Of a stretch of 64,000 nt of DNA, positions 1 to 64,000 are shown in pieces. Made by a program: the position numbers and the translations under genes. How positions within the stretch are numbered: position 1 is the first letter of the stretch; every line of letters starts with the position of its first letter. A model generated the notes under the pieces. That model was not told the origin of the DNA and searched no databases. It worked only from the letters and a program-made list of their open reading frames with translations. The DNA comes from Salinivenus iranica (GTDB taxonomy: Bacteria > Bacteroidota > Rhodothermia > Rhodothermales > Salinibacteraceae), in assembly GCA_002894665.1 (NCBI GenBank), contig NCRB01000003.1, positions 62,001 through 126,000 of the forward strand, given 5' to 3'.

Positions 1-1
1 C

Positions 2-1747
2 TTTCCCGCGGGCCCGGGCCGCATGGATTCCCCCCTGAGCCACGTTGACCCCAGTACCATCGAGAGCATCGACGTAGTGAAGGGCCCCTACGCGCTCACG
101 TGGGGGCCGGGGAATATGAGTAGCGTCCGGGTAACGCAGCGCGGCGAGGACCCACCCCGCACGCCCCTCACCGGCACCGTGCGCACGGGGTACGACGCGA
201 ACCTCGGGGCCGTGGAGACGACGGCCTTCGCCATGGGGCGCCAGGGGCGCTGGTTCTACAGTGCCAACGGCGCGTGGCGCCAGGGGAACGACTACGAAAC
301 CGGCGGGGGCGAGACGGTGCCCGGCGACTTTGAGTCGGCCGACGGGCGCGGGCGCATCGGTGTGGAGCTGTCGGATCATTCCACCCTCTCGGTGAACGGC
401 AGCTACCAGCGGCAGGACAACCTCGACTACCCGGGCCGCCTGCTCCACGCTGAGTACTTCGAGACCGGCATGGGGCAGTTCACGTACACGTACGACCGGG
501 GCGAGCGGGGAACGGTCCGTTCAGTGGACGTGCGGGTAGGGGCGCAGCAGACGCTTCACAAAATGACGAACCGGACCAAGCCCTCCTACGACAGGGGTAT
601 GCGCGTTCGGGTCCCGACCGAAGTTCAGAACTTCAATGGCCGCGTGGCGGTGGATCTTCTTCCGCTCCCCGATTGGCAGTTTACGCTCGGGGCGGATGCA
701 GTGCACACCTTCCGCGACGCGACGCGCTACCGGACGATGGTCGACATGGACATGGTCAACCGCGAGAAGGCCTGGCCCGGCGCCACGATTACGCAGGGGG
801 GCGTATTTGCGAAGGCCCAACGTACAGTGGGCGACCTGGCGCTCACCGGCACGACACGGCTCGACCTGGCCCGGGCGGATGTCAACGATCCGACCGACGC
901 CTTCCGCCAGCTGGTGGGCCCCGAAACGGAGCTGAAGCAGAACAACGTGATGTGGAACGGGTCCGCGACGGCCTCGCTGCCCCTCACCGAGCGATGGACG
1001 CTCTCGATGGGGGCCGGATCGGTGGCTCGCCCCGCCGACGCTACGGAGCGCTACGCGGAGCGCTTCCCGTCCAGCAAGTCGCAAATGAGCGCCGAATTCC
1101 TGGGCACGCCGACGCTGGCCCCGGAGCGCAGCACGCAGGCCGACCTCTGGCTCGACGGCCGCGGAGAGGGATGGTCCCTCCGCCTGAGCGGATTTGCTCG
1201 CCAGATCGATGACTACATCACCTTCCGAAAAACGGACGACATCGATCCTGTACTGCCGATGAGCCCGGCGGTCTTCCGGTACGTGAACGGAGAGGCAACG
1301 TTTGTCGGGTCGGAGGTGAGAACGACAGTTTCTCCCGCCGCTCCCCTCACGCTGCGGGCCTCGGGCAGCGTCCTGTGGGGGCGCGACGAGACGCTCGATG
1401 AACCGGCCTTCGGCGTGGCGCCGCCGTCGGCCACGCTCGGTGCGCGGTGGAGCCCGACGGTCGCGTTGGGGCGCGTGTCGGAGGTGTACGTGGACGGCGC
1501 GGTGAACCTGACGACTGAGCAGGACCGGGTGGCCGCCTTCCGGAGCGAGAGCCCGACCGACGGCTACGCGACCGTCGACCTGCGGGTGGGCGCGCAGATC
1601 CTGCGGCGCGTGAACCTGAAGGCGGGCGTGCAGAATCTCTTCGACGTGACGTACGCCAACCACCTGAACGCGAAGAACCCGTTCAGCGGCGCGCGCATCC
1701 CGGAGCCGGGGCGCGTGATCTCCACGACGTTGAGTGTGCAGTTCTAG
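2..1747 (+). CDS. TonB-dependent outer-membrane receptor, 5'-truncated by window edge
   Basis: The reading frame is open from base 2, so the gene starts upstream of the window; the first internal ATG is at 23. The first residues (around IESIDVVKGPYALTWGPG) are the end of the TonB plug domain, and the rest shows alternating aromatic/charged beta-strands of the 22-strand barrel, ending in a C-terminal Phe (LSVQF) as expected for BAM-dependent outer-membrane proteins. Such receptors import siderophores, cobalamin, glycans or metals using TonB energy. The substrate cannot be told because the N-terminal signal and TonB box lie outside the window. The following gene is an exported thioredoxin-fold protein, 164 nt downstream, probably a separate unit. 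Confidence 0.9.
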   Translation, partial: FPAGPGRMDSPLSHVDPSTIESIDVVKGPYALTWGPGNMSSVRVTQRGEDPPRTPLTGTVRTGYDANLGAVETTAFAMGRQGRWFYSANGAWRQGNDYETGGGETVPGDFESADGRGRIGVELSDHSTLSVNGSYQRQDNLDYPGRLLHAEYFETGMGQFTYTYDRGERGTVRSVDVRVGAQQTLHKMTNRTKPSYDRGMRVRVPTEVQNFNGRVAVDLLPLPDWQFTLGADAVHTFRDATRYRTMVDMDMVNREKAWPGATITQGGVFAKAQRTVGDLALTGTTRLDLARADVNDPTDAFRQLVGPETELKQNNVMWNGSATASLPLTERWTLSMGAGSVARPADATERYAERFPSSKSQMSAEFLGTPTLAPERSTQADLWLDGRGEGWSLRLSGFARQIDDYITFRKTDDIDPVLPMSPAVFRYVNGEATFVGSEVRTTVSPAAPLTLRASGSVLWGRDETLDEPAFGVAPPSATLGARWSPTVALGRVSEVYVDGAVNLTTEQDRVAAFRSESPTDGYATVDLRVGAQILRRVNLKAGVQNLFDVTYANHLNAKNPFSGARIPEPGRVISTTLSVQF

Positions 1748-1911
1748 CCGGACCCCCGGCGTGCACCAATAGTGCGGGCCGTCCGGGAGGGGCCAAGCCC
1801 GGGAACCTCTCGGGCGGCCCCAAAATTGGAGCGGTGACGGTTCTGTCAACCAGAAGCCGTCGTCCGTCCGATTCCGTCTTCGCCGTTCTGCCCATTTCTG
1901 CTCTGTTTCCC

Positions 1912-2574
1912 ATGCGATCAACCGTATCGTTTCTCGTCCGCGGGCTTTCTGTGCTCGTGGTTGCTGCCGGATTGTTTTCTGCCGGCTCGGCCGTGGCCCA
2001 ATCGTGCGGCTTCAACGGACAGCTGAACATGAATCCGGAGCAGCTGGCGAAGTCGGAGCCCGTGCAGGGCAACACGGAGGCCGACCTGCTCCTGGTCGAG
2101 TTCTTCGATCCCAACTGCCCGCACTGCCAGGACTTCAAGCCCGTGATGGATCAGGTGATGGAGCAGTACGGGGACCGGGTGCGCTACTACAAGCAGCCGG
2201 TGCCGCTGTGGCAGTTCTCACGCCCGCAGATCCAGGCCATCCTGCTGGCGAAGCAGCAGGGCAAGTACTACGACATGATTGATGCCCAACTCACGAGCTC
2301 CTACGCTGGGAAGGGCGGCATGACGACGGACCAGCTCGCGTCGCTGGCGGAGGAGATTGGGATTGACGGCGACTGGATGCGTGAGAAGCTGAACTCGGGA
2401 GACATGCAGGCCGCTGTGAATCGCCTGCCCTACGAGGCCCGCAAGGCCGGTGTACAGAGCACGCCCACCCTGGCGATTGGGGGAAAGGTGGTGGGCAACC
2501 GGTCGGCCGCCTGCATCGGCCAGCTGATTGAACAGGAACTGTCCGGCTCGGCGAGCGCCGCGTCGGGGTCGTAA
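1912..2574 (+). CDS. Secreted DsbA-family thioredoxin-like oxidoreductase
   Basis: The 220-residue product has an N-terminal signal peptide (hydrophobic residues about 8-29, cleavage after AVAQ) followed by a thioredoxin fold with a CPHC active site at Cys69-Cys72 and a downstream Thr-cis-Pro (STPTLAIGG). CPHC is the DsbA-type motif; the family makes or isomerises disulfides in exported proteins. The start was placed at the ATG at 1912 because it begins directly with the signal peptide; an in-frame GTG at 1834 would add 26 residues without any domain. The SEC-C protein follows after 50 nt and may be co-transcribed. The partner that re-oxidises it (DsbB or VKOR) is not in the window. Confidence 0.85.
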   Translation: MRSTVSFLVRGLSVLVVAAGLFSAGSAVAQSCGFNGQLNMNPEQLAKSEPVQGNTEADLLLVEFFDPNCPHCQDFKPVMDQVMEQYGDRVRYYKQPVPLWQFSRPQIQAILLAKQQGKYYDMIDAQLTSSYAGKGGMTTDQLASLAEEIGIDGDWMREKLNSGDMQAAVNRLPYEARKAGVQSTPTLAIGGKVVGNRSAACIGQLIEQELSGSASAASGS

Positions 2575-2624
2575 CGGGCTCCTGACGCCCAGCCTGGTTC
2601 TTTTTCTCCATCTCCGGCGAGACG

Positions 2625-2858
2625 ATGGCAGACACGCCCGGGCGCAACGATCCCTGTCCCTGCGGCAGTGGGGAAAAGTACAAGCACTGCTGCATGAATG
2701 AGTCGGCCTGGTACGAGAACACGCTCCTTTCCGGGGCGCTGGTCGCCATCGCGGTGGTGGCGGCGCTCGTGCTGATTGGGATGATGTTCTTCGGGGGCGG
2801 CGGGCCGGAGTGCCCGCCCGGCCAGGTCTGGTCGCAGGCCCACGGGCACTGCCACTGA
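2625..2858 (+). CDS. Small membrane-anchored SEC-C zinc-motif protein
   Basis: The 77-residue protein begins with a complete SEC-C metal-binding motif ([16 protein letters not shown], residues about 8-23), the zinc motif found at the C terminus of SecA where it contacts SecB and ribosomes. It continues into one transmembrane helix (residues about 34-55) and ends in a short tail with [17 protein letters not shown], which holds two further Cys and two His. The zinc motif would be cytoplasmic and the tail external if the N terminus is inside. The function is not known; the preceding DsbA-like gene suggests a link to protein export or redox folding, which is inference from position only. Confidence 0.75.
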
Positions 2859-2867
2859 CGAGGGCTG

Positions 2868-2912
2868 GGCGGACATCCTGAAGGGACAATGGTCCTGTTG
2901 TTTTTCAGGACG
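2868..2912 (+). terminator. Possible hairpin/terminator after the SEC-C gene
   Basis: A short GGAC-AATG-GTCC hairpin (2884-2895) is followed by TGTTGTTTTT, and the whole is enclosed by a second pairing between TCCTGAA (2876-2882) and TTCAGGA (2904-2910). The short stem followed by T residues looks like a weak intrinsic terminator between the SEC-C gene and the ABC exporter genes. The stem is only four to five base pairs, so confidence is low. Confidence 0.35.
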
Positions 2913-2962
2913 CCCCCGCCTTTCTTTGGAATGGTCGAGTGCCCACGCAGCCGCACCTCCCC

Positions 2963-3916
2963 ATGGCGCACCTTGAGGTTTCGAATGTGACGAAGCGCTA
3001 CGGCGACACCGTGGCGGTGGACGACGTGTCGTTTTCGGCTGAGCCGGGGCGCATCCTCGGCCTCCTCGGCCCCAACGGCGCGGGGAAAACGTCCACGATC
3101 CGCATGATCACCTACATCACCGTTCCCGACGCGGGCGGGATCCGGTACGACGGGGAGACGGTGGGCCCGTGGAGCCAGCAGCGCATGGGCTACCTGCCCG
3201 AGGAGCGCGGCCTCTACAAGCGCCTCCGCGTCAAGGAGCAGCTCGTGTACCTCGGCACGCTGAAGGGGCTCTCCAAGGCCGAGGCCGCCGACCGCGCCGA
3301 CCACTGGCTGGGGCGCTTCGACGCCACCGGCTGGGCCGACATGAAGACCGAGGAGCTGTCGAAGGGAATGCAGCAGAAGATCCAGTTCATCGCCACGCTG
3401 CTGCACGACCCGTCGCTCCTCATCTTCGATGAACCGTTCAGCGGCCTCGACCCCATCAACGCCGACCTCCTGCGTGACATCATCCTGGAGCTGCGGCGCG
3501 AGGACCGCACCATTCTCTTCGCCTCGCACCGCATGGAGCAGGTGGAGCAGCTCTGCGACGACATCTGCCTCATGGCGCGGGGCGACGTGGTGTTGCGGGG
3601 GCCCCTGCGGGACATCAAAGAGCAGTTTGGCAAAAATACGTTGGTGCTGGAGTTCGACGGCGACGACCACTTCGTCGACCAGCTGGAGGCCGAGGGGCGG
3701 GTGCGCGTCAACACCCGCAGCGCCCATCGCGCCGAGCTCACGCTGGCCGACGGCACCGCCGCGCGCACAGTCCTCGATCGCGCCCTTGCCGCCACCGACG
3801 AGCTGTACCGCTACGAGCGGACGGCCCCGCCCCTCAACGAGATCTTTGTGGAGGTTGTGGGCGAGGATGAGGCCCGGCGGATGCAGGAAGAAGCCGCCAC
3901 TGCGCCCGCCGGGTAA
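2963..3916 (+). CDS. ABC transporter ATP-binding protein, NatA-like
   Basis: The 317-residue ATPase shows Walker A GPNGAGKT (residues 36-43), the signature LSKGMQQKIQF, Walker B LLIFDEPFSGLDP and the switch His in ASHRMEQ. A C-terminal domain of about 90 residues after the ATPase core is typical of the NatA/DrrA class that drives ABC-2 permeases. The ATG at 2963 is preferred over a GTG at 2939, since the ATPase domain begins right at MAHLEVSNVTKRYG. The partner permease starts 64 nt downstream, so the two form an exporter pair. The homologous NatAB system exports sodium, which would suit a halophile, but the substrate here is not proven. Confidence 0.92.
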   Translation: MAHLEVSNVTKRYGDTVAVDDVSFSAEPGRILGLLGPNGAGKTSTIRMITYITVPDAGGIRYDGETVGPWSQQRMGYLPEERGLYKRLRVKEQLVYLGTLKGLSKAEAADRADHWLGRFDATGWADMKTEELSKGMQQKIQFIATLLHDPSLLIFDEPFSGLDPINADLLRDIILELRREDRTILFASHRMEQVEQLCDDICLMARGDVVLRGPLRDIKEQFGKNTLVLEFDGDDHFVDQLEAEGRVRVNTRSAHRAELTLADGTAARTVLDRALAATDELYRYERTAPPLNEIFVEVVGEDEARRMQEEAATAPAG

Positions 3917-3980
3917 TGCCGACCCGTCCCGGACGGTCCCTTTCTCATACGCACGCACTCATTCACTTCCTCCCGCCGCC

Positions 3981-5282
3981 GTGTCCGCCCATAAAATTTG
4001 GCTCATCCTGTCGAGCGAGTTCTGGCGTCGCGTTCGGTCGAAGGCCTTCATCCTGGCGACGCTCCTGGTGCCGGTGGGGTTCGTGATTCTGGCGGCGGCG
4101 CCGGCCCTCTTCGGCTACCTGGCCGAGCAGACCGACGAACGGGTGGTGGCGCTGGTCGACGAGACCGATCAGCTTGCCGACTCGCTGGCGGCGGCCGGGG
4201 GCGACCGCATCACGTTCGAGTCGACCGACGCGCCGATCGACTCGGTGCGGGCCGCCGTGCGGAGCGGCGTGTACGACGGCTACCTTCTCCTGCCCGCCTC
4301 GCTGCTGGACGGCGAGGGGGAGGCGACCTACTACTCCATGGAGGGCGGCGGACTCACCCTGCGCACGCAGATCGACGGCATGGTGGACCGCGTGGTGCAG
4401 GAGCGACGGCTGACGAGCGCGGGCGCCGACGCGTCTGTTCTGTCGATCGTGCGCTCGGATGTGAGCCTCAGCACCCGCAAGCTGGCGGAAGAGGAGGGCA
4501 CGACGGCCGACAGTTCACTCGCCCTCACGGCCATCGGCTACGCCATGGCCTTCATCATCTACTTCGCCGTCTTCATCTACGGCCAGTACGTGATGCAGGG
4601 CGTGATCGAGGAGAAGAGCAACCGCGTCGTCGAGATTGTCGTGTCCTCGGTGCGCCCGTTCGAACTACTCATGGGCAAGGTGCTCGGCATCGGGGCCATG
4701 GGGCTGATGCAGATGGTGACGTGGGCGGTGCTCGTGGTGGGCGGCTTCTCCGTGGCGGGGCCCGTGCTGGCCCTGGTGATGAGCCCCGAGGCCCTGGGCG
4801 TGGCGCCGGATGCCTCGCAGCAGGCCATGACGGAGGCGGCGGGGGCGTCGATTCCCACCATCCCGCTCGACCTCGTGGCGTGGTTCGTGCTGTTCTTCCT
4901 TGGCGGCTTTTTGCTTTACGCCGCCCTCTTCGCCGCCGTGGGCTCGGCCGTCGAGCAGCAGCAGGACGCCCAGAACCTCCTGCTCCCCGTCATGACACCC
5001 CTCATCGTGCCCATCCTCTTCCTCTTCTTCATCATCGAGAGCCCGAACGCGACGGTGTCGGTCGTGATGTCCATCATCCCGTTCTTCTCGCCGATTCTCA
5101 TGGTGCTGCGCGCGGCCATCACCAGCGTGCCGCTGTGGGAGATCGGGCTGGCGTTTGGGCTGCTCTTCGCCACATTTGTCGGGATGATCTGGGTGGCGGG
5201 GCGCATCTACCGCGTCGGCATCCTGTCCTACGGCAAGACGCCCGGCTTTCGCGAAATCGCCCGGTGGGTGACCTACGACTAA
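3981..5282 (+). CDS. ABC-2 type exporter permease, NatB-like
   Basis: The 433-residue membrane protein starts with a GTG at 3981 (VSAHKIWLILSSEFWRRVRSKAF), the usual amphipathic N terminus of ABC-2 permeases followed by the first membrane helix. A large extracytoplasmic loop of roughly 140 residues follows, and then a cluster of at least five helices from about residue 180 containing GVIEEKSNRVVEIVVSSVRPFELLMGK-type residues conserved in the NatB/YhaP group. It would form the membrane channel for the adjacent ATPase. The frame extends further upstream into the ATPase gene, but that part is non-homologous shadow sequence. Substrate is unassigned. Confidence 0.9.
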   Translation: MSAHKIWLILSSEFWRRVRSKAFILATLLVPVGFVILAAAPALFGYLAEQTDERVVALVDETDQLADSLAAAGGDRITFESTDAPIDSVRAAVRSGVYDGYLLLPASLLDGEGEATYYSMEGGGLTLRTQIDGMVDRVVQERRLTSAGADASVLSIVRSDVSLSTRKLAEEEGTTADSSLALTAIGYAMAFIIYFAVFIYGQYVMQGVIEEKSNRVVEIVVSSVRPFELLMGKVLGIGAMGLMQMVTWAVLVVGGFSVAGPVLALVMSPEALGVAPDASQQAMTEAAGASIPTIPLDLVAWFVLFFLGGFLLYAALFAAVGSAVEQQQDAQNLLLPVMTPLIVPILFLFFIIESPNATVSVVMSIIPFFSPILMVLRAAITSVPLWEIGLAFGLLFATFVGMIWVAGRIYRVGILSYGKTPGFREIARWVTYD

Positions 5283-5354
5283 CCGCCCCGGCGGGCCAGC
5301 TCCGATGGAAAAAGGCGGCCCACCCATGCTCCCATGCGCTCTCCACCCGCGCGC

Positions 5355-7196
5355 TCACACCCCCCACATCCACCAGATGCCGCCGCAAGTGACGACGGCG
5401 AGCAGGAGCTGTAGCGGCGCGCCCATCCGCAGGAAGTCGGTGAAGCGGTAGCCGCCCGGGCCGTACACCATCAGGTTCGTCTGGTAGCCGATGGGCGTGA
5501 GCATGGCGCAGCTGGCCGCAAAGGTGACCGCGAGCACGAAGGCGAACGGATTGGCGCCGGTGAGCTGGGCGGCCTCCACGGCCACCGGTATCATGAGCAC
5601 CACGCTGGCGTTGTTGCTGATGACCTGCGTGATGAGGGACGTCACGACGTAGAACAGGAGGAGCATGGCGATGGGCGAGAGCACGTCGGCGGCGCTCCCC
5701 ATCAGGTACGCCACGTACGCCGCGGTGCCGGAGCGCTCCAGGGCCATGCCCAGCGGAATGAGCCCGGCGAGCAGCACGATCACGCTCCAGTCCACCGCCT
5801 CGTACAGCTCGTTCGGCCGCACGCAGCCGGTGGTCACCATCGCTACGATACCGCCGAGGGCCGACACCACGATGGGCACCACGTCGAACGCCGCGAGGCC
5901 CACCACCGCGCCCAGGATGCCGAGCGCCACGGGCAGCTTTTCCGAGCGGAAGGAGGCCTCGTCGTCGGCCCGAATGACGACGAAGGTGCGGCTGCGGTCG
6001 AACTGCTGGGCGGCCGTGGCCGAGGCCTGGATGAGCAGCGTGTCGCCGCCCTCCAGGGGCACCCGGTCGATTTCGTCGTAGAGCAGGGCGCCCGAGCGAC
6101 GGATCGCCAGCACGAGGGCGTCGAAGCGCTGGGCGAAGGCGCTGGAGCGGAGCGTTTCCCCGACGAGCGGGCTGTCGGAGAGCAGCACCACCTCGATCAG
6201 CGCCTCGCCCTTCCGCTCCACCTCGAAGTCCTGCTCGGTAATCTTGGTGCGCACAATCGGCTCCAGCTTCTGCGTCTCCATCAGCTGTACGAGCGTGTCG
6301 CGGTTGGTGCGGAGCAGCAGCGTGTCGCCGGGTCGAAACTGCTTCGGCCCCAGCGGGGCGGGAAAGTCAACGCCGTTGCGCGACATCTGCACGATGTCCA
6401 CGTCGAGCTCCAGCTGCGTGAGCGCCTGCCGCACCGTGTAGCCCACGAGCGGCGAGTCCTCCGTCACGACCACCTCGCTCAGATACCCACTGATGGCAAA
6501 CTCCTCCGTCAGGTCGTCCGCCGCCTTGATGCGCTCGGGGAGCAGGCGGTGGCCCACCGTCAGCAAATACGCCGTGCCCACCGCCAGCACGAGCGCGCCC
6601 AGCGCCGTAAACTCGAACATCGAGAACGGATGGCCCAGGAGGCGCGCGCTCACGTCGCTCGCCAGGATGGAGGTGGAGGTGCCGATGAGCGTGAGCATGC
6701 CCCCCATCATCGACGCGAACGAGATGGGCATCAGTAGCTTCGACGGCGAGATGCGGAGCGTGCGTCCCAGGTTCACGGCCATCGGAATCATCATCGCCAC
6801 CACCGGGGTGTTGTTGATGACGCCCGCCGTGGTGCCCGACAGGCCGACGAGCGCCCCGTAGGCCCGGTAGAAGTGGCCCTCCGACCAGTCGGCAATGCGG
6901 GCCCCGATCGTGCGGATGGCGCCGGTGCGCCGGATGCCTTCGCTCAGGATAAACATGGCCAGCACCGTGACGGTCGCCGTGCTCGCAAAGCCCGAAATGC
7001 CGTCCGTCGGCCCCACGCCGGTCCAGGGCTCCAGCAGAATGACGGCCACCATCGTCCCGAGGGCCGTGACGTCGATGGGGATGAGTTCCGAGATGAAGAG
7101 GGCCAGCACCGCGGCGATGATCCCCAGCACCACCCCCATGTCGACCGTGAACGCCGGGGCGGCCTGGGCGAGGACGGGGGCGAGGGCGAGGAGCAT
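5355..7196 (-). CDS. DASS/SLC13-type permease with two RCK_C (TrkA_C) domains
   Basis: The 613-residue inner-membrane protein has an N-terminal half of about five to six helices, two tandem soluble RCK_C-type domains in the middle (roughly residues 200-380), and a second helical half ending near the C terminus. Conserved features are INNTPVVAMMIP and SNNASVVLMIP, the paired Ser/Asn-Asn/Asn signatures of the divalent anion:sodium symporter fold. Family members carry sulfate, dicarboxylates or similar anions with sodium; those with RCK_C inserts are often called sulfate or citrate transporters. ATG at 7196 is preferred; an in-frame GTG at 7229 would add 11 residues. The substrate is not identified. 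Confidence 0.9.
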   Translation of the reverse strand: MLLALAPVLAQAAPAFTVDMGVVLGIIAAVLALFISELIPIDVTALGTMVAVILLEPWTGVGPTDGISGFASTATVTVLAMFILSEGIRRTGAIRTIGARIADWSEGHFYRAYGALVGLSGTTAGVINNTPVVAMMIPMAVNLGRTLRISPSKLLMPISFASMMGGMLTLIGTSTSILASDVSARLLGHPFSMFEFTALGALVLAVGTAYLLTVGHRLLPERIKAADDLTEEFAISGYLSEVVVTEDSPLVGYTVRQALTQLELDVDIVQMSRNGVDFPAPLGPKQFRPGDTLLLRTNRDTLVQLMETQKLEPIVRTKITEQDFEVERKGEALIEVVLLSDSPLVGETLRSSAFAQRFDALVLAIRRSGALLYDEIDRVPLEGGDTLLIQASATAAQQFDRSRTFVVIRADDEASFRSEKLPVALGILGAVVGLAAFDVVPIVVSALGGIVAMVTTGCVRPNELYEAVDWSVIVLLAGLIPLGMALERSGTAAYVAYLMGSAADVLSPIAMLLLFYVVTSLITQVISNNASVVLMIPVAVEAAQLTGANPFAFVLAVTFAASCAMLTPIGYQTNLMVYGPGGYRFTDFLRMGAPLQLLLAVVTCGGIWWMWGV

Positions 7197-7408
7197 GTGG
7201 GAGGAAAGAGGGAGCGAAAGAAGGTGCACGATGGGTCAAGGAAAAAGGCGCTCCGTCCTACACTAAGCCACTACGCAGTGAACGCGGCAGGCCTCGGGAC
7301 GCAGAGACAGAAGAGAGGCAACAAAAATTTACCGCCTAACAGGATGGCGACGCGGGGGGCCAGACGCAACCGGTCGGAGGCACGGGACAACTCCCTTTCG
7401 GGCGCGGC

Positions 7409-8737
7409 CTATGCCGAGTTCGTATCCTCTGCAAGCAGCGTGCCCCGCACGTACGGCAGCCCGAGGGTGACGAGGCGCCCGAGCATGAGCGTCGTGATGC
7501 CCCACCAGACGCCCGCCAGGCCCCACCCCATCGGAATCACCAGGAGGAGCACAACCGCGGCCGCCAAGGCGGTGCCGATCATCGCCTTGGCCAGGTATGA
7601 AAATTCCTCGGCGCCCATGTAGATGCCGTCGCCGACAAAGACGAGTCCGTTCAGCGGCTGCAGCAGCGCCACGAACGGATACACGCTGAGCAGGGCGGCG
7701 ATAGTGGCGGGGTCGTCCGTGAAAAAGTACGGCAGCACCGGCCGCAGCGCAACGAACGCGAGCCCCAGTGCCACGCCCACGCCCAGGCCCCACTGCACCA
7801 GCCGGTCGGAGACGGCCCGTGCCGTGCCGGAATCCTCGGCGCCCAGGTGCTTCGACACGAGGGCCTGCGCGGCCACCGCCAGCGCGTCCACCACGAGGGC
7901 GAGGAAGGTCCAGAGCTGGTTGGCGACCTGGTGCGCGGCGACGGCCGTCACGCCCACCCGCGCCGCCACGGCCGTCGCGAGCGTCATGGTCCCCACGAGC
8001 GCGCCGGTGCGCAGGAGCAGGTCGCGGCCCGTTTTCAGGAAAGGGACCAGGGTGTGCAGCGCCGGCCACGCCAGCGTGATGCCGAGTGCCTCGCGCCGCC
8101 GGTGGAGCAGCAGAAACAGAAAGGCCAGGGCGCCCAGCCACTGCGCGATGGCGGTGGCCGCCGCGGCCCCGGCCACGCCCCAGCCGAGCACGAAGATGAA
8201 GAGGGGATCGAGACTCGCGTTGACGATGTTGAACCCGACCGTGACGAGCATCGGCGTGCGGGTGTCCTGGTAGCCGCGGAAGGCCCCGTTGCTGGCCGTG
8301 ATGATGAGCAGGGCGGGGCCCGCCAGCGCCCGCACGCGGAGGTAGGAGAGGGCGGGCCCCATCAGTTCGCCCTGCGCCCCCATGAGGCGGAGCAGGAGCG
8401 GCGCCGCGGCCTGCAGGACGAGAAGGGCCACCCCCCCGGCAAGGACCGCCAGGGTGAGGGCCCGCACCACGGCCCGACCGGCTTCTTCCCGGTCGCCCTC
8501 GCCCACCGCCTGTCCCACGCGCGGAGTGGTGCCGTACGCCAGGAAGTTGAAGAGGACGAACGCCATCGAGAACAGCGAGGCGTTCACGCCCAGCGCGCCA
8601 AGCGGCACCGAGCCCAGCTGGCCCACGAAGGCAGTGTCGATGAGCGAAACGAGGGGGTCGGACGCCAGGCCGGCCAGGGCGGGCACGGCGAGGTCCAGGA
8701 TGGGGCGATCGTGTGGACTGGTGAGCGACAGGCGCAC
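7409..8737 (-). CDS. MATE family efflux transporter
   Basis: The 442-residue protein has about 12 predicted membrane helices in two related halves, typical MATE length. The N-terminal LAVPALAGLASDPLVSLIDTAFVG matches the first-helix signature of the DinF/NorM families, and the second half repeats the pattern around LVVDALAVAAQALVSKHLG. MATE exporters expel drugs or metabolites in exchange for sodium or protons; the sequence leans to the DinF branch. The start is a GTG at 8737. The gene lies tail-to-head behind the next leftward gene (gap 7197-7408, no gene seen) and is divergent from the phosphate regulon with a 250-nt intergenic region. Confidence 0.9.
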   Translation of the reverse strand: MRLSLTSPHDRPILDLAVPALAGLASDPLVSLIDTAFVGQLGSVPLGALGVNASLFSMAFVLFNFLAYGTTPRVGQAVGEGDREEAGRAVVRALTLAVLAGGVALLVLQAAAPLLLRLMGAQGELMGPALSYLRVRALAGPALLIITASNGAFRGYQDTRTPMLVTVGFNIVNASLDPLFIFVLGWGVAGAAAATAIAQWLGALAFLFLLLHRRREALGITLAWPALHTLVPFLKTGRDLLLRTGALVGTMTLATAVAARVGVTAVAAHQVANQLWTFLALVVDALAVAAQALVSKHLGAEDSGTARAVSDRLVQWGLGVGVALGLAFVALRPVLPYFFTDDPATIAALLSVYPFVALLQPLNGLVFVGDGIYMGAEEFSYLAKAMIGTALAAAVVLLLVIPMGWGLAGVWWGITTLMLGRLVTLGLPYVRGTLLAEDTNSA

Positions 8738-8987
8738 CGGGAGACAGGCGGGTTCGTTCGACGATGGGGCGCCTGCTGCACGGGCCAGGCGGAGGAGGGA
8801 TTCGGGGCGTCCGCGGGGAGGGCGCGCCCGCAGGGAAATTCACAACAGGCCCACGCGACTGGGATCCGCTCCGAGGGACCCTTCACGCCCGCAGAACGGA
8901 TTGGTAATGGTTCCATAACAACAGGGGCACAGCGGCCAGTGTACAATATCCGCTATTCGTCAATCTACTGCATGCATCCAACCGACC
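8738..8987. other. Divergent intergenic region between MATE gene and phoB
   Basis: This 250-nt region separates the leftward MATE gene from the rightward response regulator and must hold both promoters. A TACAAT at 8942-8947 is a possible minus-10 element for the response regulator, but no convincing minus-35 was found at 16-18 nt. No copy of the enterobacterial pho box was seen. Confidence 0.4.
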
Positions 8988-9707
8988 GTGGAATCGACCA
9001 CGCTGGGAGACAATGGGCCGCTGGTGCTCGTCGTGGACGACGAGGAAGACCTGCTCAGCCTGCTCGACTATAATCTGAAACAGGAGGGCTTTCGGGTGGT
9101 CCTGGCCCGCGACGGCGTCGAGGGCATCGAGCAGGCCCACGAGCACGAGCCCGACCTCATCATCCTCGACATCATGATGCCGAAGATGAATGGCATCGAG
9201 GTGTGTGAGAAGCTCCGTACGGATGCCCGATTGCGCACCATCCCGATCATGATGCTCACCGCCCGCGACAGCGAGGACGACCAGGTGGAGGGGCTCGACG
9301 TGGGAGCGGACATCTACCTCAGCAAGCCCGTGTCGGTGGACGTCATTTTGAGCCAGTCGAAGGCCCTGCTCCGCAGCGCCCGCCGCTACGCGGACCCGCC
9401 GGACCGCATCGAGATTCACGACCTGCGCGTCGACCGCGACCGCTACCTCGTCTACCAGCACCAGAACGGCACGGACGAGGAGGCGACCGAGATGCGGCTC
9501 CCCCGCAAGGAGTTCGAGCTGCTCTACTTCCTTGCCTCGCACCCCGGCAAGGTGTTCTCACGCCAAGAAATTCTCGATGAGGTGTGGGGGCGCGACGTCT
9601 ACGTGGTGGACCGCACCGTGGACGTGCACGTGCGGAAGATCCGCGAGAAAATTGGCAGCGAATACATCGAAACGGTGAAAGGGGTTGGGTATCGTTTTAA
9701 AGAATAG
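8988..9707 (+). CDS. phoB: OmpR/PhoB-family response regulator
   Basis: The 239-residue protein has an N-terminal receiver domain with the acidic pair Asp17-Asp18, the phospho-acceptor Asp61 ([13 protein letters not shown]), a conserved Thr in MLTARD and Lys in YLSKPVS. The C-terminal OmpR-type winged helix (residues about 145-238) includes [22 protein letters not shown] and [13 protein letters not shown]. The start is a GTG at 8988; the nearest upstream ATG at 8972 is out of frame. It lies 42 nt before pstS, so it is taken as PhoB, activator of the phosphate regulon. No histidine kinase gene (phoR) follows, unlike the usual phoBR pair, so the sensor must be elsewhere. Confidence 0.88.
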
Positions 9708-9749
9708 CGCGGCGTTTCCCTCATTCTCTCGCACCGAGCCAACGCACCT

Positions 9750-10820
9750 ATGACTTCGTCCTGCTGTTCGTGTTCTCGTCGCTTTTCCGGTGTTTCGGCC
9801 TTGTGGGCCGGGGCGCTTCTCGTGTTGAGCATGGGCCTCGTGGGCTGCGGGGGGGGCAGTGACGGGTCGGGTGGCCCCAGTGGATCGGTAAGCGTGGATG
9901 GGTCGAGCACCGTCTTTCCCCTCACCGAAGCGGTGGCCGAGGAGTTCATGCGGGCCAACCGCGGCGCCCGCGTCACGGTGGGCGTGAGCGGCACCGGCGG
10001 TGGGTTTTCCAAGTTCCTGCGCGGCGAGACGGCGGTGAACAACGCCTCGCGGCCCATCTCCCCCGGCGAGATTGAGAAAGCGGAAGCAAACGACATCGAG
10101 TTCATCGAGCTGCCGGTGGCGTACGACGGCCTGGCCGTGACGGTCCACCCCGACAACGACTGGGTTGATTGCCTCACCGTGGAGGAGTTGCGGCGGATTT
10201 GGGAGCCGAATAGCGAGATCGACAACTGGAACCAGGTGCGCGACGACTTTCCGGACCGCGAGATTGAGCTCTACGGCCCGGGGACGGCCAGCGGCACCTA
10301 CGACTACTTTACCGAGGCCATCATGGGCGAGAGCGGGGCCAGCCGGTCTGACTTCACGGCGAGTGAGGACGACAACGTGCTGGTGCAGGGCATTGAGGGC
10401 ACGGAGGGCGCCCTCGGGTACTTTGGGCTCGCCTACTACGAGAATAACGCCGATAAGCTGAAGGTGCTGGGCATCGATCCCGACGAGCGAGGCAGCGGGG
10501 CCTCCTGCGTGACGCCCAGCGCCGAGACGGTGAACGACGGCAGCTACCGCCCGCTCTCGCGTCCCCTTTTCATCTACGTGAACACCGCAAAGCTGGACGA
10601 GACGGCTGAGGCCTTCGGTGACTTTTACCTCCAGAACGCTGGCGACCTGGCGCCGGACGTGGGCTACGTGGGCATGCCCGATAGCACCTACGCACTGGTC
10701 CGCCAGCGCTTCCAGAACCGCACCACCGGCACGGTCTTCGGACGCGAGGACCTCGACGTGGCGGGCGTGCAGGTGGCAGAAACCCTCCGAAACGCGGCGC
10801 GGGCCGACACGACAGAGTAA
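9750..10820 (+). CDS. pstS: Phosphate ABC transporter substrate-binding lipoprotein
   Basis: The 356-residue protein has a lipoprotein signal ending at Cys33 (SMGLVGC) and then a PstS-type binding domain. The phosphate-contact signature is visible: [34 protein letters not shown] and [16 protein letters not shown]. It captures phosphate outside the cytoplasmic membrane and delivers it to PstCA. It is the first transport gene of the pst operon, directly behind phoB and 47 nt before pstC. The mature protein is acid-rich, as expected for a halophile. Confidence 0.95.
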
Positions 10821-10867
10821 GGCGAGTCGGCGCGCGTGCGTTGTTCGTTCGATTGTTCTTGGCTTTT

Positions 10868-11842
10868 ATGAGTACGGAGTCTCCCCCTACCAGCACCGCC
10901 CCGGAGTCGGCCGCCGCGGAAGACCGGGCCACGGCGCGCCCGGCCGATGATCTCACCCAGCAGGTCTACGACAGCCCCAAAGAGCTGGCCATCAAGTACG
11001 CGCTCGGGGCGTGTGCCCTCGTGAGCGTGTTTACGACGCTCGGCATCGCCGCCGTGCTCGTGATCGAGTCGATTCCGTTTTTTCAGGAGGTGGCCCTGAC
11101 CGAGTTCTTCGGGAGTGCCGAGTGGACGCCCCAGTTTTCGGAGAAGCACTTCGGCATCTGGGCCCTTCTGAGCGGCACGATCCTCGTGACGGTGATCTCG
11201 GCCGTGGTGGCCCTCCCCATCGGGCTGGCGAGTGCCATCTACATCTCCGAGTACGCCGCCGACGGGGTGCGGCGCGTGTTGAAGCCGGGCCTGGAGCTGC
11301 TGGCCGGCGTGCCGACGGTCGTGTACGGGTACTTCGCCCTCACCTTTGTGACGCCGCTTCTGCAAGCCGTCGTCCCGGGCCTGGGGGTGTACAACGCACT
11401 CAGTGCCGGCATCGTGGTCGGCATCATGATCGTGCCGATGGTCGCCTCACTCAGCGAGGACGCCCTGCAGGCCGTGCCCGACAGCCTCTCGGGGGCCGCC
11501 TATGCCCTGGGGGCGACCAAGTTCGAGACGGTCCTGCGCGTGAACGTGCCGGCGGCGTTTAGCGGCATCATGGCCAGCTTCATCCTCGCCGTGAGCCGCG
11601 CCATCGGCGAAACGATGATCGTAACGCTGGCCGCGGGGGCCTCGCCCAAGATGACCCTCGACCCCACGCAGTCGATCCAGACCATGACGGCCTTCATCGT
11701 GCAGGTGAGCAAGGGCGACACGCCCCAGGGCACGATCGTCTACCAGAGCATCTTTGCCGTGGGGCTCGTGCTGTTTCTTATTACCCTCGCCATGAACATC
11801 TTCGCGACCCGCATTACGCAGCGCTATCAGGAAAAATACTAG
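10868..11842 (+). CDS. pstC: Phosphate ABC transporter permease PstC
   Basis: The 324-residue permease has an N-terminal cytoplasmic tail of about 40 acidic and Pro/Ala-rich residues, then six membrane helices, with the EAA loop [31 protein letters not shown] near residues 205-240. ATG at 10868 is chosen over an in-frame start at 10841 because it opens [14 protein letters not shown] without an aberrant hydrophobic leader. PstC and PstA form the heteromeric phosphate channel. A 103-nt gap containing an inverted repeat separates it from pstA. Confidence 0.94.
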
Positions 11843-11850
11843 CCGTGTTG

Positions 11851-11925
11851 AAGGTGAAAAGTTGAACGTTGGACGCTGAGGGCATTCTCGTTCGGGGAGC
11901 GCTCAATCTTCAACTTCTGAACCTT
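11851..11925. repeat. Imperfect inverted repeat between pstC and pstA
   Basis: The arms at 11851-11877 and 11898-11925 are imperfect reverse complements, pairing around AGTTGAACGTT/CAATCTTCAACTT and GGACGCT/AGCGCTC. The left arm contains TTGAACGTTGGACGCT, which closely matches the inverted repeat at 34782-34822, so the two look like members of one dispersed intergenic repeat family. In the transcript it would form a long stem inside the pst operon, where it could protect or attenuate the upstream message. Confidence 0.6.
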
Positions 11926-11945
11926 GACCCTTACCCCGTAACATC

Positions 11946-12833
11946 ATGGAGTCGTCCTCGAACGGCACATTTCACCTTCGCCGCACGCGCCGCAAGCGCA
12001 TCGGGATGATTCTGGCCGGTGTGCTCTTTCTGGCCACCATCCTCGGCATTGTCGTCCTCGTGACGTTGCTGGTGGACGTGGCCATGCAGTCGAGAGCGTG
12101 GCTCGACATGCAGTTCCTCAACAGCCTTCCCTCGCGATTTGCGGACCAGGCCGGGATCAAACCGGCCCTCTACGGGTCCCTCTGGCTGATGGGGCTCACT
12201 GCGCTCATCTCTGTGCCGCTGGGGGTGGCCTCGGCGGTCTACCTCGAAGAATACGCCCGGGACGGATGGTTCTTGCAGCTCATCCAGATTAACATTGCCA
12301 ACCTGGCCGGGGTGCCGTCGGTGGTGTACGGCATTCTGGGGCTGGCCCTCTTCGTCCGCTTTGCGGCGCTGGGGCAGAGCCTGCTGGCCGGGGCCCTTAC
12401 GCTGAGCCTACTCATCTTGCCGATTATCATCATTAGCACGCAGGAGGCGCTCCGGAGTCTGCCCACGGGGCTGCGCGAAAGCGCCTACGCCCTGGGGGCC
12501 ACGCGCTGGCAGGTGATCTGGAGCCACGTCCTGCCGAACGCCGCCCCCGGCATCTTTACCGGCGTGATCCTGGCCCTCAGCCGCGCCATTGGCGAGACGG
12601 CGCCCCTCATTCTTATCGGAGCGCTCACCTTCGTGCCGTTCCTGCCGCAGAGTGCGATGGATCAGTTTACGGCGCTGCCGATTCAGATCTTCAACTGGAC
12701 CGCCCGCCCGCAGGACGAATTTCGGGGCCTGGCCGCCGCCGCCATCGTGGTGCTCATGATCCTGCTGTTTGCGATGAACCTCTCCGCCATCCTGCTTCGT
12801 GACTACTTCGAGCGGCAGACCGCCGGGGAGTAG
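11946..12833 (+). CDS. pstA: Phosphate ABC transporter permease PstA
   Basis: The 295-residue protein has a basic N terminus (RRTRRKRIG), six membrane helices and the EAA loop [31 protein letters not shown], all typical of PstA. It pairs with PstC to form the phosphate channel in the cytoplasmic membrane. It begins with ATG after the repeat-containing gap behind pstC and ends 14-41 nt before pstB depending on which pstB start is used. Length matches the family (about 280-300). Confidence 0.95.
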
Positions 12834-12874
12834 CCGCCTCGTCCGTTGTGCCCGCAGATTCGCCCGCTGTGCCC

Positions 12875-13777
12875 ATGCCGACCGATATGCCCAACGACAA
12901 TCCCCGCCCCGACTCCTCGCCGGACATGGACGAGACGGTGTCCGATTCCGCGCCGGAGCCCGTGTCGGCGAACGGACAGGCGGACCCGGACGACGCCGCG
13001 GCCGCGCCCCCGAAGGCCGACCCGTCGGTCCGACCCAAAATTGAAATCCAGGACCTCAACTTCTGGTACACGGACACCCACGCCCTGAAGGGCATCACGA
13101 TGAACGTGAAGCCCCACCAGGTGACGGCCCTCATCGGGCCCTCGGGCTGCGGGAAGTCGACCCTGCTGCGGTGCCTCAACCGGATGAACGAGCTGATCGA
13201 CGGCACGACGCTGGAGGGCGACATTCAGGTCGATGGACAGGACATCTACGCGCCCGACACCGACCCCGTAATGGTGCGCCGGCGCATCGGGATGGTGTTT
13301 CAGAAGCCCAACCCCTTCCCCAAGACCATCTACAAGAATGTCGCCTGGGGCGCGCAGATCAACGGCTACACCGGCGACATGGACGACCTCGTCGAGCGGT
13401 CGCTCCGGCAGGCCGCCCTGTGGGACGAGGTGAAGGACCAGCTGCACTCCAGCGCCCTCAACCTGAGCGGGGGGCAGCAGCAGCGCCTCTGCATCGCCCG
13501 CACCCTGGCCGTGCAGCCCGACGTGGTGCTCATGGATGAGCCGGCCAGCGCCCTCGACCCCATCGCCACCTCGAAGATTGAGGAGACGATCACGGAGCTG
13601 AAATCGGACTATACCATTGTGATCGTCACTCACAACATGCAGCAGGCCTCCCGCATCAGCGACGAAACGGCCTTCCTCTACATGGGCCGTCTCGTCGAGA
13701 TGAACCCGACCGAGAAGCTCTTCACCCGTCCCGAAAAGGACCGGACCGAGGCCTACGTGACGGGACGCTTCGGGTAA
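12875..13777 (+). CDS. pstB: Phosphate ABC transporter ATP-binding protein
   Basis: The 300-residue protein carries Walker A GPSGCGKS, the PstB-specific stretch [16 protein letters not shown], the signature [16 protein letters not shown], Walker [14 protein letters not shown] and the switch His in VTHNMQQ. An acidic, Asp/Ala/Pro-rich N-terminal extension of about 50 residues precedes the ATPase domain and is longer than in E. coli PstB (257 residues). The ATG at 12875 is used; an in-frame GTG at 12848 would add nine residues and is equally possible. It powers phosphate uptake through PstCA and is followed by phoU after 71 nt. Confidence 0.94.
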
Positions 13778-13848
13778 GACCGCCGCGGGGACCCCACCGG
13801 GTTGGACGGCGTATACCTCTATTCCTCTCTCGTCATCTCCTCTGGGCC

Positions 13849-14580
13849 ATGCCGAATCGCACCTCCCTCGACCAGGAGCTCGCGTCGCTTCGCGGCCTGA
13901 TCGCCGATATGGCCAACCGCGTCGATGAGCAGTTTGCGGACGCCATCAACGCCCTGCTGCAGGGCGACGAGGCCCTCGCCGAGACCGTCGCCGAACGCGA
14001 CGACCAGGTCGACGCCCTGGAGCTGCGCATCGACCGGCAGTGCGAGCGCATCCTGGCCCTGCACGCGCCGGTAGCGGTCGACCTGCGCATGCTCATCATG
14101 GCGGTCAAGATCAACACCGACTTCGAGCGGATTGGGGACCACTGCCGCAACCTCGCCCGCAACGCCCGTCACCTCGTGGATGCCCAGGCGCTCGTGGAGA
14201 AGACGCGCCTGTCGAAGATGGCCGATATGTCGCGCACCATGCTCCGGGAGGCGGAGATTGCGTTTCTGGAGAACGACCGCCTGAAGGCACGGAAGGTGAT
14301 TGCGCGCGACCTGCAGGTGAATCGCCTGCACGACGAGACGGTGGACACCCTCGTCGCGCTGTCCACCGAAGATCCGAGCCAGGCCGAACGGATTGCCCAC
14401 CTGCTCACGGCCAGCAAGGCCCTGGAGCGCATCTCCGACCACACGAAAAACATCGCCCAGAGCATTGTCTTCATGATCGAGGGGCGCGACATCCGGCACG
14501 GGGGGCTCGAGGACGAGGAGGCGGAAGAGGCGGCCGCGGGCGGAGACACGGCCCCGGAATCGTCCCCGTCCGACACGTAA
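13849..14580 (+). CDS. phoU: Phosphate-specific transport system accessory protein PhoU
   Basis: The 243-residue all-helical protein contains two PhoU three-helix repeats (residues about 10-100 and 115-210) with the metal-binding motifs LIMAVKINTDFERIGDHCRNLA and LTASKALERISDHTKNIAQ. It represses the Pho response when phosphate is plentiful, acting between PstB and the sensor kinase PhoR. The C-terminal 30 residues are acidic and Ala-rich and probably disordered. It closes the phoB-pstSCAB-phoU operon; a hairpin lies 35 nt after the stop. Confidence 0.94.
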   Translation: MPNRTSLDQELASLRGLIADMANRVDEQFADAINALLQGDEALAETVAERDDQVDALELRIDRQCERILALHAPVAVDLRMLIMAVKINTDFERIGDHCRNLARNARHLVDAQALVEKTRLSKMADMSRTMLREAEIAFLENDRLKARKVIARDLQVNRLHDETVDTLVALSTEDPSQAERIAHLLTASKALERISDHTKNIAQSIVFMIEGRDIRHGGLEDEEAEEAAAGGDTAPESSPSDT

Positions 14581-14603
14581 GGCGGACTCGGGCAGCTCGG
14601 GGG

Positions 14604-14642
14604 GCAACAAAACACCCCGTGGCGCGGGAATGCACCACGGGG
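14604..14642 (-). terminator. Intrinsic terminator for tRNA-Gln, possibly bidirectional
   Basis: An 8-bp perfect stem CCCCGTGG (14615-14622) / CCACGGGG (14635-14642) with a 12-nt loop is followed, on the minus strand, by TGTTTTGTTG. This is a good intrinsic terminator for the leftward tRNA-Gln gene, 13 nt beyond its CCA end. On the plus strand the same stem could help end the pst-phoU transcript, though it lacks a T tract there. Confidence 0.7.
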
Positions 14643-14654
14643 CAGTGTCGTCGT

Positions 14655-14730
14655 TGGTTGCCCAGGGTGGATTCGAACCACCAGCCTCCCGGTCCAGAGC
14701 CGGACGCTCTGCCGATTGAGCTACTGGGCA
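14655..14730 (-). tRNA. tRNA-Gln (anticodon CUG), CCA encoded
   Basis: Reading the minus strand, the acceptor arm TGCCCAG pairs perfectly with CTGGGCA, the D arm is GCTC/GAGC, the anticodon arm is TCCGG/CCGGG with loop CTCTGGA (anticodon CTG, reading CAG), and the T arm is GGTGG-TTCGAAT-CCACC. The discriminator base is A and the CCA end is encoded at 14655-14657. A 5-nt variable loop is present, so this is a standard class I tRNA of 76 nt. It lies between phoU and plsC with its own terminator. Confidence 0.95.
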
Positions 14731-14783
14731 CTCAATGGCCGCCGGGCCACTCGGCCCAAGACGGACGTACAGAAATGACAGGC

Positions 14784-15701
14784 TTAGCCGCCCGGTTCCG
14801 ACGCGTCGGCACTCGGTGGGGGTTTGATGGACGCTTCACCGTCCGCCGTGTCGTTCGCGGGCGGGGACGCCGCCGGATCGAGCCACGCGGTGGCCGCCGC
14901 GTCGGTGTCGGCCATGCCGTCGGCCTCCGCCACGGACACGCCCCGCCACGCCGCGATCTGGGCAATGATGCGGGCCCGCACCCGCCGCTGCAGCGCCCGC
15001 GCCTCGTCGGACGTGTATCCGTCGGTGGGCACCGGCTCGAGCACCTTCACGCGGATGGGTTCGGGGGTGGGGTCGAACCAGATCGAATGCTTGGGGAGCG
15101 CCTCGTGCGTGCCGTCGATGGCGATGGGGAGGACCGGCACGCCCGCCTTGATGGCCAGCCGAAACGCCCCGTCCGAGAACCGATGCACGCGTCCGTCGCG
15201 CGACCGGGTGCCCTCGGGGAAAAACATGACGCTGCACCGCTTCTTCAGGTACTCGCGGGAGGTCGCCAGCACGGCTCCCCGGCTCCTTTTGTCGCTCCGG
15301 TCCACGCAGATGTCGCCGCTGAGGCGAAGGAGCCACCCGGCAAACGGGAGGTCGAACAGGGCCTTCTTGGCCACCCACTTCATCTCCCAGGGCACGTGGG
15401 AGATGATGGGCGGGTCGGCCTGCGAGAAGTGGTTGCCCACCACCACGTACGGGTTGCGCGGGTCGTCGGGGAAGGGGCCCTCCAGTTCAATCTGCCAGAA
15501 CGGGTTCACGTAGGTCAGCAGGCGCCCCATGATGCGGAGTGTATAGCCGGCGTAGTAGTGGGCCGGGTCGCGGTCCAGCAGGCGCGCCACGGCCATCACG
15601 GGCACCCATAGTACAATGATGGTGCCGATGGCAAACCATACCCAGAGGGAAACCAGAACGGAGCGCACGGGGCCGGGGGCGTAACGACAAAAGCAATGCA
15701 T
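14784..15701 (-). CDS. plsC: 1-acyl-sn-glycerol-3-phosphate acyltransferase
   Basis: The 305-residue protein has an N-terminal membrane helix (residues about 14-35) and a PlsC acyltransferase domain with the catalytic H-x4-D motif in VVGNHFSQADPP and the substrate-binding motif MFFPEGTRSRDG, followed by VPVLPIAIDGTHEALP. It adds the second acyl chain to lysophosphatidic acid at the membrane. The ATG at 15701 opens a plausible N terminus; longer in-frame starts reach into the next divergent gene. The last 50-60 residues are an Ala/Asp/Pro-rich tail. The tRNA-Gln gene follows on the same strand. Confidence 0.92.
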   Translation of the reverse strand: MHCFCRYAPGPVRSVLVSLWVWFAIGTIIVLWVPVMAVARLLDRDPAHYYAGYTLRIMGRLLTYVNPFWQIELEGPFPDDPRNPYVVVGNHFSQADPPIISHVPWEMKWVAKKALFDLPFAGWLLRLSGDICVDRSDKRSRGAVLATSREYLKKRCSVMFFPEGTRSRDGRVHRFSDGAFRLAIKAGVPVLPIAIDGTHEALPKHSIWFDPTPEPIRVKVLEPVPTDGYTSDEARALQRRVRARIIAQIAAWRGVSVAEADGMADTDAAATAWLDPAASPPANDTADGEASIKPPPSADASEPGG

Positions 15702-15849
15702 GGACCCTACTTCCGGCCCCGCGCCTTTGGTTCGGCGGAGCCGGACGGGAAGGGGCGATCGTGAATCCACGACGGCTTTGCATCGGTCCTCCGCGTTCCG
15801 CGTACGCAACAGTCCACACCGAAGGATCCCCCCCGGTCCGTTCCCGGCC

Positions 15850-16542
15850 ATGTCCGACGCCCCCGACATTCTCAAGTACTTCCACCAGGAGCCGGCCCTC
15901 ATTGAGCCCCTAACGCCCGACCACGACCCGGATGCTCGGCGGCGGGCCGACCGCTCGCCCGTGCCCGACGGTCCTCTGGACGACCCGTTCGACACGGAGG
16001 AGGCCTACCGCGGCTACCTCGCCGGAACCAATCGCGCCGACGACCGCGTGGGCCTTACGACGCTCCGTCCCCCGGACGCGTACGTCGCGCCCCTCCTCGA
16101 CGCGCTGGGACAGGGGTGGTGGGGGCGCGCGCTGGCGCCCGACACGGCACACGCGCTGGAGGCCGACGAGGCCCGGCGCATCCTGCAAACCCCGGGGCGA
16201 ACCGCCGCCCTCGTAACCGCCGAGCGGCCGGTGGCCCCGGAGCGCATGGCCGCCGTGGCGGGGGACGGGCCTCGCCGCACTCTTCCGGCCCTTCAACCCC
16301 TCCTCGACGCGGCCCACGTCGTCTTCTTTCCCGAACCGGCCCACGACGGGCACGACTGGACCTTCTTCTCGGCCCACCCGATGCGGGAGCGGCTCGTTTC
16401 GGCCTTCCGGGCCCACCCCACCGACGCCGTCCGCCGGTTCGTTTTGCCCCACAAGCACGCCCGCTCTGAATCCAAATTCTACTTCGACACATGGCAACTG
16501 ACGGAACCGTCGCCCCTTCCGGACTACATCGAGGAAGTGTAG
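15850..16542 (+). CDS. Hypothetical acidic protein
   Basis: This 230-residue protein was not recognised. It starts at ATG 15850 (MSDAPDILKYFHQEPALIEPL), has no signal peptide or membrane helix, and is rich in Asp, Ala, Arg and Pro. The C-terminal half has the more folded look, with an aromatic segment (AAHVVFFPEPAHDGHDWTFF) and VRRFVLPHKHARSESKFYF. Codon use and composition match the neighbours. Its last 52 nt overlap the annotated start of ribD in another frame. It is divergent from plsC with a 148-nt gap. No function is proposed. Confidence 0.7.
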   Translation: MSDAPDILKYFHQEPALIEPLTPDHDPDARRRADRSPVPDGPLDDPFDTEEAYRGYLAGTNRADDRVGLTTLRPPDAYVAPLLDALGQGWWGRALAPDTAHALEADEARRILQTPGRTAALVTAERPVAPERMAAVAGDGPRRTLPALQPLLDAAHVVFFPEPAHDGHDWTFFSAHPMRERLVSAFRAHPTDAVRRFVLPHKHARSESKFYFDTWQLTEPSPLPDYIEEV

Positions 16543-17687
16543 CGCCGGCTGGGGATCACGGGCACGCGCACTGGATGGAGCGGGCGCTGGCCCGGGCCCG
16601 CGAGGGGGCCGGGCACGTAAGCCCGAATCCCATGGTGGGGGCCGTGCTCGTAGGACCGGACGGCACCGTGCGGGGCGAAGGGGCGCACGAGGTCTACGGC
16701 GGGCCGCACGCCGAGGCGCAGGCCATTCGGGATGCGGAGCAGCGACACGGCGCCGCCGCGCTCCGCGACGCCACGCTCTACGTGACCCTGGAGCCGTGCC
16801 GGCACCACGGGAAGACCCCGCCCTGCACCAACCTTATTCTGGAAAAGAACATTCCACGGGTCGTCGTGGGCACGATCGACCCGTTCCCCTCGGCGCAAGG
16901 AGAAGGCATTCGGCAGCTGCGCACTCAGGGCGTCGAGGTGGAGGTAGGGGTGTGCGAGCATGCCTGCCGTCGGCTCAACGAGGCGTTCTTTCACCATGTC
17001 GAGACGGGCCGCCCGCTCGTGACGCTCAAAATCGCACAGACGCTCGACGGCCGCGTGGCCACCGCCACCGGCGACAGCCAGTGGATCACCGGTCCCGAGG
17101 CCCGCACCCTCGTCCACCAGTGGCGCGCCGACCTGGACGGGGTGCTCGTGGGCACAGGCACGGCCCGGAGCGACGATCCCCGCCTCACCGTGCGCCACGT
17201 CGACGGGCCCCAGCCGCTCCGCCTCGTCCTCGATCGCGAGGGCACCCTGCCCCCGGATCGTACCCTCTTCACCGATCTTGAGGCCGCCGAGACGGTGGCC
17301 GTGATCGACGAGGACCGCGACCGGCCCGCCTACGCCGACGTGCTGGAGGCGGCCGGCGGGCATCTCCTCCGCGTCCCCGAGACCCCCGATGACCACCTCG
17401 ACCTCCGCGCCCTCCTCCAGCGCCTCGGCACCGACGCGGGCCACGATGCCGAGCCGCTTCAGTCGCTGCTGGTGGAGGCGGGGCCCGGCCTCGCCACCGC
17501 CCTGCTGCGCCAGGATCTCGTCGACCGCTTCTTCTGCTTCGTGGCGCCGAAGGTGGTGGGCACCGGCACGCCCAGCGTTGGCGACCTCGGCATTGCCGCA
17601 ATGGGCGACGCCCTCACCTTTGTCGAGCAGGCATGGGAGACGGTGGGCGAGGACATGCTGCTGCGGGGCTACTGTCGCGAGGTCTGA
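16491..17687 (+). CDS. ribD: Bifunctional riboflavin biosynthesis deaminase/reductase RibD
   Basis: The 398-residue protein joins an N-terminal zinc deaminase (MERALARAREG, SPNPMVGAVLVG, the HAE triad of GGPHAEAQAI, and PCRHHGKTPPC with two zinc Cys) to a C-terminal RibD reductase domain (KIAQTLDGRVATATGDSQWITG, GTGTARSDDPRLTVR). It performs two successive steps from the GTP cyclohydrolase II product toward the ribityl-aminouracil. The ATG at 16491 overlaps the preceding gene by 52 nt; the next ATG at 16575, right at MERALARA, would avoid the overlap and is a plausible true start. No FMN riboswitch was seen upstream. Confidence 0.93.
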   Translation: MATDGTVAPSGLHRGSVAPAGDHGHAHWMERALARAREGAGHVSPNPMVGAVLVGPDGTVRGEGAHEVYGGPHAEAQAIRDAEQRHGAAALRDATLYVTLEPCRHHGKTPPCTNLILEKNIPRVVVGTIDPFPSAQGEGIRQLRTQGVEVEVGVCEHACRRLNEAFFHHVETGRPLVTLKIAQTLDGRVATATGDSQWITGPEARTLVHQWRADLDGVLVGTGTARSDDPRLTVRHVDGPQPLRLVLDREGTLPPDRTLFTDLEAAETVAVIDEDRDRPAYADVLEAAGGHLLRVPETPDDHLDLRALLQRLGTDAGHDAEPLQSLLVEAGPGLATALLRQDLVDRFFCFVAPKVVGTGTPSVGDLGIAAMGDALTFVEQAWETVGEDMLLRGYCREV

Positions 17688-17783
17688 TTCCGCCGCGTTG
17701 CTGGTGATTGTAGAAGGGAACCGGCGGGATGGGCGCGCTCGTTCAGTCCCTGTACGATGCCGTCACCAATCGTCCGTGCCGCC

Positions 17784-18362
17784 ATGCCGACGCCCGCCGC
17801 CGACCGGCCCGAGGTAGACCTCCCCGAGAAGGAAACGTATACCTACGAGGACTATCGCCAGCTCCCGGAGGGCGCGCCGTACGAACTCGTTTGTGGTCAC
17901 CTCGTCATGTCTCCTGCTCCTGAACTACGCCATCAGCGCGTTCCCCGACGGTTTTTCCGGGTTCTCGACAGCATTGTAACGGCGAACGACAGTGGGGAGG
18001 TGTTCTTCGCTCCATTCGACGTGCGTTTGGCGGAGAATACGGTACTCCAGCCCGACCTTGCCTTCATTTCGACGGCCCACGCTGATCGTCTTGGCGAGCA
18101 GGCCATCGAAGGAGCCCCCGATCTGGTGGTGGAAATTCTTTCTCCGGCGACGGCCCACCGCGACCTCACGGAGAAAAAGCGTCTCTACGAAACGCACGGA
18201 GTTCGCGAGTACTGGGTGATTGATCCCGATCAGCGGACCGTGGAGGTGTTCGACAATACCGAGGAGGGCTTCCACCAGCGGGCGCGCGTCGTGGAGAACG
18301 GAACGGTGACGTCCGGCGTGCTCGATTCGTTTGAGATCGCCCTGTCTACCCTCTTCCAGTAA
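17784..18362 (+). CDS. Uma2 family (DUF820) putative endonuclease, first tandem copy
   Basis: The 192-residue protein has the Uma2/DUF820 PD-(D/E)XK-like layout: TYEDYRQLPEGAPYELVCGHLVMSPAP near the start, the Asp of LQPDLAFIS, the Glu of DLVVEILSPAT, Lys of TEKKRLYETHGVREYWVIDP. The family resembles restriction-type nucleases; its cellular role is unknown. ATG at 17784 is chosen because the protein then starts MPTPAADRPEVDLP, the same as the next gene, which begins 13 nt after this stop. The pair clearly arose by duplication. No adjacent methylase or toxin partner was seen. Confidence 0.85.
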   Translation: MPTPAADRPEVDLPEKETYTYEDYRQLPEGAPYELVCGHLVMSPAPELRHQRVPRRFFRVLDSIVTANDSGEVFFAPFDVRLAENTVLQPDLAFISTAHADRLGEQAIEGAPDLVVEILSPATAHRDLTEKKRLYETHGVREYWVIDPDQRTVEVFDNTEEGFHQRARVVENGTVTSGVLDSFEIALSTLFQ

Positions 18363-18375
18363 TCCCCGGCTCGCC

Positions 18376-18963
18376 ATGCCGACCCCTGCCGCCGACCGTC
18401 CCGAGGTGGATCTACCCACGAAGGACCGGTACACCTACGAAGACTACCAGCAACTCCCCGAGGGGGCCCCGTACGAGCTCATCCACGGACACCTCGTCAT
18501 GTCTCCATCTCCCACCGTTCAGCATCAGGATCTCGTCCTCCTTTTCGCCTCGGCATTGCGAGATTATGTCCGTTCGGGACCGGAGGGGAAGGTATCGATT
18601 GCCCCGATGGATGTACGCCTTGCCGACGACACCGTCGTGCAGCCCGATGTGCTGTACGTGGCGCCCGACCGGGCCGATCGCATCCAGGAGCAGGAAATCG
18701 ATGGAGCTCCCACGCTGATCGTCGAGGTGGCCTCGCCGTCCACCAGCCACCTCGACGCGTTCGACAAGAAGAAGCTCTACGAGGCCCACGGCGTCCGCGA
18801 GTACTGGATCGTGGACCCCGACACCGAGACCGTGGAGGTCTACACGGCGGGCGACGAGGGCTACACCCTTCACCGGCGCCGCGTGAACACCGGCACGGTC
18901 GCCTCGGCCCTCCTCGATGACTTTAGGGTGGATCTGGAGGATCTCTTTCAGAAGGCGGAGTGA
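18376..18963 (+). CDS. Uma2 family (DUF820) putative endonuclease, second tandem copy
   Basis: This 195-residue paralog shares its N-terminal MPTPAADRPEVDLP, TYEDYQQLPEGAPYEL and HLVMSPSP segments with the upstream copy, and keeps the core residues Asp (VVQPDVLYVAP), Glu (TLIVEVASPST) and Lys (FDKKKLYEAHGVREYWIVDP). The middle of the two proteins has diverged more than the ends, so the duplication is not very recent. It probably shares a transcript with the first copy. As in the family, the biological substrate is not known. Confidence 0.87.
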   Translation: MPTPAADRPEVDLPTKDRYTYEDYQQLPEGAPYELIHGHLVMSPSPTVQHQDLVLLFASALRDYVRSGPEGKVSIAPMDVRLADDTVVQPDVLYVAPDRADRIQEQEIDGAPTLIVEVASPSTSHLDAFDKKKLYEAHGVREYWIVDPDTETVEVYTAGDEGYTLHRRRVNTGTVASALLDDFRVDLEDLFQKAE

Positions 18964-19056
18964 GCGAGCGCTCAGTGGCGCTCGGCGTTTGGTGGAGTCG
19001 GTTCTGCTTGTCTTTCTTGGGGGCACGTTCGTTGTCGCCAAGTGTCTCGCTCGTCC

Positions 19057-20088
19057 ATGCCCAGCCGTCGTCAGTTTTTGAAAATGAGTGCCGCCGGAAG
19101 TGCGGCGGTCCCGTTTATGCGCTGGTCTGATGCCGGGGTCGAGGGTCCCGCCCGCCAGTCCGTCGTCGTCTCCACCTGGGGGTTTGGCAAAACGGCCAAC
19201 GAGGCCGCGTGGGAGATTCTGCAGCGCCCCGACGGCTACGTGCTCGACGCAATTGAGCAGGGCGTGGGGCGCATCGAGGCCGATCCCGAGATCCACACCG
19301 TGGGCCTCGGGGGGCGGCCCGATGCCAGCGGCACCGTCACGCTCGACGCTTGCGTGATGGACGAGCATGGGCGCTACGGCGCGGTGGCGGCGCTGGAAGA
19401 TGTTCTGCATCCGACCGCCGTGGCCCGTCGCGTGAAGGAGGACTCGCCCCACTCGCTTCTCGTGGGCGACGGGGCCTTTCGCTTTGCCCGCGAGCAGGGC
19501 TTCGAAGAGCACGACCTGCTCACGGATGAGATGGCCGCGGCGTGGCGCGAATGGAAGAAAAAGAATCCGGACGCGGTCCCCGACGCCCCCGAGGCCAACG
19601 TCGAGGCCCAAGACACGACCCGCCGGGGCGGCGCGGGCAACCACGACACCATCGGCATGCTGGCGCTCGACGCGCAGGGGCGCCTGGGTGGGGCCTGCAC
19701 CACCAGCGGCACGGCGTGGAAGCAGCCGGGGCGCGTGGGGGATTCGCCGCTCGTGGGCTCGGGGCTCTTCGTGGATCCGGACGTGGGGGCGGCCTGCGCC
19801 ACCGGCTGGGGCGAGGCCATCATGCGCGTGGCGGGGAGCCACGTGGTCGTGGAAGCAATGCGGCACGGAAAGGAGCCCGAGGCCGCCTGTCGGGACGCCG
19901 CCCGGCGCGTTCAGAAGCGGGCCGACAACGACAACGTGCAGGCCGGCTTCCTTGCGCTGCGGGCCGACGGGCGCGTGGGGAGCCACGGCGTCCGCTCCGG
20001 GTTCCAGGTGGCGATCTGCGACACGGCCGGGGGCAACCGCCGGGTCGAGGCGCCCTCCCTTGTGGACCCGGCCCCCGAGTCGGGGTAG
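19057..20088 (+). CDS. Tat-exported glycosylasparaginase / isoaspartyl peptidase-type Ntn hydrolase
   Basis: The 343-residue protein begins with a twin-arginine signal (SRRQFLKMSAAGSAAVPF), so it is probably exported folded. The hydrolase shows the autoprocessing site GNHDTIGMLALD with the nucleophile Thr198, where the precursor is cut into alpha and beta chains, plus TSGTAWKQPGRVGDSPLVGSGL in the beta chain that lines the substrate pocket. This HDTIGM pattern is nearer to N4-(beta-N-acetylglucosaminyl)-L-asparaginase than to plain isoaspartyl peptidase. The ATG at 19057 places the Arg pair at residues 4-5; an in-frame start at 19042 adds five residues. It would act in the periplasm on glycosylated Asn or isoAsp. 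Confidence 0.88.
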   Translation: MPSRRQFLKMSAAGSAAVPFMRWSDAGVEGPARQSVVVSTWGFGKTANEAAWEILQRPDGYVLDAIEQGVGRIEADPEIHTVGLGGRPDASGTVTLDACVMDEHGRYGAVAALEDVLHPTAVARRVKEDSPHSLLVGDGAFRFAREQGFEEHDLLTDEMAAAWREWKKKNPDAVPDAPEANVEAQDTTRRGGAGNHDTIGMLALDAQGRLGGACTTSGTAWKQPGRVGDSPLVGSGLFVDPDVGAACATGWGEAIMRVAGSHVVVEAMRHGKEPEAACRDAARRVQKRADNDNVQAGFLALRADGRVGSHGVRSGFQVAICDTAGGNRRVEAPSLVDPAPESG

Positions 20089-20176
20089 ACGCGCGATTGT
20101 TGCGATTGTAACGACGCGGCCCGGCCGTGCGTGCCGATCTCCTGTTCGACGATTCTCCCTCTAATCCCTCTCCACG

Positions 20177-21826
20177 ATGCTGCTCCGCCACGTTGGCTGT
20201 GCGCTTCTGCTTTTGTGTTGGGCCCATCTCGTAGTGGCTCCGTCCGCCTCGGCTCAGGAGGAAAAACGCTACGAGTTGTCCAACCTCGACGTGACCGTGC
20301 AGGTGCGGCCCGACGGCACCTACGAGGTGGAAGAATCCCTCACGTACGACCTCCAGCAGGGCACCTTCACGTACGCCTACCGCTCGATCGAGGCCCACGA
20401 CGTGGACGCCGTCCGCAACGTGCGGGTGGCGAGCCCGGACGTGCCCGTCGATTCGGTCCGGCGCACGGAGGAGGACGACAACGTGCGGGTGCGCTGGACG
20501 TATCCCGCGCGACAGGCCCCGGCCACGTTCACCGTTCGCTACGTGGTGGAGGGGGCGCTGTGGGCACGGGGAGATCGCAACGAGGTGGCGCGCGACGTGC
20601 TGGACCCCGAGGCTACCGTGCCGACCCACGACGTGGACGTCCGCGTCGTGCTCCCGTCCGCCTTCGACCTGACGGCAGACGGGGTGACGATGGAGCCGGA
20701 AGCGGATGCTCGTCTGGAACGAACGGGCGGCGGCCTCACCGCGGCGTTTCATCGCGACCGGGTGGCCGAGGGCGGCAACTACGCCGTTGAGGTGTCGTTT
20801 CCGAAGCGGGTGGCGGGCCGCTACGCGCCGACGACCGGAGACCTGGTGTTCGGGCTCGTTCTCATCCTCCTCGGCGTGGGCGCCGGCGGATGGGCCAACT
20901 GGCGATGGCGCGGCCCCCGGTCGGAGAGCAGCGCCACGCGCCCGCCCGACGACGTCGACCTTCCGTCCGCGGCGGCGCTGCTGGGGCGGGGCGCCGACGG
21001 GGCGACGTCGGCCGTCCTGTTCGATCTGGTCCGGCGCGGCCACCTCACGCTTCGGCACGACCGGGACGACGGCGGGTGGACGGGGACCAACGACCTCGTG
21101 CGGATCGAACTGCACCCCACGCCCTCCGACCTGTCGGCGTTTGAGACGGCCCTGCTGGAGCAGATGCGGGGCCACGACACGGTCGAGGACGCCTGGACGA
21201 ACACCCGCTCGTTCCGGCGGGAGCAGTTCCAGGCCGTACCGGACGACCTCGTGGCGCAGGGGTGGCTGGAGCGGCATCGCACGCGGTCCAATGCCCTGAC
21301 CGCCGTGGCGGTCGCGGGCCTCGCGGCGGGATGTGGTGTGGCCCTGATGGGGCTGGGGGCGGAGAGCCTGTTCGCGTTTTGCGGGGGCCTCGGCGTCGGC
21401 ATTGGCGGCCTGGTGGCGGCGGCCCGGCGCACGGTGCTGACAGAGGCAGGGGCCCGTCGCGAAGCGGCCCTCCGCTCGTTTCTCGACCACGAAAAGGCGG
21501 CGGTGGACCGCCTGCTCGATACGTCTCCCGCCCGCGCCGCCGAACAACTCGTGGAGACGCTTCCGTGGTTGGTATACCACCGCGAGGTGAAGGCGTCGTG
21601 GCTGAAGGAGGTGAAGGCGGCCCTCGCGGACGCGGACGAGGTGCCGTCGCTGCCGGAAGGGTTTACCAGCCTCGTGGATCCGGAGGCAGACGCCGCGCCG
21701 GTGGCGGCCTTTCTTCCAGTTGTTGGCGTCATCGGCACCATGGAGTCCTCGGGGGCCGGCGCGGCGGCCGGGGGCGCCGCTGCGGGAGGCGCGGCCGGCG
21801 GCGGGGGCGCTGCGGGCGCCGGATGA
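20177..21826 (+). CDS. DUF2207 domain membrane protein
   Basis: The 549-residue protein has a cleavable signal peptide (cut after ASAQ), an extracytoplasmic DUF2207 domain (residues about 30-215, starting YELSNLDVTVQVRPDGTYEVEESLTYDL), a membrane helix near residue 220, a cytoplasmic stretch of about 150 residues, two more helices near 375-415, and a C-terminal Gly/Ala-rich tail. DUF2207 proteins are widespread and have no settled function. The Gly/Ala tail, nearly pure in its last 25 residues, is common in this family. The stop lies 8 nt from the stop of the convergent DUF2007 gene. Confidence 0.85.
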   Translation: MLLRHVGCALLLLCWAHLVVAPSASAQEEKRYELSNLDVTVQVRPDGTYEVEESLTYDLQQGTFTYAYRSIEAHDVDAVRNVRVASPDVPVDSVRRTEEDDNVRVRWTYPARQAPATFTVRYVVEGALWARGDRNEVARDVLDPEATVPTHDVDVRVVLPSAFDLTADGVTMEPEADARLERTGGGLTAAFHRDRVAEGGNYAVEVSFPKRVAGRYAPTTGDLVFGLVLILLGVGAGGWANWRWRGPRSESSATRPPDDVDLPSAAALLGRGADGATSAVLFDLVRRGHLTLRHDRDDGGWTGTNDLVRIELHPTPSDLSAFETALLEQMRGHDTVEDAWTNTRSFRREQFQAVPDDLVAQGWLERHRTRSNALTAVAVAGLAAGCGVALMGLGAESLFAFCGGLGVGIGGLVAAARRTVLTEAGARREAALRSFLDHEKAAVDRLLDTSPARAAEQLVETLPWLVYHREVKASWLKEVKAALADADEVPSLPEGFTSLVDPEADAAPVAAFLPVVGVIGTMESSGAGAAAGGAAAGGAAGGGGAAGAG

Positions 21827-21833
21827 GCGGGCA

Positions 21834-22052
21834 TCAGTCGACGCCCAGCACGGCCCGGGCCGCCTCCACCTGATCGGCGGGCACCTTCACGTGAACGCCG
21901 CCCCCCGTGCCCTCGAACATGGTGGCGAGGCCGGACTGGTCCTCGTTGGCGATCAGGCAGGGGATGTCGGCGGCCGCCAGCTGCGTCTTGGCCAGCTGCG
22001 CATCGCCCGTGGTGTCGTAGCGCGTGACGGTTTCGAGGCGGTCGTCGGGCAT
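21834..22052 (-). CDS. DUF2007 family small protein
   Basis: The 72-residue soluble protein matches the DUF2007 pattern: an opening VTRYDTTGDAQLAKTQLAAADIPCLIANED and a closing VHVKVPADQVEAARAVLG, forming a ferredoxin-like (beta-alpha-beta-beta-alpha) fold related to PII-like signalling domains. It is described as a putative signal transducing protein, without proven function. It starts 42 nt downstream of the ribE stop on the same strand and may share its transcript. Confidence 0.8.
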   Translation of the reverse strand: MPDDRLETVTRYDTTGDAQLAKTQLAAADIPCLIANEDQSGLATMFEGTGGGVHVKVPADQVEAARAVLGVD

Positions 22053-22094
22053 GGAAGAGGGGAGGAACGCGACAGGACGGGCGGGGACGTGGAG

Positions 22095-22739
22095 CTACTC
22101 GTTCAGCCACGCCTCCGCCAGGGCGTCCGGGGAGGGCGTGTCGCCGGAGGCGCTGAGGCTCCGGGCCACGTATTTGCCGATGAGGTCGAACTCCAGGTTG
22201 ACCGCCGCGCCCTCCGTCCAGGCCGCCGACACGTTGGTGTTCTCGTAGGTGTGCGGAATGATGGCGACGGTGAGCGTGTCATCCTCGAGGCGGGCGACGG
22301 TGAGGCTGATGCCGTCCACGGCGATGGAGCCGACGGGGATGAGGTACGCGGCGTACTCGGGCTCGAAGCGAATGGTGTAGAGCCAGTCGGTGGCCTCCTG
22401 GGCCACATCCACGATGGTGCCGGTGGCGTCGACGTGCCCTTGCACGAAGTGGCCGTCGAGCCGGTCGCCGGCCTGGAGGGCGCGCTCCAGGTTCACGGGC
22501 GTGCCTGCGGTGAGGGCGCCGAAGGTGGTCTTGCGCAGCGTTTCCTCGATGGTGTCGACGGCGAAGGTGGAGGCGTCGGGGTCCACGTCCACGACCGTCT
22601 GGCACGCGCCGTTGATCGACACGCTCTGGTCGACGTGGAGGTCGGGGGCAAGGTCGGCCTCAATGGTGAGCCGCTTGCCGCCGCCGAGGTCGTCGACGTG
22701 CGCGATGCGGCCGGTGGATTCGATGATGCCGGTAAACAT
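22095..22739 (-). CDS. ribE: Riboflavin synthase, alpha subunit
   Basis: The 214-residue protein starts MFTGIIESTGRI, the invariant N terminus of riboflavin synthase, and consists of two lumazine-binding barrels (residues about 1-97 and 98-200) with SINGACQTVVDVD in the first and GHVDATGTIVDV/SIAVDGISLTVARLED in the second. It dismutates two 6,7-dimethyl-8-ribityllumazine molecules to riboflavin. It lies 4.4 kb from ribD on the opposite strand; ribBA and ribH are not in the window. A run of five heptamer repeats begins 6 nt upstream of its start codon. Confidence 0.95.
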   Translation of the reverse strand: MFTGIIESTGRIAHVDDLGGGKRLTIEADLAPDLHVDQSVSINGACQTVVDVDPDASTFAVDTIEETLRKTTFGALTAGTPVNLERALQAGDRLDGHFVQGHVDATGTIVDVAQEATDWLYTIRFEPEYAAYLIPVGSIAVDGISLTVARLEDDTLTVAIIPHTYENTNVSAAWTEGAAVNLEFDLIGKYVARSLSASGDTPSPDALAEAWLNE

Positions 22740-22744
22740 GGGGT

Positions 22745-22779
22745 GTGAGGCGTGAGGCGTGAAGCGTGAGACGTGAGGG
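22745..22779. repeat. Five tandem 7-bp repeats upstream of ribE
   Basis: Five consecutive heptamers are visible on the plus strand: GTGAGGC, GTGAGGC, GTGAAGC, GTGAGAC, GTGAGGG. They fill most of the 49-nt gap between the stop of the epimerase gene and the ATG of ribE (22739), so the array occupies the ribE leader and ribosome-binding region. Copy-number change by slippage would alter the spacing in front of ribE. Confidence 0.8.
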
Positions 22780-22788
22780 CCGACGGAC

Positions 22789-23847
22789 TCAGTACATGGC
22801 CGACGAGCGGGTGTCGGTGTGGGCGTTCATGTACTCGATCATTGTGGAAGCGTAGTCGGGGAGGCGGGGGCAGGTGATGCCGGTGCCCTCGAGGGCCGCC
22901 TGCGTGCGGGAGGCGTCGTAGTGGGAGGGATGGTCGAAGTAGTCGATCAGCTCCGGCGCGATGCCGAGCGCGCGGCCCACACCCGTTCCCATGAGGCGGC
23001 GGGCGAGGCCCGGCGACACGGGCACGTAGGCCACGTGCATGCCGAGGCGGGTGGCGAAGAGATCGAGGAGCTCCTGGGTGGAAAGGGGGACCGGGTCGGT
23101 GAGGTGAAAGACCGGTCCGCCCGGATCGTCCGCCAGCAGCAGGTGGGCCATGGCCGCCACCGCGTAGTCGACCGGGACCAGGTTCACGGTCTCCTGCCCC
23201 GAGCCGATGCGCGTCATGAGCGTGTACCGCGGGAGCCGCTGCAGGGCCCGCAGAATGAAGTAGGGGCCGTCGAACTTGTCGGTCTCGCCCGTCTGTGAGT
23301 CGCCCACCACGATGCCGGGCCGAAAGATGCGGAGCGGCAGGTCGCCCAGCCGGTCCTGTGCGTGCACCTCGGCGTGGTATTTCGTCTCCTCGTAGAAGTT
23401 TTTGAAGCCGGCGTCGTGGACGAGCTCGTCCTCGCGGATGGTGCCCGTGCGGCGGCCGGAGACGTAGGCGGTGCTCACGTACCCGGCGCGCTCCAGGTGC
23501 GGGCACTGCCCCAAAAAGTCGAGTACGTGACGCGTGCCGTCGACGTTCACGCGCCAGCCGACGTCGCGGGGAATGCTGAGGTCGTACACCGCCGCGAGGT
23601 GGCACGCCACGGTCACCTGTTTGGCCAGGGCGTCGTACCGGTCGCCGAGGCCGAGGTCGGGAGCGGTGATGTCGCCCGGGAGGAGTTCGGTCCGGTCCTG
23701 CAGGCCGAGGTCGGCGACGGCCCCCCGAGCCTTCGCCTCGAATTTCGGCTGCACGAGCAGCCGGATGGGCGTGTCGGGGCGCTCGTGGGCAAGGGTGCGC
23801 AGGAGGCGCGTCCCGAGGAAGCCGGGAACGCCGGTGAGGAAAATCAT
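22789..23847 (-). CDS. Extended SDR NAD(P)-dependent epimerase/thioester-reductase-like protein
   Basis: The 352-residue protein has an N-terminal Rossmann motif TGVPGFLGTRLL (residues 5-16), a conserved AAVYDL after strand 4, VNVDGTRHVL, and the catalytic Tyr152-x3-Lys156 (FYEETKYHAE). The order TGxxGFLG and NVDGT places it near the NAD_binding_4 group that includes fatty acyl-CoA reductase and thioester reductase domains, rather than sugar epimerases. The neighbour on the other strand is an acyl-ACP thioesterase, 141 nt away, which fits a role in acyl-chain chemistry, but this is only contextual. It starts with ATG at 23847. Confidence 0.82.
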   Translation of the reverse strand: MIFLTGVPGFLGTRLLRTLAHERPDTPIRLLVQPKFEAKARGAVADLGLQDRTELLPGDITAPDLGLGDRYDALAKQVTVACHLAAVYDLSIPRDVGWRVNVDGTRHVLDFLGQCPHLERAGYVSTAYVSGRRTGTIREDELVHDAGFKNFYEETKYHAEVHAQDRLGDLPLRIFRPGIVVGDSQTGETDKFDGPYFILRALQRLPRYTLMTRIGSGQETVNLVPVDYAVAAMAHLLLADDPGGPVFHLTDPVPLSTQELLDLFATRLGMHVAYVPVSPGLARRLMGTGVGRALGIAPELIDYFDHPSHYDASRTQAALEGTGITCPRLPDYASTMIEYMNAHTDTRSSAMY

Positions 23848-23988
23848 GCGAGGGAGGAGACAGTCGAGAGAGCAGAGTGTCTATACGTTCGGCGGGCCCG
23901 AAGGTGCCATCCCGGAGGGGCGAACGGACGGACGGGGGCTGCGTTGATCGGACGTGCACGTCGTCCCCCGATCAACCCGCGGGTCCTC

Positions 23989-24741
23989 ATGTCTGCGCCT
24001 CTCGTCTGGACCGAGTCACTGGCCGTACGCACGCAGGATCTTACCCCGGCGGGCGAGGTGTCGATGCCGGCGTTGTGCGGATATCTGCAGGAGGCGGCCG
24101 GGCCCCACGCCGCGGCGCTCGGCGTGTCGATGGATGCCCTGGCGGCGGAGGGCAAGGCCTGGGTGCTGGCGCGCCTCCGGGTGGCTGTTGAGCGGGCGCC
24201 GCGCCGGGGCGATACGGTGACGATCGAGACGTGGCCCTCGGGCCTCGACGGGCTCTTCACCACCCGCGAGTTCATTCTGACGGTCGACAATGAGGTGGCG
24301 GCCCGGGTCACCAGCGCCTGGTTCGTCATGGACCTGGAGCGGCGTCGGCCGGCGCGGCCGCCGCGGGCCGTGCGGACGCTGGCCTTTCCCGACCGGGCGC
24401 CCGCACTTGCCCCGCCGCCCGATGAGCTGGTGCCGCCGGAGCGGGCCGATCACGAGCGGGGCGTGACGGTTGGCTACCACGACCTCGACCGCAACGAGCA
24501 CGTCAACAACGTGCGGTACCTCACGTGGGCGCTCGATACCCTGCCCGCGGCGGTGTTTGCGGAGCGACGGGGCGCCGAGGTGGCCCTGCACTTTCGGCAC
24601 GAGGCGTCCCTGGGCGATCCGATCCGGGCCGTCGTCCAGACCGACGCCACGGACGAGGCCCTGACGGCGCGCCACGCCCTCGTGCACGCCGAAGAGGGAC
24701 ACACGCTCGCGGTGGCCCACACGGACTGGACGCCGCGGTAG
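23989..24741 (+). CDS. Acyl-ACP thioesterase (FatA/FatB-like)
   Basis: The 250-residue protein forms two hot-dog domains, as in bacterial acyl-ACP thioesterases. The N-terminal domain has the GEVSMPALCGYLQEAAGPHAAALG segment; the C-terminal one carries the catalytic set Asp167, Asn169 and His171 in DLDRNEHVNNVRYLTW. It would release free fatty acids from acyl-ACP. ATG at 23989 begins just before the first conserved strand (MSAPLVWTESLAVRTQD). It is divergent from the SDR reductase gene. Confidence 0.87.
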   Translation: MSAPLVWTESLAVRTQDLTPAGEVSMPALCGYLQEAAGPHAAALGVSMDALAAEGKAWVLARLRVAVERAPRRGDTVTIETWPSGLDGLFTTREFILTVDNEVAARVTSAWFVMDLERRRPARPPRAVRTLAFPDRAPALAPPPDELVPPERADHERGVTVGYHDLDRNEHVNNVRYLTWALDTLPAAVFAERRGAEVALHFRHEASLGDPIRAVVQTDATDEALTARHALVHAEEGHTLAVAHTDWTPR

Positions 24742-24744
24742 CTT

Positions 24745-24993
24745 TCACTCGTCCCGATCGCCCGTTCGCTCCGCGACGCGCTTCTCCCACCGCTCGCCAA
24801 ACGGTTGGTGATGGCGGGCGAGGCGCCGAAACCACAGGTATCCGCCGCCGCCCAGCCCGACTGCCGCGAGCCCCCACAGGGCGAGGGAGCCGGTCGTGGG
24901 GGGCGTGAACAGCAGCTCCGTCGCCAGGCCGCCGAGGAAGAGCAGGCCGACGAAGGCGACGAGCATCCAGAAGTGCCACGGCACGCGGGACAT
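24745..24993 (-). CDS. Small two-helix membrane protein
   Basis: The 82-residue protein begins MSRVPWHFWMLVAFVG and has two membrane helices (residues about 7-27 and 35-53) separated by the short segment LFTPPTTG, then a charged cytoplasmic tail ending in ERWEKRVAERTGDRDE. It was not recognised as a named family. The stop is 4 nt from the stop of the convergent thioesterase gene. Longer in-frame starts exist upstream but lack any conserved look. Confidence 0.6.
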   Translation of the reverse strand: MSRVPWHFWMLVAFVGLLFLGGLATELLFTPPTTGSLALWGLAAVGLGGGGYLWFRRLARHHQPFGERWEKRVAERTGDRDE

Positions 24994-25061
24994 GGGAGGG
25001 GAAGACAGGGGGAGAGAAAATCGCTGTTCACGGCCCGGGCTGCACACCTGCACGGTCCAAG

Positions 25062-25343
25062 CTACAGGTGGGTCATCTTTTCCTGCGGGATGCGAATCAA
25101 ATAGCGCTGCTCCATGATCTCCTCGTGCACGTCGAAGTGACCCGTGCCGCGGAAGTCGACGGCGATGTCGGAGCCGTTCACCCGTTTCACCTCCCCGATC
25201 CCGTAGTACGAGGGCTGGGGGCCGTAGTACACGAGGTGGCCCTCTTCCAGGCGCCCCTTCCGCAGGGCGTCTCGGTGGAAGGCAGGGACTTCGGGAAGGA
25301 CCTCCAGCCGGTAGGCACTGGAGGGGGAGCGGGAACGGCTCAT
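25062..25343 (-). CDS. Small hypothetical protein
   Basis: The 93-residue protein (start ATG 25343, MSRSRSPSSAYRLEVLPEVP) holds a compact all-beta segment with YYGPQPSYYGIGEVKRVNGSDIAVDFRGTGHFDVHEEIMEQRYL. The GIGEV...DIAVDFRGTG pattern resembles small SH3-like barrels such as DUF3553 or CarD-type N domains, but the match is weak. It is soluble and faces a divergent small gene starting at 25518. No function is assigned. Confidence 0.6.
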   Translation of the reverse strand: MSRSRSPSSAYRLEVLPEVPAFHRDALRKGRLEEGHLVYYGPQPSYYGIGEVKRVNGSDIAVDFRGTGHFDVHEEIMEQRYLIRIPQEKMTHL

Positions 25344-25517
25344 GGCACGCGCTAGGAAATGAGTCGCGATACGGCGTCTGTACGAGAGACGGAGGCCCAG
25401 GTTCGCCCGCCACGGCCCCGCCCGCCCGACAACCGGAAAGGCAACCCTGCCGCCGAGCGTACGTTGAAGGCCGCCGATACGTCCTGGCTTTTCCCTGTCC
25501 GAAAACCTTCCCCCGCC

Positions 25518-25799
25518 ATGCGGTATGACACCACGATCACCGACCGGCAGGTTGGTCGCAACGCCGAGCTGTTTGCCCAGTCGCTCGCCGATCTCGACTC
25601 GAAAGAGGAGCGCTACCCGTACCTTCGAATCCTCGTGAGCCTCATCGAGCAGGCCCATCCGGAGTGGCGGCAGGCCCCGAACAAGGCCGAGCAGGTGGCA
25701 GAACTCGCCGAAGAGCTCAGCAATGGAGACCTCGACACCGACGAGGTGGAAGAGGTGGTCCGGGTCCGCGACGAGGAGCGCGGCTACCATCGCAACTGA
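25518..25799 (+). CDS. DUF4290-like small protein
   Basis: The 93-residue protein starts MRYDTTITDRQVGRNAELFAQSLADLDSKEERYPYLRILVSLIEQAHPEW, a pattern close to the N terminus of the Bacteroidota protein family DUF4290 (YN-x-G-R-N...ER...I...I). It is helical and very acidic toward its C terminus. DUF4290 members are usually about 200 residues, so this would be a short form limited to the first helices. The role is unknown. The ATG at 25518 is preferred; the frame is open further upstream without conserved sequence. Confidence 0.65.
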   Translation: MRYDTTITDRQVGRNAELFAQSLADLDSKEERYPYLRILVSLIEQAHPEWRQAPNKAEQVAELAEELSNGDLDTDEVEEVVRVRDEERGYHRN

Positions 25800-25850
25800 T
25801 CCGTGCCGGGGGCGCGTGCCGATTCAGTCGAAAACCGTCTCCCCGGCCCG

Positions 25851-26384
25851 CTATTCCGAGACGCGGCCGGGGTTGTCGTCGACAAAGCTGGCCCAGCCGC
25901 TGTAGGAGCCGGTGTCGCCGCGGGCGTCGCGGTTGCCGTGGCAGAGGGCCGTGGCGAGGGCGTCGGCTGCGTCGTGCGTGAGGTCGTCGGCATCCATCGA
26001 CAGAATGGACGCGACCATGAAGCGGACCTGCTTCTTGGACGCGTTTCCGTTGCCGGTTACGGACTTTTTGATCTCTTTCGGGGTGTACTGCGCCACCGGG
26101 AGGCCCTCGTTCAGCGCGGCCATCATGGCGGCGGCCTGCGCGCGCCCCAGCTTTAGCATCGACTGGGGGTTTTGGCCATAGACCGGCATCTCGATCGAGA
26201 ACGCCGCCGGGTCGTGCGCACGGATGAGCGTCGTGAGGGCGTCGTAGATCTGCTTGAGGCGGGCGGGGTGGTCGTCGGCGCTGTCGAGCCGCACCACATC
26301 AGTGGCCACGAGCGACTTGTCGTCCGTCTCGATGATGCCGTAGCCGGTGGCCCGGGACCCAGGGTCGATGCCGAGGATGCGCAT
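25851..26384 (-). CDS. ruvC: Crossover junction endodeoxyribonuclease RuvC
   Basis: The 177-residue protein has the RNase H-like fold of RuvC with its four acidic catalytic residues: Asp7 (ILGIDPGSRATGYG), Glu65 (SIEMPVYGQNPQSMLKLGRA), and Asp138/Asp141 (HDAADALATAL). It resolves Holliday junctions with RuvAB. It lies 56 nt downstream of the yebC gene on the same strand, the classic yebC-ruvC order, and the two are probably co-transcribed. ruvA and ruvB are not in the window. Confidence 0.96.
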   Translation of the reverse strand: MRILGIDPGSRATGYGIIETDDKSLVATDVVRLDSADDHPARLKQIYDALTTLIRAHDPAAFSIEMPVYGQNPQSMLKLGRAQAAAMMAALNEGLPVAQYTPKEIKKSVTGNGNASKKQVRFMVASILSMDADDLTHDAADALATALCHGNRDARGDTGSYSGWASFVDDNPGRVSE

Positions 26385-26440
26385 GGGAAAGAGTGGAGAG
26401 GGAGAGAAGGGCGGAGGGAGGGGCTCGCGTTCGCGGTCGA

Positions 26441-27169
26441 CTATTCCGAGTCGGCCGCGTCGAGCGTGGTGTAGACGGCCTCCACGTCGCGGTGGCCGTC
26501 AATGTGTTCGATCAGCGTCTGCACCTCCGCCCGTTCGTCGGGCGGCAGGGAGACGGTGGTGGTGGGCAGGCGCACCAGGTCGGACGCGGTGGGGGAGAGG
26601 TCCGCGTCCTCGAGGGCCGCCTCGACGTCGGCAAAGGCGTCGACGGGCGTGGTCACGACGAACGTGTCGTTGCGCTCGTCCACGTCCTCGGCCCCGGCCT
26701 CCACGACCACCTCGAAGAGCGACAGCTCGTCCGTGGCGTCGGTCGGGATTTCGATGCGGCCTTTGCGTTCGAACAGGTAGCCGACCGAGCCGTCCTTTCC
26801 CAGGTTGCCCCCGTAGTCGTTCAGGAGGTTGCGCAGGTCCTTGACGGTGCGGTTGCGGTTGTCCGTCTCGGCCTCCACGAACACCGCCACGCCGTGCGGG
26901 GCGTAGCCCTCGTAGGTGACGGCCTCGACGTCCTCTCCCTCCAGCTCGCCGGTCCCGCGCTTGATGGCGCGCTCGATGTTGTCCTTTGGCATGTCCACGT
27001 CCCGCGCCCGCTCGATGGCCTGGGCCAGGGGCACGTTCGCGTCCGGGTTGCCGCCGCCCTCGCGGGCCGCCGTCTCGATTTCCTGCGACAGCTTGGCCCA
27101 TTTCTGCGACCGCTGCTGGTCGTCTTTCTGCTTCTGTCGCTTAACCTTGGCCCACTTGCGGGTGCCCAT
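26441..27169 (-). CDS. YebC/PmpR/TACO1 family protein
   Basis: The 242-residue protein starts MGTRKWAKVKRQKQKDDQQRSQKWAKLSQEI and includes the conserved stretch PKDNIERAIKRGTGELEGEDVEAVTYEGYAPHGVAVFVEAETDNRNRT, hallmarks of the YebC/TACO1 family. Members act in ribosome function at hard-to-translate motifs or as DNA-binding regulators. It precedes ruvC on the same strand. The N-terminal motif differs slightly from the usual MAGHSKW, which is seen in divergent YebC forms. Full length. Confidence 0.93.
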   Translation of the reverse strand: MGTRKWAKVKRQKQKDDQQRSQKWAKLSQEIETAAREGGGNPDANVPLAQAIERARDVDMPKDNIERAIKRGTGELEGEDVEAVTYEGYAPHGVAVFVEAETDNRNRTVKDLRNLLNDYGGNLGKDGSVGYLFERKGRIEIPTDATDELSLFEVVVEAGAEDVDERNDTFVVTTPVDAFADVEAALEDADLSPTASDLVRLPTTTVSLPPDERAEVQTLIEHIDGHRDVEAVYTTLDAADSE

Positions 27170-27453
27170 GACGAGAAACGCCGTGTGGTAAAAAAGATGG
27201 GTTCTTGGGTGTTAACGCCGACCCGGCCGAATTGATTGCCGCGACGGATGGGCCGCGGGGCGCAGTGACCGAGAGGGAGATTTCTGCCTGGCCGGGTCCC
27301 CTCTTGGGACGCACAGGCGCACCGAGAGATTACAGCCAGGCGCGCGGAAAGAGGGTGGGCGGGACGGCGCGCGTCGGTAGTTTTTCCCGGGGTCTCTCAG
27401 GACGCGTTGTGCTATCTGTCGACGATCGGGGCCCTCATCTCCACACGTCAGAA
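27170..27453. other. Intergenic region with a possible structured element
   Basis: No gene was found in these 284 nt. A 7-bp stem GCCTGGC (27286-27292) / GCCAGGC (27335-27341) encloses a hairpin GTCCC-CTCTT-GGGAC (27296-27310), suggesting a folded RNA or DNA element on either strand. The yebC promoter must lie here on the minus strand, but no clear elements were identified. Confidence 0.4.
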
Positions 27454-27539
27454 ATGCGCGTAGCTGTCGTCCCAAACGTGATTTGCTCCATCAGTCGCTT
27501 CGCTCTTGTGGGCCCCCTCCGACGAGAGGGAGAGGCCTC

Positions 27540-27774
27540 CAGAGTCGGTCGATGGGCTCCAGGTCAAGTCTGGAGGGGCAGCCCAACGACCGGTGCCCAT
27601 GTCCGCATTGGGGATACGTGCTGAAGGGCCGCCTCAAGATCCAGTCCGACGACGGAGAGGAGACGCTTCGACGGGGCGAGGTATACTACGTGCCGTCCGG
27701 GCACACGGGGGGGCGTAGAGGATACCGCGTTTCACGAGGTGTCTCCGCCCGATAAAGCCCCAGGCCTTTATTGA
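27540..27774 (+). pseudogene. Frameshifted cupin-domain protein
   Basis: A recognisable cupin fragment reads NDRCPCPHWGYVLKGRLKI followed by GEETLRRGEVYYVPSGHT, the glycine-turn and metal-site region of a small RmlC-like cupin. At a run of seven G (27707-27713) the frame breaks; the continuation, VEDTAFHEVSPPDKA, is in another frame and ends at the stop 27772-27774. Upstream, candidate N-terminal pieces around 27454-27540 are also spread over more than one frame. The gene is therefore broken, unless the G run is a sequencing error or a phase-variable tract; the N-terminal disorder argues for real decay. Confidence 0.65.
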
Positions 27775-27988
27775 CGGAACGAACCGGAACCTGAAGGCGA
27801 AAGCCAACGCGTAGGGCGCGGCGGCGGGCAGCCGGTCGTGCCGGGGACGTTCTGCTGGGTGAGGGTGTTTCATCAGGGGGACTCATTAGGGAGGCTGGGC
27901 AATTCTCCGCGAACTGAGGATCCATTCGGCGGGTCCCCGAATACGCTCCACCACATCCCGTGTCCGCTCTCCCGTTCGCCCGCGCCCC

Positions 27989-30268
27989 ATGCCCGAGACG
28001 CTCCCCGACCCGCCCACCGTCGACCGTGCCCTCGCCCTCGACCACGGGCTGACCGACGACGAGTACGACGAAATTTGTGACCGGCTGGGCCGCACGCCCA
28101 CCTTTCCCGAGCTCGGGATCTACTCGGTGATGTGGAGCGAGCACTGCAGCTACAAAAACTCGGCGGCCCTCCTCAAGACGCTCCCCACGGAGGGCGAGCA
28201 CCTGCTGGCGGAGGTGGGCGAGGAGAACGCGGGCCTCGTCGACGTGGGGAACGGCATGGCGGTGGCCTTCAAGATCGAGTCCCACAACCATCCCTCCGCC
28301 GTCGAGCCGTACGAGGGCGCGGCCACCGGCGTCGGCGGCATTCACCGCGACATCTTCACGATGGGGGCCCGGCCCATCTGCGCGCTCGACTCCCTCCGCT
28401 TCGGGTCGCTGGAAAACGCCCGCGTGCGGTTTCTCTTCGACGGCGTGGTGCGCGGCATCGGCGACTACGGCAACTCGTTCGGCGTGCCCACCGTGGCGGG
28501 CGAGGTCGTGTTCGACGACGCGTACGAGGGCAATCCGCTCGTGAACGCGATGAGCGTGGGCACCGTGCGCCACGACCGCACGGCCAGTGCCGCGGCCGGC
28601 ACGCCCGGCCTGCCCGTCTACGTCGTCGGGGCCTCGACGGGGCGCGACGGCATCCACGGCGCCACCTTCGCCTCCGCCGAGATCGACGAGGACAGCGAGG
28701 AGGACCGCCCTAGCGTGCAGGTGGGCGATCCCTTCACCGAAAAGCAGCTCCTGGAGGCCACGCTGGAGGCCATCCGCGAGGGCGTGGTGGAGGCCATCCA
28801 GGACATGGGGGCGGCGGGCATCACGAGCTCGTCGTTCGAGATGAGCGCGTCCGGCGGCACGGGCATGGAGCTGCACCTCGACCGCGTGCCGACCCGTGAG
28901 ACCGGCATGACGCCCTACGAGATCATGCTCTCGGAGAGTCAGGAGCGCATGCTGGTGGTCTGCCGCCCCGAGGACGAGGACGCCCTCATGGCCATCTACG
29001 ACAAGTGGGACCTGAACGCCCAGCACATCGGCGAAGTGACCGACGACGGCCGGGTGCGCGCCCTCTGGCACGGGGAGGAGGTGGCCAACATGGACCCGGT
29101 CCACGTGGCGGGCGACGACGTGCCCGTCTACGAGCGCGAGCGCGAGCGGCCGTCCTATCTGGACGAGGTGCACAGCTTTACGCTCCAGGACGCGGGACTC
29201 GATGACGTGACGCCCGAGACGGCCACGGACGCCCTCACGGACCTGCTGGCCGCCCCCACCATCGCGTCCAAGGCGTGGGTGTTTGAGCAGTACGACACCA
29301 TGGTGCGCACGAACACCGTGGTGGGCCCCGGCCCCAGCGACGCCGCCGTGGTGCGCGTGAAAGAGACCGACACCGGCCTGGCCGTAAAGACCGACTGCAA
29401 CGGGCGCTACGTCTACCTCAACCCGCGGAAGGGGGCGCAGATCGCGGTGGCGGAGGCGGCACGAAACGTCACCTGCGCCGGGGGCGAGCCGGTGGCCATC
29501 ACCAACTGTTGCAACTTCGGCAATCCGCACAACCCGGAAGTGTACTGGCAGTTTGCTGAGGCCATCGGCGGTATGGGCGATGCCTGCCGCGCCCTCGGCA
29601 CGCCCGTCACCGGCGGCAACGTGTCTCTCTACAACGAACACCCCGAGGGCGCCATCTTCCCGACGCCCACTATCGGCATGCTCGGCATGGTGGACGACCT
29701 GGAGACGCAGCCCACGACCGCCGATCTCAAGCAGGCCGGCGACGTGCTCTTCCTGCTCACCCCGAGCGGCTGGCTGCACGCCGACCGCATCGGCGGAAGC
29801 GAGTACCTGTCTTTCCTCCACGACCGCACGACGGGCGACGCGCCCCACCTCGACCTCGACGAGGAAGTCGCCGTGCAGGCCGCGACGCGCGCCCTCATCC
29901 GAGACGGCATCGTCCAGCACGCCCACGACGTGTCCGACGGCGGCCTGGCGGTGTGCCTGGCCGAATCCGTCATTTTCAGTGACGGCCTGGGGGCCGATGT
30001 GACGCTGCCCGCGGCCCCTGAGGGGACGCGCCTCGACGCCGCCCTCTTTGGCGAGGCGCAGTCGCGGGTCGTCGTGTCCGTGCGGCCGGACGCGGCAGCC
30101 GACCTGGAATCCACGGTGGCCGCGCACGACGGCGTGCAGGCGCACCGCCTCGGGGCCGTAACGACCGAGGGGATGCGCGTCACCATGGGCGGGGAGCGCG
30201 TGATCGAGGCCGCCCCGGAGGCCCTCACTACGCCCTACGAGACCGCCATCCCGACGGCCGTCGCGTAG
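27989..30268 (+). CDS. purL: Phosphoribosylformylglycinamidine synthase II
   Basis: The 759-residue protein is the small-type PurL. It shows [42 protein letters not shown] (ATP and magnesium site), [45 protein letters not shown] and [15 protein letters not shown], in the correct order along two AIRS-like repeats. It converts FGAR to FGAM in purine synthesis and needs PurS and PurQ, which are not in the window. It begins with ATG at 27989 and stands alone on the plus strand with a long gap on both sides. Confidence 0.96.
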
Positions 30269-30667
30269 ATTGCGGACCGGTCTTCGATGAAGACGCCCGA
30301 CGACCCACTGGAATCTCGGAATCGCGCGAGGGCACGCCGAGTCCCGTCCTCGCACGAGTTCACTGGGGCGGCCCCGGTCCGGCAGGACTGCCATTCCGTC
30401 GTTCAATTCATCGTAATATGACGATGAGTCGGAGGCGGACGGGCAAACATCACGGCGGGGCAACGAGTTGATACATTCCGACAGACCCTTCCCGGGTAGA
30501 TGTAACGTCGCAGGATGTTTGCAGGACAGTAAGATGACGCTGCGGACGATGCTCCCCTGAGGGGCGTTGTGTTTGCCACGCCGCACGGGAGAAACCGTGT
30601 AGGAGGCGCCGCGGTATCACGCCGATGTGCTTTGCGCACGTCTTTTTCTTCAAAAAACGAGATTATC
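30269..30667. other. Intergenic region between purL and trxA
   Basis: No coding gene is supported in these 399 nt. A small hairpin GTCTTC-GAT-GAAGAC (30283-30297) lies just after purL, and an inverted repeat TCATCGT (30408-30414) / ACGATGA (30421-30427) lies in the middle. The trxA promoter must be here but no confident minus-35/minus-10 pair was found. Confidence 0.5.
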
Positions 30668-31012
30668 ATGGCCGAGAGTGAGAACGTCACGACCCTGACC
30701 GACGACAACTTTGAGGACGAGGTGCTGAACGCCGACGAGCCGGTGCTCGTGGACTTCTGGGCCACCTGGTGCGGACCGTGCCGCCAGATCGCCCCGATCG
30801 TCGAGGACCTGGCCGACGAGTTTGCGGGCCGCGCCAAGGTGGGCAAGGTCGATGTGGACGACAATCCGCAGACCGCGCAGGAGTACGGCGTCCGCTCCAT
30901 CCCCACCCTCCTGTTCTTTAAGGACGGTGAGGTGCAGGAGACCCTTGTTGGGGCGAGCGGAAAGAAGGCCCTCAAGGAGAAGCTGGAGACGCTGGCTGGA
31001 CAACCGGCCTAA
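30668..31012 (+). CDS. trxA: Thioredoxin
   Basis: The 114-residue cytoplasmic protein has the classic WCGPC active site (Cys35, Cys38) in LVDFWATWCGPCRQIAPI, the cis-Pro of RSIPTLLFF, and the closing GASGKKALKEKLETL. It reduces disulfides in ribonucleotide reductase and other targets and is itself reduced by the thioredoxin reductase encoded next. The ATG at 30668 gives the standard length. An intrinsic terminator separates it from trxB, so trxA is probably transcribed at a higher level. Confidence 0.96.
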   Translation: MAESENVTTLTDDNFEDEVLNADEPVLVDFWATWCGPCRQIAPIVEDLADEFAGRAKVGKVDVDDNPQTAQEYGVRSIPTLLFFKDGEVQETLVGASGKKALKEKLETLAGQPA

Positions 31013-31033
31013 CGCACGTTCGAATAGGTACGG

Positions 31034-31081
31034 ACGAATGGCGAATGGGGCGACGCCCGGCTCCATTCGTCATTCGTTTTT
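31034..31081 (+). terminator. Intrinsic terminator between trxA and trxB
   Basis: The arms ACGAATGGCGAATGG (31034-31048) and CCATTCGTCATTCGT (31063-31077) are complementary at 14 of 15 positions, with a 14-nt loop, and are followed by a run of T from 31077. This is a strong intrinsic terminator 21 nt after the trxA stop. Read-through would be needed for trxB to share the transcript. Confidence 0.85.
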
Positions 31082-31118
31082 CTCTCCCTTACTTGCCCCT
31101 CGAGACACGAACATTCAG

Positions 31119-32171
31119 ATGCCCCCCATGCACGAAAACGGAACGGCGACCAACGGTCACCCCAGCCTTGCGGCCTTCGACGGCGTGGACTTCTCCGACG
31201 CCGAAGTGCGTGACGTCGTCATCGTCGGCACGGGGCCGGCGGGCTGGACCGCCGCCCTCTACACGGCCCGCGCCGACCTGAACCCCCTCATCTACATGGG
31301 GCCGGAGCCCGGCGGCCAGCTCACCACCACGACCGATGTGGAGAACTACCCGGGCTTTCCCGAGGGCATCCTGGGCCCGGAGCTGATGGAGCGGTTTCAG
31401 GACCAGGCCGAGCGCTTTGGGACCGACAGTCGCTACGGCACCGTCACGCACGTCGATTTCCGCGAGCGCCCGTACCGCCTTCTCGTTGACGAGGAGACGC
31501 CGGTGTACGCCCAGACGGTCATTGTTTCGACGGGCGCCTCGGCCCGGTATCTGGGCCTCGAGAATGAACAGCGCCTGATCGGCAGCGGGGTGAGCGCCTG
31601 TGCCACGTGCGACGGCTCCTTTTTCCGCGGCGAAACGGTGGCCGTGGTGGGCGGCGGCGACAGTGCCATGGAGGAGTCCACCTTCCTCACGAAGTTTGCG
31701 GAGAAGGTGTACGTGCTCCACCGCCGCGACGAGCTGCGGGCGTCGAAGATTATGCAGGAGCGGGCCTTCGAGAACGACAAGATCGAGTTCGTCTGGAATA
31801 CCGAGGTCATCGATGTACTCGGCGAAAACCAGGTCGAGGGCATCGAGGTCGTCAATAACGAGACGAGCGAGACCTACGTGATGGACGACGTGACGGGCTT
31901 CTTCCTCGCCATCGGCCACACGCCCAATACCGGCCCGTTTGAGGGGTGGCTGGATATGGACGAGGAGGGCTACATCCTCACGGAGGCCGACTCGACCTAC
32001 ACGAACGTCCCGGGCGTCTTTGCCTCCGGCGACGCGCAGGACCACGTGTATCGCCAGGCCGTGACGGCGGCGGGCACCGGCTGCAAGGCGGCGATCGACG
32101 CCGAGCGCTGGCTGACCGAACACGGGGCGGTGGACCCGACCGGGGCCGATCGCGAGCCCGTGGAGGCGTAG
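31119..32171 (+). CDS. trxB: Thioredoxin-disulfide reductase
   Basis: The 350-residue flavoprotein has an FAD-binding GTGPAGWTAALYTARA motif, the conserved PGGQLTTTTDVENYPGFPEGI, the redox-active CATC (Cys161, Cys164) in SACATCDGSFFRG, an NADPH-binding VVGGGDSAMEEST, and the closing GVFASGDAQDHVYRQAVTAAGTGCKAAIDAERWL. It passes electrons from NADPH to thioredoxin, whose gene is immediately upstream. The N terminus carries about 25 extra residues before the Rossmann fold. ATG 31119 is used; ATG 31128 is an alternative. Confidence 0.96.
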   Translation: MPPMHENGTATNGHPSLAAFDGVDFSDAEVRDVVIVGTGPAGWTAALYTARADLNPLIYMGPEPGGQLTTTTDVENYPGFPEGILGPELMERFQDQAERFGTDSRYGTVTHVDFRERPYRLLVDEETPVYAQTVIVSTGASARYLGLENEQRLIGSGVSACATCDGSFFRGETVAVVGGGDSAMEESTFLTKFAEKVYVLHRRDELRASKIMQERAFENDKIEFVWNTEVIDVLGENQVEGIEVVNNETSETYVMDDVTGFFLAIGHTPNTGPFEGWLDMDEEGYILTEADSTYTNVPGVFASGDAQDHVYRQAVTAAGTGCKAAIDAERWLTEHGAVDPTGADREPVEA

Positions 32172-32215
32172 AGGCCGGCCGTCCGATGGTTTTGTGTTTC
32201 TTGGAAGAGCCCTCA

Positions 32216-32839
32216 ATGCTGTTACGGGGCGCGTACTGGATCGGTGGGGTTTTGCTCGTGGGGGGGCTGATGGTCGGGTGCACGTCGGCGTCGGAGGAGC
32301 CCGCGCGCCCGTCTCCCGACACGTCGCGCACGGTGGCCTCTCCCGTCGCGGCTGACACCGCGTCCGGCCCGGAGGCTCGTGTGTCCGATACGAGCGACCG
32401 TTCGCTCGAGGACAAGCTGGCGGATGCTCGCGTGGAGGCCCGGGTCAAACAGGCCCTTATGCAGCAGCGCAGCCTCCGCGTCTTTGAGTTTCAGGTGGCG
32501 GTGGTTCGCGGCCGGGTGGTCCTCCAGGGCGACGTGAACACGCGCGACGAGTACGAGGAGGCCGCCCGAATGGCCCGGCGCGTGGAGGGCGTGTCCGACG
32601 TGCGGAACGAGGTTACGGTGGGGGGCGAGCCGGTGGGGGAAGGCGAACCGGCGGAAGAACAAGCGGCGGCGTCGGGGAACGAAGCGAACGACGCCGGGGC
32701 CGTATACCACACGGTGGACGCTGGCGACTCGCTGTGGCGCATTGCACAGCAGTACGGCACCTCTATCCAGCGCCTCCGGGACCTCAACGACCTGTCGGGG
32801 GGCGGCCTGCAGCCCGGCCAGCGCATTCGCGTGCGGTAA
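32216..32839 (+). CDS. Lipoprotein with BON and LysM domains
   Basis: The 207-residue protein has a lipoprotein signal (LLVGGLMVGC), a low-complexity linker, one BON domain (residues about 65-135, with VEARVKQALMQQRSLRVFEFQVAVVRGRVVLQGDVNT and VRNEVTV), an acidic spacer and a C-terminal LysM domain (YHTVDAGDSLWRIAQQYGTSIQRLRDLNDL...LQPGQRIRV). BON binds membranes and LysM binds peptidoglycan, so it probably links the outer membrane to the wall. ATG 32216 is preferred; an in-frame ATG at 32186 would add ten residues before the signal. Confidence 0.85.
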   Translation: MLLRGAYWIGGVLLVGGLMVGCTSASEEPARPSPDTSRTVASPVAADTASGPEARVSDTSDRSLEDKLADARVEARVKQALMQQRSLRVFEFQVAVVRGRVVLQGDVNTRDEYEEAARMARRVEGVSDVRNEVTVGGEPVGEGEPAEEQAAASGNEANDAGAVYHTVDAGDSLWRIAQQYGTSIQRLRDLNDLSGGGLQPGQRIRVR

Positions 32840-32918
32840 CGGGCAGCCGGTTTCCTCTGTCCGGTCCGTTCCCTACGTTAACGGGCCCACGATTCGTTGC
32901 CCGACGCCCACCCCACCG

Positions 32919-34718
32919 ATGCGTACCCTCTGGTCCCTCGTTGCCCTCGTTGCGCTCCTCCTCGTCCCGCCCGCTGCGGCGCAGAACGCCGACGGCGGCG
33001 GGGATCGTCTCACCGGACCCGACTACGCCCGTAGCCCGGTGACGGCGCCCAACGGCATGGCCGCCACCAGCCAGCCGCTCGCCTCCCAGATTGCCGTCGA
33101 CGTACTGCAGAAGGGGGGCAGCGCCGTCGACGCGGCCATCGCGGCCAACGCGGCCCTTGGCCTCATGGAGCCGACCGGCAACGGCCTCGGCGGCGACCTC
33201 TTCGCCATCGTCTACGACCCGGAGACGGACTCGACCTACGGTCTGAACGCCAGCGGGCGCTCCCCCCGCGGCCTCTCGTACGACGAGATGCAACAAGAAC
33301 TGGGCGACCGCGACCAGATTCCCCTCCTCGGCCATCTGTCGGTGAGCGTGCCCGGCACGGCCAGCGGCTGGGGCAAGCTGCACGAGCGCTTCGGCAGCCT
33401 CTCGCTGGAGCAGGACCTCCGCCCCGCCATCCGCTACGCCCGAGACGGGTTTCCGCTCTCGCAGGTGATCGCCTACTACTGGCAGGGCAACGTCGAGAGC
33501 TTCCGCGAAAACGACGACCTGATTCCCACCGACAACTGGAAGGAGACGTACCTCATTGAAGGGGAAAACGGTGAACTGCGCGCGCCGGAAGAGGGCGAGA
33601 TGTTCCGCAACCCCGACCTTGCAAACACCCTCGAAACCATCGCCGAGAACGGCACCGAGACGTTCTACGAGGGCGAGATTGCCCGGTCGATCGCCGACTA
33701 CGCCGAGCGCACCGGCGGCTACCTGCAGATGGAAGACTTTCGGCAGCACGAGGCGAACTGGGTCGATCCCGTCTCGGTCGACTACCGCGGCGTTGAGGTC
33801 TACGAACTGCCGCCCAACGGCCAGGGCATCGCGGCACTCCAGATGCTCCAGATCCTGGAGGGGTACGACCTGGAGGCCATGGGCCACAACTCCACCGACT
33901 ATCTCCACGTGCAGGCCGAGGCCAAGAAGCTCGTCTTCGAGGACCGGGCCCGCTTCTACGCCGACATGGACTTTGCCGACGTGCCGGTGCAGGAACTCGT
34001 CTCCGAGGAGTACGCGGCCGAGCGCCGCGAGCAGATTGAAATGGACGAGGTGCTTTCCGCCCCCGAGGCGGGCAGCCCGCGGACGACCACGAGCGACGCC
34101 TCCCTCAGTCCCGAGATGCGCAAGCGCCTCGACGAGGGCGACACCATCTACCTCACGGTCGCCGACTCCACGGGCATGATGGTGTCGCTCATTCAGAGCA
34201 ACTACGCCGGCATGGGCAGCGGCCTGGTGCCCGACGGCCTCGGCTTTATGCTGCAGGACCGCGGCGCCCTCTTCACGATGGAGGAGGACCACCCCAACGT
34301 CTACGCACCGGGCAAGCGGCCCTTTCACACCATCATTCCGGCGTTCGCTACGAAGGACGGCGAGCCGTTCCTGAGCTTTGGCGTGATGGGCGGGGGCATG
34401 CAGCCGCAGGGGCACGTGCAGGTGCTCAGCAACATCGTCGACTTTGGCCTCAACGTGCAGGCGGCGGGCGACGCGGCGCGCTACCGCCACTACGGCAGCA
34501 GCTCTCCGACGGGCGACGACATGGAGGGCCGGGGCACGCTCCGTGTGGAAAGTGGCGTGCCGGACAATGTGGTGAATGCCCTTCGGGGTCGCGGTCACGC
34601 GATGGACGTAGGGGCCGGGGGCTACGGCGGCTACCAGGCCATCATGTGGGACCCGGAGGAGGGCGTCTACTGGGGCGGCACCGAGATGCGGAAGGATGGA
34701 TATGTTGTTGGATACTGA
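32919..34718 (+). CDS. ggt: Gamma-glutamyltranspeptidase
   Basis: The 599-residue precursor has a signal peptide (ending PAAAQ) and the GGT fold: GMAATSQPLASQIAVDVLQKGGSAVDAAIAAN near the start and the autocleavage site GD|TIYLTVADSTG with nucleophile Thr409. After self-cleavage the small subunit would contain SLIQSNYAGMGSGLVPDGLGFMLQDRG and MGGGMQPQGHVQVLSN. It hydrolyses or transfers the gamma-glutamyl group of glutathione-like substrates in the periplasm. The TIYLTVAD form is nearer to the YwrD-type GGT-like branch than to E. coli TTHYSVVD, so the substrate may differ. Confidence 0.93.
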   Translation: MRTLWSLVALVALLLVPPAAAQNADGGGDRLTGPDYARSPVTAPNGMAATSQPLASQIAVDVLQKGGSAVDAAIAANAALGLMEPTGNGLGGDLFAIVYDPETDSTYGLNASGRSPRGLSYDEMQQELGDRDQIPLLGHLSVSVPGTASGWGKLHERFGSLSLEQDLRPAIRYARDGFPLSQVIAYYWQGNVESFRENDDLIPTDNWKETYLIEGENGELRAPEEGEMFRNPDLANTLETIAENGTETFYEGEIARSIADYAERTGGYLQMEDFRQHEANWVDPVSVDYRGVEVYELPPNGQGIAALQMLQILEGYDLEAMGHNSTDYLHVQAEAKKLVFEDRARFYADMDFADVPVQELVSEEYAAERREQIEMDEVLSAPEAGSPRTTTSDASLSPEMRKRLDEGDTIYLTVADSTGMMVSLIQSNYAGMGSGLVPDGLGFMLQDRGALFTMEEDHPNVYAPGKRPFHTIIPAFATKDGEPFLSFGVMGGGMQPQGHVQVLSNIVDFGLNVQAAGDAARYRHYGSSSPTGDDMEGRGTLRVESGVPDNVVNALRGRGHAMDVGAGGYGGYQAIMWDPEEGVYWGGTEMRKDGYVVGY

Positions 34719-34781
34719 CGCCCTTCCTCTTCTATCGATCGTAGCGGTGAGATTCCGAGTTTGCTACATTCCTCAGATCGA

Positions 34782-34822
34782 AAGAACGTTCAACGTTGGA
34801 ACGGTTAACGTTGGACGTTCTT
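34782..34822. repeat. Inverted repeat between convergent ggt and treA
   Basis: AAGAACGTTCAACGTT (34782-34797) and AACGTTGGACGTTCTT (34807-34822) are reverse complements at 15 of 16 positions with a 9-nt loop. The element lies between two converging genes and its right arm runs through the treA stop codon (34805-34807) into the last codons. It probably acts as a bidirectional terminator. The GTTGGACGTT core recurs in the pstC-pstA repeat. Confidence 0.75.
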
Positions 34823-36433
34823 CAGCAGGCGCAGCACCACGGCGTTCGTCCACCCGAAGCCGATGACGTTCTCGCTGTAGCCGTACTCAATGCCGGCAGA
34901 CACGTCGGATTCCCGCTGCACGAGGTCGTACTTCTCCAGGATGACCCCGTGCTCCTGAAAATCTTTGCTGACGAGCCCCACGAACTTTGCGCTCAGGCGA
35001 TCGGCCGCCCGGTCGTAGCCGTAGTTCCGTAGGCCCTCGACGGCCATTAGTTGCAGCGGCGCCCAGCCGAAGGGCGCGTCCCACTGGTTGCCCGTCCGGC
35101 GCGTGCTGGTGAGCACCCCGCCGGGGGCCTCCAGCTGCCAGAGCGTCTCGGCGGTGGCCGTGGCCTGGGAGTCGGCGGCCAGGCCCACCCAGAGCGGCGC
35201 GAACGCCGTGGCGAAGCGATAGTCGTTCTGGGTCTCCGTGCGGAAGTTGTAGTCGTGGTAGCGTCCCGTCTCGGCGTTCCACAGGAGTTCGTCCATTCGC
35301 TGCTTCCGGCGGTCGGCGCGGCGGCTCCATTGCTTGGCCGCGTCGGACCGGCCCAGCACGGCCATGAGGGCGGACACGTCGCGCTCGTACTGGTAGAGAA
35401 AGCTGTTGAGGCCCACGGGGGCGTAGTGCACGATGCCCACGTTGAAGGGGCCAAACCGGTTGGACGGGTCGAAGCCCGACTCGCGCATCGAGCGGTCGGC
35501 TTTGTAGAAGAGGCTCGTGAGCGTGTCCGCGGCGGCGTCGTAGAAGAGCGACTCGTCGTACGCCGTCACGTCGTTCTCGCGGTAGTAGGTGCGAATGCGG
35601 TCGTAGTGGCTCTGCCCCTCCGCGTTCTGCTCACCCATCACCACCTCGGGCGCCGGGCCCTCGCCCAGCCCGTAGTAGCGCGAGAGGCCGGTGTCGCCGG
35701 CGAGGTGGGGCTCGGTCGTCCAGTACTCGTAGTAGGTTTCCAGGGCGGGCACTGCGTCGGCCACCCAGGCCGTATCGCCGGTGGCCGCGAACACGTCGCG
35801 CACCATGGTGGCGAGGAAGGGCGGCTGCGAGCGGGTGAGGTAGTAGGTGCGGTTCGCGTTCAGCACGGTGCCGTAGTGCTCCACCTGGTAGAGGTGGTTG
35901 TCGGTCATGTGCTTGGCCATCTCCACGCGCCCGGCCTCCAGCAGCCCCGTCGCGATGAAGTAGCTGTCCCAGCCGTACATTTCGTTGAAGCGGCCGCCCG
36001 GGACGACGTACGGGTGCGGCAGATAGAGGAGTCCGTGCGGGTCGATTGCGTTCATGTGCTCGCGCGGAGACGCCGGCAGCACGCGGAGGTCGACCTGGGC
36101 CCACTCGTCGGGGGAGAGCGAGCGGCGGAGGCGCTGCCCCACGGCCGCGGTGTCTTCGGAGGCCGCCACGTAGAGGGGCCAGGGCGTGCCGGGCGCGTGG
36201 TCCACCTTCTCGTCGGGAAGGGCGGCCAGCAGGTCGTCGTGCGAGCGGGTGAGGGTGCCCCACGTGCGGTCGATGTAGGAGCGGAGCGTATCGAGGCGCT
36301 CGGGGGCCGGGAGCGCGACCTGCGTGGTGGGGTCGGGCGTCGGCTGTGCGGACGCGAGGGGCGCCAGAACGACGAACGTGAGAAGAAGGAGGAGTCCCTG
36401 GGCGAGGGGGCGGCGTCGGAGCAGAGGAGGCAT
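34805..36433 (-). CDS. treA: Periplasmic alpha,alpha-trehalase (GH37)
   Basis: The 542-residue enzyme has a signal peptide (cut after LASAQ) and both GH37 signatures: PGGRFNEMYGWDSYFI and QWDAPFGWAPLQ. Active-site residues expected in GH37 are present in DSYF and in the SGFDPSNRFG region (catalytic Asp). It splits trehalose to two glucoses in the periplasm. For a halophile this could recover trehalose as a compatible solute or carbon source. It faces the GWxTD gene on the same strand, starting 67 nt after that gene's stop. Confidence 0.94.
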   Translation of the reverse strand: MPPLLRRRPLAQGLLLLLTFVVLAPLASAQPTPDPTTQVALPAPERLDTLRSYIDRTWGTLTRSHDDLLAALPDEKVDHAPGTPWPLYVAASEDTAAVGQRLRRSLSPDEWAQVDLRVLPASPREHMNAIDPHGLLYLPHPYVVPGGRFNEMYGWDSYFIATGLLEAGRVEMAKHMTDNHLYQVEHYGTVLNANRTYYLTRSQPPFLATMVRDVFAATGDTAWVADAVPALETYYEYWTTEPHLAGDTGLSRYYGLGEGPAPEVVMGEQNAEGQSHYDRIRTYYRENDVTAYDESLFYDAAADTLTSLFYKADRSMRESGFDPSNRFGPFNVGIVHYAPVGLNSFLYQYERDVSALMAVLGRSDAAKQWSRRADRRKQRMDELLWNAETGRYHDYNFRTETQNDYRFATAFAPLWVGLAADSQATATAETLWQLEAPGGVLTSTRRTGNQWDAPFGWAPLQLMAVEGLRNYGYDRAADRLSAKFVGLVSKDFQEHGVILEKYDLVQRESDVSAGIEYGYSENVIGFGWTNAVVLRLLKNVQR

Positions 36434-36499
36434 GGGGACAAGAAGAGGCGAGGGGCGTCAGCTGTGAGGGCACACGTAACCTTCCGCTGCGGTCTAGGT

Positions 36500-38767
36500 T
36501 CACGACGAGTCGTTGCTCTGGCCTTCGAGCACAAAGTCGATCGTGCGGGCGGCGGTGGCGCCGGAGGGTTCGTCCGTCACGCGCACCGTGACGCGCACGT
36601 CTTGCGCCTCGTCCCGCTCGATCTCCGAGAGGTCCAGCAGGATCAGTTCCTCGGTGCGGGCGGTGGTGCCCGTAACGGTCGTTTCGGTGGCGGTCTGCTG
36701 GGTGTCCTGTCCCCGGAAGAGGCGCGTCCAGCCACGGCGGGTGCGTCCCTCCACCTCGTAGGCGATTGTGTATCGCGTCTGGTCGTCGGGGCCCTGTGCA
36801 AGGTGGTAGAGCTCGAACGAAAGAAGGAGGGGCGTCTCCTCCGTGACGGTCCGGAACGGATAGGGCGTGGCGCGCTCCTGCAGGGTGACCGGGGGGGCAT
36901 CGGCATCGGGGGCGGAGAGGACCTTCACGTCACTCATCTCCAGGGGGCCTCCGGCGCGGAGGGGGCGCAGCGAGTCGATGCGGGTGAGGGTCAGCCGCCG
37001 CTTCGGCCCGATCTCGCCCATGAGGTTGTCGATCTGGGCCCACCGGCGGTACTGGGTCCACTGCAGGTTCAGATGATAGGGGCCGGACGGGGCGTCGAAC
37101 GTGAGGGGCGACGGAACGAACCCGTCGCCACTGTCGGGGGGCGTAGAGGGCACCCGGTAGCGGGACGAGTGGCGGGCGACCGGCGTGTGGGTGGAGTCGG
37201 ACTGGGTGGCGGCGAGCGTGAGGGTGGAGGGCTGGGCGGTCGTGCCGTCCCGGAGAATCACCTCGTCGGCCGCGAGGCCCCAGTACAGCTCGGTTCGGGT
37301 GGTGCCGTCGTCATTCAGGAAGCGGGCCGTGCGCACCGCCACGGGCAGGGAGGGGGTGTTCTCACGAAGGGCGGTGTACTGGCGCGGCAGCACCTCCTCG
37401 CGTTCCTGCGCCGCCCGTTGGTCCTCCCGCGCTGCCCGCGACACCATGCTGGTGATGAACTCCGTTGGCGGGGGAATGCCCAGCATCGGGTTGGACGATA
37501 CGACGCGGGTCTGGCCCACCCCGGCCCCGACAGAGGTTTGGCGCGTGCTGCCCCCCGAGACGCCCATCCGGGCGAGGGCGGCCTCCATCTCCTGCCAGCC
37601 GGCGTAGTTGGCAATTTCCTGGTAGCGCCCGCCATAATCGATATGGTAGAGCGCGAGCTCCTGGTAGATGGCGCGCATGGCCATCAGCGAGGAGTATGCG
37701 ATGTTGAGGCCCCGGTCGGTGTTGCCGCGTGAGAACCGGAGCGTCGTGGGCAACAGCTCGTTCGCCGTGGCGACGCGGAAGCACTCCGACCCGTCGTCCT
37801 CCACGAACAGGTAGTAGGCCGCGTCGTCGATGTGTGGGTAGACCCACACCTCGCCCTCCGGGAAGCCGGACGCGGGAATCGGGACCCCAAACCGATAGAC
37901 CTCCCGGAAAAACTCCCCACTCTTGTAGCTGAGGTCGTGTCGTTTGTACGGGGCGCCGAGTCGCAGGTGGGCCGTGCCCCGATCGTCGAGGGCGGAGGGC
38001 GCGTCGGAGCAGCGGAAGCGCTGTTCGGCCCGGATGAGGCGCGTGAGGTGCTCCTCGAGTCGTTCGTTTTCCGGGGTTTTCGGGAACGGATCGAGGCTCC
38101 GCCACCACGCCTGCAGGGCGTCGCCGGCCTCCGGTCGGAACGTCCACGTGTCGGGCTTGGTGTCGCGGGCCTCCTGCACGACCTGATCGAACACGTCGTC
38201 GGGGAGGAGGGGGGCGAGCTGCGCTATGCGGCGTCGGAAAATGGACTGCACGCTCCCCAGGGTGTCCGGGCCGACGCGCCCCAGCAGCTGCCGGTACTGG
38301 TCCACTGCGCGCAGTCGGTTGCGGCGGAGCCGGTACGCGTCGAGGGTTTGCAGGTAGGCGTCGGCGAGGCGCACGTCGAAGCCGCCGGCGCGGTGGACCT
38401 GTCGGACGCCGGCCCGCCAGGCGCGACGGGCGGCGGCCGAGTCGCCGCTCCGCGCATACGCTTCGCCCAGCCAGTAGGCTACGGCGCCGTGCTCGGGAAG
38501 CGTGCGGGCCGAATCGGCTTCCAGGGCGCCTCCGAGGAGGGGCCGGGCAGCGTCGGGACGACCGTCTCGGAGCAGGTAAATGCCCGCCCGGGCCTGTGCG
38601 GACGGGGCAATCGGCTCAATCTGAAGGCCGGGGGCCTGGCCGTGGGCGGAATGGAGCCCCCCGGCCGCCCACGCGCACGTGGCCAGAACGACCAGCACGA
38701 GGGCACGGAGCGCCCCCGTCCGGAGCGAGAAAAACCCAGACCGGGGGACGCGGGGGCGCACGGGCAT
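36500..38767 (-). CDS. GWxTD domain-containing exported protein
   Basis: The 755-residue protein has an N-terminal signal/anchor helix, a TPR-like region (residues about 50-150, with GRPDAARPLLGGALEADSARTLPEHGAVAYWLGEAYARSG), and then the GWxTD family core around ALQAWWRSLDPFPKTPENERLEEHLTRLIRAEQRF and RGTAHLRLGAPYKR. The C-terminal third is beta-rich. The family is characteristic of Bacteroidota and Rhodothermota and has no assigned function; it is usually periplasmic. In this copy the first position of the GW pair reads AW. ATG at 38767 is chosen; a GTG at 38833 would add 22 residues. Confidence 0.8.
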   Translation of the reverse strand: MPVRPRVPRSGFFSLRTGALRALVLVVLATCAWAAGGLHSAHGQAPGLQIEPIAPSAQARAGIYLLRDGRPDAARPLLGGALEADSARTLPEHGAVAYWLGEAYARSGDSAAARRAWRAGVRQVHRAGGFDVRLADAYLQTLDAYRLRRNRLRAVDQYRQLLGRVGPDTLGSVQSIFRRRIAQLAPLLPDDVFDQVVQEARDTKPDTWTFRPEAGDALQAWWRSLDPFPKTPENERLEEHLTRLIRAEQRFRCSDAPSALDDRGTAHLRLGAPYKRHDLSYKSGEFFREVYRFGVPIPASGFPEGEVWVYPHIDDAAYYLFVEDDGSECFRVATANELLPTTLRFSRGNTDRGLNIAYSSLMAMRAIYQELALYHIDYGGRYQEIANYAGWQEMEAALARMGVSGGSTRQTSVGAGVGQTRVVSSNPMLGIPPPTEFITSMVSRAAREDQRAAQEREEVLPRQYTALRENTPSLPVAVRTARFLNDDGTTRTELYWGLAADEVILRDGTTAQPSTLTLAATQSDSTHTPVARHSSRYRVPSTPPDSGDGFVPSPLTFDAPSGPYHLNLQWTQYRRWAQIDNLMGEIGPKRRLTLTRIDSLRPLRAGGPLEMSDVKVLSAPDADAPPVTLQERATPYPFRTVTEETPLLLSFELYHLAQGPDDQTRYTIAYEVEGRTRRGWTRLFRGQDTQQTATETTVTGTTARTEELILLDLSEIERDEAQDVRVTVRVTDEPSGATAARTIDFVLEGQSNDSS

Positions 38768-38941
38768 TGGCGGGACGCTGCGGACAACGCGTCTGCGTAG
38801 AAAAGAGGATAAATAGAAACAGGGAATGCACACGGATGTTCACTCGACCTTCGTAGTTTCCGGAAGACCATCCGAAGACGCCGCCTGTTTTTTACCGGGG
38901 GCAGCCCGGAGACTTGCCTTTTTGTCTACGTTCCTGCGTTT

Positions 38942-39643
38942 GTGTCCCACGCCGCCCTTCGCACCGCGACTATCGCTGAGCGCTGGTCCCTCCTGAACGC
39001 ACTGGGGATGCTGGGGGCCGCAGCGGGAGCGGTGTGGACCACGAGCGTGTGGCCGCTGCTGGGGAGCGGGGGCGGGCTGCTGGCGGGGCTGGTGTGGGCG
39101 ACCCGCTCGCAATGGACGGCGTCCGGGACGTTTGGCGGGGCCAACGCGGTTACGGCGCTACGCGTGCTCCTGCTGGGGGCGCTGCCGTCGCTCGCAGCGG
39201 CCGGGGGCTGGGGGCCCGTCGTGCTCGGCGGGGTGTTCTTGGCCGCCGATGGGCTCGATGGCTGGTGGGCACGCCGACGGGGGCTCGCGTCCGAGTTCGG
39301 CGCGTTTTTCGACAAGGAGGCCGACGCCCTCTTTTTGCTGGTGCTCTGTGCACTGTCCGCCTTCGAGGGGCACCTGCCCGTCTGGGTTCTGGGCATTGGG
39401 CTCCTGCGCTACGGCTTTGTGGTGCTGCTCTTCCTCGTCCAGCCGCCGGAGAAGACGGAGTCCCGGTTCTCGTTTGCCCGCTACGCCTACGGGGCGATGG
39501 TGGGGGCGCTGCTGTGCTCGTTCCTTCCGTACCCTTGGCTCTACGAGCCGCTCGTGGCCCTCGCCGCCGGGGCGCTCGTCCTATCGTTTGCCCGGTCGAC
39601 CGTGCAGGTCGTGGGGCGCGCCGGGACGGAGGGGAGAGGATAA
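38942..39643 (+). CDS. CDP-alcohol phosphatidyltransferase family protein
   Basis: The 233-residue membrane protein contains the full catalytic signature of the family, D-x2-DG-x2-AR-x8-G-x3-D-x3-D, in the region starting DGLDGWWARRRG and ending FFDKEAD. About six helices are predicted. Such enzymes make phospholipids by joining a CDP-linked lipid to an alcohol (glycerol phosphate, serine, inositol, choline) or the reverse. The GTG at 38942 is the start. It is followed after 35 nt by an LtaS-like sulfatase-fold membrane enzyme, which uses phospholipid head groups, so the two may form one head-group pathway. Confidence 0.88.
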   Translation: MSHAALRTATIAERWSLLNALGMLGAAAGAVWTTSVWPLLGSGGGLLAGLVWATRSQWTASGTFGGANAVTALRVLLLGALPSLAAAGGWGPVVLGGVFLAADGLDGWWARRRGLASEFGAFFDKEADALFLLVLCALSAFEGHLPVWVLGIGLLRYGFVVLLFLVQPPEKTESRFSFARYAYGAMVGALLCSFLPYPWLYEPLVALAAGALVLSFARSTVQVVGRAGTEGRG

Positions 39644-39678
39644 CGCCGCGGGTTTTTGATGCATCGACCTGTTTCTGA

Positions 39679-41511
39679 ATGTCCGACCGCTGGTCTTCGT
39701 CGCTCGCGTCCTCGCTCCGCCCCACCCTGCTGTTTGGGGGGGCGCTGGCCGGGCTCAGTCTGCTTCCGTTCGTGCCGTCGGTGGTAACGCCCCTTCCGCT
39801 GAGCCCGTACTTCCCGCTTTCGGTGGAGGTGCTGGTGCTGGCGACGGTGCTCGTGTACGGGGCGGGCACGCGATGGGAGCGTCCCCTCCGGCGCGGCGTA
39901 CTCGTGGGGGTGGTCTTGGTGGTGGGGTACCAGGTGTACGACGCCGCGGTGTACACGGCCTTCCGGCGCCACGGCATCCTGTACGAAGACCTCGAGTTTA
40001 TGGACAATCTCCTGTACTTCGCGTCCGATGTGGCGACGTGGGCGGGCGCGGCGTGGGCGGGGCTCGGCCTCGTGGGGGCGCTGGCGCTTGCGGAGGCGAC
40101 CCGGCGGGCCGTATGGGCAATCCAGCGGACCGCCCCCGCCGCCGGCGGGCGAGGGGTGCTGCTGGCCGTGCACCTCGTGGCGTGGCCGCTCGTGCTCGTG
40201 GTGGGGCCGGCACAGGAGTGGGGAACCGAAAGCCTCACCTACCAGACCTCAAACGAGCGGGTGCGGGTCCGCACCGTGGCGGCCAAGGCGTGGGCCAACA
40301 CGCAGGCGTCCGCCCGCCTCGCGACGATGCTTGACTCGCTGGACACGATGCCCGTCAACTCGGCCTACTCCGCCTACGACGCGCTGAGGCTGGAGCGACG
40401 CCCCTCGGTGTATCTCCTCGCCGTGGAGTCCTACGGCACGCTTCTGGAGCGCCACCCCGACCTGCGGGACCCGTACCGCGACCTCATGCGCCGCATGCAG
40501 GACACCCTTGCCGCCGACGGGTGGCACATGGCGAGTGCCCGGGCCGAGGCGCCCGTGCAGGGCGGGCGCTCGTGGTTGGCCATCGCCTCTCTGCTTACCG
40601 GCGTGCAGGTGGACCGGCAGGTGCTCTACAACCGGTTCCTGGAGCGGCCCGATCGCGTCCCCCACCTGGTCCGCTTTCTCAAGCGGCAGGGCTACCACAC
40701 CGTCGCCCTCCAGCCGTTTACCTTCGAGCGGCCCGGCCTTCCCACGCGCAACATCTACGATTTCGACGTCACCCTCTACCGCGACGACCTGGCGTATGCG
40801 GGGCCGGCGTACGGCTTGGCGGACGCCCCCGATCAGTACAGCCTGAACTTTGCCCATCGCACCCACCTGGCCGGGCGGGCGCCGTACTTCCTCTTCTTCG
40901 AGACGGTCGACTCGCACGCGCTCTGGAACTACGGCCTGCCGCCCGTCCTCCCCGATTGGCGCCAGTTCAACGAGGCCGGCGGCGCCGGGTCGGAGGCGCG
41001 GGACGCACTGGAGCAGGCGGGCCGCCCGCCCGGCGCCCTCCTTCCGGACTCGCTCACGCGCCCTCGCATCTACGACCAGCCGCAGTCAACACGCTATCTC
41101 CGCCACATTGCGTACGACCTGCAGGTGATCCGCGACTACCTGCTGGACACCGCGCCGGAGGGCAGCCTTGTGCTTCTTCTGGGCGATCACCAGCCCCCGC
41201 TCTTCGGCACCGAGAATGCCGAGGTGCCCCTTCACGTACTGAGCACCGATGCGTCGCTGGTCGAGTCGGTGCGGGCCCGGGGCTTTACCGAGGGCCTGAG
41301 GCCGCGGGCGGAGCGGCCGAGGGTGCGACAGGAGGCGCTCTACTCGCTGCTGGTGCGTCTGCTGGCTCGCCACGACCGCGGCCCGGCGGCCGACACGACG
41401 GGGCTCCCGCCTGTACAGCCCCAGGGCGTGGCGCCGTCGCTGTTGGTGCAGTCGCCTACCGACACGTCCGCGACAGGCGATGCAGGACGTCGTGAAGCTG
41501 GGCGGCCGTAG
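39679..41511 (+). CDS. LtaS-like membrane sulfatase/phosphotransferase family protein
   Basis: The 610-residue protein has about five N-terminal membrane helices (residues about 12-180) and a C-terminal alkaline-phosphatase-fold domain. Metal and catalytic positions are visible: Glu250 (LLAVESYGTLL), a candidate nucleophile Ser298 in QGGRSWLAIASLLTG, and Asp503-His504 (LLLGDHQPP). In LtaS the nucleophile is Thr, so Ser here is notable. The family includes lipoteichoic acid synthase, phosphoethanolamine transferases and phosphoglycerol transferases. The C terminus overlaps the convergent glycosyltransferase gene by 56 nt. Confidence 0.87.
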   Translation: MSDRWSSSLASSLRPTLLFGGALAGLSLLPFVPSVVTPLPLSPYFPLSVEVLVLATVLVYGAGTRWERPLRRGVLVGVVLVVGYQVYDAAVYTAFRRHGILYEDLEFMDNLLYFASDVATWAGAAWAGLGLVGALALAEATRRAVWAIQRTAPAAGGRGVLLAVHLVAWPLVLVVGPAQEWGTESLTYQTSNERVRVRTVAAKAWANTQASARLATMLDSLDTMPVNSAYSAYDALRLERRPSVYLLAVESYGTLLERHPDLRDPYRDLMRRMQDTLAADGWHMASARAEAPVQGGRSWLAIASLLTGVQVDRQVLYNRFLERPDRVPHLVRFLKRQGYHTVALQPFTFERPGLPTRNIYDFDVTLYRDDLAYAGPAYGLADAPDQYSLNFAHRTHLAGRAPYFLFFETVDSHALWNYGLPPVLPDWRQFNEAGGAGSEARDALEQAGRPPGALLPDSLTRPRIYDQPQSTRYLRHIAYDLQVIRDYLLDTAPEGSLVLLLGDHQPPLFGTENAEVPLHVLSTDASLVESVRARGFTEGLRPRAERPRVRQEALYSLLVRLLARHDRGPAADTTGLPPVQPQGVAPSLLVQSPTDTSATGDAGRREAGRP

Positions 41512-42478
41512 CGGGCCAGGAAGAGAAGGAGCGGCTTCGCTCGCGGGCGGCCCGTGCCATGCGCTGGCGGGCATCCGGCGCGTCGAGGAGGGCGCGCAGG
41601 GTGGCGGCAAAGGCGTCCGTGTCGGCGGCGGGCACGAGGCGACCCGCGGGGGCGTCGCCGAGGTTCTCGGAGAGGCCGCCGACATCGAACGCCACGATCG
41701 GGCAGCCCCGGGCCATGGCCTCGCGGGTGGCCATGCTGCACGTCTCGAAGCGGGAGGGCAGCACGAACACGTCGGCGCGGTCGTAGTGCGCCCGGAGGTC
41801 CGCGGGCGGGAGGGCGCCGGTCACCGTGACTCGATCGGTGAAAGAGGCGTTCTGGATCTGGCGGCGGAGGGACGCGGCAAAGGCGGGGGCAAGCGTGTCG
41901 TCGCCCACGAGGGTCCACGTCCATGCCCGATCCGTGAGGCGGCCGAGCACGTCGAGCAGCCGGGGCAGTCCCTTTCCGCGCTGCAAGCTCGCGACGGTGA
42001 GCAGGCGGGGCGGGCCGTCGGAGAGCCGATCCGCTGTTGGCGCCCGGTAGGTCGCATCGAGTCCGGGGGGCGCCACACCGATCCGGTCCGCTGGTACGCC
42101 TGCGTCTGCCAGCGCCCGCTTCGCGAACGCACTCGTGGTGACAACGCCGTCGTAGTGAGAGAGGGCGGCCCGCTCGGCGTCGGCGTCGGGCGTGTCGTTC
42201 GCCGTGGGATCGAGGCAGTGCAGGTAGTGCGCCAGCAGGACGAGCGACGCGGTCGGGGGGCGGAGGGCATCGAACGCGTCGAGCCGATCCACCAGCAGGC
42301 TATCGACCACGACGACGGTGTCGGGCGGGAGGGCAAGCGGGGGACGGGCGGCCGCCTCCGGCCACGGAATCACCTCGACCGATGCGCGGTCCGACAGCGC
42401 GGCGGCCACCCGGCGATTGTAGACGTTCCCGCCGGTGGGGCGGTCGTGGATGCCGGGGACCAGAACCGCGATGTGCAT
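41456..42478 (-). CDS. Glycosyltransferase family 4 protein
   Basis: The 340-residue protein has the GT-B layout. The N-terminal domain begins MHIAVLVPGIHDRPTGGNVYNRRVAAAL with the Gly-Gly of the acceptor loop. The C-terminal domain has LLTVASLQRGKGLPRLLDVL and the donor-binding motif RFETCSMATREAMARGCPIVAFDVGGLSENL, where the usual E-x7-E is EAMARG plus the following residues. No signal peptide; it would act in the cytoplasm on a lipid or metabolite acceptor. Substrate is not predictable. The last 56 nt overlap the preceding convergent gene. Confidence 0.88.
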   Translation of the reverse strand: MHIAVLVPGIHDRPTGGNVYNRRVAAALSDRASVEVIPWPEAAARPPLALPPDTVVVVDSLLVDRLDAFDALRPPTASLVLLAHYLHCLDPTANDTPDADAERAALSHYDGVVTTSAFAKRALADAGVPADRIGVAPPGLDATYRAPTADRLSDGPPRLLTVASLQRGKGLPRLLDVLGRLTDRAWTWTLVGDDTLAPAFAASLRRQIQNASFTDRVTVTGALPPADLRAHYDRADVFVLPSRFETCSMATREAMARGCPIVAFDVGGLSENLGDAPAGRLVPAADTDAFAATLRALLDAPDARQRMARAARERSRSFSSWPATAAQLHDVLHRLSRTCR

Positions 42479-42492
42479 GCCGGGGCTGGAGG

Positions 42493-43041
42493 CTACGCGT
42501 TGGGGGAGCGGAGCGATGAAAGCGCCTCTTCGTAGATGCGAAGGTCGCTCTGGTCGAAGAGCACGAACCGGATGAGCGACACCGAGTCGAGCGCGGGGGC
42601 CGCGTCGAGCGTCGTCTGCAGGGCAATCCGGGCGGCCGGCGCTGTGGGGAACCCAAACGCGCCAGTGGAAATGGCGGGAAAGGCCACGGACGAGATGCCG
42701 TTCTCTTCGGCCCGCCGCAGGGCATTTTTGTAGCCGGCCCCTAGCAGCTCGTCGGACGGCTCGTCGCGCCCGTAAACGGGGCCGAGCACGTGGATAACGT
42801 ACGCGTTCGGCAGGTCGTGTCCGCCCGTAAGGACGGCCTCGCCGGGGTGGATGGGCGCGAGGGGGCGGGTCTCCTCAACGAGGCCCGGACCGGCCGCACG
42901 GTGGATGGCGCCCGCCACGCCGCCCCCGGTGCGGAGCTGCGCGTTGGCCGCGTTGACGACGGCCTCCACGTCGGGCTGCTCTACAATGTTGCCCTGAAGG
43001 AGCTCAATGGTGACACCGGCAACGGTATGGGTCATGGGCAT
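42493..43041 (-). CDS. Macrodomain protein, O-acetyl-ADP-ribose deacetylase-like
   Basis: The 182-residue protein is a single macrodomain of the MacroD/YmdB type. The binding loops are clear: VVNAANAQLRTGGGVAGAIHRAAGPGLVEE, the TGGHDLPNAYVIHVLGPVYG segment and SVAFPAISTGAFGFPTAPAARIAL. These enzymes remove ADP-ribose from proteins or deacetylate O-acetyl-ADP-ribose. It lies 14 nt upstream of the glycosyltransferase gene on the same strand and is probably co-transcribed. Confidence 0.94.
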   Translation of the reverse strand: MPMTHTVAGVTIELLQGNIVEQPDVEAVVNAANAQLRTGGGVAGAIHRAAGPGLVEETRPLAPIHPGEAVLTGGHDLPNAYVIHVLGPVYGRDEPSDELLGAGYKNALRRAEENGISSVAFPAISTGAFGFPTAPAARIALQTTLDAAPALDSVSLIRFVLFDQSDLRIYEEALSSLRSPNA

Positions 43042-43101
43042 GAGACTGCACGGCAGAATCGACGACGAGAGAGGAGAAAGCTGTAGTCTTGTTGTGCTGT
43101 T

Positions 43102-44318
43102 GTGTTCGTTTACATCTGGTTTTCGCTCGTCGATCCGGGTGGGGCGACGGCGCCGCGCGCTTCTTCCGTTTTGGCCGACCCGTCGTCACGTTGTTTTTTC
43201 TCGTCCGACTCGCCGCCTCCCGAACGGCGCCACAAGGTGCTGCGGCGGGCCCGGCGCCGGGCGCAAGGGCTCCTGCGCCGCTCTTCGGTGCACGGAGAGC
43301 TGGCCTGGAACCGCCTCGTGCACAGCGTCCTCCTTGCGAAGGGGCCGCTCCGCTCCCGCAACCTCATCAAAGCACTGGCGGTGTGTATCGCTGCCGTCGG
43401 GGCCACGGCGGCGGGAATTGAGGTCGGGTGGCCGCAGGAGGCCGCCTATATGGCGGGCATCTTTGTGGCGGCGGCGCTGCTGAGGGTGACCGAGGCGCTG
43501 CCCCTCTTTGCGACGGCTCTCCTGGTGGTGGGGTTCGAAATTCTCCTCCTGGCGAATCCGGGCGGGTGGTCCGGGCTGAGCTTTGCGCAGTCCCCCACGC
43601 CCGACTACCGTGCGTTTTTGGCCCCGGCGGCCGACCCCATTCTCGCCCTCTTCCTCGGGGGCTTTCTGCTGGCGCGGGCCTGTGTGAGGGAGGGCGTCGA
43701 CCGGGTCCTCGCCGGGCTCATCCTGCGGCTCTTTCAGGGACGGCCGTCCCTCGTGATGCTGGGCCTCATGATCGTCACGGCGCTCTTTTCGATGTGGATG
43801 AGCAATATCGTCGCAACCGCTATGATGATTACGCTCCCGGCCATCGTGTTCACGGCCATGGGGGGCTCGACCAGGACGATGTGGACAGCCTGGAGTGGGA
43901 CATTCTCATTGGCGGCGGCATTGCGCTGGGCAGCGGCATGCAGGCGACCGGCCTCGACCACATCGTGGTCCGGGCGGCGCCCTCAGCGGCCCCTTCGTGC
44001 TCGCAGGGGGGCACCGTGCTCGTCAGCACATTCATGTTGAACACCGCCGCGGCCAACCTATTCATCCCGATCGGTGTGTCCTTTGGGACGCAAGCGCTCG
44101 GGGCCGGGCCCGGACCCATTCAGGTGGCCCTGAGTATTGCCCTGGCGGCGTCGCTTTCCATGGCCCTTCCAGTGAGCACGCCCCCAAATGCCATTGCGTA
44201 TGCCAGTGGGGAACTCGACACGTCGGATTTTGTCCGGGCAGGGGGACTGCTTGGGGGCCTTGCCGTTGGGCTGATCGTGTCCTTCGGCGGGATCGTGATT
44301 GCCTTTTGGATGGGATAG
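43102..44318 (+). pseudogene. SLC13/DASS permease with internal deletion and frameshift
   Basis: The first part (43102 to about 43860) encodes a DASS N-terminal half with helices through ALFSMWMSNIVATAMMITLPAIVFTAMGG. At a run of six G (43860-43865) the homology jumps to another frame: LDQDDVDSLEWDILIGGGIALGSGMQATGLD and then NTAAANLFIP...LPVSTPPNAIAYASGELDTSDF to the stop at 44318. In intact family members about 150 residues, including the first TPPN loop, lie between these blocks, so the gene carries both a deletion and a frame change. The N terminus is uncertain (GTG at 43102 or 43288). A CBS-pair gene follows at 44365. Confidence 0.8.
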
Positions 44319-44364
44319 CGCCGTTCTCTTCATTCGATTTCTGCTACGAGCCTTTTCTGAGCCT

Positions 44365-44769
44365 ATGACCGTTGACGGCATTATGACGCGCGAGGTCGTG
44401 ACCGTTGCGCCGGACACGGCCCTCTCCGACGTTCGGTCGCAGCTGCACACAGGGGGGTTCCGCCACCTTCTCGTCGTCGATGAGGGGACGCTGGTCGGCG
44501 TCATCTCCGACCGTGATGTGCTCCGCGCCCTCAGTCCGTTCCTCGACACCTACAACGAGGAGCATCGCGATGTGCGCACCCTGTCCCGCCCGGCCCACGA
44601 AATCATGCGGGCCGACCCCCTCACCGTGACGCCGGGCATGGATGTGGAGGAGGCCGCCGCCCTCGTGCTCGACCACAGCATCTCCTCTCTCCCCGTGGTC
44701 GAAGGCGACGAGCTTATCGGCATTGTCACCACCAAGGATTTGCTCCGACACTACACGAACGAGGGGTAG
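44365..44769 (+). CDS. CBS domain pair protein
   Basis: The 134-residue soluble protein consists of two CBS motifs: residues about 5-60 (IMTREVVTVAPDTALSDVRSQLHTGGFRHLLVVDEGTLVGVISDRDVLRAL) and about 72-130 (IMRADPLTVTPGMDVEEAAALVLDHSISSLPVVEGDELIGIVTTKDLLRHY). CBS pairs bind adenine nucleotides or SAM and regulate partner enzymes or transporters. It starts 46 nt after the broken SLC13 gene and may once have served it. The ATG at 44365 gives a protein starting right at the first CBS strand. Confidence 0.9.
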   Translation: MTVDGIMTREVVTVAPDTALSDVRSQLHTGGFRHLLVVDEGTLVGVISDRDVLRALSPFLDTYNEEHRDVRTLSRPAHEIMRADPLTVTPGMDVEEAAALVLDHSISSLPVVEGDELIGIVTTKDLLRHYTNEG

Positions 44770-44881
44770 GGCCGAACGAAGCGTCGGACCACGGGGGGCG
44801 AGGGGGCAGGCCTGCGCGGCTGCCCGGGGCGTGCCCCTGGTGCGATTGACAGAAACAGCACGGAGTCGCACCCCCGCCGCG

Positions 44882-46646
<1,765 letters not shown>

Positions 46647-46676
46647 TGGGGGCCGGGCGGGCCGGGCCCGGCGCCG

Positions 46677-47327
46677 TCAGAACGTGCGAATGAGGCCGAG
46701 CACGCGACCGATGACGTAGTAGTCGGCGTCCGTCGGCGAGAACGTGTCCTCGACGTAGTGGGGCGCCGCCGGGCGGAGGTGAATTTTGCGGTTGGCAAAC
46801 TCGTACTCGCGGGCCAGCAGTTGATCCTGGAGGAGGACCGCCACGAGCGTCCGGTTCTGCAGGTCGTCCCACTCCATCTCCTCAATCAGCAGCAGGTCGC
46901 CCTTGTTGATGCCCCTCTCATTCATGCCGTCGTCCCCGGCCCGCCCGAGAAGGCAGTTGTCCTCGTCGTCGGCGTCACGCAAGAGGGTGTAGTCCACGGA
47001 CAGGGTGCCGGTGGGCCGCTCGCGTAGGCGCTCCGGGTGGGCGCTGGGGGTGCGGCTCACGATGGGCAGGCTCGGGGGGCTGCCGCCCCTCCCGAACGGA
47101 TCCTGCTCCTGGTCGACCAGGCGGATGCTTCGGGCCTTGTGCTTCTCGCGCTCGATCCACCCTTTCTTCTCAAGCTTGTGAAGAAGCTTGTAGACCCCGT
47201 TCGTGGACGAGATGTCCAGGGCATCCCCGATCTCCTGGAGAGTCGGGGGCTTCTGGTGCCGTTCGATGTACCGCTCGATAAAGTCGTAGGCCCGATTCTG
47301 GCGTTGCGTAAGGGGATCCTTGCTCAT
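46677..47327 (-). CDS. lexA: LexA-family repressor lacking self-cleavage residues
   Basis: The 216-residue protein has a perfect LexA winged helix (PPTLQEIGDALDISSTNGVYKLLHKLEKKGWIERE, residues 27-61) and an S24-type C-terminal domain (LPIVSRT, GINKGDLLLIEE, IHLRPAAPHY). Aligned by eye to E. coli LexA, the cleavage site Ala84-Gly85 is Ala96-His97, catalytic Ser119 is Gly134 (GDDGMNERGI) and catalytic Lys156 is Ala172 (QLLAREY). It should bind DNA and dimerise but not cleave itself. It is divergent from mraZ. ATG at 47327 starts MSKDPLTQRQNRAYDFI, the usual LexA beginning. The gene symbol refers to the family, not to a proven SOS role. Confidence 0.85.
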   Translation of the reverse strand: MSKDPLTQRQNRAYDFIERYIERHQKPPTLQEIGDALDISSTNGVYKLLHKLEKKGWIEREKHKARSIRLVDQEQDPFGRGGSPPSLPIVSRTPSAHPERLRERPTGTLSVDYTLLRDADDEDNCLLGRAGDDGMNERGINKGDLLLIEEMEWDDLQNRTLVAVLLQDQLLAREYEFANRKIHLRPAAPHYVEDTFSPTDADYYVIGRVLGLIRTF

Positions 47328-47410
47328 AGGTCCGGAGGAGGAGCAACGGAAGAAAAGAACCGACCGGGACGGGGAATGAGTGGGGGCTCCGGGTAATTTT
47401 CCGGGGACAA

Positions 47411-47440
47411 TCAACATATGTGTGACAATGCCAGCGGGCA
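47411..47440 (-). promoter_or_regulatory. Candidate promoter of the lexA-like gene
   Basis: On the minus strand TTGCCC is followed, after 17 nt, by TATGTT, roughly 80-110 nt upstream of the lexA-like start. The minus-35 is weak. The nearest GTGAAAA dyad lies 12-15 bp further upstream, a place where a bound repressor or activator could influence this promoter. Confidence 0.3.
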
Positions 47441-47451
47441 AAAGAGAAAGG

Positions 47452-47489
47452 GTGAAAATGTTTTCACAAGGGGGTGAAAATATTTTTCT
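47452..47489. promoter_or_regulatory. Two tandem operator-like dyads between lexA-like gene and mraZ
   Basis: The first site is a perfect dyad GTGAAAATGTTTTCAC (47452-47467; GTGAAAA, TG, TTTTCAC). The second, GTGAAAA-TA-TTTTTCT (47474-47489), matches it except at the outer right end. Their centres are 22 bp apart, two helical turns, so two dimers would sit on the same DNA face. They stand out as an AT-rich island in GC-rich DNA, 125-162 bp upstream of the lexA-like start and about 100 bp upstream of the mraZ promoter. The likeliest binder is the LexA-like protein itself, by autoregulation; that is inference. Confidence 0.7.
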
Positions 47490-47588
47490 GAGAGGGGAAG
47501 GCGATGCCGATAGGGTGTCCGGGAGCATGTGCACACCCCCTAAATCGAAAAGAATGGAGTCGAAAAACGGCTTCAAACGGCGCTGAAC

Positions 47589-47643
47589 TTGACATTGACC
47601 AGGGCGCGCGTACATTGTGGAGCGCGTGGGGAAATGTGGGGAA
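47589..47643 (+). promoter_or_regulatory. mraZ/dcw promoter with MraZ boxes
   Basis: A near-consensus promoter is visible: TTGACA (47589-47594), 16 nt, TACATT (47611-47616). Directly downstream lie two identical GTGGGGAA boxes at 47626-47633 and 47636-47643, exactly 10 bp apart, and a weaker TGGA at 47618. MraZ proteins studied in E. coli and Mycoplasma bind TGGG-type direct repeats with a 10-bp period just upstream of mraZ. MraZ bound here would block initiation, so the cluster is probably autorepressed. The start codon of mraZ is at 47718. Confidence 0.75.
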
Positions 47644-47717
47644 CTGTCCCAGGAAGTTCGCTCGCTTCGCTATTCTCGTTTGTCGATCCGACGCGCCGTC
47701 CGTGGGCCGCTTCCGAT

Positions 47718-48155
47718 ATGGCATTCAAAGGACAGGCCGAATATTCCGTTGACAGCAAGGGGCGGGTCGCCATCCCGGCCCAGATGCGGAAGGCTATGTC
47801 GCCGGCGGCAAACGAGACCTTTACGATCACACGGGGCTTTGAGGATTGCATCTTCCTGTACCCAATGGACCAGTGGGCGGACATCGAGGAGGAGATCGAT
47901 GAACTGAACATGTACGACCGGGAGGTCCGAACCTTTGTCCGCCTCATCATGCGGTGGGCGAGCGAGGTCTCCCTCGATGGGCAGGGACGCATCAGCATCC
48001 CGAACCCGCTCCTTGACTTCGCCGGGCTCGACGATTCGGCACAAATTATAGGGGCGTTCGACCACATCGAGATTTGGGACCCGGCACAGTTCGACGGGTA
48101 CCTCAACGAGACGCCCGCCGATTACGAGACGCTTGCCGAGAGTGTGATGCGGTAA
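47718..48155 (+). CDS. mraZ: Transcriptional regulator MraZ
   Basis: The 145-residue protein has two AbrB-like swapped-hairpin motifs: FKGQAEYSVDSKGRVAIPAQMRKAM (residues 3-27) and RWASEVSLDGQGRISIPNPLLDFAGL (residues about 79-105), each with the D-x-K/Q-GR core that contacts DNA. MraZ is the conserved first gene and regulator of the dcw cluster. Its start is an ATG without a Shine-Dalgarno sequence. rsmH follows after 30 nt. Confidence 0.96.
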   Translation: MAFKGQAEYSVDSKGRVAIPAQMRKAMSPAANETFTITRGFEDCIFLYPMDQWADIEEEIDELNMYDREVRTFVRLIMRWASEVSLDGQGRISIPNPLLDFAGLDDSAQIIGAFDHIEIWDPAQFDGYLNETPADYETLAESVMR

Positions 48156-48185
48156 GGGCACCGTTCACGGGAACGACACGAACCG

Positions 48186-49187
48186 ATGGCCGCCAACGAT
48201 TCTGAGGACAACGCCTCCCCGGACGGAGATCCGCTGCGGTACGCGACCGATTTCCACGCACCTGTTCTTTCACATGACGTGCAGGCCCGGCTGGTCACGG
48301 CCTCGGGCGGACGCTACGTGGACGCGACCCTGGGCGGGGGCGGGCACGCCCGCTCCCTGCTCGACGCACTGGGCCCCGACGCCGTGGTGCTGGGCATCGA
48401 CCAGGACCCCGACGCACTGGCCACGGCTCGCGATCGCCTCGCTGAGGCCCGTGAGGCCGGGTGCTTCCGGGCCGTCCGCGGCAACTTTGGGGACCTGGAG
48501 CGCCTCCTCCGCGCCGAAGACTTCGTGCCGGTGGACGGCATCCTGCTCGACTTGGGCGTCTCCTCGCACCAGATCGACGCGCCCGAACGGGGCTTCAGTT
48601 TTCAGGCGGACGGTCCGCTCGACATGCGGATGGACCCGCGCCGCGGCCTCACGGCCCGCCAGGTGGTAAATGCCTGGCCCGAGCGCGATCTCCGCGAGGC
48701 CCTTCGCGACTACGGCGACGAGCGCCGGGCGGGGCGCATCGCCCACGCCATCGTAGAGGCGCGCCCGCTCGATACCACCGGCGACCTGGCCGATACGGTG
48801 CGCGGCGCCGTCCCGCCGCCCGACGAGGTGAAAACCCTCGCCCGGGTGTTCCAGGCCCTCCGCATCGTCGTGAATGCAGAACTGGACATGCTGGAGCGCG
48901 CCCTGGAGCAGAGCACGGCGGTGGTGCGCCCCGGCGGCCGCATTGCCACCATTAGCTACCATTCGCTGGAGGATCGGCGCGTAAAGCGCTACCTCCGCTA
49001 CGGGAATTTTGAGGGCACGCCCCGCCGGGACCTCTACGGCAACCGGGTGGCGCCCTGGACGGAGACGCCCCGCGGCCCCATTGAGGCCAGCGAAGAGGAA
49101 GTGGCGGCGAATCCGCGGGCCCGGAGCGCACGCCTTCGTGTGGCCGAGCGTCAGGACGATGAGGAGATGGGCCCCCCGGTTCCGTAG
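48186..49187 (+). CDS. rsmH: 16S rRNA m4C1402 methyltransferase
   Basis: The 333-residue protein has the RsmH signature set: [32 protein letters not shown] (SAM-binding), [34 protein letters not shown] and [22 protein letters not shown], ending with [16 protein letters not shown]. It methylates N4 of C1402 in 16S rRNA. It holds the usual second place in the dcw cluster, between mraZ and ftsL. Length is standard. Confidence 0.96.
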
Positions 49188-49216
49188 CGCAGCGCCACGA
49201 ATGCGCCTGCACGTTT

Positions 49217-49246
49217 CATTCGATAGCTTCTCATTCGATAGCTTCT
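49217..49246. repeat. Perfect 15-bp tandem duplication between rsmH and ftsL
   Basis: CATTCGATAGCTTCT occurs twice head to tail at 49217-49231 and 49232-49246. The element lies in the 68-nt gap between rsmH and ftsL, ending 9 nt before the ftsL ATG at 49256, and is less GC-rich than its surroundings. Confidence 0.85.
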
Positions 49247-49255
49247 CAATACCTG

Positions 49256-49822
49256 ATGTCCACATACCGTTCGCCGCGCCCCTCACGCGACCCGCCCCGC
49301 GGGCGGGACCGTGGGGACGACGGGCGACGGGGTGGTTCCCTGCCCATGAGCCGACGCGACTCTCCCATTTCACGGCCCTCCGCCCCCCGGTCCGGCGCAC
49401 AGCGGTCCGGGCGTGGGGACGGGGCGCCGGCCGGAGCGTCGGGACAAACGGCCTCCGGGTGGGCGCGGCACAGCACGGCCCTTCCGGGCTGGACCGACCT
49501 GGAAGGGCCGAAAAACCAGCATCGTCGGAGGCAGGAAGACGACTCGTTTTTGCAGCGCATGTCCACGGGACGCTTTGCGCTGCTCGTCCTGCTCATTGCC
49601 GGGGCCTTTACGCTGTACGTGGGGCACGTGCACGCGACAAAAGACCTGCTGGACGAGGTGCAGGAGGCCCGCACGACGAACCAGCGGCTGCACCTAAAGC
49701 ACAATCGGCTGCAGGGCGTCTACGACCGCAAAACGAGCCCGCACGTCATTTACGAACGGGCCCGCGAGCTGGGCCTGGAGGCCAGCGTGAGCTACGGTCC
49801 GCCCATTGCCCTTGAGAACTAA
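49256..49822 (+). CDS. ftsL: FtsL-like cell division protein with long basic N-terminal extension
   Basis: The 188-residue protein is bitopic: one membrane helix (residues about 106-122, RFALLVLLIAGAFTLYVGHV) followed by a short coiled coil (DLLDEVQEARTTNQRLHLKHNRLQGVYDRKTSP) and YERARELGLEAS, the FtsL/DivIC pattern. Position between rsmH and ftsI supports FtsL, which recruits FtsQ, FtsB and FtsW/FtsI to the septum. The N-terminal 100 residues are Arg/Ser/Pro/Gly-rich and basic, unlike the acidic neighbours and longer than usual. A later start (ATG 49346, MSRRDSPIS, or ATG 49559) would shorten it. Confidence 0.8.
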   Translation: MSTYRSPRPSRDPPRGRDRGDDGRRGGSLPMSRRDSPISRPSAPRSGAQRSGRGDGAPAGASGQTASGWARHSTALPGWTDLEGPKNQHRRRQEDDSFLQRMSTGRFALLVLLIAGAFTLYVGHVHATKDLLDEVQEARTTNQRLHLKHNRLQGVYDRKTSPHVIYERARELGLEASVSYGPPIALEN

Positions 49823-49888
49823 CTCCCTTTCACTGCGAACGAAGGCAGATTCTCGCTCGCACGTTGTCATTCACCCCCCGCCATTCCC

Positions 49889-51826
49889 GTGAGCCCCAAG
49901 GAGCAAATCCGGACCCGGATGTACATGATGCTGACGCTGCTCAGCATTGTGCCCGTGATTGTGGCCGGCCAGATGGGCTGGGCCGTGATCGCGGACCGGG
50001 GCGAGCTGCGGGCCCGGGCGAAGGCACAATCGCGGTCGACGGTCGAGGTGCCGGCCATGCGGGGCCGCATTCTCGACCGGGCGGGCCGCTCGCTCGCCAT
50101 CAACACGGCCCAGTACGACCTCGCCCTGGACCCGACGGTCGACGGCTTCGAGTCGCAGGCCGATGCCTTCTACGAGCAGCTGGCGGAGCTGACGGGGGCG
50201 TCGGCGGCGCGCTTTCGGCAGCAGGTCGCCAACCGACACAGCCCGGAGTACGTGGCGCTCTACGACGGCCTCACGGCGGCCCAGCAGGAGCAGGTGCGCG
50301 AGTGGGAGGTGCCCGGTGTGATTCTCACCCCGGAGTTTGCCCGCCGCTACATTCACGAGACGACGGCGGCGCACGTGCTGGGGCACGTGGGGAGCGACGG
50401 GCACGGCCTCAGTGGACTGGAGGTGGCCTACGATGATACGCTTGCGGGCACGCCGGGGGAGCGCGTAGTGAAGCGCGACCGGAGCGGGCGCATTCAGGCC
50501 TTCGTGGGGGGGCGCGTGACGCCCCCTGAGCACGGCAAAAACCTCGTGCTCACCCTCGACCTCGCCCGGCAGGCGGCCCTCGAAGATGAGCTGCGCCGGG
50601 GCGTGCAGGAGAGCGGGGCCGACTGGGGGACCGCGGTGGCGATGGATCCGTCGACCGGGGCCATCCTGGCGATGGCCAACGTGCCCACCTACAACCCGAA
50701 CCGGCCCGGGGCGGCGACGGAAGGGGCCCGCCGCAACCGGGCGATCACCGACCGCTACGAGCCCGGCTCCACCTTCAAGCTCGTGGGCGCCACGGCGGCC
50801 GTCGACCAGGGACTCGTCGAGATGGACGATTCCGTGGAGACGGGCGACGGGTGGGCGGTCTTCCACGGCTACACGATGAAGGACATTTCCGCCTACGGAA
50901 CGATCTCTTTCCAGGAGGTCCTCTCGAAGTCGAGCAACGTGGGGATGGCCAAGACGGTGCGTCGTCACCTTGAGCCGGGCGTCTTCTACCAGTACGCGCG
51001 CAACTTCGGGTTCAGTCAGCCGACGTGGATCGATCTCCCAGGCGAGCAGGGCGGGGTCCTGAAGCGTCCCAACGAGTGGAGCCAGACCACGCAGACCTCC
51101 ATGGCCATCGGGTACGAGGTGTCCGTGACGCCGCTGCAGCTGGTGACGGCGTACAGCGCCCTCGCCAACGGCGGGCGGCTGATGCAGCCCTACGTGGTGG
51201 CCGAGCAGCGCGACATGACGGGCAACACCCTCTGGGAAAACGAGCCCGACTCCATCCGCCGGGTGATGAAGCCGGAGACGGCCCGGACGCTGCGCCCGGC
51301 CTTCGAGCAGGTGGTGCAGGAGGGCACGGGCACGGAGGCCGACGTGGCCGGCTTCGACGTGGCGGGCAAGACGGGGACCGCGCTGGAGGCGGCCGCGGGC
51401 GACTATTCCGACGAGCGGGCGCGGGCGTCGTTCGTGGGCTTCTTCCCGGCCGACGACCCGGAGGTGACGCTGCTGGTGATGATGGGCGCTCCCGAGACGA
51501 GCATCTACGGCGGGGCTGTGGCGGCGCCGGTCTTTCATCGGATCGCCCGGCGGTGGGCGGGCACCTTCCCGGAGGTTGTGGACCGCATGACCGCCGATCC
51601 CCCGGAGACGGTGCCCGCGTCTGTGAAGGGAATGCGACCGGCCGTCCCGGCGGAGCAGGCGCGCACGCTGCCGGACCTCGACGGCCTCAGCACGCGCCGC
51701 GCCCTCCACTGGCTGCGCCGCCACGGGGTCGATGTGCAGGTGGAGGGACAGGGAGCGGTGGCGGCCCAACGGCCGCGTTCCGGCACGCCCCTCCCCGACC
51801 GCATCCGACTCGAAGGGGCCTCGTGA
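49889..51826 (+). CDS. ftsI: Septal peptidoglycan transpeptidase (PBP) with PASTA domain
   Basis: The 645-residue class B PBP has one N-terminal membrane helix, a dimerisation/pedestal domain starting AMRGRILDRAGRSLAINTAQYDLALDP, and a transpeptidase domain with the three active-site motifs: S294-T-F-K (EPGSTFKLVG), S348-S-N (LSKSSNVGM) and K494-T-G (VAGKTGTALE). A single C-terminal PASTA-like domain (LPDLDGLSTRRALHWLRRHGVDVQVEGQGAV) resembles that of Spo5-type and Bacteroidota FtsI. It cross-links septal wall with FtsW. The start is a GTG at 49889. murE follows after 3 nt. Confidence 0.95.
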   Translation: MSPKEQIRTRMYMMLTLLSIVPVIVAGQMGWAVIADRGELRARAKAQSRSTVEVPAMRGRILDRAGRSLAINTAQYDLALDPTVDGFESQADAFYEQLAELTGASAARFRQQVANRHSPEYVALYDGLTAAQQEQVREWEVPGVILTPEFARRYIHETTAAHVLGHVGSDGHGLSGLEVAYDDTLAGTPGERVVKRDRSGRIQAFVGGRVTPPEHGKNLVLTLDLARQAALEDELRRGVQESGADWGTAVAMDPSTGAILAMANVPTYNPNRPGAATEGARRNRAITDRYEPGSTFKLVGATAAVDQGLVEMDDSVETGDGWAVFHGYTMKDISAYGTISFQEVLSKSSNVGMAKTVRRHLEPGVFYQYARNFGFSQPTWIDLPGEQGGVLKRPNEWSQTTQTSMAIGYEVSVTPLQLVTAYSALANGGRLMQPYVVAEQRDMTGNTLWENEPDSIRRVMKPETARTLRPAFEQVVQEGTGTEADVAGFDVAGKTGTALEAAAGDYSDERARASFVGFFPADDPEVTLLVMMGAPETSIYGGAVAAPVFHRIARRWAGTFPEVVDRMTADPPETVPASVKGMRPAVPAEQARTLPDLDGLSTRRALHWLRRHGVDVQVEGQGAVAAQRPRSGTPLPDRIRLEGAS

Positions 51827-51829
51827 CCT

Positions 51830-53371
51830 ATGCCCACTGACGACGCACATACGGCCTCGTCGCCCGAAGCGGACGGTCCCGCGTCGCCGCTGGCATGGTC
51901 GGCGCTGCACCGCCGCCTGGACGCTGAGGGGCTGCTGGGAACGGTTTGGCGCGGGCGGGAGGCGCCGGCGCCCGACACACTTGTGATCAACCACCTGACG
52001 GACGATAGTCGGGCGGTGGTGCCCGGCGGGGCCTTCGTCGCGATTCGCGGCGTGGCCGCCGACGGACATTCGTTCATTGACAAGGCTGTTCAGAATGGCG
52101 CCCGCCTCGTGGTGTGCGAGGCGGTGCCGGACGGCGTGCGTACGCGCCGGCCCGGGGTCGTCTTCGTGCGCGTGACGGACACCCGCGCGGCCCTGGCCGA
52201 ACTGGCCGCCGCCCGGTATGGGGACCCGGCGGAGGCCCTGCGGCTCGTGGGCGTGACGGGCACCAACGGAAAGACGACGGTGGCCGTCCTCGTGCACCAC
52301 CTGCTCGCGGCCCGCAGTGCCCCCGCGGGCCTGCTCAGCACCATCGAGGTGCGCGGGGCGGGTGAAGAGGCCCCGACCTCGTTGACCACGCCGGGCCCGC
52401 TCGCCCTGCACCGCCTGCTGCGTCGCATGGTCGATCGGGGGTGTCGTGCCTGCGTGATGGAGGTCTCCTCCCACGCCCTCACGCAGAAGCGGGTGCACGG
52501 GCTTGCGTTCGAGGCGGCGGTCTTTACGAACCTCACGACCGACCATCTCGACTACCACGACTCGATGGCGGCCTACCGGGACGCCAAGAAGCGTCTCTTC
52601 GACGGGTTGCCGCCGGGCGCAACGGCGCTCTACAATGCCGACGACGGGCACGGGGCGACGATGGTGGCCGACACGGCCGCCGAGGCGGTCTCGTACGGGG
52701 TCGAATCCCCGGCGGACATCGCGGTGACGGTGCAGGCGGAGAGACTCGACGGGCTGCACCTGGCGATTGAGGGGCGCGAGCGGCGCTTTCGGCTCGCCGG
52801 GCGGTTCAACGCCTACAACCTCGGCGCCGCCTACGGCGTGGGGCGGGCCCTCGGCGGCGAGGCCGAGACTGTGCTCGACGTCCTGGCCGACGCGCCGCCG
52901 GTGCCGGGCCGCTTCGAGCCGCTTCGGTTTGACGGAGGGCCCACCGTCATCGTCGACTACGCCCACACGCCCGATGCGCTCGAGAACATCCTCCGGTCGG
53001 GGCGCGACACGGCCCCGGCGGAGACCACGCTCTGGTGCGTATTCGGGTGTGGGGGCGACCGCGACCGCGGCAAGCGGCCCGAGATGGGGCGCATCGCCGA
53101 GCGCCTCGCCGACCGCGTGATTGTGACGAGCGACAACCCTCGCACCGAGGCGCCCGACGACATCCTCGACGACATCCGCGGCGGCATGGAGCGCCCGGAG
53201 GACATGCAGTGGATCGTGGACCGCGAGGCGGCGATCCGGGCGGCCGCGGCGGGGGCGGCGCCCGCCGACGTGGTTGTGATTGCCGGGAAAGGACACGAAA
53301 CGACGCAAACCATCGGCACCGAAAAACGACCGTTCGACGACCGCGACATGGCCCGAAAATACTTCAGTTGA
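51830..53371 (+). CDS. murE: UDP-MurNAc-tripeptide synthetase, meso-DAP type
   Basis: The 513-residue Mur ligase has the three-domain layout with P-loop VTGTNGKTTVAVL, the central HGLAFEAAVFTNLTTDHLDYHDSM and the C-terminal DYAHTPDALENIL and GKGHETTQ segments. The substrate motif reads SDNPRTEAPDDIL; DNPR is the form found in enzymes adding meso-diaminopimelate, whereas Lys-adding ligases differ here. The wall is therefore predicted to be of the DAP type. It is tightly packed behind ftsI. Confidence 0.95.
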   Translation: MPTDDAHTASSPEADGPASPLAWSALHRRLDAEGLLGTVWRGREAPAPDTLVINHLTDDSRAVVPGGAFVAIRGVAADGHSFIDKAVQNGARLVVCEAVPDGVRTRRPGVVFVRVTDTRAALAELAAARYGDPAEALRLVGVTGTNGKTTVAVLVHHLLAARSAPAGLLSTIEVRGAGEEAPTSLTTPGPLALHRLLRRMVDRGCRACVMEVSSHALTQKRVHGLAFEAAVFTNLTTDHLDYHDSMAAYRDAKKRLFDGLPPGATALYNADDGHGATMVADTAAEAVSYGVESPADIAVTVQAERLDGLHLAIEGRERRFRLAGRFNAYNLGAAYGVGRALGGEAETVLDVLADAPPVPGRFEPLRFDGGPTVIVDYAHTPDALENILRSGRDTAPAETTLWCVFGCGGDRDRGKRPEMGRIAERLADRVIVTSDNPRTEAPDDILDDIRGGMERPEDMQWIVDREAAIRAAAAGAAPADVVVIAGKGHETTQTIGTEKRPFDDRDMARKYFS

Positions 53372-53412
53372 TTGAGTGAGGAGCTTCGGAGCCAGAGAGC
53401 ATCACCGTTGGT

Positions 53413-53436
53413 GCTCCCGCGCTCCCGTGCTCCCAC
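53413..53436. repeat. Three 8-bp tandem repeats before mraY
   Basis: GCTCCCGC, GCTCCCGT and GCTCCCAC follow each other at 53413-53436 inside the 76-nt gap between murE and mraY. A small stem CACC-GTT-GGTG overlaps the left end. Similar GCTCCCAT words occur in the gap at 5325-5340, so the octamer may be a recurrent intergenic motif here. Confidence 0.6.
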
Positions 53437-53447
53437 ACCCTCACAGA

Positions 53448-54605
53448 ATGCTCTACTACCTCATCGACTACATTGAGCGGCTCTACCACCCGCCGGGGTT
53501 TCAGGTGATTCGGTTTATCACCGTCCGGTCGGCGCTGGCGGCCATCACCGCGCTGGGGATTTCTCTGCTGGCGGGGCGCCGGATTATCGACTGGCTGCGC
53601 CGCGAGCAGATTGGGGAGCAGGTGCGCGAGGGCGAGGCGGCCGGCGCGGTGAGCCACGCCCACAAGGCCGGCACGCCCACGATGGGCGGCGTCATCATTC
53701 TGCTGTCGCTGCTGGGGGCGACGCTGCTGTGGGGCGCCATCGCCAACCCGTACGTGTGGCTCGCCATGGGGGGGACGGCGGCGCTGGGCGTCGTGGGCTT
53801 TGCCGACGACTACATCAAGACGGTGCAGGGGCGGAAGGACGGGCTGCCCGCCCGTGTGAAGCTCGCCGGCCAGGCGGCCGTCGGGCTGTTCGTGGGCGGC
53901 GTGCTCTACTTTTATCCGACCTTTTCCGAATACAATACGCTCACGTTCGTCCCATTTTTCAAGGATCAGGTGCTCAATTACGACCTCTTCCGCTTCCTGG
54001 AGCTGGGGATGGATCTGGGGTGGGTCATCTACCTGCCGGTCGTGGTGTTCATCCTGACGGCGGTCTCCAACGCGGTGAACCTGACCGATGGGCTCGATGG
54101 CCTGACGACGGGGGTCACGGCGTTCGTGTCGCTGGGCCTGACCGCGCTGGTGTACGTGTCGGGCAACGTCGAGCTCGCGACGTTCCTGAACGTGATGTAC
54201 CTGCCGGGGACGGGCGAGCTCACGGTGTTCGTGTCGGCGATGGCGGCGGCCTGCTTCGGGTTTTTGTGGTACAACGGCTACCCGGCCTCCGTCTTCATGG
54301 GCGACACCGGCGCGCTGGCGCTGGGCGGGGCGGTGGGCGCCACCGTCCTCATGGTGCGCAAGGAACTGATGCTGCCGCTCCTCTGCATCGTGTACTTCGC
54401 CGAGGCGGTGTCGGTGATTCTGCAGACCAGCTACTTCAAGTACACGCGCCGCCGCACCGGGACGGGCAAGCGCATTTTTCGGATGGCGCCGCTGCACCAT
54501 CACTACGAGGCGCTCGGGATGCACGAGGCGAAGATCGTGACCCGCTTCTGGATTGTGACGGCCATTACGGTCATCGCTGCTTTGCTTACGCTTCGCATTC
54601 GATAA
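53448..54605 (+). CDS. mraY: Phospho-MurNAc-pentapeptide transferase
   Basis: The 385-residue enzyme has about ten membrane helices and the MraY motifs KAGTPTMGGVIIL, GFADDYIKTVQGRKDGL (catalytic Asp pair), NAVNLTDGLDGLTTG and MGDTGALALGGAVG, plus FRMAPLHHHYEALGMHEAKIVTRFW near the C terminus. It forms lipid I from UDP-MurNAc-pentapeptide and undecaprenyl phosphate. ATG 53448 fits the family start (MLYYLIDYIERLY). Confidence 0.96.
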   Translation: MLYYLIDYIERLYHPPGFQVIRFITVRSALAAITALGISLLAGRRIIDWLRREQIGEQVREGEAAGAVSHAHKAGTPTMGGVIILLSLLGATLLWGAIANPYVWLAMGGTAALGVVGFADDYIKTVQGRKDGLPARVKLAGQAAVGLFVGGVLYFYPTFSEYNTLTFVPFFKDQVLNYDLFRFLELGMDLGWVIYLPVVVFILTAVSNAVNLTDGLDGLTTGVTAFVSLGLTALVYVSGNVELATFLNVMYLPGTGELTVFVSAMAAACFGFLWYNGYPASVFMGDTGALALGGAVGATVLMVRKELMLPLLCIVYFAEAVSVILQTSYFKYTRRRTGTGKRIFRMAPLHHHYEALGMHEAKIVTRFWIVTAITVIAALLTLRIR

Positions 54606-54635
54606 CGGACTCATTCACTCGACTCGCTTCCGTGC

Positions 54636-56006
54636 ATGACGCCGGACGAGATCCGCACACAACAGGTGACCGTGGTGGGGGGCGCGCGCAGTGGGCGCGC
54701 CGTGGCCCGGTTGTTGGCCGAGGCCGGGGCCGAGGTGTTTTTGACCGAGCAGGGCCCGCCGCCGCAGGGGCTGGTGGCGGCGCTCGACGCCGTCGGCGTG
54801 GCCTACGAGTTCGAGGGGCACACGGCCCGCGCGGTCGACGCCGACGTCATGGTGGTGAGCCCCGGCGTGCCCACGCAGTCGAACGTGGTGCAGCAGGCCC
54901 TCCGGTCAGGGATCTCCGTGTATTCGGAGATCGAGGCGGCGTCCTGGTTCTGCGAGGCGCCCATCGTGGCAATTACCGGCACCAACGGCAAGACGACCAC
55001 GACCAGCCTGACGGGGCACGTCTTTCGGCGGGGGCGGGGCGAGGAGCAGGTCATCGTGGCCGGCAACATCGGGTACCCGTTTTCGGACTACGTGCGCGAG
55101 GTGGAGCCGACCGACGTGGTGGTGCTGGAGGTGTCCAGCTTCCAGCTCGAACACGTCGAGACCTTCCGGCCGCGCGTCAGCGTCCTCCTCAACATCACGC
55201 CCGACCATCTGAATCGCTACGAGAACTTCGAGACCTACACGCAGGCCAAGTGCAACATTTTTCGCAATCAGGGCGACGGGGACGCACTGGTGTACAACCA
55301 CGACGACGATCGCGTGCGCACCCGGGTGCAGCAGGCCGCCGCCGAGCAGGGCTTCCGGGCCCTTCCCTTCACGCAGCAGGGCGTGCCGGACGCCGGGGCG
55401 TTTCTGCGCGACGACCGCATCATCCTTCGCATTGACGACGAGGACGAACCGCTCATGCCCCAAGACGAACTGGCCCTTCGCGGGCGCCACAATCTCTATA
55501 ATTCTCTCGCCGCGGCGATCTCGGCCCGTGTCATGGAGGTGGAGAACGACGTGATTCGGGAAAGCCTGGCGGGGTTCGAGGGGGTGCCGCACCGGCTGGA
55601 AGAGGTGCGCACGATTGATGGGGTGCTGTACGTCAACGACTCGAAGGCGACCAACGTGAACGCGGTGTGGTACGCGCTGGAGAGCTTCGACCGGCCGGTG
55701 GTGCTGATTGCCGGGGGGCGGGACAAGGGCAACGACTACACGGACCTGAAGCCGCTGGTGCGCCGGGGCGTGCGGGCCGTCGTGGCCCTCGGCGAAAGTG
55801 CCGAGACGGTGTACGACGAACTGGGGGCCGAGGCGCCGCAGCGGGCCCGCGTGCAGTCGATGGAGGACGCCCTTGCGCAGGCGCAGCGCTTTGCGCAGCC
55901 CGGCGACGCGGTGCTGCTGAGTCCAGCCTGCTCGTCGTTCGACATGTATGAAAATTACGAGGCGCGCGGGGACACCTTTCGCCGCCTGGTGCAGACCTTG
56001 CTGTAA
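54636..56006 (+). CDS. murD: UDP-MurNAc-L-alanine:D-glutamate ligase
   Basis: The 456-residue ligase begins with a Rossmann-like VTVVGGARSGRAVARLL, then the P-loop ITGTNGKTTTTSL, the central FQLEHVETFRPRVSVLLNITPDHLNRYENFETY, and the C-terminal YVNDSKATNVNAVWYALESF and LIAGGRDKGNDYTDL. It adds D-Glu to UDP-MurNAc-L-Ala. It follows mraY by 30 nt and has the usual MurD length. Confidence 0.96.
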   Translation: MTPDEIRTQQVTVVGGARSGRAVARLLAEAGAEVFLTEQGPPPQGLVAALDAVGVAYEFEGHTARAVDADVMVVSPGVPTQSNVVQQALRSGISVYSEIEAASWFCEAPIVAITGTNGKTTTTSLTGHVFRRGRGEEQVIVAGNIGYPFSDYVREVEPTDVVVLEVSSFQLEHVETFRPRVSVLLNITPDHLNRYENFETYTQAKCNIFRNQGDGDALVYNHDDDRVRTRVQQAAAEQGFRALPFTQQGVPDAGAFLRDDRIILRIDDEDEPLMPQDELALRGRHNLYNSLAAAISARVMEVENDVIRESLAGFEGVPHRLEEVRTIDGVLYVNDSKATNVNAVWYALESFDRPVVLIAGGRDKGNDYTDLKPLVRRGVRAVVALGESAETVYDELGAEAPQRARVQSMEDALAQAQRFAQPGDAVLLSPACSSFDMYENYEARGDTFRRLVQTLL

Positions 56007-56063
56007 GATCATTCCCTCTTCGTGCCGGGCACAGGCCCGGTTCCAATCATCCCCTTCGCGACG

Positions 56064-57257
56064 ATGAGCGCGATTCAAACGGCAAAGCACATCCTGACCG
56101 ACCGTGCCCCCGCGGACAAGTACGTGGTGTGGGTGGTGCTGGCCCTGTCGGCCGCCGGGGTGGTGGCGGTGTACAGCGCCGTCACGTACCTGGCCGAGGT
56201 GCGGGCCGGGGTGGGGCCGGAGCAGTTCCTGCTGCGCCACCTCCTGCGGGTCGGCATCGCGCTGGGGGCCATGGGCGTCGTCAGCCTCATCGACTACCGC
56301 ACGCTGGCGAAGTACAGCCGCCTCGCCCTCATTGCCGCGCTGGGGCTTCTGGTGGCGGTGAAGGGAGTCGGATCCTTTTCCGAGGGCGCCGACCGCTGGC
56401 TGCAGATCGCCGGCTTCGGGTTCCAGCCGTCCGACCTTGCACGGGTGGCCCTCGTGTTTTACGTGGCCGTCCTGCTCGTGAAGAAGCAGGACTATATAAA
56501 GAGCTTCGGGAAAGCGCTCGTCCCCATTCTCGTGTGGGTGTTTGCCACCGTGGTGCTCATCGGGGTCGACGACCTGTCGACCGCCGCGGTGCTCCTCGGG
56601 GCGGTGATGCTCATGTGCTTCGTGGGACGCGTCAGCGTATTCCAGCTCCTTGGGCTCGGCCTGGTTGGGGTGCTGCTGGGCGGGGCGCTGATCATGAACT
56701 CGCCCGCCCGGGCGGCCCGGGTGGAGGCGTACCTGGGAATGGACCTGTTCGACAACACCAACACGGAGCAGGTGATGGACCGGCAGGGGGAGCGGTACCA
56801 GTCGCAGCAGGCCCGAATGGCGTTCGCGCTGGGGGGGCTGACGGGCGTGGGGCCCGGAAAAAGCACCCAGCGCGACTTCCTGCCCGCCCCGTACAACGAC
56901 TTCATCTTTGCCATTATCGCCGAGGAGTACGGCATCCTTGGGGCCCTTCTGCTCCTCGCGGGATTTTGCGTCCTGCTGTTTCGGGGCTACCTCCGCATTG
57001 CTCGGGACGCGCCCGATCCGCTGGGGCTTCTCTTGGCCGTCGGGTTCACGACCCTGATCGTGGCCTACGGCTTCGTCCACGCCGGGGTGTCGTGCGGGTT
57101 GCTGCCCGTGACGGGACTTCCCATGCCCTTTGTGTCGTACGGCGGGACCTCGCTACTGGCGAACGGCCTCATGGCCGGGGTGCTGCTGAACATCTCACGT
57201 CAATCCACGCGCCGCGCCGCGCCGTCGGAGCGCCGCCCCACATCCGCAATCGCGTAG
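56064..57257 (+). CDS. ftsW: Septal SEDS glycosyltransferase FtsW
   Basis: The 397-residue SEDS protein has about ten membrane helices with the motifs AVYSAVTYLAEVRAG, EGADRWLQIAGFGFQPSDLARVALVFYVA, the large loop with QSQQARMAFALGGLTGVGPGKSTQRDFLPAPYNDFIFAIIAEEYGILG, and TGLPMPFVSYGGTSLLANGLMAGVLLNISR. It polymerises lipid II at the septum with FtsI. ATG 56064 (MSAIQTAKHIL) is preferred; a GTG at 56022 would add 14 residues. murG follows after 5 nt. Confidence 0.95.
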   Translation: MSAIQTAKHILTDRAPADKYVVWVVLALSAAGVVAVYSAVTYLAEVRAGVGPEQFLLRHLLRVGIALGAMGVVSLIDYRTLAKYSRLALIAALGLLVAVKGVGSFSEGADRWLQIAGFGFQPSDLARVALVFYVAVLLVKKQDYIKSFGKALVPILVWVFATVVLIGVDDLSTAAVLLGAVMLMCFVGRVSVFQLLGLGLVGVLLGGALIMNSPARAARVEAYLGMDLFDNTNTEQVMDRQGERYQSQQARMAFALGGLTGVGPGKSTQRDFLPAPYNDFIFAIIAEEYGILGALLLLAGFCVLLFRGYLRIARDAPDPLGLLLAVGFTTLIVAYGFVHAGVSCGLLPVTGLPMPFVSYGGTSLLANGLMAGVLLNISRQSTRRAAPSERRPTSAIA

Positions 57258-57262
57258 ACCGT

Positions 57263-58375
57263 ATGAGCGCACGACCGCCGCACATTTTGATGGCTGGAGG
57301 GGGCACGGGGGGACACGTGTACCCCGCCATCGCCATTGCCGACGCCGTGACGGCCCTGCGTCCGGACGCCCGGGTCGTGTTTGCGGGGACCGAGGACCGG
57401 CTGGAGGCGCGGGCGGTGCCGGCGGCGGGCTACGCCCTGCACCCCATCACGGCGCAGGGCGTGCAGCGCCGCCTCACGTGGAAAAACGTGACGATGCCGC
57501 TGCAGGTGGCGCGCGGTCTCGTACAGAGCTGGCGGCTGGTGGGGGCCATCGAGCCCGACGTGGCGGTGGGCACGGGCGGGTACGTGTCCGGCCCGGTGCT
57601 GCTGGCGGCCCGGCTGCGGGGGCGGCCCCTCCTCATCCAGGAGCAGAACGCCTACGCGGGCGTCACGAACCGCCTCCTCAGCTACCTGGCCGACCGGGTG
57701 CACCTGGCCTTCGACGAGGCGCGCGACTGGGTGCCCGCCGACCGGAGCGTGGTGAGCGGCAACCCGACCCGCAAGGCCCTCCGCGAGGCCGATCGGGGCG
57801 AGGCGCGGGCGGCCCTGCAGATGCCCGCCGAGGCGCGCGTCCTGCTCGTGCTGGGCGGCTCGCTGGGCAGCGCCGCGATCAACGAGGCCGTGGCCGCGGC
57901 CCTCCCTGCGCTGCTGGAGGACGACCGGACGCACGTCGTGTGGCAGGCCGGATCGCGCTACCACGAGGCCCTCCGCGAACGGATCGACGACCACCCGCGC
58001 CTCCGCCTCGTCGAGTACATCGACCGCATGGACCGCGCCTACGCCGCCGCCGACCTGGCGCTGTGCCGGGCCGGGGCCCTCACCTGCAGCGAACTGACCG
58101 TGACGGGCACGCCCGCCGTGCTCGTGCCCTCCCCCAACGTGGTGGCCGATCACCAGACGAAAAATGCACGGAGCATGGAACGATCCGGGGCCGCGCGGCT
58201 GCTTCCCGAGCCGGAGCTCGACGCACGGCTGACCGACGTGGTGCTCGGCCTGCTGGACGACGCCGACGCCCGGGCCGACATGGCGGCCGCCGCCCGCACG
58301 ATGGCGCGCCCCGATGCCGCCGAGACGATTGCCCGCGACGTGCTTGCCCTCGCCGACCAATACCGAACGAATTGA
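57263..58375 (+). CDS. murG: Lipid II synthase (GlcNAc transferase) MurG
   Basis: The 370-residue GT28 enzyme has the N-terminal acceptor loop MAGGGTGGHVYPAIAIADA, GTGGYVSGPVLLAARLRGRPLLIQEQNAYAGVTNRLL, and the donor-binding LLVLGGSLGSAAINEAVA and CRAGALTCSELTVTGTPAVLVPSPNVVADHQTKNA. It adds GlcNAc to lipid I. A strong palindrome lies 55 nt after its stop, before murC. Confidence 0.96.
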   Translation: MSARPPHILMAGGGTGGHVYPAIAIADAVTALRPDARVVFAGTEDRLEARAVPAAGYALHPITAQGVQRRLTWKNVTMPLQVARGLVQSWRLVGAIEPDVAVGTGGYVSGPVLLAARLRGRPLLIQEQNAYAGVTNRLLSYLADRVHLAFDEARDWVPADRSVVSGNPTRKALREADRGEARAALQMPAEARVLLVLGGSLGSAAINEAVAAALPALLEDDRTHVVWQAGSRYHEALRERIDDHPRLRLVEYIDRMDRAYAAADLALCRAGALTCSELTVTGTPAVLVPSPNVVADHQTKNARSMERSGAARLLPEPELDARLTDVVLGLLDDADARADMAAAARTMARPDAAETIARDVLALADQYRTN

Positions 58376-58430
58376 ATGTGCACCGACACGCTACAATGGC
58401 GGGCCCTCGGTCCGTCTTGTCCGTGAGTAA

Positions 58431-58451
58431 CGCCGTCCCGCCGGGACGGCG
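58431..58451. repeat. GC-rich palindrome between murG and murC
   Basis: CGCCGTCCCG and CGGGACGGCG are perfect 10-bp inverted arms around a single C at 58441. In RNA this would form a stable hairpin in the 121-nt gap between murG and murC. There is no T tract, so it is not a classic terminator; it may be a processing or attenuation structure. Confidence 0.8.
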
Positions 58452-58496
58452 CTGACGGGGATGCCTTTATGCGATCAATTGTACCTCCTTCAACCG

Positions 58497-59924
58497 ATGA
58501 CGGAACTCCGAAAACAACCGGCTCTGGGCCGCATCCGCCAGGTGCACATGGTGGGCATTGGGGGCATCGGCATGAGCTCCATCGCCGAGGTGCTCCTCAA
58601 CCGCGGCTACACCGTTACGGGCTCCGACCTGGAGGCGAGCGACGTGACCGCGCGTCTGCAGGAGCAGGGCGCCACAATTTACGAGGGGCACGCCGCCGAG
58701 CAAATCGGGGACGCCGACGTGGTGGTCTACTCCAGCGCCATCAACCCGGAGAAGAACCCCGAAACGCGGGAGGCCGAGCGCCGCCGCATCTCGCTCATCC
58801 CGCGGGCCGAGATGCTGGGCGAGCTCATCCGCATGAAGTACGGGGTGGGCGTGGCCGGGACCCACGGCAAAACGACCACCACCTCCATGGCGGGCCTCGT
58901 GGTGGCCGAGGGCGGGTTCGACCCCACGGTCATTGTGGGCGGCAAGGTTACGGCCTTCGGCTCCAACGCCATCACGGGCGAGGGCGACGTCATCGTGATC
59001 GAGGCGGACGAGTACGACCGTACCTTTCTGCGGCTCACGCCCTCGGTGGCCGTCATCACGAGCATCGAGGAGGATCACCTCGACATCTACGACGACCTGG
59101 AAGACATCCAGTCCGCCTTCACGCAGTACGCCAACAGCGTACCGTTCTTCGGCGCCGCGGTGCTGTGCCTCGACGATCCGAACGTGCAGGCCATCGTGGG
59201 CGACATCGAGCGCCGCATCATCACGTACGGGACCACGCGCCAGGCCGAGGTGCGCGCCGAAAACATTCAGCGCGACGGACTCGACACGCGGTTCGACGTG
59301 ATCGCGCGGGATGAGCGTCTCGGCACCATCACCCTGCACGTGCCGGGAATGCACAACGTGCGAAACGCCCTGGCGGCGGTGGCGGTGGGCCTGGAGCTGG
59401 AGATCGGGTTCGACCAGATTCGTGAGGGGCTGGCGGGGTTTGCCGGGGTGCGCCGCCGCTTCGAAAAGATTGGGGAGGGGCGCGACGTGGTGGTGCTCGA
59501 CGACTACGCGCACCACCCGACCGAAATCCGCGCCACGCTCGACGCGGCGAGCCAGGGGTATCCCGATCGGCGCATCGTCGCCGTCTTTCAGCCGCACCTG
59601 TACTCCCGCACCCGCGACTTCCTCGACGACTTCGCCCGCTCGTTCTTCAACACCGACCAGCTGGTGCTCACCGACATCTACGGCTCGCGCGAGGAGCCGA
59701 TTGAGGACATGACCGGAGAGCGCCTGGCCGACCGGGCCGAGCAGTTTGGGCACCGGTCCGTCCACTACGTCCCCGACAAGACGGAAGTGCCGGGCTACCT
59801 GCTCGACCTTACCGAGCCGGGCGACGTGGTGCTGATGCTGGGGGCGGGCGACATCTGGCGGTACAGCCGCACCTTCGCCGACCTGCTCACCGAGTCCGAC
59901 GATCGCGACGCCCCGGCCGCGTAG
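58497..59924 (+). CDS. murC: UDP-N-acetylmuramate:L-alanine ligase
   Basis: The 475-residue ligase has VHMVGIGGIGMSSIAEVLLNRGYTVTGSD at the start, P-loop VAGTHGKTTTTSM, EADEYDRTFLRLTPSVAVITSIEEDHLDIY, VVLDDYAHHPTEIRATL and FQPHLYSRTRDFLDDFARSF. It adds the first L-Ala to UDP-MurNAc. The start is either ATG 58497 (MTELRKQPALGR, chosen because family homology starts just after it) or ATG 58461 with 12 more residues. No murB or ddl follows; ftsQ begins 39 nt downstream. Confidence 0.95.
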   Translation: MTELRKQPALGRIRQVHMVGIGGIGMSSIAEVLLNRGYTVTGSDLEASDVTARLQEQGATIYEGHAAEQIGDADVVVYSSAINPEKNPETREAERRRISLIPRAEMLGELIRMKYGVGVAGTHGKTTTTSMAGLVVAEGGFDPTVIVGGKVTAFGSNAITGEGDVIVIEADEYDRTFLRLTPSVAVITSIEEDHLDIYDDLEDIQSAFTQYANSVPFFGAAVLCLDDPNVQAIVGDIERRIITYGTTRQAEVRAENIQRDGLDTRFDVIARDERLGTITLHVPGMHNVRNALAAVAVGLELEIGFDQIREGLAGFAGVRRRFEKIGEGRDVVVLDDYAHHPTEIRATLDAASQGYPDRRIVAVFQPHLYSRTRDFLDDFARSFFNTDQLVLTDIYGSREEPIEDMTGERLADRAEQFGHRSVHYVPDKTEVPGYLLDLTEPGDVVLMLGAGDIWRYSRTFADLLTESDDRDAPAA

Positions 59925-59963
59925 ACCGGCCGCCCCGACGCCTTCACCCAATCCGTTTTGCTC

Positions 59964-60737
59964 ATGGCCTCGACCGAGTCCTCCACATTTGGACGCCGCG
60001 CGCTGCGCCTCCTCGGCCTTCTGGCCGGGGCCGCCGCCGTGGCGGCGCTCGGCGTGCTGGGCTGGCAGTGGCGCGCCAGCCGCACCGTCGGCGAGGTGGT
60101 GGTGCGGGGCACGACGCACGCCCCGCCCGATACCGTGCGCCGCCTGGCCCGGGTGGACAGCGGCGCCCCCCTGTCGTCGGTCGATGCCGCCCTCGTGGCC
60201 GACCGCGTGGAGCGCCATCCGTGGGTCGAGCGGGCGACAATTTCAAAACAGCACGCCTGGCGCACGCTCCACGTGGAGGTGACGGAGCGGACGCCCGCCG
60301 CCCTTGCCCTCGACCCGGCGGGCCGCCCCGCCTACGTCCTCGACACCGCCGGGTACGCCATGCCGCTCCCCGACAGCACCAGCAGCAGTGTGCCCCTCGT
60401 GCGCGGCCTGCCCGCCGACTTTCACCCGCTGCGCCGCCAGGCCCCGCCCCGCCTGCGGACCGTCCTCGCGGCGCTGGCGGAGAGCGAGGCCGAGCCCATC
60501 GTGAGCGAACTCGCCGTGCAGCCCGACAGCAGCGTGCACCTGATGACGACCCCCGTGGGCGAGCACGACGCCCTCCCGGTCCGGCTGGCGCCCGGCGACC
60601 CGCGCCCCCAGCTTCGAGAGCTCCGCGCCTTCGCCGCGCAGGTGCTGGCCACGCGGCCCGACGTGCCCATCGCCGAAATCGACCTCCGGTTCGACGGCCA
60701 AATTGTGACCCGTGAACAGCCCCTGGATGCCTCCTGA
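59964..60737 (+). CDS. ftsQ: Cell division protein FtsQ
   Basis: The 257-residue bitopic protein has a short cytoplasmic tail, one membrane helix (residues about 15-35, LLGLLAGAAAVAALGVLGWQW), a POTRA-like region (EVVVRGTTHAPPDTVRRLARVDSGAPLSSVDAALVADRVERHPWVERATI) and the FtsQ domain starting LHVEVTERTPAALALDPAGRPAYVLDTAGYAMP. It scaffolds the divisome with FtsL. It lies between murC and ftsA, the expected place. ATG 59964 is used; a TTG at 59958 is possible. Confidence 0.92.
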   Translation: MASTESSTFGRRALRLLGLLAGAAAVAALGVLGWQWRASRTVGEVVVRGTTHAPPDTVRRLARVDSGAPLSSVDAALVADRVERHPWVERATISKQHAWRTLHVEVTERTPAALALDPAGRPAYVLDTAGYAMPLPDSTSSSVPLVRGLPADFHPLRRQAPPRLRTVLAALAESEAEPIVSELAVQPDSSVHLMTTPVGEHDALPVRLAPGDPRPQLRELRAFAAQVLATRPDVPIAEIDLRFDGQIVTREQPLDAS

Positions 60738-60806
60738 TGCGCCGCATGCGTCCGGATCCGACACCGGACACGCCCGCGCCCTCCTGAATTCAACCCCCAT
60801 AGAGCC

Positions 60807-62066
60807 ATGAATGGAACACCCGTTGTAGGAGTCGACATCGGCACCACCAAGGTGTGTGCCGTGGTCGCCGCCGAGGACGACCTTGGCCGCGTCAACATTT
60901 TGGGGGTCGGCATGGCCCCATCCGACGGTCTCAACCGCGGGGTCGTCGTCAACATCGACCGCACCGTCAACGCCGTGCGCGAGGCCGTGGAAGAGGCCGA
61001 GCGCGCCGCCGGCGTGGAGGTGCAGGAGGTGATTGTCGGCATCGCCGGCGACCACGTGCAGAGCTTCCAAACGCGCGGCGTGGTGACGATCCGCTCCGAA
61101 GAGATCACGCAGAACGACGTCCAGCGCCTCCTCGAAGACACCATGCACGTGGCGCTGCCCGCCGACCGCGAGATCCTGCACGTCATCCCGCAGGAGTTCA
61201 TTGTGGACGGGCAGGACGGCGTGGCCGACCCCGTGGGCATGAGCGGGGTGCGCCTGGAGGCCGACGTCCACATCATCACGGGCCTCGTCTCCGCGGCCAA
61301 GAACGTGTACCGCTGCATCGAGAAGGCCGGCTTTGCGGTGTCCGACATCGTGCTGGAGCCGCTCGCCTCCTCCTTCAGCGTGCTGCACGACGACGAGAAG
61401 GAGGTGGGCGTGGCCCTCATCGACATCGGGGGCGGCACCACCGACATCGCGGTGTTCGAGGACCACACCATTCGCCACACCGCCGTCATCGCGGTGGCCG
61501 GCGACAAGGTGACCGACGACATCCGGAAGGGCCTCGGCGTGATGCGCGACCAGGCCGAACAGCTGAAGCGACAGTTCGGCGTGGCCCTCGCCGACCAGGC
61601 CGACCCGGACGAGCAGATCGAGATCCCCGGCATCGGCGGGCGCTCCGAGAAAACCATCGGGCGCGATACGCTCGCACAGGTGATCCAGCCCCGCCTCGAA
61701 GAGATCCTGGAGATCGCCGCCATGGAGATCAAGCGCAGCGGCTACGGCCGGCACCTGGGCGTGGGCTGCGTCCTTACGGGCGGCGGCTCGCTCGTGCCCG
61801 GGACCGACGAGCTGGCCGCCGAGGTGCTGGGCATGGAGGCGCGCATCGGACGCCCCATGGGCCTGAGCGGCGGGCTCGTGGAAGAGGTCGACAACCCAAA
61901 ATATGCCACCGGGGTTGGGCTTGTGCTCTACGGCATGCGCCCGGACATCATTGGTGGCACCACGCTCAGCGAAGAGGTGAACGCCGCGCGGAATGGGCGC
62001 GGGCAAGGGCGCTCGCTCATGGCCCGCATCGCCGATCGCATGCGGGCGTGGTTCGATGAGTTGTAG
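60807..62066 (+). CDS. ftsA: Cell division ATPase FtsA
   Basis: The 419-residue actin-like protein shows phosphate-1 GVDIGTTKVCAVVA, the SHS2 (1C) domain around residues 80-165 with VGIAGDHVQSFQTRG, phosphate-2 ALIDIGGGTTDIAVF, adenosine motif CVLTGGGSLVPGTDELA, and a C-terminal amphipathic helix (SLMARIADRMRAWFDEL) that anchors it to the membrane. It tethers FtsZ to the membrane and activates septal synthesis. Spacing to ftsZ is 162 nt. Confidence 0.96.
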   Translation: MNGTPVVGVDIGTTKVCAVVAAEDDLGRVNILGVGMAPSDGLNRGVVVNIDRTVNAVREAVEEAERAAGVEVQEVIVGIAGDHVQSFQTRGVVTIRSEEITQNDVQRLLEDTMHVALPADREILHVIPQEFIVDGQDGVADPVGMSGVRLEADVHIITGLVSAAKNVYRCIEKAGFAVSDIVLEPLASSFSVLHDDEKEVGVALIDIGGGTTDIAVFEDHTIRHTAVIAVAGDKVTDDIRKGLGVMRDQAEQLKRQFGVALADQADPDEQIEIPGIGGRSEKTIGRDTLAQVIQPRLEEILEIAAMEIKRSGYGRHLGVGCVLTGGGSLVPGTDELAAEVLGMEARIGRPMGLSGGLVEEVDNPKYATGVGLVLYGMRPDIIGGTTLSEEVNAARNGRGQGRSLMARIADRMRAWFDEL

Positions 62067-62228
62067 CGCCCCGTCGCATCCTCTCGACGCCTAGAGCACG
62101 CACAATCGTACGCCCTTTCACACTTACACTTTGGAGGCTCGGTGCTTTCCAGGCCGGGTCCGCTCACCCCGGCGCCGACGAGTCCTCCGCTCGCATTTTC
62201 AAACCACAGATCAACGCTGGAGGAACCC

Positions 62229-63581
62229 ATGAGTGATTCTCAGAATGAATCCACGAACGACTTTAGCTCGCGCTTTTCATTTGACGACTCGGCAAACGAG
62301 GAGGCCAAAATCTGCGTCGTCGGGGTCGGCGGCGGCGGAGGAAATGCCATCAACAACATGGTGGAGAAGGGCATCCGCGGCAACGTGGAGTTCATCGCCG
62401 TGAACACCGACTCGCAGGCGCTCAACGAGAACAAGGCGCCGCAGAAGATTCAGGCGGGCCGCACCCTCACGAGCGGCCTCGGGGCCGGCGCCCGCCCGAA
62501 GGTGGGCGCGGAGGCCGTTGAGGAAAACAACAACGAGATCAAGCAGGCCCTGGAAGGCTACGACATGGCGTTTATTACCGCCGGGATGGGCGGGGGCACC
62601 GGCACCGGGGGCGCGCCCGTCGTGGCGTCGATTGCGCGCGACCTCGACATCCTCACCGTGGCCATCGTAACCAAGCCCTTCGAGTGCGAGGGCAAGCGGC
62701 GCATGGACACGGCGCTGGAGGGCATCGAGCTCCTGCGCGAGAATGTCGACACGCTCATCGTCATTCCCAACGAGCGCCTGCTCGACATTGCGGACGACGA
62801 CACGAGCCTCATCGAGGCGTTTGAGAAGGCCGACGAGGTGCTCTACAATGCCACCCGCGGCATCAGCGACCTGATTACGGTGCACGGCCTCATCAACCTC
62901 GACTTTGCCGACGTGGAGACGACGATGAAGGACGGCGGCACGGCCCTGATGGGCTCGGCCACGGCCAGCGGCGAGAACCGCTCGGAGAAGGCCGCCATTC
63001 AGGCCATCAGCAGCCCCCTGCTCGACGGGCTGTCCATCGCGGGGGCGACCAACGTGCTCGTCAACATCACCAGTGGGCCGTCGCTCGGCATTCAGGAGGC
63101 GACGCAGGCCACAAGCGTGATCCAGCAGGAGGCCGGCGACGACGTGGAAGTGATCTTCGGCACGGTGATCGAGGAGGACATGGAGGACAAGCTCCGCGTC
63201 ACCGTGATCGCCACCGGCTTCGACCACCGGGAGGAGGACGACGACACGGAGGGCGAGACGCGTCGCACGGTGCCGCTGGACGGCGACGGGGGCGGAGGCT
63301 ACCACTACAAGGGCGAGGACAACCTGCGCCAGCTCGACACGCCGGCCTACGAGCGCCGGAGCACCCCGCCCAACACCGACGGGGACGACGCGCCGGAGGA
63401 CCGCGACGCGGACAGTGCCGACGCGTCCGACGACCAGGCGGACGAGGGCAAGGGCAATGTGCGCCGGCTGCGGGCCGACGACCTCGACGACCGTACCGAT
63501 CGGGACGAGCGCTCCCGCTCCGACGACCCCGACGAGGACGACACGGACACCCCCGCCTTCCTCCGCAAAATGATGGACTGA
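62229..63581 (+). CDS. ftsZ: Cell division GTPase FtsZ
   Basis: The 450-residue tubulin homolog has the tubulin signature AGMGGGTGTGGAPVVASIA, NTDSQALNENKAPQKIQ and the T7 loop around VHGLINLDFADVETTM. The globular core (to residue about 340) is followed by a very acidic linker of about 90 residues and the conserved C-terminal peptide DTPAFLRKMMD that binds FtsA. Unusually for this window, the ATG at 62229 is preceded by a clear Shine-Dalgarno GGAGG (62219-62223), which together with the 162-nt leader suggests separate, high-level expression. Confidence 0.97.
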   Translation: MSDSQNESTNDFSSRFSFDDSANEEAKICVVGVGGGGGNAINNMVEKGIRGNVEFIAVNTDSQALNENKAPQKIQAGRTLTSGLGAGARPKVGAEAVEENNNEIKQALEGYDMAFITAGMGGGTGTGGAPVVASIARDLDILTVAIVTKPFECEGKRRMDTALEGIELLRENVDTLIVIPNERLLDIADDDTSLIEAFEKADEVLYNATRGISDLITVHGLINLDFADVETTMKDGGTALMGSATASGENRSEKAAIQAISSPLLDGLSIAGATNVLVNITSGPSLGIQEATQATSVIQQEAGDDVEVIFGTVIEEDMEDKLRVTVIATGFDHREEDDDTEGETRRTVPLDGDGGGGYHYKGEDNLRQLDTPAYERRSTPPNTDGDDAPEDRDADSADASDDQADEGKGNVRRLRADDLDDRTDRDERSRSDDPDEDDTDTPAFLRKMMD

Positions 63582-63585
63582 ATCG

Positions 63586-63647
63586 ATTGGGGATTTGCGA
63601 TTTGGGATTTTGGGTTCCGGATGGGCCCATCTCCACAAATCCCCAAT
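63586..63647. repeat. Inverted repeat downstream of ftsZ
   Basis: ATTGGGGATTTG (63586-63597) and CAAATCCCCAAT (63636-63647) are perfect 12-bp inverted arms with a 38-nt loop. The region between and just after also holds GGGATTTTGGG-type words and their complements, giving an AT-richer, repetitive island just 4 nt beyond the ftsZ stop. It could fold in the ftsZ mRNA end. Confidence 0.75.
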
Positions 63648-63699
63648 CCACAACCCGAAATCCAAACTCGAAAAAGCGGGCCCTCCAGCCCCACCACAG

Positions 63700-64000
63700 G
63701 CGGCCTGAGGTATGGCCGACCTGCGCGCGGCGTCTGAGCAGCGTCGCGTGACTGTGGTTTGCTGGGCGGGCACCCGGCCCGTGGTCGGCGTCGCTCGCCC
63801 TGCCCGAAAGCCACGTCTCCTGCGCTACTGCGCCGGGGGCGTGGCTTTTTGGTGTTGGGGTGGACACTCCACGTCCGGGGTGAGGGGCGGCATGTGGTAC
63901 TGTGAATGAGGAGTCTCGACACCGAGACCGTTCGCCTGCCATTCACATGATCCCACATTGACGATGTCCCGCTGTCTCCCGAAGTTAATTCGACGTTCAC
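63700..64000. other. Non-coding region after ftsZ with stacked hairpins
   Basis: No protein gene is supported in the last 300 nt. Before the terminator there are two further stems: CGCGGCG (63726-63732) with CGTCGCG (63742-63748), and GGGCGGGC (63764-63771) with GCCCTGCCC (63797-63805), so a structured small RNA is possible. Beyond 63850 nothing was recognised up to the window end; the next gene must start outside. Confidence 0.35.
63807..63850 (+). terminator. Intrinsic terminator downstream of ftsZ
   Basis: AAAGCCACG (63807-63815) pairs perfectly with CGTGGCTTT (63840-63848) around a 24-nt loop and runs into TTTTT (63846-63850). It is a strong intrinsic terminator on the plus strand, 226 nt after the ftsZ stop, and the A residues at its left side would let it work in the other direction too. 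It could end the dcw transcript or a small RNA encoded just upstream. Confidence 0.75.

Follow-up and report, generated by a model that had tools for sequence, protein, structure and literature searches.

Which regulators act on the DNA between a LexA-like gene and mraZ, and is a LexA-type regulator thereby tied to cell division and wall synthesis? To our knowledge, little has been learned about how the dcw cluster is controlled in bacteria other than the models. We addressed the question in a window from Salinivenus iranica, by which we mean the whole stretch of 64,000 nucleotides that was analysed, where the LexA-like gene, here called lexL, and mraZ diverge from a gap of exactly 390 bp (47328-47717) between the lexL ATG (minus strand, 47327) and the mraZ ATG (47718). 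The features are as follows, in window positions:

46677 to 47327, minus strand: lexL, encoding a LexA-fold regulator of 216 amino acids with a protease-dead S24 domain.
47413 to 47441, minus strand: putative lexL promoter, found by eye and not by a promoter tool (-35 TTGCCC at 47436-47441, N17 spacer, -10 TATGTT at 47413-47418).
47414 to 47422, no strand: recurring element ACATATGTG, on the lexL side of the dyads.
47452 to 47467, no strand: dyad 1, GTGAAAATGTTTTCAC, candidate LexL operator of 16 bp, GTGAAAA-N2-TTTTCAC.
47474 to 47489, no strand: dyad 2, GTGAAAATATTTTTCT, candidate LexL operator of 16 bp with an imperfect right arm (TTTTTCT).
47589 to 47616, plus strand: mraZ promoter TTGACA-N16-TACATT, found by a promoter tool and conserved in relatives.
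47627 to 47641, plus strand: two MraZ boxes, TGGGGAAATGTGGGG, TGGGG-N5-TGGGG, directly downstream of the mraZ -10.
47718 to 48155, plus strand: mraZ, dcw gene 1, with matches to PF02381 and TIGR00242.
48186 to 63581, plus strand: remaining dcw cluster within the window, from an rsmH/mraW-like to an ftsZ-like gene (62142-63581), taken from the open reading frame list and named by resemblance.

The preliminary description had proposed a divergent control region with tandem dyads, MraZ boxes and promoters for both sides, and all of these are present, the lexL promoter as a reading of the sequence only that is conserved within the genus. The tandem dyads are spaced by 22 bp, and none of 100 dinucleotide shuffles of the gap contained an equally good pair. 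In a whole-genome pattern search dyad 1 was the sole match with up to two mismatches. The element ACATATGTG was likewise absent from 100 shuffles of this gap, and the MraZ box pair, which begins 91 bp before mraZ, was found in one of 100. The dyads are upstream of both promoters, at a distance of 10 bp from the -35 of lexL and of about 100 bp from that of mraZ; the latter distance is unusual for a site of a simple repressor.

The mraZ side has the hallmarks of a MraZ-controlled dcw promoter, with mraZ as the first dcw gene and tandem TGGG-type boxes at the promoter. This is the known arrangement, in which mraZ heads the dcw cluster and the boxes lie at its start site (Eraso et al. 2014, as cited in PMC8475190). 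The difference is that the control region is shared here with another regulator gene and the candidate operators that belong to it. In the gaps of f60 and of part of the Chlorobi (f36 and f50, which were taken as Chlorobi because they carry the FMO protein) the MraZ boxes change from TGGGG/TGGGA to TGGTA/TGGTG repeats. Furthermore, an element resembling AATAAYNNCRATA is common to the families f27, f32, f39, f48 and f55, where it is found between the dyads and the MraZ boxes (upstream of mraZ at loci L165, L166, L169, L171, L172, L175 and L182, and in gaps L142-L145). Possibly it serves as an additional dcw promoter further upstream.

LexL is LexA-like in its domains and fold. Its N-terminus matches LexA_DNA_bind (Pfam: PF01726) with 67.9 bits against a cut-off of 23.7 and its C-terminus the S24 domain (Pfam: PF00717) with 35.3 bits, and the predicted model has the S24/LexA fold (mean pLDDT 86) with LexA as its best PDB matches in Foldseek. 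Against the lexA equivalog model TIGR00498 it reaches 101.4 bits, below the cut-off of 110.95, as does the canonical LexA of the same genome with 109.7 bits. The active site is a different matter: LexL reads G-D-D-G-M instead of G-x-S-M, with Gly at the position of the catalytic Ser and Ala at that of the catalytic Lys, and the Ala-Gly cleavage site is absent. Across 21 of 21 aligned LexL proteins D132, D133 and M135 are invariant, the Ser is replaced by Gly or Ala, and the Lys and Ala-Gly are gone. The LexL proteins of family f5 that adjoin mraZ (L128, L129 and L270) vary at the dead site. One motif there, PDDSM, keeps the Ser and has Arg at the Lys position, and another of these proteins reads PDNGM; they possibly represent an intermediate stage in the loss of cleavage.

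The preliminary description had suggested a search for conserved synteny of lexA-like genes divergent from mraZ, and the synteny turned out to extend far beyond close relatives. The LexL protein of the window is 99% identical to that of Salinivenus lutea, and a scan of genome contigs for relatives yielded three close relatives only. We ran a LexL profile on 395 genomes, of which 32 score at least 215 bits, with canonical LexA at 168 bits or below. Each of the 32 has lexL and mraZ in divergent orientation, mostly across a gap of 266-543 bp. Further dead LexL genes divergent from mraZ in f32, f5, f30 and f60 bring the pair to at least 48 genomes from about 14 families, spread over many lineages of the phylum Bacteroidota; for two lexL copies of f30, which lie at contig ends, linkage to mraZ is not judgeable. 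None of the canonical LexAs examined adjoins mraZ. The gene pyrG, the neighbour on the other side of lexL, is lost outside the closest families while the linkage to mraZ stays, which makes a neighbourhood that was merely inherited without selection unlikely.

In a maximum-likelihood tree that includes an E. coli LexA row, a branch (96/95) has all canonical LexAs on one side. The dead LexLs group together at 91/81, except for two long-branched f5 rows. In one f1 genome (G388, locus L124) an in-frame TGA interrupts lexL while mraZ is intact, which is either a disrupted gene or a sequencing error. The one f1 genome without LexL, G309, also has no MraZ match though it is 98% complete, so a joint loss is possible.

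Tandem dyads are found in most of the linked families, where they are better than nearly all shuffles. Most Rhodothermales families have the form GTG-N10-CAC, and the Chlorobi and f32 the form CTG-N10-CAG (or N11); f60 has one clear dyad. The LexA box of E. coli is CTG-N10-CAG, and the dyads have the same length of 16 bp and the same edge geometry. In 12 Rhodothermales genomes all sites with no or one mismatch fall in the lexL-mraZ gap, and in the Salinibacter and Rhodothermus relatives near-perfect copies occur in this gap only. In Chlorobi the best sites are mostly in the gap and some are elsewhere. A wider LexL regulon was considered and dropped, as looser patterns gave about as many hits as a reversed control, which is background level. 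Dyads are weak or missing in f3 and f5. The spacings within the pairs form classes of 22, 31-34 and 40-42 bp, which are near two, three and four helical turns; this phasing has p=5e-5 if families are independent and p=0.1 if they are collapsed to only three spacing classes.

Do these dyads serve mraZ, or only lexL itself? If LexL were nothing but an autoregulator, the dyads would serve its own promoter and their proximity to mraZ would be inherited gene order without regulatory meaning. This would by itself account for the linked genomes, where the dyads adjoin the lexL promoter: in f2, f4 and f8, by our sequence reading, 2-6 bp separate the end of the nearer dyad from a lexL hexamer that resembles a -10, and in the window the dyads are much closer to the -35 of lexL than to that of mraZ. 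The two possibilities come apart in f55, f27, f48 and f39, where the gene for a dead LexL is located apart from mraZ. Using a weight matrix trained on linked families only, we found that mraZ is preceded by a strong dyad pair in 6 of 10 genomes with unlinked lexL, as compared with 1 of 27 genomes that have no LexL (Fisher p=0.0006, with a score threshold that was chosen after the data had been seen and with genomes of one family that are not independent). Thresholds from 10 to 24 gave p values from 0.012 to 0.0006, and a threshold of 8 gave p=0.14, which is not significant. The six genomes are G365, G341 (whose LexL sequence itself was not read), G283, G192, G168 and G416. The other four of the ten have no pair at mraZ, two of them having a weak single dyad. 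Upstream of the moved lexL genes no pair was found in the four examined; there was one single dyad, located inside the preceding gene. G365 and G192 have no divergent gene that could own the dyads, as the preceding gene is oriented like mraZ; this makes mraZ the likeliest target in these two genomes. G283 and G341 do have another divergent gene to which the dyads might belong. Since the pairs stay at mraZ and are missing at the four moved lexL genes, the dyads appear to follow mraZ. Moreover, a factor with itself as sole target would be unlikely to persist across a phylum, and the decay of the pyrG but not the mraZ linkage also speaks against inherited order. Autoregulation as the only role is thus unlikely.

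Another regulator, either canonical LexA or an unrelated factor, might bind the dyads while LexL regulates something else. Family f30, whose LexL has a different recognition helix (STRAV), would fit, as it keeps lexL next to mraZ without a recognisable dyad. But the dyads have the geometry of a LexA box (16 bp, TG/CA edges), they vary between clades in step with LexL, and they occur in f2, where canonical LexA was not detected; furthermore, the promoters of canonical LexA and recA carry a different repeat, TGTG-N7-TGTG. We regard this explanation as quite improbable. In the Salinibacter relatives a direct repeat TGTK-N7-TGTG with an 11 bp period precedes canonical lexA, recA and a single Y-family polymerase gene (L002:1380-1492, L054-L058, L083-L086 and L093) and is a candidate for the SOS box of this order. 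We also considered a direct action of canonical LexA on the gap and rejected it, as a search of the gaps of Salinibacter and Rhodothermus for TGTK-N7-TGTG gave no match.

Behind a recO-like gene, the genome to which the window belongs also carries a canonical LexA (SAG, GQSM, SLKR), which argues against LexL being the SOS repressor. That LexL is nevertheless a conventional SOS LexA, with dcw in the SOS regulon through RecA-stimulated cleavage, would agree with its LexA domains and fold but is extremely improbable given the absence of the Ala-Gly site, Ser and Lys, the conservation of the dead motif, the canonical LexA elsewhere in the genome and the single good operator. With the self-cleavage chemistry lost and a canonical LexA present, a direct SOS link is not implied.

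Elements of the form ATATGTG or YATGTGY are found on both flanks of the dyad pair, in the window at 47414-47422 and 47526-47536 and also in gaps L004-L007, L009, L014, L109 and L115, several of which had none in 100 shuffles. They are present in families with canonical LexA (f1, f4, f8, f9 and f52), missing in f2, the family with canonical LexA undetected, and look like one half of the repeat in the canonical lexA and recA promoters. One could imagine that a single ancient duplication gave rise to a non-cleavable, dcw-dedicated LexA across several Bacteroidota classes, and that the ATATGTG elements let an SOS-active LexA control lexL where canonical LexA was kept, so that DNA damage would alter the transcription of division genes via LexL. 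This combined scenario is speculative and we give it slim odds.

We favour, with a probability of roughly 60%, that LexL is an ancient non-cleavable LexA paralog that acts as a dedicated local regulator of dcw and is autoregulated where it is divergent. The sequences establish a dead active site, a deep linkage to mraZ and tandem dyads that are nearly absent from the rest of the genome and persist at mraZ where lexL has moved. From this evidence, the link of a LexA-type regulator to dcw, as proposed in the preliminary description, is well supported by the synteny and by the dyads tracking mraZ, with the qualification that LexL is LexA-like in fold only and has lost the residues of self-cleavage. 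As to the further proposal that the regulators of both flanking genes act on the same DNA, dyads and MraZ boxes share one gap; direct action of LexL on dcw transcription, by activation, repression or looping, would have to be exerted from dyads that lie about 100 bp upstream of the mraZ promoter and next to that of lexL.

For LexL as a dedicated dcw regulator we propose the following mechanism. LexL dimers would use the LexA-type winged helix to bind both dyads, and cooperative binding is probable given spacings near two, three or four helical turns. LexL would probably repress its own gene where lexL is divergent, since in several families the lexL -10 directly adjoins the nearer dyad. Acting from the same dyads, some 100 bp upstream of the mraZ promoter, LexL would modulate dcw transcription, and MraZ would act separately and in parallel on its boxes at the start site. 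Because LexL presumably cannot cut itself, what sets its activity would have to be its level, a ligand, a partner or a modification.

The closest known systems each share part of this picture. Canonical LexA (E. coli; structures 1jhh, 3jso and 3k2z) has the same domain order, winged-helix DNA-binding domain, S24 fold and 16-bp dyad geometry, whereas LexL is without the self-cleavage residues, has tandem candidate operators at dcw and is very probably not the SOS repressor. In Synechocystis sp. PCC 6803, LexA has neither an Ala-Gly site nor the catalytic Ser; it regulates non-SOS genes, which belong to various cellular processes, and posttranslational control of it has been proposed (PMC7567884). 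The residue loss is alike, as LexL is also without the Ala-Gly site and catalytic Ser; LexL has lost the Lys in addition, accompanies a canonical LexA in most of the genomes studied, and has essentially one candidate operator locus, at dcw. The non-canonical LexA of Bacteroidetes is an S24-family repressor of the same phylum, with a CI-like N-terminal domain (CI-type HTH), an intact S24 catalytic dyad and control of SOS (PMC8565304); LexL has PF01726 instead and a dead site without the dyad. That paper does not mention mraZ. The preliminary description did not know this wiring to have been described, and searches for mraZ with LexA, LexA-like or Rhodothermus returned no description of it among the open-access papers covered.

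LexL is best described as a LexA-family regulator without the hallmark chemistry of its family that is tied to dcw. This reading predicts a footprint on the two dyads, one target locus and no response to RecA. Loss of MraZ in E. coli has no apparent phenotype (PMC8475190). If the reading is true, division and wall synthesis would be under another conserved regulator besides MraZ, and LexL would be a clear example of how a stress switch can become a different type of regulator.
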